The notes: a model not told the origin generated them from the sequence alone. 43,133 nt of DNA from a bacterium (GCA_024278345.1 JAJRTK010000026.1:1-43133), one strand, 5' to 3'; positions 1 through 43,133 are shown, counted from the first letter of the stretch. Translations and numbers: made by a program.

Positions 1-20
1 CCACCATTGTTCCGCTTTGC

Positions 21-46
21 GTGGATACCCGCCCGCAGGTATCCAC
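21..46. repeat. perfect 9 bp inverted repeat (hairpin)
   Basis: GTGGATACC (21-29) and GGTATCCAC (38-46) are exactly complementary around an 8-base loop. There is no T-run after it, so it is not an obvious intrinsic terminator. The left arm plus two bases recurs at 397-407. Confidence 0.7.
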
Positions 47-90
47 CTACCATGAAAGTAAATGGTTAACCCATCTTCGATGGCGTGGTT

Positions 91-107
91 ATGGCGCTCG
101 GCGCCAT
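91..107. repeat. 7 bp hairpin with 3-base loop
   Basis: ATGGCGC (91-97), TCG loop, GCGCCAT (101-107). It lies inside a larger imperfect inverted repeat (51-65 with 104-117), so two mutually exclusive folds are possible. That is suggestive of a structured RNA but not proof of one. Confidence 0.6.
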
Positions 108-470
108 TCACTTTCATCTTCCGGGGTGTGGTCGCCGGGATCATGCTCGTTAAGGCGGGATAAAACAGGAAAAGAAGAGGGAAAACGCGGGGCCGAGCGA
201 AGCGAGACGCCGAGCATAAGCGAGGCCTACCGTACAAGAATGTGGGTGGGGAACTCGTTGCTTTTCATTGCAACAGGTCCTAGTTTGCTCCCTGGTGCGT
301 ACGGGGCGACGCCCTGCCCGGGGACGGGGGACGGAGTCCCCGGACAACCGCCGAGCAGAGCGAGGGGCAAGCGGCCGCCGAACTGTCCCGCCTTGAGTGG
401 ATACCCGGATTCGAAAAAAAACGGAACGCTGGTCAATTCTTTCTCAGGGGGGGCTTCCCATGGAGGCGAA

Positions 471-1916
471 ATGAGCGATCTTGCTGTGGTGATCCTGGCT
501 GCGGGCCAGGGAAAGAGAATGCTTTCTAAGTTGCCCAAGGTCTTGCATCGCCTTTGTGGCCGGCCGATGCTGGATTACGTCCTGGATGCCGCCTGGAGCC
601 TGAATCCTGGGCAGGTGGTGGGCGTCGTGGATTTCGAAGGCCCGGTGGCCGACTCTTTTCGCAATCGAGGAGCGCGGGTGGCGTTTCAGCCGGTTCGCCG
701 CGGGACTGGAGATGCGGCGCGGATTGGGCTTTCCGAGGTGCAGGGGAAGCCGGATCGCCTTCTTGTGCTCAATGGAGATGTTCCTCTCTTGAGGCCCGGG
801 ACTTTGCGGAAGATGCTCGATCTTCTGGAAGAATCGGCGGACTTGGTTCTTTTGGCGGCCCAAGTCCTGAACCCCCATGGGTATGGCAGGATCTTCCAGC
901 GGGATGGGGCTGTTCGGATCGTGGAACAGGTTGATGCTACTCCTGAGGAGCGCCGTCACTGCTTGATCAACGTCGGAGTTTATGGCGGCAGGGCTTCTTT
1001 TTTTAGCGATGCCCTGCCCCGGTTACAAAGCGACAATCTTCAAGGGGAGTTCTACTTGACCGATTTGGCCCCCATGGCAGGTCCCGGTCGCTGCCGGGTC
1101 GTGGAGCTCCAAGATGTTCACGAAGCCGCTGGCGTCAACAATCGCGCTCAGCTCGCCCAGGTGGAGGCGCTTCTCCGGCAAAGAAAAAACCGCGAGATCA
1201 TGCTCTCCGGCGTTACCATGCGCGATCCCGAGCGGACTTATTTGGACTGGGCGGTGGAAGTGGCGCCCGAATCGCTTCTTTACCCCAATGTCATCTTGGA
1301 AGGGCGGACCAGGATCGGCGCGGGATGCACCATCTATCCGGGGGTTCGGATCGTCGATAGCCAGATCGGGGAAGACTCAGTGATTCTCGATGGAACTGTT
1401 GTGGAAAACTCGGTTGTGGGGCCTCGGTCCAAGGTGGGGCCCATGGCTCATTTGCGCCCTGGTACTCGCCTTGGAGCCCGGTGCAAGATCGGGAACTTCG
1501 TCGAGACCAAGGCTGTGACTGTCGGGGAAGGCAGTAAGGCATCCCACCTGAGCTATCTGGGAGATGCCGTCATCGGCCGGGATGTCAATATCGGGTGTGG
1601 CACGATCACCTGCAATTATGATGGCGTGAGCAAGCATGTTACCATCATTGAAGACGGTGTTTTCGTTGGGTCCGATACACAGTTGGTAGCTCCTGTGACC
1701 GTGGGCCGCGGCGCCATCGTCGCCTCGGGCAGCACCATCACTTCCGACGTCCCGCCGGAAGCCCTGGTCTTGACGCGAGCGCCAACAGTGGTGAAAGAAG
1801 ATTATGCTTCCCGGTATTGGGAAGGGCGACAAAGGAGGCCGTCCGGTGACGGGGCGACTTTGGAAAAGAGGAGCTCAACCTCCTTGGTTGACACACGTGA
1901 TCCGGAGATCGGCTAG
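471..1916 (+). CDS. glmU: bifunctional GlmU: N-acetylglucosamine-1-phosphate uridyltransferase / glucosamine-1-phosphate acetyltransferase
   Basis: The product (481 aa) makes UDP-N-acetylglucosamine in two cytoplasmic steps: acetyl transfer to glucosamine-1-phosphate, then uridylyl transfer. UDP-GlcNAc feeds peptidoglycan and lipopolysaccharide synthesis. The N-terminal pyrophosphorylase domain shows the nucleotide-binding LAAGQGKRM motif at about residues 9-17 and the LNGDVPLL metal site near 100. The C-terminal half is a left-handed beta-helix of hexapeptide repeats with the family motifs LRPGT, GNFVETK and GCGTITCNYDG. ATG 471 was chosen because GGAGG (462-466) lies just upstream and the protein begins exactly at the conserved family start; the longer open frame from 21 is not GlmU-like. 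Its last 70 bases overlap the next gene's preferred start. The roughly 25-residue C-terminal tail is longer than usual. glmS, a common neighbour elsewhere, is absent. Confidence 0.95.
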   Translation: MSDLAVVILAAGQGKRMLSKLPKVLHRLCGRPMLDYVLDAAWSLNPGQVVGVVDFEGPVADSFRNRGARVAFQPVRRGTGDAARIGLSEVQGKPDRLLVLNGDVPLLRPGTLRKMLDLLEESADLVLLAAQVLNPHGYGRIFQRDGAVRIVEQVDATPEERRHCLINVGVYGGRASFFSDALPRLQSDNLQGEFYLTDLAPMAGPGRCRVVELQDVHEAAGVNNRAQLAQVEALLRQRKNREIMLSGVTMRDPERTYLDWAVEVAPESLLYPNVILEGRTRIGAGCTIYPGVRIVDSQIGEDSVILDGTVVENSVVGPRSKVGPMAHLRPGTRLGARCKIGNFVETKAVTVGEGSKASHLSYLGDAVIGRDVNIGCGTITCNYDGVSKHVTIIEDGVFVGSDTQLVAPVTVGRGAIVASGSTITSDVPPEALVLTRAPTVVKEDYASRYWEGRQRRPSGDGATLEKRSSTSLVDTRDPEIG

Positions 1917-2889
1917 AGACCTTTTCCCTGGCCTGCTCATGGCGGTCTTCCTGGCGGTTGCACTCCCCGCTTCGGGGCAGATCCGGTGGACCGACAAAGA
2001 GGGAACGGTGCATGTCAGCAGCGAGCTCCCGTCCCGGAATCAGGTTACGGAAATGGAGTGGCGCCGCCTCCAGATACTGCCCACGCCTACCCCCGCTCCA
2101 GTCCCCAGATACAGAGTGAAGCGGCTTCGGAAGGACGCCCCCCTGTTTCCGTGGCTCTGGTACCAGGTTCGGCGGCTTTTTTGGGAAGAGGCGATCCCCT
2201 TTTACGAAAGGGCCAGCCGCTTCGCTTTTCGGCACCTGGACAGTCTGCTTTCCTGGGTCCGCTGGCTCGTAGCAGGGGCTCTTCTTATCCTGGCCTTTCC
2301 TTTCTGGCTTCAGAGCGGGTTCCGCCTGTGGCGCCTCTTTCGGCTTCCTCGATATACCGATGGCCGCCGCGTCGAAAAGAAGCTGGGGAAGAAAGCCCTT
2401 TTGATAGGTTCTCCTCGCCGGGCTTCCGTGGGGTTTGATCCCCATGCCCGGAACCTTCTTTTCTACCGGAAGTGGATCGAGCATCCCGAGAATGAAGGCG
2501 CCTGGACCGTGAGTGAGGTCCTGGAAACCTCGTCGCCGGATTTCTATGTGGAGCTCGACGACGGCGTGCGAGTACTGGTGGTCATGGAGAGGCCGCGCCT
2601 GCGAGAGCCGCGCACCCAGATGGAGGAGATCATCGACGAGGAGGGGATGGCGGGTCGCCTGAGGAAGGTCTGGATGGCCTATCCTGATCGGATCTCAGTG
2701 AAGGGGGAGCTGGCGCGCCAGGGAGGCGATTTCGTTTTGGGAGTCGGTGGCACCGGGGTCGAGATTTGGCCTCGGGAGCTGCCGGTTCGATACGATTCCG
2801 AGGTTTGGAGGGTTTGGCGGATCTTCGGCGTGGCGCTCCTTGCGTTGGTGTTGGGTGGTTTGGGTCTCGTCCATCGTTGGGGTTTCTGA
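1846..2889 (+). CDS. exported/membrane protein with DUF4124-like N-terminus, function unknown
   Basis: About 347 aa. A signal peptide or membrane anchor (LLMAVFLAVALPASGQ) is followed directly by IRWTDKEGTVHVSS, which resembles the short DUF4124 segment found at the N-terminus of many exported proteobacterial proteins. A Pro-rich stretch follows, then a membrane segment near the middle (WLVAGALLILAFPFWL), a soluble charged region, and a final hydrophobic helix (IFGVALLALVLGGLGLV) at the C-terminus. The GTG start at 1846 was chosen because AAGGAGG (1832-1838) lies 7 bases upstream; this places the start inside glmU and suggests translational coupling. GTG 1897 or ATG 1939 would give a more conventional signal peptide but have poor ribosome-binding sites. 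The function is not recognised; being joined to glmU and the next gene hints at an envelope role. Confidence 0.7.
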   Translation: MTGRLWKRGAQPPWLTHVIRRSARDLFPGLLMAVFLAVALPASGQIRWTDKEGTVHVSSELPSRNQVTEMEWRRLQILPTPTPAPVPRYRVKRLRKDAPLFPWLWYQVRRLFWEEAIPFYERASRFAFRHLDSLLSWVRWLVAGALLILAFPFWLQSGFRLWRLFRLPRYTDGRRVEKKLGKKALLIGSPRRASVGFDPHARNLLFYRKWIEHPENEGAWTVSEVLETSSPDFYVELDDGVRVLVVMERPRLREPRTQMEEIIDEEGMAGRLRKVWMAYPDRISVKGELARQGGDFVLGVGGTGVEIWPRELPVRYDSEVWRVWRIFGVALLALVLGGLGLVHRWGF

Positions 2890-2998
2890 TCTCGACATCG
2901 GCGCTTGGGGGGCGTAAGCTAGTACCTCCGGAGTTCTCATCACGGGTCGCGCCGGCGCTGGCTGGTGCGCGGTCCCCCCCAAAAAAAAAGGAGAAGCC

Positions 2999-3628
2999 AT
3001 GAGACGAATTGGCCGAGGTCTAGTCCGGTTTTTTCGGTTGCTTGACGACACTTTGGAAATTCTTATATTTGATCGGTTGCTGGCGCCTCCAAGGAGGGGC
3101 TGGGTCCTGGGGGGCGCAGGGCTGGCAGTTGCGGGGCTTTTGATCTTCGCTGGCGCCCCGCCCGCGGAGCTTGAGCCTCAGAGCTCGGCCTTGCCCGTAG
3201 CGGACGAGGCCACGGGGGCCAAGAGACTGCTCTTGCGCCGCCCCTGGCTCGATCACTTGCCCACGGACCCCTACGAATCGTACCGCGCCTTGATCTTCGA
3301 GCCCAAGGGCGTGGGCGTGAAGCTCCGGGCGACGGCGTACAAAGGGCAATGGGAGATGTTTCTCTTTCGGGCGAACGACAAAGAAGTCAGGTTTTTCTTT
3401 CCCCACGACAAGAAGAGATTTGCCACTCAGTACAGCATTTCCAAGATCCAGCGTGGAACCTTTGATCTGGAGCTGACGCTGGAGAATATGCCCAAAGGTC
3501 CAAAGACCTATTATAGCTGGAAGAAGTTTCGCCGGGGAGAGGACCAGCCGCCCGCCCTTCGCTCCATGGCCCTGGAACGCTGGCTCGTGCCCGTGGAGCG
3601 GTTGGGAGAGGTGAACCCTGGGTTTTGA
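2999..3628 (+). CDS. single-pass membrane protein of unknown function
   Basis: 209 aa. ATG 2999 is preceded by a strong AAGGAG site. One transmembrane helix is predicted at about residues 34-53 (GWVLGGAGLAVAGLLIFAGA), with a basic N-terminal cytoplasmic segment of about 33 residues. The remaining 150 residues would lie outside the cytoplasm and look like a soluble beta-rich domain with many aromatic and basic residues. No family was recognised. It follows the DUF4124-like gene after about 110 bases, a gap that includes an A-rich run just before the Shine-Dalgarno site, and precedes the Mrp ATPase by 132 bases on the same strand. Confidence 0.75.
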   Translation: MRRIGRGLVRFFRLLDDTLEILIFDRLLAPPRRGWVLGGAGLAVAGLLIFAGAPPAELEPQSSALPVADEATGAKRLLLRRPWLDHLPTDPYESYRALIFEPKGVGVKLRATAYKGQWEMFLFRANDKEVRFFFPHDKKRFATQYSISKIQRGTFDLELTLENMPKGPKTYYSWKKFRRGEDQPPALRSMALERWLVPVERLGEVNPGF

Positions 3629-3760
3629 GAGTTGATTCGGGTCTTCTCTGAACCTTTTGGCCAGTTGAGTTGTTGAGAACGGTTCGGCTTTTGGCGACGT
3701 GAGAGTGGTGGACCCGCTTTGCGTTGCCGCTTGCACCCGCCGCACTGAAGGAGTAAAGCG

Positions 3761-5020
3761 ATGGATCGAGATCAACTGGAGCAGTTCGTCAGCAACTTGG
3801 CAGACCCGCAAACTCGGGAGACCATCGGGGAGAAAGGGCTTTTGAAGAACGTCGCTTTTTGCGGTGGTCAGGCGCGTGTCACGCTTCTTCGACCGCCAGT
3901 ATCAGAGGGGATGCAGGAGCAGTTGCGGCGGTCGGTGCAACATGCCGTGGCCACTCAGGAAGGCGTCACGGAAGTCGTGGTGGACTATGCCCAGGGAGTC
4001 GCGGCTCCCGCGCCTCAGCTCACGGTCATCGATTCTGGTGCCGGCCAGGCGGGGCCCGCGCCCGGGCGGCCCGCGCCTCACCGGGGCGTCCCACCGGCGC
4101 AGCCCATTGCCGGAGTGAAGAAGATCCTTGCGGTGGCCAGCGGCAAGGGTGGAGTTGGCAAGTCCACCGTGGCCGTGAATCTAGCCTTGGCGTTGACGAA
4201 GATGGGGGCGCGAGTGGGGTTGATGGATGCCGACGTGTACGGTCCAAGTATTCCCATGATGCTCAACCTGGACGGGCAGCCGGGCGTGGACGCCGAGCAG
4301 CGCATCCTGCCTTTGAAGAGTTCTTATGGCGTGGATGTCATGTCCATCGGCTTCCTGATGGAGGGGGACGACACTCCGGTCATCTGGCGCGGCCCCATGG
4401 TGATGAAGCTGATCACGCAGTTCTTGCGGAATGTGGCCTGGCGGAACCTCGATTTTCTGGTGATCGATCTGCCGCCTGGGACAGGCGATGTGCAGCTCAC
4501 GCTGGTCCAGACGGTGCCGGTGACGGGTGCGGTGATCGTGACGACGCCACAGGATATCGCTCTTTTGGATGCGAAGAAGGCTTTCCAGATGTTCCGCCGT
4601 GTGGAAACGCCGATCGTGGGCATCATTGAAAACATGAGCAGTTTCGTCTGGCCGGGGCTTGAGCCGGCGAAGGAAGTTTTGCGTGAGCTGCGAGGAAGCT
4701 TGGATTCCGAGGCCGCTTTGAAGCTCGACAAACTGGATGCGGTGTTGGAGGAGCACGCATTGATGTATCCTTTCGGTAAGGGTGGCGGCCGTCGGGAAGC
4801 CGAAAAGCGGAACGTTCCCTTCCTGGGCGGAGTCCCCTTGGACATCGAGATCCGGAGTGCCGGAGACCGGGGCCTGCCCATCGTGGAAGTCGCTCCGGAT
4901 TCGCCGGCCTCGAGAGTTTTCATGGATATCGCCCGCCATCTGCTGGATGCCGATCACGATGCGGTGGGTCATGGGAAAGATGAGAAGAAAGGCTTCTTTT
5001 CGAAAATGATGGGGCGCTAG
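3761..5020 (+). CDS. Mrp/ApbC (NBP35-like) P-loop ATPase lacking the usual CxxC
   Basis: 419 aa. Mrp/ApbC proteins are cytoplasmic ATPases that bind a bridging iron-sulfur cluster as dimers and pass it to apo-proteins. The N-terminus (about residues 1-90) is a MIP18/DUF59-like domain, followed by an Ala/Pro linker and the deviant Walker A SGKGGVGKS with its lysine at 134. MDADVYGPS, the IWRGPM segment, DLPPGTGDVQL and TTPQDIAL are all typical of the family. After ENMS (about 290-293) the family normally has a CPxC pair; here the sequence reads SFVWPGLEP and about 40 Leu/Glu-rich residues are inserted before the GKGGGRREAEK segment. The only cysteine noticed is in the N-terminal domain, so canonical cluster binding is doubtful. 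ATG 3761 follows AAGGAG. Confidence in the family is high; confidence in a cluster-carrier role is low. Confidence 0.9.
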   Translation: MDRDQLEQFVSNLADPQTRETIGEKGLLKNVAFCGGQARVTLLRPPVSEGMQEQLRRSVQHAVATQEGVTEVVVDYAQGVAAPAPQLTVIDSGAGQAGPAPGRPAPHRGVPPAQPIAGVKKILAVASGKGGVGKSTVAVNLALALTKMGARVGLMDADVYGPSIPMMLNLDGQPGVDAEQRILPLKSSYGVDVMSIGFLMEGDDTPVIWRGPMVMKLITQFLRNVAWRNLDFLVIDLPPGTGDVQLTLVQTVPVTGAVIVTTPQDIALLDAKKAFQMFRRVETPIVGIIENMSSFVWPGLEPAKEVLRELRGSLDSEAALKLDKLDAVLEEHALMYPFGKGGGRREAEKRNVPFLGGVPLDIEIRSAGDRGLPIVEVAPDSPASRVFMDIARHLLDADHDAVGHGKDEKKGFFSKMMGR

Positions 5021-5040
5021 CTGGTAGGGGTGGTGGAAAG

Positions 5041-5095
5041 CCGTCCCCACGAATCATCAAGAACATCTTGCTGACGTGGCCGCCGGTGGGGACGG
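5041..5095. repeat. 10 bp inverted repeat with nested hairpin
   Basis: CCGTCCCCAC (5041-5050) is complementary to GTGGGGACGG (5086-5095). Between them lies a smaller CAAGA/TCTTG stem. It sits between the Mrp ATPase stop and the HEAT-repeat gene. There is no T-run, so it may be a processing site, an attenuator-like structure or a weak terminator. Confidence 0.55.
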
Positions 5096-5168
5096 TGAAT
5101 CAGCGCCCTGCTAAGTCTGTAACAAAGGTTCTGGGGCCCATGGCTCCATCGGTAGAGGAAGGGATTCC

Positions 5169-6101
5169 ATGAGAAAGCTTGCACTCCTTCTTGTTTTTGT
5201 CTCCGGTTTTGGGGAGCTTGTGGCCAGTGGAGCGGATTTCCGGGGGAACTTGGTGATCCTACGAAACTACATGGATCACTCTGAGGAGCAGGTGGTTGCG
5301 GCACTCAACGAGCTGGCGGCCCTGCAAGACAGGCGTGCCATCGGGCCGGTGAGCGATTTGTTGACCGTGCGCTCCGCCACGATCCGCACGGCTGCGCGGC
5401 AGGCCCTCATCGAGCTCAGGGCGATGGACCAGTTTGCGCGGCAACTTCGTAGCAGCGTTCCCCAAGAGCGGCAATCGACGGCTCAGGTGCTGAGATTCAT
5501 GGGGACGCCAGCGATTCCTTTGCTGTTGCCTCTCCTGGGCGACCCGGAACCGCAGGTTCGGGGTTCCGCGTTGGTCTCGTTGGGAGCGCTGGCCAAGGGT
5601 ACGAAGGATCAACGTGCATTGGACGGGCTTGTCCGGGCTCTCAACGACGAAAGCCCCTTTGTCCGTGAGTCGGCAATCGTCTATTTGGGAGAATTGGGAG
5701 ACCGGAAGATCATTCTGCCTCTCATCGGTTTTGTCCGCCAGAACCAGCTCGTTTATCAAGCCTTCGGAGCCTTGAACCGTCTGGCGCATCGGGAGGAGGC
5801 CCTGGCTTCCGCCATCGTTGGGGAGGTTCGCCAGTTGCTGACGGGAACCGATTTGACCCTGGTGGAACGGGGAATCAAGCTCCTCCGCTTCATCGAGGCG
5901 CCACAAGCTATAACGCCGCTCTTGGAGATGCTGGAGCATGAATCTCCGCGCATCCGGTATGCCGCGATCCAGGGGCTCTTGCCCTATCGCGAAGATCCCC
6001 GGGTCCTGGCGGCGGTAGAGCGTTTGAGCCGGGATGACGAAGACGCCTTGGTTAGAACGACGGCCCGGAGTTATGTCGCTGGCAACCTGGATCTCGACTG
6101 A
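5169..6101 (+). CDS. exported HEAT-repeat protein
   Basis: 310 aa with an N-terminal signal peptide (residues 1 to about 21, MRKLALLLVFVSGFGELVASG). The rest is a run of helical repeats of roughly 30-35 residues of the HEAT/PBS-lyase type, for example AIPLLLPLLGDPEPQVRGSA, LVRALNDESPFVRESAIVYL and TPLLEMLEHESPRIRYAAI. Such solenoids are protein-protein scaffolds; here the signal peptide puts it in the periplasm or at the outer surface. ATG 5169 follows GAGGAAGGG. It ends 45 bases before the chosen start of the CRTAC1 gene and is probably the first gene of the large envelope cluster. No catalytic motif was seen and no partner can be named from sequence alone. Confidence 0.85.
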   Translation: MRKLALLLVFVSGFGELVASGADFRGNLVILRNYMDHSEEQVVAALNELAALQDRRAIGPVSDLLTVRSATIRTAARQALIELRAMDQFARQLRSSVPQERQSTAQVLRFMGTPAIPLLLPLLGDPEPQVRGSALVSLGALAKGTKDQRALDGLVRALNDESPFVRESAIVYLGELGDRKIILPLIGFVRQNQLVYQAFGALNRLAHREEALASAIVGEVRQLLTGTDLTLVERGIKLLRFIEAPQAITPLLEMLEHESPRIRYAAIQGLLPYREDPRVLAAVERLSRDDEDALVRTTARSYVAGNLDLD

Positions 6102-6146
6102 CCCGTGGTCTCCCAGAAATCCTGGTGCTGCTCCAGGCTAAGGGCA

Positions 6147-7934
6147 GTGGATGGTGAGTCCAAACGAAGAGGGCGATGGGGATTATGGGGCTGGGTTGTG
6201 GTTGTGCAGACAGGTTGCCTTGTTTTCCTTGTGAGCGGGATCTCCTTGGGGGGAACGGTAAGGGGCGTGCCGATGTTCGTGGACGTAGCCCGGGATTCGG
6301 GGATCACCATGCTCCATCGCCACTGTGGTTCCGGCAAACGGTATCTTGTGGAAACGATGGGTTCGGGGTTGGCCTGGCTGGATTACGATGGTGACGGGTG
6401 GCTCGATCTGTACTTGGCTCAGGGGGGATTGTTGCCGGGATGCTCTGTTTCTCCAAAGATCCTGGTCAACCGCCTTTACCGAAATATGGGGGATGGCAGC
6501 TTCGAGAATCGGACGGAGGAGGCGGGTGTCGGGGATGGAGGATACGGACAAGGAGTGGCGGTGGGCGATATCGACGGAGACGGTGATCCAGACCTCTATG
6601 TGGCGAACTACGGGCCGGATCGGCTCTACCGGAACCAGGGGAACGGTAGATTTCGCGATGTGACCTCCATGGCTGGATTAGGTGATGGCGGATGGTCGAG
6701 TAGTGCGGCGTTTGGAGATCTGGATGGCGACGGGGACCTCGATCTCTATGTCGTGCGCTATCTCGATGCGCCGGTTTCAAACAGCGTCTCTTGTTCAAGC
6801 CGGCAACAGGTGGCCGGCGGTTTCGAGCGGGTGGGGATTTACTGTCATCCCAGTACCTATGCCGGCTTGCCAGATCGGCTTTACGTGAATGATGGGAAGG
6901 GCCGCTTCAGGGAGATGGCCTCGGCGGTTGGCATCGTCCAGGACGGGGCGGCCAAGGGGCTTGGGGTCGTGCTAGCCGACCTGGATGGGGATATGGATCT
7001 CGACATCTATGTATCGAACGATTCCACGGCGAACCAGTTGTTCGAGAACGATGGCCGCGGGCGTTTCACCGACCAAACGCTCCTTTCCGGAACCGGTTAC
7101 AATGGCGCGGGCCGTGCCGAGGCGGGGATGGGCCTCACCGCGGGGGATGTGGATGGCGACATGCTTTTGGACCTCTTCGTGACGAATCTGTCCAACGAAA
7201 CCAACACCCTTTACCGAAATTTGGGGAGTGGTTTGTTCGCGGACGAGACTCGGCAGCGTGGGCTGGCTCCTAGCTCCGTACCATTTGTGGGCTTCGGGAC
7301 GCGCCTAGCGGATTTGGACAATGACGGTGATCTGGATCTCGTGGTGGTCAACGGGCATATCTTGGACAACGTGGAGAAGGTGGCGCCGGGATTTTTTTAT
7401 GCCCAGCCGATGTCGCTCTTCCAGAATGATGGGCGAGGACGTTTCACCGACGTGACGAAGGAATGGGGAGCCGCCCTTCTCCGGCCGGTCGTGGCGCGCG
7501 GCCTCGAAGTGGCCGACTATGATCGAGATGGCGATCTGGATTTGGCGGTGAGTGTCAACAATGGTTGGTTTCGGCTCCTACGGAACGAGGGAAAGGGATT
7601 GGGGTTCTCCTTGGAGATTCGGCTCATGGGAACAAGCTCGAATCGGGAAGGGATTGGTGCGCAGATTCTCATCGAAGCGGAGGACTTGCGCTACAGGCGG
7701 GTAGTGGGGAGATCCGGAAGCTATCAGTCCAACGGGCCGCCGGTGGTACATTGTGGGTTAGGCCGGAAAAAGAGCTGCCGGGTGACTATCCGTTGGCCAG
7801 GGGGCGGCGAGGAGAAGCTGGGTTCCGTTTCGGCGGGCCAGCTCATCGTTGTTACCGAAGGCCGTGGCATCACGGAACGTCGCCCCTTGACAGGAACAGG
7901 AGCTTCTCCCACGGCAGGAGGTTCTCAGCCATGA
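6147..7934 (+). CDS. CRTAC1/ASPIC-UnbV family seven-bladed FG-GAP beta-propeller, exported
   Basis: About 595 aa. A hydrophobic signal segment near the N-terminus is followed by seven calcium-binding loops of the DxDxDGxxD type, beginning with DYDGDGWLD near residue 79. This fits a seven-bladed integrin-alpha-like propeller. The C-terminal roughly 110 residues form the ASPIC/UnbV domain (NREGIGAQILIEA ... SYQSNGPPVVHCGLG). Four cysteines (about 60, 99, 216, 233) are conserved in the paralog at 24761, including the HRHCG and YCHP motifs, and may form disulfides or bind metal. CRTAC1-type proteins are extracellular; their bacterial role is unknown. GTG 6147 (weak AAGGG upstream) is preferred to GTG 6105, which has no ribosome-binding site; neither is strong. 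The stop overlaps the following TPR start by ATGA. Confidence 0.88.
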   Translation: MDGESKRRGRWGLWGWVVVVQTGCLVFLVSGISLGGTVRGVPMFVDVARDSGITMLHRHCGSGKRYLVETMGSGLAWLDYDGDGWLDLYLAQGGLLPGCSVSPKILVNRLYRNMGDGSFENRTEEAGVGDGGYGQGVAVGDIDGDGDPDLYVANYGPDRLYRNQGNGRFRDVTSMAGLGDGGWSSSAAFGDLDGDGDLDLYVVRYLDAPVSNSVSCSSRQQVAGGFERVGIYCHPSTYAGLPDRLYVNDGKGRFREMASAVGIVQDGAAKGLGVVLADLDGDMDLDIYVSNDSTANQLFENDGRGRFTDQTLLSGTGYNGAGRAEAGMGLTAGDVDGDMLLDLFVTNLSNETNTLYRNLGSGLFADETRQRGLAPSSVPFVGFGTRLADLDNDGDLDLVVVNGHILDNVEKVAPGFFYAQPMSLFQNDGRGRFTDVTKEWGAALLRPVVARGLEVADYDRDGDLDLAVSVNNGWFRLLRNEGKGLGFSLEIRLMGTSSNREGIGAQILIEAEDLRYRRVVGRSGSYQSNGPPVVHCGLGRKKSCRVTIRWPGGGEEKLGSVSAGQLIVVTEGRGITERRPLTGTGASPTAGGSQP

Positions 7935-9778
7935 TCCATTGCCATCCAGGCCTCACCCCCCCGAGGCAGCCCCGGAGAAAATTCACTCGGGCCCTTTTGA
8001 CCGGAGCCCGGATCGGTCTCTTCGGTGGGGTCGTTGCGTGCGCGGCCCTTGCCTGGGCCGGGGTCGAGGAAGACTCGTTTTTCCCGCGGTTGGAGGAAGC
8101 CGCCGCTTTGGCCGACTCCGGGAAGCTTGAAGAGGCGGAAGAGCTTGTGCGGCAGGTCGTTTCCGAGGCTCCCAAGATGGCGGAGGCACACAATCGCTTG
8201 GGAGGGATTTTGTGGCGTGAGGGCCGGCTCGGTGAGGCCGAAGCCGCGTTCCGGCGGGCGATGAGGCTTGACCCGAAAAAAAATTCCGTTCGATACAATT
8301 TAGGACTGCTTCTTTTGCATCAGGGCCGGTTTGAGGAGGCTCTAGCTGAATTTGCATGGATTGTTCGGCGGGATCCGGCAGACCTCCCCGCGGCGATCCA
8401 GGCCGGCCTCGCGGCTTTGCGGGCCGGAAAGCCCGGGCGGGCGGTGGAGTTCTTCGACATCATCGGCGAAAGAACAACCGACGAGCCGGAGCTCGGGATG
8501 TACCATGCCCTGGCGCTCTTGGGAGCGAGGCTGTATGACCGGGCGGAACGGAAATTTTCCGACCTGGCCCGGCGTTGGCCGGATCGCCCGGAGTTCTCTT
8601 ACCAGTTGGCTCGGCTCTCCGGGACGCGGGGGCAACCTCTGAAAGCCGTGGCCGGGTTGCGGGGTGTCCTGGAAAGGTGGCCCGATTTCGATCCCGCGCG
8701 CACGGATCTCTCCGGGACCCTGGCATTGCTCGGGGAGGCCGCGGCCAAGAAAGGCGATCTGCGGAAGGCGGACACCTTTCTGAAGGAAGCTCTGACATTG
8801 ATCCCGGATTCCGCCGACCCCAAGGTCAGGGCACGAATGAGCAAGATTTTATCGACCTCCGTGGGGGTAGAGCTGAAGCTGGGGGATTGGGCGTCCGCGG
8901 AGCTGGGTGCAAAGCGTCTGACACGGATCGATCCCAAGAAGGCTGAAGCCTGGTATTGGCTGGGGTTGGCACAGCATTCCGCGAAGAAGTTCGACGCGGC
9001 TGCGGCCAGTTATGAGATGACCCGGAAACTGGGCCTCAATGGGATTGAGGTCGTTCGAAACCACGCCGGCGCTCTCTTGGCGGGCGCCCACCCGGATGGC
9101 GCCGCCGCCGTGCTCCAGGGAGCGACGGAGCGGTGGCCCGAAGCCCCGGGTCTCAAACCACTGTTCGCGGAAGCCCTCAACCTGCTCCAACGCCATGAGG
9201 AGGCCGTAGAGCTTCTTTCTCGGGAAGTGAAGCCCGGGGATGCGCCAAGTCCGGTATGGGCCTACGAGCTGGCGGTTGCCCTCCTGGGACTCGAAAGATG
9301 GGGTGAGGCGGAAAAGGCACTGGAGCGGGTGCTCCTCCTTGACCCGGATCATATCGAGGCGCACTATCGCCTTGGCCGTTTATTTCTGCGGAGAGGCCGC
9401 GAAGAAGAGGCCCGGCCTCTGTTGGAGGCCCACCGGCGGTTGCAGGCTGCCGCGGAGGAGAAGCACGATCTGCAGCCCGAGCTCCAAATGCTCGTGGAGC
9501 GGGGTGAATTAGCCTTGGAGAAGGGCCGATTCGAGGAGGCGCTCAGGGCATTCCGGCGATGCCACGACCTGGGGCCAGCTCGAATCCGGCCTCTCCGGGG
9601 GCTGGCAAGAGTTTACCATGCCCTGGGGCGGGAAGAAGATGCCCGGGATGCGGCGGAACAGGCCATTGCTCTTGTCAAAGGCCGCAACCCCCTGTTGCGC
9701 GCCCTGGTCAGGCTGCTTAGGGAGATCGGTCAGGACGCGCGCGCGGCGACATTGGAGCAAGAGCTTGCTGAGCCATGA
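7931..9778 (+). CDS. exported/membrane-anchored TPR-repeat protein
   Basis: 615 aa. The start ATG 7931 overlaps the upstream stop (ATGA) and has AGGAGG at 7916-7921. A basic N-terminus leads into a hydrophobic segment at about residues 26-44 (IGLFGGVVACAALAWAG), a signal peptide or anchor. From about 50 onward the protein is nearly all tetratricopeptide repeats, such as AHNRLGGILWREGRLGEAEAA and AHYRLGRLFLRRGREEEARPL. TPR arrays bind other proteins or peptides. Translational coupling to the CRTAC1 propeller suggests the two act together, an arrangement seen again at 23064-28371. No enzyme motif was seen. Confidence 0.88.
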   Translation: MIHCHPGLTPPRQPRRKFTRALLTGARIGLFGGVVACAALAWAGVEEDSFFPRLEEAAALADSGKLEEAEELVRQVVSEAPKMAEAHNRLGGILWREGRLGEAEAAFRRAMRLDPKKNSVRYNLGLLLLHQGRFEEALAEFAWIVRRDPADLPAAIQAGLAALRAGKPGRAVEFFDIIGERTTDEPELGMYHALALLGARLYDRAERKFSDLARRWPDRPEFSYQLARLSGTRGQPLKAVAGLRGVLERWPDFDPARTDLSGTLALLGEAAAKKGDLRKADTFLKEALTLIPDSADPKVRARMSKILSTSVGVELKLGDWASAELGAKRLTRIDPKKAEAWYWLGLAQHSAKKFDAAAASYEMTRKLGLNGIEVVRNHAGALLAGAHPDGAAAVLQGATERWPEAPGLKPLFAEALNLLQRHEEAVELLSREVKPGDAPSPVWAYELAVALLGLERWGEAEKALERVLLLDPDHIEAHYRLGRLFLRRGREEEARPLLEAHRRLQAAAEEKHDLQPELQMLVERGELALEKGRFEEALRAFRRCHDLGPARIRPLRGLARVYHALGREEDARDAAEQAIALVKGRNPLLRALVRLLREIGQDARAATLEQELAEP

Positions 9779-9846
9779 CGGGGAAAGCGGAGCAGTCTCC
9801 GGCGTTTGCCATGCTGCTTGACGGGTTTCACGGGTAGGAGAAGGGA

Positions 9847-12075
9847 ATGAGGTCTCTTTCACAGAGAACTGGGCGGCGGTGGGTTTTTGCGGTGTCCGCG
9901 ATTGCGTTGGCCCTGGTCCTTTTTTCATGGATCTCTCTTGTTCGCCGCGAATCCCGGGAAGCGGCCGATTGGCGGACGCTGCCGCGGGGTGGCCCGTTGG
10001 TTCTTATTTCCGTTGACACCCTTCGGGCGGATCATCTTTCGGCCTACGGAGAGCCGGAGATCGGGACGCCCTCCCTGGAGCGGTTGGCGCGGGATGGAGT
10101 GACCTTTCTGGCGGCTCGGTCTCACGTTCCTCTGACGTTGCCGTCTCACGCGACGATGTTCACGGGTCTGTTGCCCTATGAGAATGGTGTGCGGAACAAC
10201 AGCGGATTCGCGTTGGAGGGGTCGAAGCCTCACGTTGTCCGCGAGCTCCGCGACCGAGGTTATGGGACGGCGGCCTTCGTTTCCGCCTTTGTGCTCACCG
10301 CTCAGACAGGGATCGGCAGCGGTTTCGAGCACTACGATGCCCAGTTTGGCGGAGGCGCCTCGAAACGGACGCTCGGCGAACTGCAGCGTGCTGGGGCGGA
10401 GACGGTTGATGCTTCCATCGAATGGTTGACAAAGCAGCCGGAATCTCGTTTTTTTCTGTTCGTCCATCTGTATGATCCTCATACGCCCTATCGGCCGGTT
10501 CCCCCTTACGACCGACTCTATGGAAAGCGCTCCTACGGCGGGGAGGTTTCCTCTTCAGACGCAGAGGTGGGCCGTTTGTTGGGGCAATTGCGGGCTCAGG
10601 GTCTGTACGACGAGAGCCTGATCCTGGTCGTTTCGGATCACGGGGAGGGGCTGGGTGACCACGGAGAGGAGGAGCACGGAATCTTCCTTTACAGGGAAGC
10701 ACTGGATGTTCCCTTGGTCATGAAGCTGCCCCGGAGCCGGTATGCGGGCCGGCTCGTGACCCAACCGGTGGGGCTCGTGGATGTGGCGGCGACATTCCGG
10801 GACTGGGCGTCGTTGCCGGTGGATCACCAGAGTGGCCGGTCCCTCTTGAGGGCTGTGGCCGCCGAAGCGACGGGGCAGCCCGTGTCAAGGCGCAGTATCT
10901 ACTCCGAGACTCTTTACCCGCGCTACCATTACGGATGGAAAGAGCTTTACTCTTTGTATGACGGGGGTTACTCTTACGTGTTGGCGCCCGGGGAAGAGCT
11001 GTACGACCTTTCCACCGACCCCGGGGAGCAGGTGAACCGCCTTGGTTGGGAGGCGCGGAGGCGGGAAGGGATGCGCTCGGAGCTGGAAGCGCGGGTGCAA
11101 GAGGGCGGTATCGCCGCGCCAGGCGAGCCTTCGGCGGAAGAGACTCGGGCCCTGGAGGCGCTGGGCTATGTGGGGGCGCCCACCCTGGTGGCTGGAGATG
11201 GAGAGCTTCCCGACCCCAAGGAGCGCGTGGGGGACCTCAAGAGCTATCTCCGGGCCTTGAGTTTGGTGGCTGGCGGTCGGTATCGAGATGCGCTGCCCCT
11301 CTTGGAAAAGGTGTTGTCCCGCAACAAACGGATGGTGGATGGCTGGGAGAGGTTGAGCCATGTCCGGCAGCGGCTGGGGCAGCTCAAGTTGGCCATGGAG
11401 GCGCAGCGGAAGAGTGTCGAGCTGGCGCCGGGGCGTGCACCGGCGCTTTTGAGGATGGCGAGTTTGTTGACCCTACTTGGGCGGACCGATGAGGCGATGC
11501 GCCATGCGGAGCTTGCGGCGAAGAAAATGCCCGGGGCAGCCTATTTGAGGTTGGCGCGCCTTTGGGCCGGTCGGGGTGAGGAAGAGAAGGCCCTGGAGTC
11601 CGCGAAAAAGGCAACCCAACGGCGTCCCGCGGTGTTGCCCTTTGTCAGGGGCTTGTTGGCGTACCAGGGGAGGCGGTTCGCTGAGGCCCGGAGAGAGTTT
11701 GATAGGGCGGTGTCTCAGGTGGAAGCGCGAGGGGGACAGTCATTTTCCGATCTGAGCTTCTATTTGGCCGATTGCCTGGCCCGTGCGGCGTCTGGCGCTT
11801 CCGGGGCCGAACGGGGACGGCTGTTGGAGGAGGCGGAAAGGCGGTTTCGGCAAGAGCTTGAGGATTACCCGATGAATTTGCCGGCCGCTTTGCGCCTGGC
11901 CGCGCTCTACATGACGCTGGGCCGGGACTCGGATCGGGACAGGGTGTTGGAAGCGATGGCTAAGCAGAGGCCATCTCCGGGGACTTACCGGGCTCTGGCC
12001 AAGGCTTACCGGATGTTTCGTCTTCCGGAAAAGGCGATCCATTACGAGGAGAAGGCACGTGCCGGGGGCCGGTAG
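9847..12075 (+). CDS. membrane-anchored alkaline-phosphatase-superfamily (sulfatase-like) / TPR fusion
   Basis: 742 aa. A single N-terminal transmembrane helix (about residues 12-32) anchors a sulfatase-fold domain (about 48-400) that would face the periplasm, followed by TPR repeats from about 460 to the end. Metal-ligand motifs are present: VDTLRAD (Asp57), and SDHGEGLGDHGEEEHG (Asp264, His265). At the nucleophile position true sulfatases have Cys or Ser in C/S-x-P-x-R, but this protein has TLPSHATMFTG with Thr97. Thr is the nucleophile in phosphoethanolamine/phosphoglycerol transferase relatives, so a phosphotransferase or phosphatase role fits better than sulfate hydrolysis. ATG 9847 follows GGAGAAGGGA. 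It is a close paralog of the first half of the product encoded from 14371. The substrate is unknown. Confidence 0.88.
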   Translation: MRSLSQRTGRRWVFAVSAIALALVLFSWISLVRRESREAADWRTLPRGGPLVLISVDTLRADHLSAYGEPEIGTPSLERLARDGVTFLAARSHVPLTLPSHATMFTGLLPYENGVRNNSGFALEGSKPHVVRELRDRGYGTAAFVSAFVLTAQTGIGSGFEHYDAQFGGGASKRTLGELQRAGAETVDASIEWLTKQPESRFFLFVHLYDPHTPYRPVPPYDRLYGKRSYGGEVSSSDAEVGRLLGQLRAQGLYDESLILVVSDHGEGLGDHGEEEHGIFLYREALDVPLVMKLPRSRYAGRLVTQPVGLVDVAATFRDWASLPVDHQSGRSLLRAVAAEATGQPVSRRSIYSETLYPRYHYGWKELYSLYDGGYSYVLAPGEELYDLSTDPGEQVNRLGWEARRREGMRSELEARVQEGGIAAPGEPSAEETRALEALGYVGAPTLVAGDGELPDPKERVGDLKSYLRALSLVAGGRYRDALPLLEKVLSRNKRMVDGWERLSHVRQRLGQLKLAMEAQRKSVELAPGRAPALLRMASLLTLLGRTDEAMRHAELAAKKMPGAAYLRLARLWAGRGEEEKALESAKKATQRRPAVLPFVRGLLAYQGRRFAEARREFDRAVSQVEARGGQSFSDLSFYLADCLARAASGASGAERGRLLEEAERRFRQELEDYPMNLPAALRLAALYMTLGRDSDRDRVLEAMAKQRPSPGTYRALAKAYRMFRLPEKAIHYEEKARAGGR

Positions 12076-12238
12076 CGGTATTTGGGAACTGCTTGGATTC
12101 TGGGCGGTGAAGGGGCTTGGGATGAAGGAGGACTGGGAGGCCTGGGTTTTGGGTCGTCAACGGAGCATAGGGTGTGGTGGGGCGAGGGACACGAGCGGCC
12201 GCGAGAGGCCTGAGCGGAACACAACAAGAAAGAAGGTC

Positions 12239-14374
12239 ATGGGGAAGAAACGTTTTTCGAGGCGCAGCCTGGTGCCGGGAATTGGGGGGATTTGCGCGAT
12301 TCTATTGATGTCGGTTTCGGTGGCATCCGGTGGGGATATCGAGGACTACGCGTTCAAGCCTGAGCATCTCCAGTGGCTCGAGGAGGTGAGCTACATCATT
12401 TCGAAGCGGGAGCGTGAGGCGTTTGTGGCGTTGACGAATTCCAAGGACCGGGACCTCTTCATCAAGATCTTCTGGAAGGCCCGGGATCCCACGCCAGGTA
12501 GCGTGAAGAATGAGTATCGGGAGGCGCATTACGAGCGCTTGAAGCACGCCAACGAGTTTCTTGGGCGGGACACGACTCGAGAGGGGTGGAAGACTGATCG
12601 GGGGCGGGTCTACATTTTGTTGGGCAAGCCTCGGAGCATTTCCCGGATTTCCGGGCAGTTGGGGCTTGTGGAATCGGAGCTTTGGTACTACGACAATGTG
12701 ACGATTCGCGGTGTGCCTCCCTTTCTTTACATTCTTTTCTTCAAGCCCAATCTGGGCCGGCCCTTCGAGCTTTATACGCCCGGGACTCACAAGCCCACGG
12801 ATCTGCTGGCGGGCAATTTCAAGATGAGCACGGAGGCGGATGCCTATTCTTACCTGAGAGAAACAGATCCTGAGTTGGCTGCGGCGTCCCTCTCCATGGA
12901 GCCGGGCCAAGGAAGCTCCAGGTTGCCCGGCTCGGCGCGGTCGAGCTTTGATACCATGGTCATGGGTCGGATCGAGACTTCGCCCACCCGTTTTGTGGAC
13001 ACGGGGTACGTGGATCGGCTTCATTTCGGAGAGGGAGCCATCGACTTGGAATACACTTTCGACTACACGAAGATGTCGGTCGTGGCGCGGGAGTTTTTCC
13101 ATCCGGGGGCTGGCCTCGTTCTGGACGTTGCCCTGGAGATCCAGCCCAAGGACTTGACGCTGGTTCGATATGAAGAGGAGGTCTACACGACGTTGAGCTT
13201 ATTTGGTGAGCTCCAGGACTCCAAGGAGCGGCAGATTTCGAAGATCGACGAGGATGCTGAGGTGCATTTGAAGCTCGATCAGGTGGAGGCGATTCGGTTT
13301 CGGCCTCTGAATCTTCACTCACGGACGGTGGCGCGGCCCGGGGCATACGACCTCAATCTGCTCCTCAAGAGCCAGGCTGCGAAGCAGTATTCCAGGGCGG
13401 AGCTCAAGGTGTGGAGTGACGACCCGGAAGGGGTGAAGGCCTGGATGTCTCTTCCGTTGCCCTGTTATCGGGTAGAACCTGAGTCGAAGGTGACGGAGGG
13501 GAAGGAGAAGGCTTTTCAGTTCGGGCCGTTCCGTGTTTATCCCAAGGTGAGCGGAGCATTCCGGCCTAGCGATGAGGTCATCATTTACGTACAGCTTTAT
13601 CGAAAGGGGATTTCCTACAAAAAGATGCGGCGCCACCAGGTTCGATTCCGGGTGGTGAACCGGAGTGGCGCGACGATTTTCTCTAAGGACGTCGATCTGG
13701 CGGAATCGGCGCAGGATCGGGAAGGCCGGGCACACGTGGTGTTTCGGGTGGGAGCTGGAGTCTTGCCCCTGGGCTCCGTGGATGTGGTGGCAACGTTGGT
13801 GGCCCCCGGGGGGGAGGAGCTTGTCACCAGGCGCGTGGCGTTGGAGATTCGTTCCGACGTGTCAGGTGCGGTACCGTGGTTGTTGTCCCGCTCAAGGCCT
13901 GGTCCCGGCAGTGCCCAAAGCTTGCTCGAACGTGCGCGCAGCTCGCTGGCTGGGGGGGACCCCGGGAATGCCGTGACTCTTTTAAGAGGTGTCGCGGCGT
14001 CGCAACCCAGTGCCTTGGAGCTTTTGATTCGGGCCTACTTCCAGTTGGGCCAGCCGGCGCACGTGGTAGAGCTTCTAGGTGCCAAGGTGGCGCCGTTGCT
14101 CTATAGCCAGGCCCGGCTGACGTTGCGTCAGTCGTTGTGGTACGAGGCGCTCATGGATGCCCATTGGCGTCTTGGGGAATGGGCGAAGGCACTGCCTTAT
14201 TTGGAGCGGTTGGCGGGAGAGCAGGAATACCGGCCTGAGCTACTTTTCCGGCTGGCTGAGGTCTACGGCCACTTGGGGAAGAACCGGCAGGCTAGAAAGG
14301 TGTTGGAGCGTGCTTGCAAGAGCGCTTCGGGGCGGGAGGAATGTCGGGATTTGGCGAAGAAGAAGGTGCCATGA
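12239..14374 (+). CDS. GWxTD-domain protein, exported, with C-terminal TPR-like helices
   Basis: 711 aa. A signal peptide (about residues 8-30, LVPGIGGICAILLMSVSVASG) is followed by the GWxTD domain with its signature GWKTDRGRVYILLGKP (Gly116-Asp120). GWxTD is a domain of unknown function found mostly in Acidobacteria, Bacteroidetes and related phyla. A beta-rich middle region follows, and the last roughly 150 residues look like TPR-type helices (RARSSLAGGDPGNAVTLLRG). ATG 12239 follows AAGAAAGAAGG; an in-frame extension back to 12059 would overlap the previous gene and has no signal peptide. The stop overlaps the next start by ATGA, so it is coupled to the giant phosphatase/TPR gene. The 163 bases before it hold nothing recognisable. 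Confidence 0.88.
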   Translation: MGKKRFSRRSLVPGIGGICAILLMSVSVASGGDIEDYAFKPEHLQWLEEVSYIISKREREAFVALTNSKDRDLFIKIFWKARDPTPGSVKNEYREAHYERLKHANEFLGRDTTREGWKTDRGRVYILLGKPRSISRISGQLGLVESELWYYDNVTIRGVPPFLYILFFKPNLGRPFELYTPGTHKPTDLLAGNFKMSTEADAYSYLRETDPELAAASLSMEPGQGSSRLPGSARSSFDTMVMGRIETSPTRFVDTGYVDRLHFGEGAIDLEYTFDYTKMSVVAREFFHPGAGLVLDVALEIQPKDLTLVRYEEEVYTTLSLFGELQDSKERQISKIDEDAEVHLKLDQVEAIRFRPLNLHSRTVARPGAYDLNLLLKSQAAKQYSRAELKVWSDDPEGVKAWMSLPLPCYRVEPESKVTEGKEKAFQFGPFRVYPKVSGAFRPSDEVIIYVQLYRKGISYKKMRRHQVRFRVVNRSGATIFSKDVDLAESAQDREGRAHVVFRVGAGVLPLGSVDVVATLVAPGGEELVTRRVALEIRSDVSGAVPWLLSRSRPGPGSAQSLLERARSSLAGGDPGNAVTLLRGVAASQPSALELLIRAYFQLGQPAHVVELLGAKVAPLLYSQARLTLRQSLWYEALMDAHWRLGEWAKALPYLERLAGEQEYRPELLFRLAEVYGHLGKNRQARKVLERACKSASGREECRDLAKKKVP

Positions 14375-17300
14375 GCCGTTCGAGGAAGCGGGGTTCGAAG
14401 AAGAGGAGAGGTGGCGGCCGAGGTGCGGCTCCGAGGCGTGGGGCTTTTCGTGGAGGAAGCCCGCCGGGTGCGCCCGCGCAGGAGGTCCTGGATGCTGGCG
14501 TTGTGGCGGGCGGTAGTGGCGCGGGCGGCAGACGGGTGGTGCTGATCCTGGTCCTGGTGGTGGTTTTAGGGTTGACACTGGGTTGGTGGTGGCGGAGGCG
14601 TGCTGCATCTCATGACGGGCCTCTGATCTTGATCTCCCTGGACACGCTTCGGCAGGATCGGCTGTCTGTGGGCGGCTATCCGGAGGGCTGGACTCCAGCT
14701 TTGGAGCGATTGGCACGGGAGGGGATTACGTTTAGCGGCGCACATTCGCAGGTGCCGCTGACCCTGCCTTCCCATGCCTCGATCTTCACCGGGTTGGCGC
14801 CCATCGAGCACGGGGTTCGGAACAATGCGGGGTTTCAGCTAGATACGAAGCATTCGAGTGTCGTGCGGGAGCTAAGGGATGCCGGGTATGGGACGGCGGG
14901 TTTTGTTTCGGCCTTCGTTCTTCGGCCATCCACCGGGATCGACCAGGGGTTTCAGCATTATGACGCAAACCTTGGCTCCGGTGTCCCGCAGCAGTCCATG
15001 GCGGAGGTGCGACGAGAGGGAAAGCAGACGGTGGATGCGGCTTTGGAGTGGCTGGATCGCCAGGAAAAGAAGCGTTTTTTCCTTTTTGTCCACCTCTATG
15101 ATCCTCATTTGCCGCACCGACCGCCTTGGCCGTGGAATCGAGTCTTGGCGAATGGCTACGACGGCGAGATCGCCCATGTGTCCGCCCAGGTGGATCGCTT
15201 GTTGGAGAGGCTCCGGGAGAAGGGCTTTTACGATGACAGCCTGATTCTGTTGATCTCCGATCACGGAGAGGGATTTGGCGATCACGGCGAGGAGGAGCAC
15301 GGGATCTTCCTGTACCGGGAGGCCATCGATGTGCCGATGATCTTGAAGCTCCCCGGGAACCGCCAGGCGGGGCGTTTGGTCCCGGCGCCCGTGGGGCTGG
15401 TGGACGTGGCCGCGACTTTCCGGGATTGGGCCGGCCTGCCGGAAGTGCGCCAAGAGGGCCGCTCACTCTTGGATACGCTGGCCGGGACAGTGCCGCCGGG
15501 CCGGCGGATCTATTCCGAGACGCTCTATCCGCGTTACCATTATGGATGGAAGGAGCTGTACTCCCTTCGGGACGAGAGGTTTACCTATATCTTGGCGCCC
15601 CGAGAAGAACTGTATGATCGGGCTGCCGACCCGGGAGAACACGAGAACCGGCTGGCATGGGAGGGGCGCCGCCGAGAGCGCTTCCAATCCGAGCTGGAGG
15701 AGTTTTTGGCGGAGGAGAGGATTGCGGCGCCCCAAGAGGTCTCGGCGGAGGAAGCCCGGGCCATGGAGGCGCTGGGCTACGTCGGCGCGCCGGCTTTGGT
15801 GGAGGGAAGTGGCGATCTCCCGGATCCAAAGGATCGGATCGACGATTTCAAAAGATACCTCCACGCCGCCAATCTCATTGCCCAGCGTCGCTTTTCCGAG
15901 GCTTTGCCCCTGCTTCGCGGGGTGTTGGATGCGAATCCGGCGATGGTGGAGGCTTGGGACCGGATGAGTCTGCTTTCGGAGCGGCTGGGCGATCTGGACG
16001 GGGCTTTCAAGGCACAGAAGCGGAGCCTTGAATTAGCCCCCATGAGGGTGGCTTCCCTCCTGCAAATGTCCCACATCTTGGAGCTTCAGGGCCGGCATGA
16101 GGAGGCGATCCAACACGCGGAGCTCGCCGCCGGGAAGGACCCGGGGAAAGGCTTTTCAAGTCTCGCGCGGCTGTACGCCTTCCGGGGTGAGAGTTACAAG
16201 GCGCTGGAAGCGGCAGGGAAGGCCGCACGGGAAAACCCGGCGATCCTCCCCTTCATCGAAGGACTGGTGGCCCACCACCAGCGGAGATTCGACGATGCGC
16301 GACTCTTTCTTGAGCAGGCCGTGAAGATGCTGGAGTCGGAATCGAAGCCCTACCTCCTTGATTTGAACTTCTATCTTGCCGATTGTTTGGGCCGAGCGGC
16401 GGCGAAGGCCTCGGGTGCCAGCGCGGCGGAATTGGCAAAGCAGGCAGAGAAGCGATTCCGCCTCGAGCTAGAGAATTTTCCGGAAAACCTGTCAGCAGCC
16501 CTGCGGCTGGCGGCCCTCTACATGACACAGGGACGCACGAAGGAGAGGGACAACGTTCTGGGCACCCTTGCCAAAAATCATCCGTCGCCCGATACCTACG
16601 GGGCCATCGCGGATGCTTATCGCTTGTTCGGGGATCTGGAGCTGGCCGCCAGATTCACGAAACTTTCTGACGACAGCAAACGAGCATCGCAAGAGGGCGA
16701 AGCAAGGCTGCCCGGCGTTGCCGAGCTTCGGAACGAAAAACAGAATGTCCTTCTCATCACCATTGACACCCTTCGGGGCGATGCTTTGGGTTGTTACGGT
16801 GGAGGCGCGACGACTCCCGTTCTTGATGGGCTTGCCGCCAGCGGCTTGAAATACACCTTCGCCCATGCCCCGACCGTGATGACCCTTCCTTCTCATACGA
16901 GCATCTTGACAGGCCTCTATCCGGAAGGTCACGGCGTTCATGACAACAGTGGCTTTCGCCTTGGCAGCGAGATCCCCACGCTGGCGACAATCTTTTCCCA
17001 GCGGGGGATGGCCACCGGCGCGTTTGTGTCCGCCGCCACGCTTGATGCGAGATTTGGGCTTGGCCGCGGCTTCGATGTCTATGATGAGGGATATCCTGAA
17101 CAGGCCGCTCAGGGGCGGATGGCGGTGCCGGAGCGCCGAGGGGAAGAGACCGTGGCGGCGGCTCGCAAGTGGATTGAATCACAAAACGGGCAATGGTTCT
17201 GCTGGGTCCACTTGTTCGACCCCCATGCGCCATACGATCCTCCACCGGGCTATGGGGCGGGTTCCGATGACCGCGGGCGCTACTTGGGTGAGGTTGCCTA

Positions 17301-18267
17301 CGTCGATGCGGCGCTGAAGCCCCTGGTGGGACTTGCTCAAAAGAGCAAGCCCGGCACGCTCATCCTTGTCACTTCGGATCACGGGGAGTCCCTTGGTGAG
17401 CATGGTGAGCTGACTCACGGCCTTTTTGCGTATGAGAGTACTCTCCGGGTTCCGCTTCTGCTGTGGAATCCGGAAATCCGTCGGGCTGGAGTGGTGGACG
17501 CGCCTGTGGGGCTTGTGGATGTGGCGCCAACCCTGCTGGAGCTGTTGGGAATTGAGCCTCCGAAGGCGTGGGTAGGGCGCTCGCTTTTGCGGCCATCGGC
17601 GGAACGCGAGCTCGCGTTCGAGACGCTTCACACCATGTTGACCCGAGGCTGGGCGCCGCTGAGAGGACTATTGGCAGGTCGTTGGAAAGCGATTGATCTC
17701 CCCATCCCGGAGCTTTACAATTTAAGGCCGGACCCCGCGGAACAAGAGAACCTCGCGTCCCGAGATCCGCGGCGATTGGAACGGCTTCTTCGGAGAGCTC
17801 GCACCTTTTCCGGAGCAAGGAGCCGGTGGAGGCGTCGGCTCCAGACCCGGAGACCGTCCGTCAGCTCGAGGCCCTGGGTTATGTCACAGGTCGTGCGGCG
17901 CCGAAGGAGCGCTGGACACGGAAGGACGATCCCAAGCGGCTGCTTGCCATCGATCAGGCTGTTCAAAAGGCACTGGGGGATCGCCGGAGAGGAGATTGGG
18001 CCTCAGCCATTGACCGATACCGGGATATCCTCGAAAAGAGGCCCGGTTTCACGTCCGCCTACGTCTACTTGGCCAACACCTACCGCGCGGCAGGCCGGAT
18101 TAGCGATGCCATCGGCACGCTGGAGACGGCCCGCAAGCGACACCTTCTTGTCGGTGCCGGCGCGGCGCAGCTCGGGAGCTTTCTGGTGGAGGCTGGCCGG
18201 GCAAAGGAGGCCGTCGCTCTTTTGGGTACCTGCGGAGACCCGCGTTGGCTGGAAACGGATGTCTTGA
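14371..18267 (+). CDS. giant phosphatase-TPR-phosphatase protein; apparent frameshift near 17806 before a second TPR block
   Basis: Start ATG 14371 overlaps the GWxTD stop (ATGA). A basic Gly/Arg-rich N-terminus precedes a transmembrane helix (about 56-75). Domain 1 has Asp91, TLPSHASIFTG with Thr131, and SDHGEG (Asp297); a TPR block follows. Domain 2 has Asp799, TLPSHTSILTG with Thr838, and SDHGES (Asp1003). Both domains carry Thr where sulfatases carry Cys or Ser. After about residue 1146 (positions 17803-17810, ACCTTTTCC) this frame becomes Arg/Ser/Pro-rich junk, while the -1 frame continues as DPETVRQLEALGYV and TPR repeats to 18713. One extra T in the T4 run restores a continuous protein of about 1447 aa spanning 14371-18713. 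So the real gene is probably 14371-18713, and the tail from about 17810 to 18267 in this frame is spurious. Confidence 0.85.
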   Translation: MSRSRKRGSKKRRGGGRGAAPRRGAFRGGSPPGAPAQEVLDAGVVAGGSGAGGRRVVLILVLVVVLGLTLGWWWRRRAASHDGPLILISLDTLRQDRLSVGGYPEGWTPALERLAREGITFSGAHSQVPLTLPSHASIFTGLAPIEHGVRNNAGFQLDTKHSSVVRELRDAGYGTAGFVSAFVLRPSTGIDQGFQHYDANLGSGVPQQSMAEVRREGKQTVDAALEWLDRQEKKRFFLFVHLYDPHLPHRPPWPWNRVLANGYDGEIAHVSAQVDRLLERLREKGFYDDSLILLISDHGEGFGDHGEEEHGIFLYREAIDVPMILKLPGNRQAGRLVPAPVGLVDVAATFRDWAGLPEVRQEGRSLLDTLAGTVPPGRRIYSETLYPRYHYGWKELYSLRDERFTYILAPREELYDRAADPGEHENRLAWEGRRRERFQSELEEFLAEERIAAPQEVSAEEARAMEALGYVGAPALVEGSGDLPDPKDRIDDFKRYLHAANLIAQRRFSEALPLLRGVLDANPAMVEAWDRMSLLSERLGDLDGAFKAQKRSLELAPMRVASLLQMSHILELQGRHEEAIQHAELAAGKDPGKGFSSLARLYAFRGESYKALEAAGKAARENPAILPFIEGLVAHHQRRFDDARLFLEQAVKMLESESKPYLLDLNFYLADCLGRAAAKASGASAAELAKQAEKRFRLELENFPENLSAALRLAALYMTQGRTKERDNVLGTLAKNHPSPDTYGAIADAYRLFGDLELAARFTKLSDDSKRASQEGEARLPGVAELRNEKQNVLLITIDTLRGDALGCYGGGATTPVLDGLAASGLKYTFAHAPTVMTLPSHTSILTGLYPEGHGVHDNSGFRLGSEIPTLATIFSQRGMATGAFVSAATLDARFGLGRGFDVYDEGYPEQAAQGRMAVPERRGEETVAAARKWIESQNGQWFCWVHLFDPHAPYDPPPGYGAGSDDRGRYLGEVAYVDAALKPLVGLAQKSKPGTLILVTSDHGESLGEHGELTHGLFAYESTLRVPLLLWNPEIRRAGVVDAPVGLVDVAPTLLELLGIEPPKAWVGRSLLRPSAERELAFETLHTMLTRGWAPLRGLLAGRWKAIDLPIPELYNLRPDPAEQENLASRDPRRLERLLRRARTFSGARSRWRRRLQTRRPSVSSRPWVMSQVVRRRRSAGHGRTIPSGCLPSIRLFKRHWGIAGEEIGPQPLTDTGISSKRGPVSRPPTSTWPTPTARQAGLAMPSARWRRPASDTFLSVPARRSSGAFWWRLAGQRRPSLFWVPAETRVGWKRMS

Positions 18268-18713
18268 ATGCCCTGGGCATGGCTTTGGCGGCAAACGGGC
18301 AGACCGACAAGGCCCTTGAGTGTTTTCAGGGAATGCTGGATCTCGATCCGGGCAATCCCATGGCCCTCACCAACGCGGGGACCGCCGAGTTGATGCGTGG
18401 CCGGCTCGATCCCGCGGAAAAGCTCCTCCGACGGGCTGTCACGACCGACGCCAGCCAAGCCACGGCATGGAACGGACTCGGGGTCATCGCCGCCCGTAGT
18501 GGACGTGCATCGAAAGCCGTGGAGGCTTGGCAACAAGTGCTGGAGCTCGATCCCAACAAGGTGGACACCCTTTACAATTTGGGGATGCTGCTCCTGGAGA
18601 AGCAAGGGCTTTCCGCGGCGCGGCCCCACCTGGAGAGCTTTCTAAAAAGGGCACCTCAAGATATCTACGACCGGGACCTGGAGAGAGTCCGTGAGATTTT
18701 GGGGGGAGATTAG
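17826..18713 (+). CDS. C-terminal TPR block of the giant phosphatase/TPR protein, in the -1 frame
   Basis: 295 codons open in the frame one base behind the upstream gene. It starts with DPETVRQLEALGYVTG, a segment that in this family directly follows the sulfatase-fold domain; the homologous piece EEARAMEALGYVGAP follows domain 1. TPR repeats follow (WASAIDRYRDILEKRPGFTSAYVYLA, AWNGLGVIAARSGRASKAVEAW, TLYNLGMLLLEKQG). The GTG at 17826 has no good Shine-Dalgarno site, so independent translation is unlikely. Most likely this is the 3' end of the gene starting at 14371, separated by a one-base deletion (mutation or sequence error) in the T run at 17805-17808. Confidence 0.7.
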   Translation: MEASAPDPETVRQLEALGYVTGRAAPKERWTRKDDPKRLLAIDQAVQKALGDRRRGDWASAIDRYRDILEKRPGFTSAYVYLANTYRAAGRISDAIGTLETARKRHLLVGAGAAQLGSFLVEAGRAKEAVALLGTCGDPRWLETDVLNALGMALAANGQTDKALECFQGMLDLDPGNPMALTNAGTAELMRGRLDPAEKLLRRAVTTDASQATAWNGLGVIAARSGRASKAVEAWQQVLELDPNKVDTLYNLGMLLLEKQGLSAARPHLESFLKRAPQDIYDRDLERVREILGGD

Positions 18714-18803
18714 TTTCTAGTCATAAGTTTCTAGTTTTTAGTGACCACGAGGAATCGCAATTTGTTGCTTCTTGCCGACAACTAGAAACTAAATTTTTTT
18801 TTT
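18710..18803. terminator. inverted repeat with nested hairpin and T10 run, likely terminator
   Basis: AACTAGAAACT (18780-18790) is exactly complementary to AGTTTCTAGTT (18726-18736), and TTAGTTTCTAGT (18710-18721) offers an alternative 12 bp left arm. A small GCAA/TTGC hairpin lies inside the loop. Ten Ts (18794-18803) follow the right arm. It lies between the convergent phosphatase/TPR gene (+) and the lipoprotein gene (-), as expected for a terminator of the long + strand block. The AT-rich stem and the AAA between stem and T-run make it non-standard. Confidence 0.6.
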
Positions 18804-19339
18804 CACCCGAACTGATCCGGGTCATTCTCTTCCGACGGTCCCGTGGTGCCCGGTTCTTCTTCCTGGTCCCCTCCCTCAAGCTGGCGGACGAAGGAGATGG
18901 AAAAGGTGCGGTCCTTGCTGTCGCGGAAGAACATTCGCCCGGTGAGGGAGAGGGGGAAAAGAATGATCGTTCCCCTTCTTACAACGGCGTTGAAGTCGAT
19001 GGGGAGGAGGACCGAGGCACCGGCTTCCACGTCGAGATCGATCAATCGGGAGCTCGGGTCGAGGGGAAGTTGGGTTTGGCCGATTCTGAGCACGCCTCTC
19101 ATGGTCTCGATGTGAATCGTCGCGTCATTCGGGTTGAAGAGCCGGATGTAAACACGAAGTTGAAGTCGTGTCGCCGCGCCCCCCGACGCTGTTCGAGTTG
19201 GCGTTTCCAGGTTGCGACGCACGTCCTCGAATCGGATGATGGGTTCCTTGAGACCAAGTTTTTCAGCGGTAGAATTGCCTTTGCCGATGCAGCCCGCGGG
19301 AAGCAGGAGGGCGAGCAACAGTAATGAAGTGCTTCTCAT
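18803..19339 (-). CDS. LEA14-like (water stress/desiccation domain) lipoprotein
   Basis: 178 aa. The N-terminus is a lipoprotein signal peptide with lipobox LPAGC (Cys17). The body (about 30-155) resembles the LEA type-2/WHy immunoglobulin-like fold: a beta-rich domain with RLFNPNDATIHIETMRGVLRIG, where the conserved N-P-N of the family is seen, and IDLDVEAGASVLLPIDF. The C-terminal 20 residues are acidic and probably disordered. The start at 19339 has a GGAG-type site upstream on the minus strand. It is convergent with the phosphatase/TPR gene. The likely location is the periplasmic face of a membrane; the exact role is unknown. Confidence 0.75.
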   Translation of the reverse strand: MRSTSLLLLALLLPAGCIGKGNSTAEKLGLKEPIIRFEDVRRNLETPTRTASGGAATRLQLRVYIRLFNPNDATIHIETMRGVLRIGQTQLPLDPSSRLIDLDVEAGASVLLPIDFNAVVRRGTIILFPLSLTGRMFFRDSKDRTFSISFVRQLEGGDQEEEPGTTGPSEENDPDQFG

Positions 19340-19972
19340 TCAAGATCTCCGCAAAGTCTGGAGCGATTGTCGAGCCTGCCGGTTGACCGAGCTTGGCGAG
19401 CGTCTTGGCCTATGGAAGGGAAGGGTGATCCCACCTTCCGAGTTGAGTTCCTGTTGGGCTCGTGTTAAAGGCAAGTCATTCAGGTCTGGTTTCTTCCATA
19501 CTCTAGCCACCAGCCGAGCCTTGGTTCGGTTCCTTCAGGAACGGCGAGAAGAAGCAGTTTTCCAGCTTGTTCCACCGGGGCCGTTTTTTGGGCAGCGTTC
19601 GTCCCTTGGTACGCAGGGTTTTGGTGGTGCTCGCGGGGATGTAGGAAGCCCACCTGCACTGTATCATTCGCGAGACAGCCGTTGACTCGGTTGTTTCTAA
19701 AGCTTTTTTGTTTGGTGATGGGTTTGTTCCAGGCCTGTTTGTTGCAAGACTGGGACGATGGGCAAAGAGATGACGTCTTTCGAGGTACCGGCCTAACAGT
19801 TCGTGAAGGTTGCGGTGTCACGGGTGGTGGTGACTGTCATCGCCCCCCGGAAGACGGTTCGGTACGATTTTTGCTCTACACATCACCGATATTTGCAACT
19901 TGTCGTTGCGGCTGCACCAAGATGGGGCGGTTGGCGCGATTCATTCCCGTTTACGAGGAGGATTGAACGATT
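19340..19972. other. 633-base gap between divergent lipoprotein and TonB-receptor genes
   Basis: No gene can be supported. Two short + strand frames exist. One (read through about 19360-19685) contains SDCRACRLTELGERLG, vaguely like the N-terminal CxxC segment of type-4 uracil-DNA glycosylases, but nothing after it matches. The other (TTG 19682-19966) is Cys-rich with no ribosome-binding site. A small 5 bp hairpin lies at 19817-19834. Promoters for the two flanking divergent genes and a long 5' UTR of the receptor gene should lie here; none could be pinned down. Confidence 0.5.
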
Positions 19973-22891
19973 ATGAGGAGATGGAAATTCCTGTCTCTCG
20001 CGTTCGTCGCACTGTTTGTCCTGGCCGGCACCGGTTGGGCGCAGAGTACGGGCGCCATTCGTGGCAAGGTGTTGGATGCCGAAAGCAATCCCGTGCCTGG
20101 AGCCATGGTGCGGGCTACATCTGACTCTTTGCTTGGCGAGCGCGTGACCTATTCCGAGGGAACCGGCGCCTTTAGTTTTGGTGCGCTTCCTATCGGCACG
20201 TACACCATCGAAGTGACCCTGACCGGCTTCGCGAAATACCGGCATGAAGGGATTCGGCTCTATATCGGCCAGACGAAGGACGTGCCGATCAAGCTGGAGT
20301 TGGAGACCGTGAGCGAAGAGATCACGGTTGTGGCGGAAGAGCCGTTGCTCGATCCCAAGGACGTATCGACTGGCGGTCGGATCACCTTTGAAGAGTTGAC
20401 CCAGGTTCCCACGGCCCGTGACCCCTGGGCGGTCTTGAGCTTGATTCCGTCCCTCCAGGTGGACCGCATCAACGTTGGTGGCTCTCAGAGTGGCCAGCAG
20501 GCCAACTTCGTGAGTAAGGGCGATGATGGCTCCAACGCAATGTGGAACATCGACGGTGTGCCCATCACCGACCAGGCCGCTGCCGGCGCGTCGTCTACTT
20601 ACTTTGACTATGGTTCCATCGAGGAGATCCAGGTCAGCACTGGTGGCGCCGATGTGACGCAGATGACCGGCGGTGCCGGGATCAACATCGTGACCAAAAA
20701 GGGTGGCAACAAGATCCGTGGCTCGGCTCGAGCGGTTTTTACCAACGACGGCCTCCAGGGCGAGAATCTCTCCACGGAGATTAGGTCGGGCACGTTGGCG
20801 ACTGCCCGCGTGGACCAGATTCTGGAGCTTGGCGGCGAGGTGGGCTTTCCCATCATCAAGGACCGCCTCTGGGGCTGGGGCGCCATCAACCGGAACAAGA
20901 TCGAGAACAATATCCTGTCGTACAAAGGTGATCCGGACAAACCGGTGAGCCAGCCGGATAACACGACGCTGTTCAACGTTACGGGCAAGTTGAATGCTCA
21001 GGTCTTCTCGTCGAACGAAGCCACGATCTTCTACGAGAGAGGCGACAAGACCAAGAAGGGCCGGAATGCCTCCCTGACCCGTCCGGAAGAGACGACCTGG
21101 AACCAGAAGGGTCCCACGCCGATCTACAAGGTCGAGGATCAACACATCTTCGGCTCCAACACGATCCTCCATGCCAAGTTCGGCGCGATTGGCGGCGCTT
21201 TCCAGTTGACGCCTCTCTCCGGTGGAACCTACGAAGATGTCAACTCGCCGTTGGCTTGGCGGGATGGTGATCGCGTGTGGCATGGTTCCTATGGGAATTA
21301 TTTCACCGACCGCCCGCAGTCCACGTTCCTTCTGGACGCAAACCACTTCATGACCACCGGTAATATCGATCACGATTTCAAAGTAGGCTTTGAATTCCGG
21401 CGAGCGAGTGTCGATTCGGACTGGTATTTCAACGGCGGTCAGTTCTTTCTGGACGACCTCTTTGGTCCCGGCGTCGGTTATGTGCAGTTCATGCGCAACC
21501 AGCCGAACAAGGCTTCGCAGCAGCGAGTGAGCGCCTTCCTTCAGGATACGTTGACCGTTGGGAATTTGACGGTGAATATTGGCGTCCGCTTTGATAGCCA
21601 GAAAGGAAATCACGAAGGTGGAACTCAGCGGGCGAACCCCGTATTTCCGGACCTGATGCCCACGGTGAGCTTTGAGCCTGGCAGTTCCCAGTTCACTTGG
21701 AACAACCTTGCTCCCCGGATCGGCCTGACCTACGCCATCGGTGAAAAGACTCTGGTCAACGCCAGTTATTCGCTGTACGCCGACAACCTGACTCTGGGTC
21801 TCGTGGGTACGGGGAATCCGGCCTACATTTATACTTCAGTCTACGCTGCGGCCATTGACAGCAACGGCGATGGACGGATCGATCCCGATACGGAGCTCGT
21901 CAGCAATCTGTATGGCCCCTATTCCGATCCCTCCGTGGACGCCAATCTTGATCAGCTCGATTCGGATCTTGGTTCCCCGAGCACGAATGAGGTCGTCTTT
22001 GGTGGGAGCCATCAGCTCACCCGCGACTTTGTCATGGGCGCCAATTTCACTTACCGGACACGCTCCAACACCACTTGGGCGTTGGCCACCGTCATCGATG
22101 AGACCGGCAACCTTCGTCCCGTCCAAAACGGCGACTTCACGGTCGCTGGCAGCGTCAGTGGCTCCTATCAGCAGGCTGGCGGGGATTCTGGGACATATTC
22201 CCAGGACTACTACACGTTGCGGGAAGGTCTGACCTGGAATCGCGGCTCCTTCACCACGAACCGGGACGACTACAAAGAGAAGTACTGGGGCTTGGAGGTC
22301 ACCTGGAACAAGCGCATGTCCACGAAGTGGATGGTGGGCGGTAACTTTGTCCTCAGCCGATGGACCGAGAGCTTCGACGCCAACGGTGCTGGAGCTGATC
22401 CCGATCCCACCAGGACGCTGGGCAACCCCAACCCCGATGGTAGTGGTTCCGTCGCCGCCGGTTCAGGTGGTTCGGGCGCATTCGGTGGCGTTTTTATGAA
22501 TGCCGAGTGGCAGGGGAACCTGCGTGGTTCCTACCGCTTGCCGTTCGACCTGGAGATCGGTGGCAACATCAACATTCGTCAGGGTTATCCCATTCCCGTG
22601 GAAGACACCCGTGGTTCCAGCGCCCTCACGCGTCGCGCGAATCGCCGGAACATCCTGGTGACGGAGATTGATAGCCTGCGCCACGACACTCCCTTCGTCG
22701 TGGACTTGCGCCTGGCGTACACGCCCAAGTTCGGGCCCGTGGACGTGGAGCTCGGCATCGATTTCTTCAACATTCTGAATACCGATACGGTGCTTCAGCA
22801 GCGCCGGTTGGCTGACCTCTCGTCCTACGGAGACGCAACGGAGGTGGTCGGTCCGCGCTTGATCCGTTTCGGCGGTTCCATCAAGTTCTGA
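19973..22891 (+). CDS. TonB-dependent receptor, Oar-like, with N-terminal carboxypeptidase-regulatory-like domain
   Basis: 972 aa outer-membrane receptor. The signal peptide ends at about residue 23 (LFVLAGTGWA/QSTG). A CarboxypepD_reg-like beta-sandwich follows (about 25-105, AIRGKVLDAESNPVPGAMV ... YTIEVTLTGF), then a plug domain (about 115-240, with NAMWNIDGVPITD and GGAGINIVTKKGGNKIRG), and a beta-barrel ending in Phe (IRFGGSIKF), the usual C-terminal signal for outer-membrane insertion. This layout is typical of acidobacterial and myxobacterial Oar-like receptors that import large substrates or interact with peptides; the ligand is unknown. ATG 19973 follows GAGGAGGA. The gene stands alone: a gap of over 600 bases lies before it and a hairpin/terminator array follows. 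Confidence 0.93.
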   Translation: MRRWKFLSLAFVALFVLAGTGWAQSTGAIRGKVLDAESNPVPGAMVRATSDSLLGERVTYSEGTGAFSFGALPIGTYTIEVTLTGFAKYRHEGIRLYIGQTKDVPIKLELETVSEEITVVAEEPLLDPKDVSTGGRITFEELTQVPTARDPWAVLSLIPSLQVDRINVGGSQSGQQANFVSKGDDGSNAMWNIDGVPITDQAAAGASSTYFDYGSIEEIQVSTGGADVTQMTGGAGINIVTKKGGNKIRGSARAVFTNDGLQGENLSTEIRSGTLATARVDQILELGGEVGFPIIKDRLWGWGAINRNKIENNILSYKGDPDKPVSQPDNTTLFNVTGKLNAQVFSSNEATIFYERGDKTKKGRNASLTRPEETTWNQKGPTPIYKVEDQHIFGSNTILHAKFGAIGGAFQLTPLSGGTYEDVNSPLAWRDGDRVWHGSYGNYFTDRPQSTFLLDANHFMTTGNIDHDFKVGFEFRRASVDSDWYFNGGQFFLDDLFGPGVGYVQFMRNQPNKASQQRVSAFLQDTLTVGNLTVNIGVRFDSQKGNHEGGTQRANPVFPDLMPTVSFEPGSSQFTWNNLAPRIGLTYAIGEKTLVNASYSLYADNLTLGLVGTGNPAYIYTSVYAAAIDSNGDGRIDPDTELVSNLYGPYSDPSVDANLDQLDSDLGSPSTNEVVFGGSHQLTRDFVMGANFTYRTRSNTTWALATVIDETGNLRPVQNGDFTVAGSVSGSYQQAGGDSGTYSQDYYTLREGLTWNRGSFTTNRDDYKEKYWGLEVTWNKRMSTKWMVGGNFVLSRWTESFDANGAGADPDPTRTLGNPNPDGSGSVAAGSGGSGAFGGVFMNAEWQGNLRGSYRLPFDLEIGGNINIRQGYPIPVEDTRGSSALTRRANRRNILVTEIDSLRHDTPFVVDLRLAYTPKFGPVDVELGIDFFNILNTDTVLQQRRLADLSSYGDATEVVGPRLIRFGGSIKF

Positions 22892-22907
22892 TCGCGGGCT
22901 GTTGAGA

Positions 22908-22987
22908 GTGAGGGCGGCATGAACTCCGCCCTTACTCCCGATGGCGTGGGCCGAAAGGCCAAAGTCGGGGCGGGCTTGAAACCCGCC
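22908..22987. repeat. array of three hairpins downstream of the TonB receptor
   Basis: Three stems follow one another: a 10 bp stem with one G-U pair (22908-22917/22926-22935), a GGCC-GAAA-GGCC stem with a GNRA tetraloop (22949-22960), and GGCGGG/CCCGCC (22969-22974/22982-22987) around a CTTGAAA loop. The GC-rich first and third stems resemble REP-like extragenic palindromes. Together with the terminator that follows they occupy about 120 bases. Confidence 0.65.
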
Positions 22988-22996
22988 TTTGCTCGG

Positions 22997-23030
22997 AAGG
23001 GTCCTGGTGCTCGATGCCAGGACCCTTTCG
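22997..23030 (+). terminator. intrinsic terminator after the TonB receptor gene
   Basis: AAGGGTCCTGG (22997-23007) pairs perfectly with CCAGGACCCTT (23017-23027) around a 9-base loop. Only a short T-run (23026-23028) follows, but the 11 bp GC-rich stem and its place after a stop codon fit a terminator. Confidence 0.7.
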
Positions 23031-23063
23031 TCGTTGGGGCTTTTGTCCTGCGGTCAGGAACCG

Positions 23064-24752
23064 ATGGAGCGAGGTGAGCTTGACGTGACGATACGGATAT
23101 CGAAGCAAGCTGTTCGTCTTGTCGGGGCCGTGATGGCGCTGGGAATTTGTTGGTTGATCGTCATTCTGAGTCCGTCCCCGGGTTCGTGCGCTGACTCGGT
23201 AGATGATGAGCTGCGGATTGCTCTGGAGCTCTATCGAGCCGGAAGACTGGGTCAGGCTGAAAGGATTTTGCGGGCAGTGACGGCGGCGCACCCTGATTTG
23301 GCTGAGGCTCAGAATCAGCTTGGCGCCGTCCTTCTGGCGGGAAATCGGGCAACGGAGGCCCTTCTCCCGCTCCAGAGGGCCTGCGAGCTGGCGCCGGAGG
23401 AGTTTTCTCCCCATTTCAATCTGGGAGCGGCACGCCTGTTGGCCAGGGACTTTTCGGGCGCGAGATCCGCGTTTGAGGCCGCCTTGAAGATCAAGCCCCG
23501 GGATTTGGAAGCGAAAGCACGGTTGGCACAGGCCCTGTTGGCCCAGGAGCATTACGCTCAGGCATTACCGCTGCTGCGAGACCTTCGGACGAGGCTTCCA
23601 GATGCCGCGGAGATCGGCTTTTATTTGGCGGTTTGCCTCATAGAGACAGGGGAGCTTGCGCGGGTCGGCGCGGTGGTGGAGGAGCTTCGATCCCAGGGCA
23701 TGGAGGATTCACGTATTGTAAGTCTGGAAGCTCGAATTAAAACGAGCTTGCGGCGCCAAAGACAACGACACAGAGGGGACTTGCGGGAACCGGAGGGGGA
23801 GAACCAGGCAGTTCTGACTCTGAAGGAGTTGGGGAAGCGGATTGAGCGAGCGCCTGCGTCGGCAGAGGACCGCTTCGAGCTCGGGTTGCGCTTGGAGATG
23901 GAGCGCAACTTCGTGGGAGCGCTCCGCGCTTTCCAATCGGCAGCCGACTTGGGGCTTCACACGGCATCATTGAGCTTGGCCACTGCCAGGTCGTTGGTCC
24001 GGCAAAGCCAATGGGAAGAGGCAGCCGCGCTGCTAGAAACCGCATGGATGGAATGGCCTCAAGATCGGCGCATTCCTGGTCCGTGGGCGAGTATCTGTAA
24101 CCAAATGGGGGCCTTTGACCGGACGAAGCAGTTGCTTGGGAAGATGGACAGAGCGAGAATGTCGGCGCGGGAGCTCTTGGAGCTTGGAGTGGCTCTAGCC
24201 GAGCTTGGTGACGCAAGTGAGGCGGAAGAGCTTTTGCGGGCATCCCTGGAGCGGGATCCAGCGCTGCCGAAGGCTCACTACCGGTTGGGTCGCCTCCTCA
24301 TGGAGAGAGGCGACAGGAAGGAAGGGACAAGGGAGCTTAGAATCTACCAGGAGATCCTTCGACCGGAGAAAGAACGCAAGCGGGCGGTCATGAAGGCTCG
24401 GCTGGACAATTACGTGAGAAGCCGAAGGACCGCCGCCGTCGTGGCGGAGGCCCGGGAACTGCTTGCGCAAGGGCATGTTCAGAAGGCGGTGAGCCTTCTT
24501 CGCGGAGCCATGGAGGAGTTTTCGGGCCAGGCGATCCTCCACGCAAATCTCGGAGCCGCACTGGCTCGCCTCGACCGTCACGAGGAGGCTATTGAAGAGC
24601 TGCTGGCCGCGGTTACCGCCGACCCGGAACGTCCGGACTATCACTGGGCCTTGGCGGCGGAATACACCCTCGTGGGGGATGCAATCAGGGCCGAGGAGCA
24701 TCGCCTGCAGGCCGGGCTCCTAGAAGCGAAAGCCACCCAAGATGGAAGGTAG
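23064..24752 (+). CDS. exported TPR-repeat protein (paralog A of the CRTAC1-flanking pair)
   Basis: 562 aa from ATG 23064. A start at GTG 23085, which has the better-placed GAGGTG site, would give a cleaner signal peptide. The hydrophobic segment LVGAVMALGICWLIVILS is followed by SCADS, a likely signal cleavage region. The body is TPR repeats: ELYRAGRLGQAERIL, AEAQNQLGAVLLAGN, HFNLGAARLLARDFSGARSAF. A charged linker (about 205-245) splits it into two TPR blocks. The first 200 residues are nearly collinear with the protein encoded at 26521. It begins just after a terminator, so it starts its own transcription unit, and it ends 8 bases before the CRTAC1 gene. Confidence 0.88.
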   Translation: MERGELDVTIRISKQAVRLVGAVMALGICWLIVILSPSPGSCADSVDDELRIALELYRAGRLGQAERILRAVTAAHPDLAEAQNQLGAVLLAGNRATEALLPLQRACELAPEEFSPHFNLGAARLLARDFSGARSAFEAALKIKPRDLEAKARLAQALLAQEHYAQALPLLRDLRTRLPDAAEIGFYLAVCLIETGELARVGAVVEELRSQGMEDSRIVSLEARIKTSLRRQRQRHRGDLREPEGENQAVLTLKELGKRIERAPASAEDRFELGLRLEMERNFVGALRAFQSAADLGLHTASLSLATARSLVRQSQWEEAAALLETAWMEWPQDRRIPGPWASICNQMGAFDRTKQLLGKMDRARMSARELLELGVALAELGDASEAEELLRASLERDPALPKAHYRLGRLLMERGDRKEGTRELRIYQEILRPEKERKRAVMKARLDNYVRSRRTAAVVAEARELLAQGHVQKAVSLLRGAMEEFSGQAILHANLGAALARLDRHEEAIEELLAAVTADPERPDYHWALAAEYTLVGDAIRAEEHRLQAGLLEAKATQDGR

Positions 24753-24760
24753 TTTGGACT

Positions 24761-26524
24761 GTGTTCATGGAACTCTTGAGATTCTTGAGCTTTTTGGGGT
24801 TGGGCCTACTTTTTGGGGCCGGCGTTTCGGCGGGGGGAGCCGAATCCGCCGCTCTAAAATTCGTCGAAGTTTCAGCCCGGTCAGGCCTTGATTTCGTTCA
24901 TCGCCATTGCGGGACCGGAGAAAAATATCCCGTCGAGACCATGGGTTCCGGCGTTGCCTGGCTCGATTTCGATGGCGACGGCTGGCTCGACATTTACCTG
25001 GTGCAGTCCGGTCCGCTTCCCGGTTGCACGGAAACGGGCTTGAGGAACAGGCTCTACCGAAACCGCGGAAACGGAACCTTCGCCGAAGTACCTGACGCCG
25101 CGGGTGCGGCGGATGATGGTTATGGTCAGGGCGTGGCAGTGGGTGACTACGACGGAGATGGAGACCCAGATCTGTATGTGTTGAACTTTGGGTCCAACGT
25201 CCTTTACCGAAACGACGGAGGGCGTTTCGTGGATGTGACCAAGGCGGCGGGAGTGGGGGATCGCCTGTGGGGGAGCTCCGCGGTCTTTTTTGACATGGAG
25301 GGCGACGGGGATTTGGATCTGTACGTAGCGAACTACCTCCTTTTTTCACTTTTGGAAAACCGTTTATGTGGCGCCCGGCGAACTCCCCTCGGCACCAGCG
25401 ATCCCAAGGATTTGCTTCGCCTGAAGGATTTTCGCGCCTATTGCCATCCCGATGTTTATCCGGCGGCGCCCGATCTTCTTTATCGGAACGAAGGTGGCGG
25501 TCGGTTCGTGGATGTGACGCAGATGGCGGGAATCTACAATGATACCGAGGGCAAGGGGCTCGGTGTTGTTTCCGTCGATTACGATAATGACGGAGACATG
25601 GACCTCTACGTCGCCAACGATTCCACGATGAACTTCCTCTACGCCAACGACGGAGCCGGGAGGTTCGTGGATCAGTCGCTTCTGTCGGGGACTGGCTTCA
25701 ACAGCAATGGGGAAGCCGAGGCCGGGATGGGCATTGCCGTGGGAGATGTGAACGACGACGGATGGTTCGATCTTTTCGTCACCAATCTTTCCGCTGAGAC
25801 GAACACGATCTACCTGGGTCAGGGTGTGGGACTCTTCTCCGATGCAACCCATCGCTCGGAATTGGGTTCGAGCAGTTTGGTCTACGTCGGATTTGGGACT
25901 CGTTTTTTTGATTTTGACAACGATGGACAACTCGACCTCTTCGTAGGAAACGGCCACGTGATTGACAACATCGAGCTGACGAGCACCGGCGAGACTCACG
26001 CACAACCCTGTTTGCTCTACAAGGGCGACGGAAAAGGCCGTTTCGTCGAAGTGGCCTCGAAGTTGGGCGTGGACCTTCGGAAGCCCATCGTTTCCCGTGG
26101 CGTGGCGACGGCCGATTACGACAATGACGGGGATGTCGATCTGCTGGTGACCACCAACAACGGTCCCGTCCGCCTGTTTGAGAATCGCGGGGGAAATCGG
26201 GCGGGCGGTAGTCTGACCCTGCGGCTTGTGGGCAGGCGAAGCAACCGCGATGCGGTGGGCGCGGTGGTGGAGGTGAAGGCGGGGAAGCTCCACTATCGGC
26301 AATTTGTTCAAGCTGGCGGCAGCTATCAGAGCTACAGCGATCCCCGGCTGCATCTCGGTCTTGGCAGTGCCCTAAAAGCCACCGTCAAGATCCATTGGCC
26401 CAGCGGGAAGATTGAGCAGTTCCAGGAGATGGAGGCCGGAGGGATCGTGACTTTGGAGGAAGGAAAGGGCATCACGGATCGCCGCTCCTACTCCGAGAAG
26501 AAGGGAGAGGCTGGATCGAAATGA
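24761..26524 (+). CDS. CRTAC1/ASPIC-UnbV family seven-bladed FG-GAP beta-propeller, exported (second copy)
   Basis: 587 aa. A signal peptide (about 1-25, FLSFLGLGLLFGAGVSAGG) precedes a propeller with seven DxDxDGxxD-type loops, from DFDGDGWLD (about 69) to DYDNDGDVD; the third is DMEGDGDLD. The ASPIC/UnbV domain (NRDAVGAVVEVKAG ... SYQSYSDPRLHLGLG) forms the C-terminus. Cys50 (HRHCG), Cys89 (LPGC), Cys203 and Cys228 (YCHP) match the four cysteines of the copy at 6147. The start is GTG 24761 or ATG 24767; GGAAGG lies upstream. It sits between two paralogous TPR genes, 8 bases after the first and overlapping the second by ATGA, so all three are co-transcribed and probably co-translated. Confidence 0.9.
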   Translation: MFMELLRFLSFLGLGLLFGAGVSAGGAESAALKFVEVSARSGLDFVHRHCGTGEKYPVETMGSGVAWLDFDGDGWLDIYLVQSGPLPGCTETGLRNRLYRNRGNGTFAEVPDAAGAADDGYGQGVAVGDYDGDGDPDLYVLNFGSNVLYRNDGGRFVDVTKAAGVGDRLWGSSAVFFDMEGDGDLDLYVANYLLFSLLENRLCGARRTPLGTSDPKDLLRLKDFRAYCHPDVYPAAPDLLYRNEGGGRFVDVTQMAGIYNDTEGKGLGVVSVDYDNDGDMDLYVANDSTMNFLYANDGAGRFVDQSLLSGTGFNSNGEAEAGMGIAVGDVNDDGWFDLFVTNLSAETNTIYLGQGVGLFSDATHRSELGSSSLVYVGFGTRFFDFDNDGQLDLFVGNGHVIDNIELTSTGETHAQPCLLYKGDGKGRFVEVASKLGVDLRKPIVSRGVATADYDNDGDVDLLVTTNNGPVRLFENRGGNRAGGSLTLRLVGRRSNRDAVGAVVEVKAGKLHYRQFVQAGGSYQSYSDPRLHLGLGSALKATVKIHWPSGKIEQFQEMEAGGIVTLEEGKGITDRRSYSEKKGEAGSK

Positions 26525-28371
26525 ACGAAAACCTCCGAATCCAGAGGGCTGGTAGAGCCAAGATGAGCACCCGGAGTTGGTGGCTTGCGCTGGTAGTAGG
26601 TTGGTGGATCGCCGTGATCAATGCCCCCCCAGATTGTTGGACTGCCGATTTGCCCGACGATGAGCTACGGGCGGCTCTAGAGCTTTATAGGGCCGGAAAA
26701 CTCGACGAGGCTGAAAAGATATTGCGGAACCTCATCGCGGAGCAACCAGATCTGGCGGAGGCTCAGAACCAGTTTGGCGCCGTCCTTCTGGCGTTGGGTC
26801 GCGCGGCGGAGGCCGTGGGCCCACTCCAGAGAGCCTGTGAATTGGCGCCGGAAGCTTTTTCTCCCCGCTTCAATCTGGGTGCCGCGCGATTGTTGACGCG
26901 GAACTTTACTGATGCTCGATCCGCCTTCGAGGCTGCCTTGAAGATCAAGCCCCGGGATCTTGAAACTGAGGCGCGTTTGGCCCAGGCCCTGTTAGCCCTG
27001 GAGCAGTACGGGCAGGCCTTACCACTGCTGGAAGATCTCCGTGCCCGAATTCCCGACGAGCCTCAAATCGTTTTCTATTTGGGGGTCTGCCTGGCGGAAA
27101 CGGGAGAGCTGGATCGTGCCGGGGCCATCGTGGACGAGCTCCGGTCCCAGGGAATAGAGGCCTCTCTCATTTCGGGTCTGGAGGCGCGAATCAAGAGGAA
27201 ACGCGGCGTTGAGCGGGGGGCGCTCCCGCCGTCAGGTGACGCCAATGGCGCGGGGAGATCGGCACGGGACCGGGTTTCAGGCGGTCGTTCCAAGCAGCAA
27301 TGGGAGAGCTCGGCGGCAAAGCCTTGGGAGCTTGCGAGTCTCGATGAGTTGAGAGAGCGGATCGAGCGGGAGCCTGAGTCGGGGGAGGTGCGATTCGAGC
27401 TAGGATTGCGCCTTGAGGAAAACCGCAATTTCATCGGAGCGCTTCGCGCCTTCCGATGGGCGGCGGAATTGGGCCTTCATACTCCGGCGCTGAGCCTGGC
27501 GACGGCTCGAATCCTGGCCGAACAAAGTCATTGGGATGAAGCGAAGGCCATGCTGGAGGCCGCGTTGGCGGAGTGGCCGTCCAATAGCGGCATTCCTGGA
27601 CCCCTGGCTTGGATCTACAACCATACGGGCGCCTTCCAGCGCACAAAGGAATTACTGGGGGGAAAGGATCCATCGAAAATGCCGGCGTCAGAACTCCTGG
27701 AACTGGCCGTCGCCATGGCGGAACTCGGGGAGACCGGCGATGCCGAAGAGCTTTTGCGGTCTGCTCTTGAGGGGGATCCAGCACTTTCCAAGGCCCACTA
27801 CCGGTTGGGGCGCCTTTTGCTTCAACGGGGAGAGCGGGAGGAAGGGGCAAAAGAGCTCAAGAAATACCAAGAGCTCCTCCGAGCGGAAAAAGAGCGCGAC
27901 CGTGCCACCATGCGGGCTCGCTTGGATGAGTACCTGGAGAGCGGCCTGAGCTTGTTGGAGCAAGGGATGTACGGGGAGGCGCGATTCCATCTTGGATTGG
28001 CCATGGAGCTCGATCCGGGCAATCCCAAAGCCCGGCGTGCCTGGATGCAAGCCGCCGTGCGCCAGGCCCGTGAGTTACTGGGCCAAGAGCGCTTCGGGGA
28101 GGCGGTGGAGCTGCTTGGGGGCGCGTTGGCGAAGTTTCCGGGCGAGGCGATCCTTCACGCCAATCTGGGGGCTGCATTGGCGCGCCTGGATCGCCATTCT
28201 GAGGCGATTGAAGAGCTTCTGTCAGCGACGGCGGCCGATCCCCGGCGGGCGGACTACCATTGGGCTTTGGCCGCGGAATACATCATTGTCGGGGACAGGG
28301 AGAAGGCGGAGGAGCATCGGCGTCAGGGCGGGATCTTGGAAGCAGAGCGGGCCGCGGAGAAGGGCGAATAG
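26521..28371 (+). CDS. exported TPR-repeat protein (paralog B of the CRTAC1-flanking pair)
   Basis: 616 aa. ATG 26521 overlaps the CRTAC1 stop (ATGA), with GAAGGGAGAGG upstream. A later Met (codon 15, 26563) would start directly before the signal peptide (WWLALVVGWWIAVINA). TPR repeats fill the rest; the motifs AEAQNQFGAVLLALGR, RFNLGAARLLTRNF and SAFEAALKIKPRDLE are almost the same as in the gene at 23064. Compared with that paralog it has an extra segment of about 40 residues near the C-terminal third (YLESGLSLLEQGMYGEARFHL, one more TPR unit). Duplication around the CRTAC1 gene is the simplest explanation. No enzyme motif was seen. Confidence 0.9.
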   Translation: MNENLRIQRAGRAKMSTRSWWLALVVGWWIAVINAPPDCWTADLPDDELRAALELYRAGKLDEAEKILRNLIAEQPDLAEAQNQFGAVLLALGRAAEAVGPLQRACELAPEAFSPRFNLGAARLLTRNFTDARSAFEAALKIKPRDLETEARLAQALLALEQYGQALPLLEDLRARIPDEPQIVFYLGVCLAETGELDRAGAIVDELRSQGIEASLISGLEARIKRKRGVERGALPPSGDANGAGRSARDRVSGGRSKQQWESSAAKPWELASLDELRERIEREPESGEVRFELGLRLEENRNFIGALRAFRWAAELGLHTPALSLATARILAEQSHWDEAKAMLEAALAEWPSNSGIPGPLAWIYNHTGAFQRTKELLGGKDPSKMPASELLELAVAMAELGETGDAEELLRSALEGDPALSKAHYRLGRLLLQRGEREEGAKELKKYQELLRAEKERDRATMRARLDEYLESGLSLLEQGMYGEARFHLGLAMELDPGNPKARRAWMQAAVRQARELLGQERFGEAVELLGGALAKFPGEAILHANLGAALARLDRHSEAIEELLSATAADPRRADYHWALAAEYIIVGDREKAEEHRRQGGILEAERAAEKGE

Positions 28372-28634
28372 AAGTAGGACATCTTGTGGTTGATCGTTGG
28401 GGGCGATGGAATGGGGCGAAAGATGCCTTGGGGGCAGTGAGCTTGCTTCAAGGGTGCGAAGGGGGAGGGGCGGCGGACGGACTGCCGCCGACCCGACCGG
28501 AACTCAACCAGAAGAAAGGCCGATGGTTTTCAGGAATTGGGTTCTCAAGGTTCCCCACAACCAGGATTCCAGGGCTCCCATGCGATGACCAGGCCTTGAG
28601 TAAGAGTTTCGGGTCCGGAACGCAGCCGATCTTC
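28372..28634. other. 263-base convergent intergenic region with GC hairpin
   Basis: No gene. CGGCGG (28471-28476) pairs with CCGCCG (28485-28490) around an 8-base loop, without a T-run. It may help end the TPR-CRTAC1-TPR transcript or that of the opposing VWFA gene. Confidence 0.45.
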
Positions 28635-29987
28635 TTAATCAGTGTAGCCCTTCCGGGCGCGGATCTTGACTCCGGGTCGTTTGCACTTCACCTTGATTTC
28701 GTAGAACTTAGCTTTTTTCTTCTTCTTCTTCTTCTTTTTTGGGTGCTTTGGGGGTTTGTACGTCAAAAAGTAGCGGGCTCGGTTGTCTTGCTCGATACTG
28801 TTCAGTGCTTTGCCGTAGTTACTGATGTTGAAGAAGGAGAGCCCCCCGGTGTCCGCTGCCAGGGCATTGAGGGTGCCGTTCTGCTCCAAGAAGGTACTCA
28901 TTTGTTGGCCGTAACTGGTGCGGTTTTGTTTCCTGGAGACGCCTTGCGTGGCGCTGGTCAAGACCCCTTGAATGTCGATTGTGTAGAGGGTCGCTCCGAT
29001 CCGGTTCAGGCGGCCCGTGGATCGATCCACCACCTTCATGAGATCGTATTCCGACCGGATGGGAAACATTCGCTGGTGGAACTCCTCCGCTGGAAGGCGT
29101 TCAATGGCGCGGTTATAATCGTCGATCCGCCTGTTGACTAGATCGAAAAAACCTTGGGCCGGCCGCAGGGGGAGCGTCTCTGAGACGAAGATAACGCATT
29201 TGCGGCCACGCTGCCAACCGGCTTCTTCGACTTTCTGGACGACGGCGGTCATCGCTTCGATGGCCAGTTCTCCCCGTGCGTATTGTTGGAGGGCATAGGC
29301 TTTGACCATGTCCGAGGCGCTGCCGATATTGGTTTGGAGCTGGATCATATTGACATTGCCGGCTGATTGTACCCCGCCTCCAGCACCCCCGGGCTCGGGA
29401 TCAAGGAAATCTAGAATGTTCTGTTCGTGGCTTTCGTCGCGGTTGGAGGTTTCGGGGTTGCCTCGGAGAGCATGGATGGCTCGGGCCATGGACGCCTTGT
29501 CGCCCGTGAACTTTTGTAGCAGCAGTGTCCTGCGATTGGGGGCCAAAATGGCGACCATCATTTCGTCGTGAGGCCCCAGGGTCTGTTGGACGAATTCCAG
29601 CAAGTGGCGCTTGAGGAGGCGAACAGACTCCACTCCAGAGTTAAGGAGATCGACGAAAAGAATGAACTTTCTCTTTTCAGAGGGGGGGCTGGCCTTTTGC
29701 CCGATGGGCGAAGATTCGCCAGCAAGGAGTGCGTCGAGGGGGATGATGCTCCTGAGCTCGAAGTCAAGGAGTTTCACCTTTTTTCCGTTTTCGAAAACCT
29801 CGAAATCCTCTTTGGTCAGGTCGGTGACGAAGTCGCCCTTCTTGTCCTGAGCAAGGAGATCGACTTCCACGACGGTCACGGGAAGATCGACGGACAGCTC
29901 CTTGGGCTTGGCCTGGAGCCAGGCGGGCAAGAGCAAGAGGCAGAAGATAGCTGCGACAGAACCCGGGTGGAGACGAACGGTTTTCAT
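28635..29987 (-). CDS. VWFA-related protein of the acidobacterial type, exported
   Basis: 450 aa. A signal peptide (about 1-26, VAAIFCLLLLPAWLQA) is followed by the segment VTVVEVDLLAQDKKGDFVTDLTKEDFEVFENGKK, split here across about residues 37-70. This is the hallmark opening of the VWFA-related family named for Acidobacteria. The von Willebrand A domain begins at RKFILFVDLLNSG; the metal-site DxSxS is degenerate (Asp113, Leu115, Ser117). The C-terminal part has TLYTIDIQGV, TGGLSFFN and YFLTYKPP, also typical. Near the end is a run of nine lysines encoded by an AAG/AAA tract (28713-28740). The start at 29987 has GGAGG five bases upstream. The function is unknown; likely surface or periplasmic protein binding. 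Confidence 0.9.
   Translation of the reverse strand: MKTVRLHPGSVAAIFCLLLLPAWLQAKPKELSVDLPVTVVEVDLLAQDKKGDFVTDLTKEDFEVFENGKKVKLLDFELRSIIPLDALLAGESSPIGQKASPPSEKRKFILFVDLLNSGVESVRLLKRHLLEFVQQTLGPHDEMMVAILAPNRRTLLLQKFTGDKASMARAIHALRGNPETSNRDESHEQNILDFLDPEPGGAGGGVQSAGNVNMIQLQTNIGSASDMVKAYALQQYARGELAIEAMTAVVQKVEEAGWQRGRKCVIFVSETLPLRPAQGFFDLVNRRIDDYNRAIERLPAEEFHQRMFPIRSEYDLMKVVDRSTGRLNRIGATLYTIDIQGVLTSATQGVSRKQNRTSYGQQMSTFLEQNGTLNALAADTGGLSFFNISNYGKALNSIEQDNRARYFLTYKPPKHPKKKKKKKKKAKFYEIKVKCKRPGVKIRARKGYTD
28713..28740 (-). repeat. trinucleotide tract encoding poly-lysine
   Basis: The + strand reads as a T/C tract with five TTC units flanked by T6 runs; on the minus strand it codes for nine consecutive lysines in the VWFA-related protein. 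Such a tract is prone to slippage and could vary in length between strains. Confidence 0.7.
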
Positions 29988-30396
29988 GGAGGCCTCCAGT
30001 GGCGCGAAGTGGAATCGAGGCGGAAGGTGGGGACGAATAGCGACCCCATTGAGCCGGTCCAGGCAAAAGCAGTTTAACCGGTCGATTGGTCAACGGTCGA
30101 ACCCATCCCCACGTGAAATCATCCCATTGGGTTATGTTAAGGGCAAGAACTCTTCAATAAATCTGTGATTCCTCTTTTTGGTTGTGTCCTGCTCCTGTCA
30201 GCGTCCATCCGACCGCTGCCATCCGCCAATCATCGCCCTTGATCCGCGCCGAATGCCCTCAGGGCTGCCACCGACGATCCCGTCAAGGCGTTGTTACGTG
30301 GTGGAGCACTTCGATTGCGGGTGGCTCTGCGATACAATCCCCAAGGACTGGTACACGGTATTTGGGAAAGCGACAGGAGGAGCGGGAGGGAGCGAT
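29988..30396. other. 409-base divergent intergenic region (VWFA gene / kinase gene)
   Basis: No gene supported. Both flanking genes start here and run outward, so two promoters are expected. An open frame from 30178 leads into the kinase, but its translation before 30397 is Cys/Pro-rich and has no ribosome-binding site. A 6 bp inverted repeat (AACCCA 30100-30105 / TGGGTT near 30128-30133) is visible. No clear -35/-10 pair could be assigned. Confidence 0.5.
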
Positions 30397-33300
30397 ATGG
30401 GATCCAAGATGGGGACAGGCGGTTCGAGACGGAAAACTGGTTCGAGCGGGGGCCGCGGGACCTCTTCCAGGAAGAAACCGATCAAGGCGGAGGCCGAAGA
30501 GAAGGTGAAGGCAAGGAACACCTCACGGAAGCACCGGACCAAGGAACCGTCACCAGACGAAGTGGCATCGCCGAAGTCCAAGAGCCGGCGGTCCCGGAAG
30601 AGCACGGTTCGCCACAAATCGAGTGTCCGGGGGAAAGGTGCGGCCAAGAAACGAGTTTCAGGCCGAAAGCTTTCTTCGAGGTCCGCCGCCGGAAAGCCGT
30701 CGCTGATACAAAAGGGGAGCCGACCCTCCAAAAGTGATCCCCGGATCGCCGGGTCTAGCGCGGAATTCGAGGAAAAGGGGCACGAGGAGGGCATTACCGA
30801 TACGTGGCCGCTGCCTCCCGGGGCGATCATCGACGGACGGTATCGGGTCGTCGAGCATCTTGGCCAGGGCACCATGGCCAGAGTCTATAGGGTTGCGGAT
30901 CAGGCTGGCCGGAGAGGCGAAGTCGCGCTGAAACTCTTGCAGAAGTGGTCCACGACCCGTGGCCGCGGGTTCTTGTTCCAGCGGGAGTTCCTCTGCATGA
31001 ACAGGCTTCCGCATCCCAACATCGTGGAGGTCTACGACTTCGGGATGACCAAGGCCGGCACTCCCTACTTCACCATGGAATACGTTGCCGGACACAGCTT
31101 GAACGAGCTCGATCCCGGGGCCGGATTCGAGACGATCTTCAGCGTCTTTACGGAGATCCTCGAGACGCTCTCCTTCATTCACAGCCGCACTGTTTTGCAC
31201 AGGGACCTCAAGCCGCAAAACCTGCTTTGGTTCGAGGAGGAGGGGCGGATTCGGGTCAAGATTACCGACTTCGGATTGGCGGAGAGCACGATTCTATCGA
31301 GCCGAAAACCATTTTTGGGGACGGTTCTCTACACTCCGCCCGAGGTCGCCTGCGGGATGAAGCCGGATCAGCGATCGGACCTCTATTCCCTGGGCGTCGT
31401 TTTCCATGAAGTGCTTGCCGGCCGGCCCCCGTTTATGGCAAAGGAGCCTGTTGCCGTGCTTCGGCAGCATCTAGATACCGAACCTCCGCCGTTGATCCCC
31501 AAAAGTGATGACATCCCCCCAGCCCTTATCGCCATTGTTCAGAGGATGCTCCTCAAGCGCCGGGGCGACCGCTTCCAGTCCACTGAGGAGGTTCTTCGTG
31601 CGCTGGACGAGCTGTCGCCAAGAATTCGCCTGCGGAGCACGGTGGCTCCGGCATCAGTGCTCACGGGAGATTTCGTGGGACGTGAGCTCGAGCTGATGAC
31701 CCTGTCCGAGGCATTGGACTCGGCGCGGGAGAATCGAGGACGCGTCCTGTTCATCGGCGGGGAGGCCGGAGCTGGCAAGAGCCGGCTACTCAAAGAGTTT
31801 CGGGCGGTCGTGCAGATCGAAGGGATGAACGTGGCTCAGGTGCAGTGCCAGGATAAGGCACTCCATCCCTATCAGCCTCTGGCCGAGCTGTTGGGGCAGC
31901 TTGGCGTGAATGAGGCACTGGCGCGGAAGCTCGGCCTCGAACCGCTCCTTCAGATCGAGCAGAAGGGGGCTCTACCTCCCGCGGAGCGCAGGGGACAGCT
32001 CATTGGCGCCTTCGTCGATTTCCTGACGAGCCGATCCAAGGAGCAGCCCTTGACTTTGCTCTTCGAGGAACTACACAATGCCGGGGAGGGGACCTTCGAG
32101 GCGCTGAAGCAGTTGGCTCGGGATATCGGTGACTTCCCGATCTTGGTGGTGGCCACCTATCTGCACGAGGCCGCCTTTTCTTCTTATGTGTGGGAGGAGC
32201 GTTCATCTCTGGCGGAGCTCATCGGCGAGCTTTCGGGGGGGGAGGCCTTTTCCGATCTTGTCCTGGGGCGCTTGAGCCCGGAAGACGTCGAGACGATGAT
32301 CGCGTCAATGTTGGGCCAGGATGAACTGCCTGAGGGGCTCTTGGAGTTTGCTACGGAGGAAGCCGAGGGGAGCCCTTTCGTCGTCGAAGAGCTGATGAAA
32401 GCCCTCCTTCAGGGCGGAGCTTTGGTGCGCGACGAGGCGGGGTGGCGCTTGGAAAAAAAGCGCCTCCAGTCGCTGTCGCTTCCCACAAGCGTCCGAGAGA
32501 TCTTTGATCGCCGCCTCGAGCTTTGCTCTCCCGAGGCGCGCAAGCTGGCCGAGCTGGTGAGCGTCCTGGGCCGGCGGGCGGACTACGGAACACTAGAACG
32601 CCTCTGTCCGGACCAGCGCGAAGAGCTAGCCGAGTGGCTCGATGAGCTCATGCGCCTTGAAGTGCTGGTCTCCGAGGATTTCGGAGGGAAAACCTACTGC
32701 CACGTTCAGCACAATCGCCTTCGAGAGGCTCTTTATGAGGCGATCCCGCCAGAACAGCGGTTGGAGCTCCACCAAAGGGTCGCACGGTACCTGGAGGAGG
32801 GGCACCGGGATCGTTTGGAAGAGGTCGCCGCCGAGCTCGAGCACCACTACTTGAAGGTCGGGGCACGAAAGAAAATTCGGATTTATGCCTCCATGGCTGC
32901 GAAAGTGGCCCGGCGCTCGTTCGCCTATGATCGAGCAATTGAAAGCCTGGAACGGTGCCAGCGGGTCGAAGACAGCCCGGAAATGATCGCCCACCTGACC
33001 CTTGAAATCGCTGAGCTTTGCTCTGTCGTCGGGCGTTTCGGCAAAGCCGAGCGCCTCTACCAGGAGTGGCTCGATGCCGCTTCTGAAGCGAATCCCGAGG
33101 AGTTTGCCGAGGTGCTGCGCCGCCAGGGGGAGATCTACCACAAACGCGGAGAGCTACGCCGTGCCATATCCTGCTTCGAAGAGGCGCTGGAGCAGGTGCC
33201 GGAAGAGAGATATCTCGCAGTCACGGGACGCTGTCTTGCCAACCTGGCCGATAGCACAAGAGCCCTGGGCAATATCGAGCGGGCCCAGGACTTCGGCCAA

Positions 33301-35886
33301 AGGGCTCTGGCTGTTGCGGAGAGCCTTGGGGATCTGGGGGAAAGAGCGCATGCCCTGGAAACGCTGGGCAAGATTGCGGCCAGTCACAGGGCCTTTGCAG
33401 AAGCGCAACGAAACTTGAGCCAGGCCCTGGAGCTCCGCCATTTGTCCAATGACAGCCTGGGCGTTGCTTGGCTAGAGACGCAGCTTGGCGACGTGGCCGA
33501 ACGATCCGGGGACCTGGAGTTGGCCCTCGAGCACTTCCAGAAGGCCGAAGAGCTCTTTGCCAAGATGAGCTTTCCCCGAGGCCAGGCCGTGGTTCAGCGG
33601 AACCTGGGGCAGTTCTACCATCGGCACAAAGTGGCGTGGGAGTTGGCGCTGGACTACTACAACAAGAGCCTGGCTCTGTTGGAGCGGCTCGGGGATGATT
33701 ATGGCGCGAGCTGGACCTTCTATTGGCTAGGCCGCTTGCACGAGGATCGCGGGCAGCTCGATAAAGCTGTGGAACTCTACCTGCGGAACCTGAGCAGCGT
33801 GAACCAGGTCAAGGTCTACACCGCCATGGGCGGAGTCCTGATGCGCCTTGGCCACGTCTATCTCCTGAAGCAGGAGCGGGTCAAGGCGGAGTTCTATCTT
33901 CGGCAGGCGCTCTCGAAATTCCAGAAAGTCGGGGACGCCGAACCGTGGGATCTGGCGCTGTTGTGGGCTTGGAGAGGGCTTTGCAGCCTGGAGGAAAACG
34001 AATTCGACGAGGCGAAGGCACGGACCGACCGCGCCCTGGATCTCCTGCCCCAGGGGGAGGAAAGCTCGGAGAAAGGCCAGGTGCTTCTCGCCCAGGCCGT
34101 CGTTTTGAGAAGAATGGGCCGCCTTGACGAGGCGGAGGAAAAAATCGTCGAGGGCTACGAGCTCTTGAGGACCAAGGGGACCACCTTCGACCGCGCCTAC
34201 GCGAACCTTGTGCGGGGCCGCCATCTCATGGTGCTTGGCCGTGACGAAGAGGCCTTGCGATTTCTGGAGCACGCTCGAGAGATCTTCGAAAAGATCGGCG
34301 CGAAATCGATCTTACAGGAAGCCCGAGCCCGGATCACCCGAATCGGCGAGAAGCAGATCGCCACCTTCCTGGGGGACCGCACCGATCCGGGCAATATCTC
34401 CACACTTTACCAGATCAGCCAGATCTTCAATTCGACCCTCGAGCTCAAAGAACTCCTGGATCGCGTCATGAAGGTCGTTGTGCTCCATATCCACGCGGAA
34501 CGGGGCTACCTGATCCTTCGCGATGAGACCAGCGGAGAGTGGCGGGCACGAAGCGTGGCCCACGGAGAATCGAGCCCGGAGGAGATCGCGGCGGTCTTGT
34601 CCAGCGGCATCATCGAAATGGTCGTTGAGTCCGGCCGTCCCATCTTGAGCCCGGATGCCCAGAGGGACCCACGATTCGCGGACAACGTGCCGTTGCAGCT
34701 TTTCGGAATCAAGTCGCTCCTCTGCACGCCCCTGCGGGCTCAGGAAAGAGTCGTGGGAGTGATTTACCTGGATCACCGGGAGGAAACAGGCCGCTTCAGT
34801 GAGCGGGATCTCGAGTTTTTGCGGCTGCTGGCGACCCATGCTTCCCGAGCGATGGATAACGCGCTCCTCTACGAGAGATACCGCACCACCATGGACAGCC
34901 TCAATATCGGCATCATCGCCCTCAATCCCAGCGGCGCCATCGTGACCTGCAACCGGCACGTGGACGATCTGCTGGGAGGGAAAATGCAGTCGCTCCTACG
35001 TGCCAACGGATCCAGAGGCATTCTGGGGAAGATGGTTGCCCAAGTGGTGGGCGGAGTCGAGTCCATGGAGCAGATTCTTTGCCTGGATCTGGGCCGCGGC
35101 GAGAACAAGAAGCTCCAAGTGCGCGTTAAACAGCTTCGGGACGGCCATGGCCGCGTTCTAGGCGCCCTCTGCTTTCTTCGGGACATTACGGTCCTGGAGC
35201 GCCTCAAGGAGCTGCTCACACGGGAAAATCGCCTCACGGCCATGGGAGAGCTGGCCTCCAAGGTTGCCGAGCGGATCAGGAACTACCTTTCCGGAATTCG
35301 GCTCTTGTCTCAGGGACTTGAAAAACACCTTGCCGACGATCCCAGGGTGGAATATGTGCAAGAGATCCTGCTGGAGGTCGAAGAGGCGGACCGATACGTG
35401 TCGGAACAACTTTCCCCGAAGGCTGCCGATGTGCGCGAACCGGACAACATGAGCCGCCTGCTGGGCGAGGTTTGTGCCTCGATGGAGCCGGAGTGTGAGA
35501 ACCGAGGAATCGCCTTCGTTCGCGAATTTGGCCCCGATCTGCCGATTCTTCGCGTCCAGTCATTGCAGCTCAAGGAGGCCCTCGTAAACCTTTGCCGGAA
35601 CGCGGTTCAGGCCTTGGGAGCTGGCGGAATGGTCAGTCTCTCGGCCAAGCTCACCAGATACGACAGCGGGCGCAAGTTGTTCGAAATCTCGATCTCCGAC
35701 AATGGACCGGGGATTCCCGTGGAGCACCGGACCAAGATCTTCGATCCGTTTTTCACTACCAAGGAAGAAGGTCATGGCGTTGGGCTCTGGATGGTTCACC
35801 GTGTCGTGGCCGATCACGGCGGAAAAATCGACCTCGAAACCGAGGAGGGAATCGGCAGTACTTTCACTCTCCAGTTGCCAGTGTGA
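30397..35886 (+). CDS. Ser/Thr kinase - AAA ATPase - TPR - GAF - PAS - histidine-kinase-like fusion (HstK-type) with Glu in the H-box
   Basis: 1829 aa. ATG 30397 has GGAGGG six bases upstream. The order is: a Lys/Arg/Ser-rich N-terminus (1-140); an Hanks-type kinase (about 147-415) with Lys179, HRDLKPQN (Asp270) and DFG (Asp291); an AAA/NACHT-like ATPase with GGEAGAGKS (Lys461); TPR repeats (about 820-1320); GAF (about 1335-1490); PAS (about 1495-1600); a DHp-like helix; and a HATPase domain with the N-box (Asn1735), DNGPGIP (Asp1768), DPFFTTK and GHGVGL (about 1792). In the H-box the expected AHEIRNPL reads AERIRNYL, with Glu1625 in place of the phospho-accepting His. The Ser/Thr kinase looks intact, so the histidine-kinase half is probably a regulatory ATP-binding module. 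It is a stand-alone gene with no response regulator beside it. Predicted to be cytoplasmic. Confidence 0.9.
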   Translation: MGSKMGTGGSRRKTGSSGGRGTSSRKKPIKAEAEEKVKARNTSRKHRTKEPSPDEVASPKSKSRRSRKSTVRHKSSVRGKGAAKKRVSGRKLSSRSAAGKPSLIQKGSRPSKSDPRIAGSSAEFEEKGHEEGITDTWPLPPGAIIDGRYRVVEHLGQGTMARVYRVADQAGRRGEVALKLLQKWSTTRGRGFLFQREFLCMNRLPHPNIVEVYDFGMTKAGTPYFTMEYVAGHSLNELDPGAGFETIFSVFTEILETLSFIHSRTVLHRDLKPQNLLWFEEEGRIRVKITDFGLAESTILSSRKPFLGTVLYTPPEVACGMKPDQRSDLYSLGVVFHEVLAGRPPFMAKEPVAVLRQHLDTEPPPLIPKSDDIPPALIAIVQRMLLKRRGDRFQSTEEVLRALDELSPRIRLRSTVAPASVLTGDFVGRELELMTLSEALDSARENRGRVLFIGGEAGAGKSRLLKEFRAVVQIEGMNVAQVQCQDKALHPYQPLAELLGQLGVNEALARKLGLEPLLQIEQKGALPPAERRGQLIGAFVDFLTSRSKEQPLTLLFEELHNAGEGTFEALKQLARDIGDFPILVVATYLHEAAFSSYVWEERSSLAELIGELSGGEAFSDLVLGRLSPEDVETMIASMLGQDELPEGLLEFATEEAEGSPFVVEELMKALLQGGALVRDEAGWRLEKKRLQSLSLPTSVREIFDRRLELCSPEARKLAELVSVLGRRADYGTLERLCPDQREELAEWLDELMRLEVLVSEDFGGKTYCHVQHNRLREALYEAIPPEQRLELHQRVARYLEEGHRDRLEEVAAELEHHYLKVGARKKIRIYASMAAKVARRSFAYDRAIESLERCQRVEDSPEMIAHLTLEIAELCSVVGRFGKAERLYQEWLDAASEANPEEFAEVLRRQGEIYHKRGELRRAISCFEEALEQVPEERYLAVTGRCLANLADSTRALGNIERAQDFGQRALAVAESLGDLGERAHALETLGKIAASHRAFAEAQRNLSQALELRHLSNDSLGVAWLETQLGDVAERSGDLELALEHFQKAEELFAKMSFPRGQAVVQRNLGQFYHRHKVAWELALDYYNKSLALLERLGDDYGASWTFYWLGRLHEDRGQLDKAVELYLRNLSSVNQVKVYTAMGGVLMRLGHVYLLKQERVKAEFYLRQALSKFQKVGDAEPWDLALLWAWRGLCSLEENEFDEAKARTDRALDLLPQGEESSEKGQVLLAQAVVLRRMGRLDEAEEKIVEGYELLRTKGTTFDRAYANLVRGRHLMVLGRDEEALRFLEHAREIFEKIGAKSILQEARARITRIGEKQIATFLGDRTDPGNISTLYQISQIFNSTLELKELLDRVMKVVVLHIHAERGYLILRDETSGEWRARSVAHGESSPEEIAAVLSSGIIEMVVESGRPILSPDAQRDPRFADNVPLQLFGIKSLLCTPLRAQERVVGVIYLDHREETGRFSERDLEFLRLLATHASRAMDNALLYERYRTTMDSLNIGIIALNPSGAIVTCNRHVDDLLGGKMQSLLRANGSRGILGKMVAQVVGGVESMEQILCLDLGRGENKKLQVRVKQLRDGHGRVLGALCFLRDITVLERLKELLTRENRLTAMGELASKVAERIRNYLSGIRLLSQGLEKHLADDPRVEYVQEILLEVEEADRYVSEQLSPKAADVREPDNMSRLLGEVCASMEPECENRGIAFVREFGPDLPILRVQSLQLKEALVNLCRNAVQALGAGGMVSLSAKLTRYDSGRKLFEISISDNGPGIPVEHRTKIFDPFFTTKEEGHGVGLWMVHRVVADHGGKIDLETEEGIGSTFTLQLPV

Positions 35887-36082
35887 CATCGGTCGTGTCC
35901 AGCCGCCAAAAAAAAGCCAGGGGCCTGTCTTTGCCAAAAAAAAATCATTTTTTTCTTGGGGTTGCCTTCCGCTCCCATCGCTCACGGCCGTTCGCGCTAC
36001 TCGCAATCAACACCCCTTGTCCCGGACTGCGGCCCCCTACCAGAGCCCCCTCCCTACGTTACCATCGATGCCTTCCAGGCGG
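35887..36082. other. convergent intergenic region with A/T-tract palindrome
   Basis: No gene. It contains A8 (35908-35915) and a near-perfect inverted repeat at 35934-35959. The region separates the convergent kinase (+) and carbamate kinase (-) genes and probably terminates both. Confidence 0.45.
35934..35959. terminator. A9/T7 inverted repeat, possible bidirectional terminator
   Basis: CCAA plus seven As pairs with seven Ts plus TTGG around a TCA loop, with one bulged C. Each strand therefore offers a stem and a U-run. The stem is AT-rich and weak, but its place between two convergent stops supports a terminator role. Confidence 0.45.
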
Positions 36083-37012
36083 TTATCCCACTTCCATCGC
36101 GGCCTTGTCGTCGCGGATTTGGGTTCCCGATTCGCCAGCAAGCATCCCCTCCAGATCCGCCAGCGCTCCAATGACCGCCCGCCTGCCGCTTCGCTGGACG
36201 AACTCAACCGCCGCCTCGGCCTTCGGACCCATGGAACCTGCCGGGAAGGACATCTTCTTGAGATCCCGGGCCGAGATGGCGCGTATGGGCCGCTGTTTTG
36301 GGCTGCCCCAATCAAGGTAGATCGCCTTGGCATCGGTGGCCATCATGAAAAGATCCACCCCGAGCTCGTTTGCAAGGAGTGCGCTCGCGCGATCCTTGTC
36401 TACGACGCATTCGGCGCCGGCCAGATCGCGACCGGCCTTGAAAGCCGTGGGAATCCCGCCGCCGCCAGCGCAAATGACGATGCATCCCTTCTCCAGAAGC
36501 CAGCGAATGGGCCGCGTTTCGAAGATACGCCTCGGGCGCGGCGAAGCCACCACCCGGCGGTAGTGATTGCCATCCATGGCCATGTTCCAACCCTTGTCCC
36601 TGGCCAGAATTTCCGCTTCGTGCTTGTTGTAGATTGGGCCGATGGGCTTGGTGGGGGCAGAGAAAGCCGGATCGCCGGGATCCACCTCCACCATGCTGAG
36701 GATCGTGGCCAAAGGTTGCTCCGGAGGCATGAGATTGCCAAGCTCCTGCTCGATAATATAGCCGATCATCCCCTCGGTCTGGGCCCCAAGAAGATCGAGC
36801 GGGTAGTGGCTGCCAGGGGCGTAGGCCGCGGCCTGGAGGGCGAGCAAACCCACCTGCGGCCCGTTTCCGTGAGAGATGACAAGCTCATGTTCGTGGGCGA
36901 TGGGCGCCAGGGCACGTGCGGCAATTTTGACATTTCGCCTCTGGTTCTTCACGGTCAAAGCTTCCCCGCGGCGCAACAGCGCATTACCCCCAAGAGCAAC
37001 CAACACCCGCAT
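36083..37012 (-). CDS. arcC: carbamate kinase
   Basis: 309 aa, the usual length for the family. It catalyses reversible phosphate transfer between carbamoyl phosphate and ADP, giving ATP plus carbamate in the catabolic direction; cytoplasmic. It begins [12 protein letters not shown] with the amino-acid-kinase-fold GGNAL loop, followed by SHGNGPQVG, the [12 protein letters not shown] segment, [16 protein letters not shown] and the MATDAKAIY region, all characteristic of carbamate kinases. The start at 37012 is chosen over a longer open frame because AAAGGAGG lies 7 bases upstream on the minus strand and the family N-terminus begins exactly here. No arginine deiminase or ornithine carbamoyltransferase gene is adjacent, so it is not in a standard arginine-deiminase operon. 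It is divergent from the ABC operon. Confidence 0.93.
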
Positions 37013-37199
37013 ATTCCATCCTCCTTTCTTAGCCATTCCCGAAATTCCATAGAAAAGAATCTTGCCAGATTTCTTCTTTTGTCGCACCTGTCGTCGGGTC
37101 TGGAAAAGAGTAGGGAACCTGCGTGGCTCCCGCTGGTTGAAACCCCCGTTTTTAGAGTTGAAATTGAGCAAATTGTGATCTTTTTCCGAAGGGTGACTG
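37013..37199. promoter_or_regulatory. divergent promoter region, arcC / gldA
   Basis: 187 bases, more AT-rich than the genes, between divergent start codons. TTGAAA (37137-37142) with TGAAAT (37159-37164) 16 bases on is a weak sigma70-like match for the ABC operon. An imperfect inverted repeat (AACCTGCG ... CGCTGGTT, about 37116-37139) could be an operator. Neither assignment is firm. Confidence 0.3.
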
Positions 37200-38147
37200 A
37201 TGATCGAGGTGCGGAAGCTGGTCAAGGACTTCGGCCCGATCCGGGCGGTGGATGGGATCTGCTTCAAGGTTGGAAAGGGCGAGATCCTGGGGTTTCTTGG
37301 ACCGAATGGAGCCGGCAAATCGACGACCATGAAGATTCTGACCTGTTTTCTTCCTCCCACCTCCGGGACGGCCATTGTCGGAGAAGTCGATGTCCGAAAA
37401 GATTCCCTGGCCGTGCGGAGGAAAGTCGGTTATTTACCCGAGGGCACGCCTCTTTACTCCGATATGGATGTCCTGGGTTTCCTGCGATTCGTGGCCGAGG
37501 TTCGGGGCTTCCGTGGCGAAGAGGCAGCCGCCGCCGTGGATCGAGTCATGGCGAGTTGCCGGTTGGAGCGGGTCCGCCATCAGAGCATCGACACGCTTTC
37601 CAAGGGTTTCCGGCAGAGGGTCGGCTTTGCGCAGGCAATCCTCCACGACCCGCCCGTCCTGATCCTGGACGAGCCCACCGATGGCCTCGATCCCAACCAG
37701 AAGCACGAGGTCCGGGATCTCATCAAGAGCATGGGCAAGGAAAAGTGCATCATTCTCTCCACCCATATCCTGGAAGAAGTGGAGGCGGTTTGCACGCGGG
37801 CCATCATCATCGATCGGGGGCGCATCGTGGCGGACGAAACCCCCGAGGGACTTCGGCGGCGCTCAAGGCAGCATGGAGCCCTGCAATTGTTGGTGGAGGC
37901 GGATGGGGCGGCCATGGAAAATGAGCTGGCCGAGCTCGATGGCGTTGAGAAGGTCACCTGCGAGGCTTTGGATGATTCCAAGCTCTGCCGCGTTCGGATC
38001 TATTCCTCCGCCGACTCGATTCCGCTGCAGCCAGTCCTGGATCGCCTTGCCGGGAAGAAGTGCCCGGTTCGCGAGGTGACGCTGCTCAAGGGGAGCTTGG
38101 ACGAAGTATTTCGCAGCATCACTCGAAAGGAAGGAGCTGCGGCATGA
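37200..38147 (+). CDS. gldA: ABC transporter ATP-binding protein, GldA-like
   Basis: 315 aa. The cytoplasmic nucleotide-binding subunit has Walker [10 protein letters not shown] (Lys40), the signature LSKGFRQR, Walker [13 protein letters not shown] and the switch His in STHIL. The C-terminal about 90 residues are the accessory domain common in the CcmA/GldA branch. In Flavobacterium the GldA/GldF/GldG complex is needed for gliding; close relatives in other phyla occur with a GldG-like protein and DUF4340, as here, with unknown substrate. ATG 37200 has GAAGGG upstream. The stop overlaps the permease start (ATGA). The symbol reflects family resemblance and gene order, not proven gliding function. 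Confidence 0.9.
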
Positions 38148-38878
38148 AGAACTTTTGGGTGATTCTCAAGCGGGAGTTGGCCGCCTACTTCAATTCTCCC
38201 ATAGCCTACGTGTTCATCATTATCTTTTTGATGCTCAGTGCTGGCTTCACTTTTTTCGTGTCGGGGTTTTACGATACCAATCAGGCGGATTTGCGAGCCT
38301 TCTTCTCGTGGCATCCATGGCTCTACCTCTTTTTGATTCCCAGCGCTTCCATGCGCCTTTGGGCGGAAGAGCGCCGAAGCGGAACAGTGGAGCTCTTGCT
38401 GACGTTGCCGGTGACCTTGGCGGATGTGGTGCTGGGGAAGTTTGTCGCCTCCTGGCTGTTTGTCGGGCTGGCGCTTTTCTTGACCTTCCCAATGGTTTTC
38501 ACCGTGGCCTATCTTGGGGCGCCTGACGGCGGAGTCATTCTTGCGGGCTATCTTGGGAGCTTTTTGATGGCCGGCGCCTACCTGGCTATCGGTTGCGCGG
38601 CCTCCGCATTGACCCGCAACCAGGTGGTGGCCTTCATCTTGGCCGTCGTTGTGAGCTTGCTCTTTGTCTTGGTGGGATTTGGCGTATTCACGGGCATTCT
38701 TGCTAGCTTTCTGCCTTCCGGATTGCTGGATCTCGTGGCGCAGCTTGGATTCATCACGCATTTCGACTCGATCCAGCGGGGCGTGCTGGATTCGCGGGAT
38801 CTGCTTTACTTCTTGTCGGTCATGGGCTGGATGTTGGCTGCCAATGTCGTCATCCTCGAGGCTCGTAGAGGCGAATAA
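38144..38878 (+). CDS. gldF: ABC transporter permease, GldF-like
   Basis: 244 aa. ATG 38144 overlaps the gldA stop and has AAGGAG at 38131-38136. About six transmembrane helices are predicted (first YVFIIIFLMLSAGFTFF, last LSVMGWMLAANVVILEA), matching the ABC-2 type permease layout. The segment MRLWAEERRSGTVELLLTLPV is the conserved cytoplasmic motif of this permease family. It forms the membrane channel for the adjacent ATPase. A gap of 26 bases leads to the GldG-like gene. Confidence 0.9.
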   Translation: MKNFWVILKRELAAYFNSPIAYVFIIIFLMLSAGFTFFVSGFYDTNQADLRAFFSWHPWLYLFLIPSASMRLWAEERRSGTVELLLTLPVTLADVVLGKFVASWLFVGLALFLTFPMVFTVAYLGAPDGGVILAGYLGSFLMAGAYLAIGCAASALTRNQVVAFILAVVVSLLFVLVGFGVFTGILASFLPSGLLDLVAQLGFITHFDSIQRGVLDSRDLLYFLSVMGWMLAANVVILEARRGE

Positions 38879-38904
38879 CCGAACTTGGAAAGAGGCGATG
38901 GCTC

Positions 38905-40812
38905 ATGAGGAACAACCAGCGATGGACTCGGTCTTTGGGGGGACTCGTTCTCATCTTCGTGATGATTGTGGCGGTCAATTTGATGGGCGCCTATTTCTAC
39001 ACCCGGGCCGATTTCACCGAAGAGGGGCTGTACACCCTCTCCCAGGGATCGAGGAAAATCGTGGCGGAGCTGCGGGAACCGGTTCGGTTGCAGTTCTTTC
39101 AGTCGAAGACGACGGAGATGGTGTCGCCCCGCGTGGTCAACTACGCACGGCGGGTGGTGGAGCTTCTGGAGGAATACGTGCAGGCGTCCGACGGTTTCGT
39201 GGATCTAGACATCGTGCGGTTGGAACCGGATAGCGACGAGGAGGAATGGGCGTCGAAATATGGTCTCCAGGCTGTGCCGCTGCCCACGGGAGACTCGTTC
39301 TACTTCGGAATGGTGGCCACACAGTTGGATCGGGAGGCCGTGATCCCCTTTTTCGACCCGTCGCGGGAGGAGTTCCTGGAATATGACATCGATCAGGCAC
39401 TCTACAAACTGATGCAAGAAGAAAAGCCTCGGGTCGGGATCTTGAGCTCGCTGCCGGTCCTTGGCTCGGGACTCCCCCCGGAGATAGCAGCGATGCAGGG
39501 CCGGGGAAAGACCGAGTCCTGGGCTCTTGTGGATCAACTCAAGGAGACCTACCAGGTTGAGAATGTCGATGCGGTCGCCAAAAACTTGCCAAAGGATTTG
39601 GACCTGCTCTTAGTGATCCATCCGAAAAAGCTCGAGGACTCCATGCTCTACGCCATCGATCAATATGTGCTCGGCGGGGGCAAGCTAGTGGTCCTGGTCG
39701 ATCCGAGCTGCCGGGCGGACAACTCTTCCCCTGGGGGCCTTCGCCAGGGGCGCTTGCCGGATCGCAGCTCGGATCTCCCGAAGCTCTTCAAGGCCTGGGG
39801 CGTGAAAATGGAGCCAAAGATCGTCTCGGACATCGATGGTGCGCTGATGGTGAACACTCAGCAGGGGCGACTCAATTACCCGCTCTGGATCCAGGTGGGC
39901 AAGAAGGGGGTCAGCCAGGACGAGCTCGTGACCCACGGCTTGGAAAACCTCAACTTTATCGAAGCTGGACATTTCGTCGCCGAAGCGAGCGAAGAAGGAA
40001 AGAAGGGCGTGGAGATCACTCCGCTGGTTCGAAGTTCAACCAATGCAACCACCGTGGATCTCTATCGCGCCATGCTGGGTGACCCCTTGACGCTGGCCCG
40101 GGAACATAAGAGCGATGGAAAGCAACTTGACCTGGCGATCCGGATCTCGGGCCAGTTGAAAACGGCGTTTCCCGAGGGCCGGCCTCAAGAGAAAGAAGAA
40201 GACTCCGCCCCAGAAAAGGGGCCGGAAGCCAAGCCCGAGGAGGGGCTGCGGGAGTCCAAGGGCGAAGTCACTGTCATCCTCTTTGCCGACGTCGATTGGT
40301 TGACCGACGATTTCTCCATCCAGACTTCCAATTTCTTTGGCCGCCGAGTCCTCCAACCCCTCAACGACAACCTCAGCCTGCTCATGAATGTCACCGAAGT
40401 GATGACGGGAAGCCAGGCTCTCATCAGTGTCCGATCCAGAGGAAAATCGGCGCGGCCTTTTGATCGCGTCATCGAGCTCAAAAAGCAGGCACAGAAGAAG
40501 TGGCAAAAACAGGAACAGGAGCTCACGGCAAAGCTCCAGGAGCTCCAACGGAAGCTCAGTGACCTTCAGCAGAAGAAAAAAGGCATGAGCAAGCTCTACA
40601 TGAGCCCGGAGCAGCAGAAGGAGATCCGGCGGTTCCGGGAGGAACAGCGGTTGACCAAGCGCAAACGCCGGGAAGTCCGAAGTCATCTCAGGCGCGAAAT
40701 CGAGGCTTTGGGGAATCGCCTGGCGGTGGCCAACCTTTTTGGTATGCCCTTTCTCATCGCCATGGCGGGTCTCATTTTCGCCTGGTACAAAAGGAAGAAG
40801 CTCCGCTCCTGA
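38905..40812 (+). CDS. gldG: GldG-like ABC-associated auxiliary membrane protein
   Basis: 635 aa. An N-terminal transmembrane helix (about 11-32, GLVLIFVMIVAVNLMGAYFY) is followed by the family opening ADFTEEGLYTLSQGSRKIVAEL, a large periplasmic region of ABC-type auxiliary (IFT52/GldG) type, a Glu/Lys-rich insertion near 415-450, a basic coiled coil (about 525-605, with many KLQELQRKLSDLQQKKK-type heptads), and a C-terminal transmembrane helix (MPFLIAMAGLIFAWY) ending in KRKKLRS. ATG 38905 follows AGAGG. It acts with the two upstream subunits; the coiled coil just before the last helix is a usual feature of these proteins. The cargo is unknown. Confidence 0.88.
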   Translation: MRNNQRWTRSLGGLVLIFVMIVAVNLMGAYFYTRADFTEEGLYTLSQGSRKIVAELREPVRLQFFQSKTTEMVSPRVVNYARRVVELLEEYVQASDGFVDLDIVRLEPDSDEEEWASKYGLQAVPLPTGDSFYFGMVATQLDREAVIPFFDPSREEFLEYDIDQALYKLMQEEKPRVGILSSLPVLGSGLPPEIAAMQGRGKTESWALVDQLKETYQVENVDAVAKNLPKDLDLLLVIHPKKLEDSMLYAIDQYVLGGGKLVVLVDPSCRADNSSPGGLRQGRLPDRSSDLPKLFKAWGVKMEPKIVSDIDGALMVNTQQGRLNYPLWIQVGKKGVSQDELVTHGLENLNFIEAGHFVAEASEEGKKGVEITPLVRSSTNATTVDLYRAMLGDPLTLAREHKSDGKQLDLAIRISGQLKTAFPEGRPQEKEEDSAPEKGPEAKPEEGLRESKGEVTVILFADVDWLTDDFSIQTSNFFGRRVLQPLNDNLSLLMNVTEVMTGSQALISVRSRGKSARPFDRVIELKKQAQKKWQKQEQELTAKLQELQRKLSDLQQKKKGMSKLYMSPEQQKEIRRFREEQRLTKRKRREVRSHLRREIEALGNRLAVANLFGMPFLIAMAGLIFAWYKRKKLRS

Positions 40813-40833
40813 GATTTTTGAGGAGAGAGGACC

Positions 40834-41985
40834 ATGAACTTGAAGAAGTTGACTCTAGCAGCCGTAATTCTTGCCGTTCTTGCCGGGCTAACCCTTTGGG
40901 TCAAGGCGCCGGAGCGCCGAATGGGTCCGCTGGACAACCCCACTCCGGCAAGGGAGCTGGACCTCGATTTGGTCTATGGCGTGGAGATCGAGGCCCCGGA
41001 AGAGACTGTCCAGCTCAGGCGGGGCAAGGAGAATGACTGGACCGTCGAGTCGATGCTCGCCTATCCGCTGGATGCACGGCAACTCCAGGATCTCTTGCTC
41101 AAAATCCAGCAGATCCGCCTGAGCCGCGCCGTCACCAGCAAAGCCGATCATCACGGCCGCTTCAAACTACTCGATCCAAAGGGGGAAGAGGGGGAGAAGA
41201 AGGAGAAAGGCACAAAAATCATCCTCTTGGATAAAGAGTCCAAGAGCCTCTTCGAGATCGTCTTGGGCGAGCCCAGGACCTCCGTGGGAGGCGCGACTGG
41301 GATGGGGGATGCCGGCCAGTATGTCCGGCTCATGGGATCTCCCGCGGTCTACCTGATGAAAAACCGGCTTACAGTCGCATCGAAGCCCGAACGATGGCTC
41401 TTGAAAGAACTCTTGGATGTCAAGCTGGACGAGGTTGCCCGAGTCGAAATCCGCTCTCCTCAAGCTAAACCCCTGATCTTCACCCGCGGGAAAGACGCGG
41501 AATGGGAGCTGGAAGGGCTGCAAGACGACGAAAAACTGAAAATTCCCGCCGTCAAGGGAGTCGCACGGTCGCTGGAACGCTTCAATCTTCGGTCCTTGAG
41601 CCTCAGCAATCAAGATCTGGATGAGAGCCGGTCGTTGCGCCTCAAAACCTTCGAGGGAATGACCTACTCCGTGCGCCTGGGGGAACCCCTTGCAGAGGGA
41701 GAAAAACAGATCCTGGCGCGAGTTGACGTAGTGGCTGCCGAAGACGCCGAAGATTCCGTCAAGAAAAAAGCCAAGGAACTCCACCACCGGCTGGCGCCCT
41801 GGACCTTTCTTCTGGACGCATACCAGTTGAAGCGCCTCATCAAGCCCCGGGGCGATCTTGTGGAGAAGCGTGCCACCGAACCACCTGCGGAAGCCGGAAA
41901 AATAGCCGCACCTCCTTTGTCTGGAAAGGACGCCGCTCCCGGAGAGGGTCCTTCTCCTGGTCCTTCGCCGCCCGGCCAAGAGTAG
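40834..41985 (+). CDS. DUF4340 membrane-anchored protein
   Basis: 383 aa. One N-terminal helix (about 7-23, LAAVILAVLAGLTLWV) anchors a periplasmic region with the DUF4340 pattern: an opening VYGVEIEAPEETVQLRRGKENDWTV-type strand repeat, residues about 48-72, then a second similar repeat from about 200 (VARVEIRSPQAKPLIFTRG). The last 40 residues are Pro/Gly/Ala-rich and likely disordered. ATG 40834 follows GAGGAGAG and lies 21 bases after the GldG-like stop. DUF4340 proteins are regular companions of GldFG-like ABC modules; their role is unknown. No good terminator was seen after it. Confidence 0.85.
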   Translation: MNLKKLTLAAVILAVLAGLTLWVKAPERRMGPLDNPTPARELDLDLVYGVEIEAPEETVQLRRGKENDWTVESMLAYPLDARQLQDLLLKIQQIRLSRAVTSKADHHGRFKLLDPKGEEGEKKEKGTKIILLDKESKSLFEIVLGEPRTSVGGATGMGDAGQYVRLMGSPAVYLMKNRLTVASKPERWLLKELLDVKLDEVARVEIRSPQAKPLIFTRGKDAEWELEGLQDDEKLKIPAVKGVARSLERFNLRSLSLSNQDLDESRSLRLKTFEGMTYSVRLGEPLAEGEKQILARVDVVAAEDAEDSVKKKAKELHHRLAPWTFLLDAYQLKRLIKPRGDLVEKRATEPPAEAGKIAAPPLSGKDAAPGEGPSPGPSPPGQE

Positions 41986-42223
41986 CGGCTTCTTCCACCT
42001 GGCGAGCCCGTTCGGCCATCCGTTGGCGCTTCCATCGAGCTGGCATCCAGTCGTAGTCTTTCAGCTACACCTTGTCACCTTCCAAAGTGATGCGGGAAGG
42101 CGAGGCAAGGATCGGTTTCAAGAAAGACGAGTTTTCCTGTGTGGCTATGAATCACCGCGTTGATGAACTCTTCGGTCCGCTCGTAGAGTAGATCTTTGAG
42201 TTCGATTGAAGCGCATGCCCAGG
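41986..42223 (-). pseudogene. decayed minus-strand coding remnant, family unknown
   Basis: Two minus-strand frames read like one broken protein. The first (about 42205 down to 42130) gives IELKDLLYERTEEF and INAVIHSHTGKLVFL. A one-base shift near 42120 continues as FLKPILASPSRITLEGDKV, then an in-frame TAG, then LKDYDWMPARWKRQRMAERA to about 41990. The pieces join smoothly, which favours a gene with a frameshift and a nonsense codon over chance. I do not recognise the family. It abuts the transposase fragment at about 42200, which may have cut off its N-terminus. Confidence 0.35.
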
Positions 42224-42320
42224 ACATTGAGCAGGTGGTTTGAGCTGATCGTGCGCTATCTCCGGCATCGGTACACAAACGGACTTACGGAGGGATTCAA
42301 CAACAAGATCAAGCTGATCT
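42200..42320 (+). pseudogene. C-terminal fragment of an ISL3-type transposase
   Basis: The frame after a TGA at 42197-42199 reads RLKRMPRTLSRWFELIVRYL and RHRYTNGLTEGFNNKIKLI. This matches the C-terminal part of ISL3-family DDE transposases, where T-N-x-x-x-E-G-x-N-N-K-I-K-x-I carries the catalytic Glu. Only about 40 residues survive; the normal KR-x-x-Y-G-F-R-N continuation is missing and the frame runs into the antisense of the neighbouring gene. No terminal inverted repeats or start codon were seen, so this is an insertion-sequence relic. Confidence 0.7.
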
Positions 42321-42674
42321 CATCAGCCGCCTCCGGGAGGTTTGGGCCGTGAAAAAGAGGGCTGCGAAGAGAGCAAGCAGACTTGCCGCGGGAACGGCGT
42401 GGGTCGTCGCCGTGCTCCAGAATCCCGACTCCAGGGCGTAGGTGCCGCCGGCCTGGACTCCTGCATCAGGTTGCCCCGCCGTGCCGGTCACCTGGTAAAT
42501 GCCGCCGCTGCTTTCCCCGCCGCCGCCGTCCACCGTACTCCACGTCACCTTGTAAGCTCCCCCGCTCTGCGCTGGCGCGACGGACGGCCAGCCTCCCAGG
42601 ATCAGGCAGCAACCCACGACGCCAAGCGCGACTGTCACGCTCTTCGAAGTCGATAAAACACCAATGAATCGCAT
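42309..42674 (-). CDS. small secreted protein with C-terminal sorting-like (PEP-CTERM-like) tail
   Basis: 121 aa. ATG at 42674 is preceded on the minus strand by AGGAGA. The signal peptide ends around SVAPAQ/SG (about residue 35). The mature region is Gly-rich, YKVTWSTVDGGGGESSGG followed by IYQVTGTAGQPDAGVQAGG and TYALESGFWS, a pattern seen in short secreted repeats of several phyla. The C-terminus is tripartite: VPAAS, a hydrophobic stretch (LLALFAALFFTA) and a basic cluster (SRRRL), like PEP-CTERM-type anchors processed by exosortases. The last residues (about RSA) and the stop lie in sequence shared with the ISL3 fragment, so the end may have been altered by that insertion. No exosortase gene is in the window. 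Confidence 0.65.
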   Translation of the reverse strand: MRFIGVLSTSKSVTVALGVVGCCLILGGWPSVAPAQSGGAYKVTWSTVDGGGGESSGGIYQVTGTAGQPDAGVQAGGTYALESGFWSTATTHAVPAASLLALFAALFFTAQTSRRRLMRSA

Positions 42675-43133
42675 GATCAAATCTCCTGCCAACAGCGCCC
42701 AAGTTCGGGAACCTCGACCCGAAACCACGGGGGCCGGGCAGGCCCGACCGGGAATCGGTGATGAGCTTCCACGGGGTACGCATCCGTTCAAGCTTGGCAT
42801 ATCCCCACACCAGTCGGCAAACGCGGGCCCCATAGCCTCCGGGTTGCCTCCGGCCAGGCCCGATCCATCTCAGCCTCATGCCACCGAAATCGGCGGCACC
42901 TGAAAAAACAGATCCTGGGACGCCCTGAGGCGGTATCCACGTAACCCTCATGGAGAAGAAATCGAACCACCCCAGAAGCATGAAAGGCAGGACGCCGCGG
43001 TCTCCGATGTTTTAGCCCCCCAATCGGGACCTATCAAATCTGGTTTACAAGTTCAGGAGGCGATAGACCCGGGCGAGGGTGAGAGTTGGAGATGACAAAA
43101 AAGGCGTGAGGCTTGAGGATTGGAAAAATTTCC
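42675..43133. other. 459-base terminal region without a recognisable gene
   Basis: No gene could be supported. Two overlapping minus-strand frames (about 42788-42970 and a longer one to 42981) are open but match nothing I recognise. The region just before the secreted protein's start should hold its promoter. The last bases contain an AGGAGG (about 43057-43062) with no good start behind it inside the window. Confidence 0.45.

Follow-up and report, generated by a model that had tools for sequence, protein, structure and literature searches.

A recurring envelope gene module with TonB-dependent receptors, GWxTD proteins and threonine-type relatives of sulfatases in uncultured bacteria

Introduction

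Do six consecutive genes for exported scaffold proteins and phosphatase-superfamily enzymes work together, and if so, on what? The question was raised by positions 5169–18713 of a 43,133-nt stretch of bacterial DNA (GCA_024278345.1 JAJRTK010000026.1:1-43133), referred to here as the window, with all positions counted from its first letter. The original prediction proposed that the six genes encode one machine at the cell envelope, perhaps modifying or assembling a surface polymer. We found that five of them, together with an adjoining outer-membrane transporter, form a module that also occurs repeatedly in uncultured bacteria only distantly related to one another. Papers were sought on CRTAC1-family proteins, on CRTAC1/UnbV in connection with TonB and on Thr enzymes of the AP superfamily, and none of those found deals with this module.

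Results and discussion

Gene content of the locus

The window comes from a 6.1-Mb genome in 550 contigs. The source genome's phylum is small, with 8 species in the genome collection searched, and the Acidobacteriota phylum to which RA.bin134 belongs has more than 60. Six plus-strand genes were present as predicted, within the uncertainty of their start codons, and their families were confirmed with Pfam and NCBIfam. The first (5169–6101) encodes an exported HEAT-repeat protein with a signal-like N-terminus (PF13646, 1.4e-25). It is followed by the gene for a CRTAC1-type protein (6105–7934) with an FG-GAP propeller (PF13517, 4.1e-58) and an ASPIC/UnbV domain (PF07593, 2e-12); its stop lies at 7934, and its start is uncertain, being either GTG 6105 or a later GTG. 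The third gene (7931–9778) encodes an exported TPR protein (PF13432, 1.8e-43). The fourth (9847–12075) encodes PT1, a membrane-anchored enzyme of the alkaline phosphatase superfamily with C-terminal TPRs, assigned to subtype A (PF00884, 7.2e-33, alignments, structure model, Foldseek and motif counts). The GWxTD gene (12239–14374, with 12239 the first plausible ATG) encodes a GWxTD domain, two beta-sandwich domains and a TPR tail (TIGR04514, 1.8e-28; PF20094, 4.5e-13; model). The last gene (14371 to about 17800) encodes PT2, in which a subtype A phosphatase domain, TPRs and a subtype B phosphatase domain are joined in one chain (two PF00884 matches and the A/B assignment).

All six proteins, from HEAT to PT2, carry a hydrophobic N-terminus that could serve as an export or anchor signal, in agreement with the predicted envelope location. 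Coupling by ATGA overlaps had been proposed for several of the genes; 4-base overlaps were present at two junctions only, CRTAC1/TPR (7931) and GWxTD/PT2 (14371); gaps of 68 nt and 163 nt separate TPR from PT1 and PT1 from GWxTD. Terminators and promoters inside the region were found near chance level.

Related genes run on beyond 18713 on the plus strand, so the module extends to about 28.4 kb. A TonB-dependent receptor with an N-terminal carboxypeptidase-regulatory domain, an Oar-like architecture, lies at 19973–22891 (PF25183, PF13620 and PF07715). Behind it are a TPR protein gene (22989–24752; ORF and translation), a second CRTAC1-type gene (24761–26524; PF07593 match at 26252–26440) and a third TPR protein gene (26521–28371; ORF coordinates), which shares 4 bases with the second CRTAC1 gene. 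A VWA-domain protein is encoded on the minus strand at 28635–29987 (TIGR03436, 1.4e-46); we regard it as a possible associate only.

PT2 joins two phosphatase subtypes

The double phosphatase/TPR gene had been placed as far as 18713. Both phosphatase domains and the TPRs were found, but the reading frame is lost at about 17,790–17,830, and the C-terminal TPR block (17826–18713, plus strand; TPR matches and frame comparison) lies in a different frame. A mutation or an assembly error is the preferred explanation. A programmed frameshift was rejected, as no in-frame slippery heptamer was seen by eye.

In a quick tree, PT1 and the first phosphatase domain of PT2 (PT2N) were sisters with a support of 100, indicating a local duplication, and the second domain (PT2C) was placed in another clade with an SH-aLRT support of 94. 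When PT2C was left out of profile training, it scored 433 bits against subtype B and 355 bits against subtype A. An artefactual fusion of PT2N and PT2C was also considered and rejected: in none of the frames does the A-B junction encode a hydrophobic signal segment, so the fusion would not arise simply from a lost stop codon. In at least seven other loci (L104, L111, L176, L182, L183, L189 and L195), the two subtypes are encoded by separate, neighbouring genes; most of these loci were also in the training set of the A and B profiles. Because the subtypes are fused in PT2 and are neighbours elsewhere, there is a good chance that they act jointly.

The gene association recurs in relatives

GWxTD relatives were collected from named genomes, the majority of them Aminicenantes or other Acidobacteriota, and both GWxTD genes and genes of the phosphatase/TPR (PT) family were located in 19 of them. 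In these 19 GWxTD-bearing genomes, 33 of the 69 PT genes lay within 10 kb of a GWxTD gene, against 3.8 expected. Since these genomes had been chosen for GWxTD, the test was repeated on an evenly drawn sample of 60 Acidobacteriota genomes, in which GWxTD was sought in the PT-bearing ones except those already searched. Here, 20/127 PT genes were within 10 kb of GWxTD, compared with 1.9 expected and with a maximum of 9 in 20,000 simulation runs. Pairing of PT and GWxTD is thus enriched about 10-fold over the chance model. CRTAC1 genes were found near at least 20 of 90 GWxTD genes (8.4 expected) and near at least 12 of 52 PT genes (2.7 expected). The TonB-dependent receptor was the most constant partner, being present in 21/28 regions with PT and GWxTD and in 2/20 random regions; for TPR proteins, the corresponding counts were 20/28 and 2/20. 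The chance model behind each of these comparisons places genes uniformly and leaves out any general tendency of exported genes to cluster. The co-localisation of these genes is not due to chance.

The linkage is frequent, not obligate. GWxTD was found in 15 of 24 Acidobacteriota genomes lacking PT, and PT without GWxTD occurs in the window's own phylum, which is not that of the tested Acidobacteriota. Such optional linkage would fit an alternative in which the proteins have no joint function, and the window is one of the patches where exported multi-copy families have gathered loosely, as they would in any genome that has many of them. The copy numbers per genome also fit, reaching 18 for GWxTD, 15 for PT and at least 46 for CRTAC1. 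The 10-fold enrichment, the repeated 4-base overlaps and the A-B fusion all argue against this alternative, and we consider it improbable. It is likely, in our judgement, that one functional module is made up of the CRTAC1, TPR, PT1, GWxTD and PT2 genes and, downstream of them, the genes for the TonB receptor, TPR and CRTAC1.

The arrangement of individual loci follows the same pattern. The closest match to the window, L178, has the order CRTAC1-TPR-GWxTD-PT-PT on one strand in an operon-like array with 4-base overlaps at three of its four junctions. The CRTAC1/TPR overlap is present there and also in L005, a second locus of the window's own genome, where TPR-CRTAC1-GWxTD adjoins a TonB receptor gene. 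Other loci have the orders TPR-GWxTD-TonB-PT-PT-GWxTD (L038, in which the TPR protein also matches the receptor profile) and CRTAC1-GWxTD-PT (L107). Aminicenantes loci combine TonB, PT, TPR and long and short GWxTD genes in varied ways, and their TPR partner often carries a receptor-like carboxypeptidase-regulatory domain.

Conserved adjacency in Acidobacteriota had been expected for all six families. It held for CRTAC1, TPR, GWxTD and phosphatase/TPR, and on this basis the idea of a single exported module is well supported. It did not hold for HEAT, for which one weak neighbour was found across about 60 relative regions; the HEAT protein was therefore rejected as a conserved member and is a probable bystander. 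The TonB receptor, the most constant partner, had been missed in the original prediction. The VWA protein was rejected as a core member, being present in 4/28 regions with PT and GWxTD and in 1/20 random regions, which is not significant. No further recurrent partner of unknown kind occurred in more than three genomes.

PT enzymes have a threonine in place of the sulfatase nucleophile

The PT1 model (mean pLDDT 76.6, with parts of the catalytic domain below 60) has one N-terminal helix (residues 7–40) ahead of a sulfatase-type domain, to which TPRs are attached as a tail. The catalytic domain shares its overall fold with class I (S1) sulfatases, choline sulfatase and phosphonate monoester hydrolase, and Foldseek placed S1 sulfatases and phosphonate monoester hydrolase nearest. 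T97 of PT1 aligned with the formylglycine position, residue 84, in the C84S and C84A mutants of a carrageenan sulfatase. Whereas class I sulfatases have at this position the Cys or Ser of C/S-x-P-x-R, which is converted to formylglycine, T-x-[PA]-x-H was found in 97/97 PT members and the sulfatase signature PS00523 in none; PT proteins further differ by their TPR tail and membrane anchor. As a control, C-x-P-x-R was kept in three true sulfatases from the same loci. PS00149 was also absent from all 97 PT members, but the control sulfatases lack it too. The original prediction of three active-site-bearing phosphatase domains was borne out, with Thr, DPH and DHGE...HG kept in each of them. Very probably, PT enzymes carry out phosphoryl rather than sulfuryl chemistry. 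This enzyme family is likely labelled 'sulfatase' although it lacks the sulfatase nucleophile, so the sulfate-ester degradation annotated for these bacteria may be overstated.

The putative active-site residues of PT1 (D57, T97, H212, D264, H265, E267 and H277) match, in order, those of the phosphoethanolamine transferase MCR-1 (Glu246, Thr285, His395, Asp465, His466, Glu468 and His478; PMC5216409), with equal DH-E-H spacing; this is a motif correspondence, made without superposition. EptA/MCR-1 and PT thus share a Thr nucleophile, and their Glu/Asp, Asp-His, Glu and two further His agree in order and spacing. From these motifs we infer a covalent phospho-threonine mechanism for PT.

Since the active site resembles that of phosphoethanolamine transferases, modification of a surface polymer, as originally suggested, is possible; the TonB link points as much to capture and import. 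In the main rival to our preferred reading, PT enzymes would act like EptA/LtaS phosphotransferases and add phospho-substituents to, or remove them from, surface proteins or an envelope polymer of the cell itself, with TPR, CRTAC1 and GWxTD proteins as the scaffold. The match to MCR-1 includes the two Zn2-site His and the Glu, residues described as variable in choline sulfatase, and the N-terminus is hydrophobic and uncleaved-looking in 68 of 91 PT proteins, both as this rival would have it. However, EptA/MCR-1 and LtaS have a multi-helix membrane domain, where PT has a single predicted N-terminal helix and a TPR tail, and the fold of PT is nearer to S1 sulfatases and phosphonate monoester hydrolase. 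EptA-type NCBIfam models matched PT2 far under their cut-offs (e.g. 40.6 vs 500 bits). Genes for LPS or glycan biosynthesis were not enriched in the flanks, and the most frequent partner is the TonB receptor. We regard self-modification of the surface as possible, and as somewhat less likely than the preferred reading.

Possible capture and processing of an external substrate through the TonB receptor

At the cell surface, the module probably works on molecules that bear phosphate, and it may import them. Since no other partner is as frequent as the TonB receptor, we prefer, tentatively and with a real chance of being wrong, a reading in which this envelope module, coupled to TonB, captures polymers or conjugates that bear phosphate from the cell's surroundings and processes them. 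The receptor with its carboxypeptidase-regulatory domain would carry the substrate across the outer membrane; the CRTAC1 propeller, the TPR proteins and the beta-sandwich/TPR parts of the GWxTD protein would bind and retain it; and the membrane-anchored PT enzymes would attack its phosphoester or phosphodiester groups through the covalent phospho-threonine, both subtypes working on one shared substrate. This reading is weakened by the optional linkage, by the 96 flanking proteins, in which no degradation pathway was enriched, and by the lack of a recurring inner-membrane transporter in the loci. Between import and self-modification, the balance is even. Any specific purpose has less support than the shared core, namely the module, its export, threonine-type phosphoryl chemistry and TonB coupling.

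By analogy, the window resembles the SusC/SusD loci of Bacteroidota, in which a TonB receptor with a carboxypeptidase-regulatory domain also stands beside exported binding proteins, helical-repeat ones among them, and an enzyme of hydrolase fold. It differs from them in that no SusD was found among the window proteins scanned, glycoside hydrolases were not enriched and the enzyme is a threonine-type phosphatase relative. Glycan enzymes adjoin the module in two loci (GH2/GH116/YdjC at L090, and L104), and an M19 dipeptidase does so at L097; a glycan- or peptide-degrading neighbourhood was rejected as a general feature, being confined to these few loci with no enrichment in the flanks.

The receptor could also work in the opposite direction. 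In Myxococcus xanthus, secretion of the protease PopC depends on Oar, a TonB-dependent transporter whose N-terminus is a PF13620 domain (PMC6434023), and the window receptor shares with it this N-terminal domain, the plug (PF07715) and the barrel (PF25183). By this reading, the receptor would export a protein, and PT, GWxTD and TPR proteins would process or chaperone the cargo. However, Oar-type architecture is found in 28% of TonB-dependent transporters and is dominant in Bacteroidetes (PMC6434023), so that it does not by itself imply secretion. Furthermore, the Oar/PopC system as described has no PT, GWxTD or CRTAC1 partners, and no conserved cargo gene recurred in the loci examined. We consider TonB-dependent secretion improbable.

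The GWxTD protein and a possible role in ligand recognition

The window GWxTD protein is a member of its family (PF20094/TIGR04514), scoring above the curated cut-offs of both models (99.1 vs 28 bits for TIGR04514, 49.7 vs 26.9 bits for PF20094). No function or paper for GWxTD was found in the literature searched. In its structure model (mean pLDDT 88.7), the chain begins with an alpha/beta domain, continues through helices and two stretches of beta-sandwich, and ends in a TPR tail, a domain reading taken from the secondary structure of the model. A Foldseek comparison with the PDB returned beta-sandwich and TPR look-alikes only, with low TM-scores, and the N-terminal GWxTD part was unmatched.

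GWxTD domains are also fused to a BlaR1-type M56 peptidase in several Acidobacteriota, and in six loci, a BlaI-like ORF (identified by eye) lies directly upstream of the fusion. These arrangements suggest a ligand-sensing role for the domain. A more specific proposal, which we regard as doubtful, is that the module represents an envelope system, not described before, that Acidobacteriota share with neighbouring phyla. Within a complex coupled to TonB, GWxTD would recognise the ligand, serving also as the sensor in the BlaR1-like M56 fusions, and paired threonine-type 'sulfatases' of subtypes A and B, fused in the window, would act in tandem on one phospho-substrate. The GWxTD family, which is multi-copy in some Acidobacteriota genomes, gains from this analysis a set of genomic partners (PT, TonB and CRTAC1), a structure model and a fusion of sensor type.

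GWxTD fusions and TonB-linked loci in relatives

In the genomes of relatives, the GWxTD domain (PF20094/TIGR04514) was found fused to a BlaR1-type M56 peptidase. A Pfam scan restricted to three of the regions identified the fusion at L025:5459-8089, L029:8963-10429 and L050:9101-10489, and further fusions were present in L045, L059, L063, L071 and L077. At six fusion loci, a BlaI-like repressor ORF lay immediately upstream of the GWxTD-M56 gene; this arrangement, together with the fusion itself, suggests that GWxTD serves as a sensor or ligand-binding domain.

PT genes, encoding phosphatase-superfamily proteins with a TPR tail, adjoined a TonB receptor gene as tandem copies in five acidobacterial regions lacking GWxTD (L188, L189, L191, L194 and L195). 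Thus, the PT-TonB association is independent of GWxTD. Genes of the GH2 exo-glucosaminidase-like, GH116, amidohydrolase and YdjC types flanked the PT-TPR-TonB-GWxTD locus at L090:1815-18882; among individual pointers to an amino-sugar substrate, this was the strongest.

The PT2 region and downstream genes

In the window, an apparent frameshift at 17790-17830, seemingly a mutation or an assembly error, separated the second phosphatase domain of PT2 from its TPR tail. Immediately 3' of this tail, an inverted repeat (TTAGTTTCTAGT/ACTAGAAACTAA; 18710-18802) with arms 59 nt apart was followed by a T run, a possible transcript end. The minus strand at 18803-19339, in the interval separating PT2 from the TonB receptor gene (both on the plus strand), encoded a predicted 178-aa lipoprotein without a Pfam match. 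Further downstream, 30178-35886 encoded a very large protein that, by eye, resembled a serine/threonine kinase fused to an ATPase, repeats and a histidine-kinase-like C-terminus.
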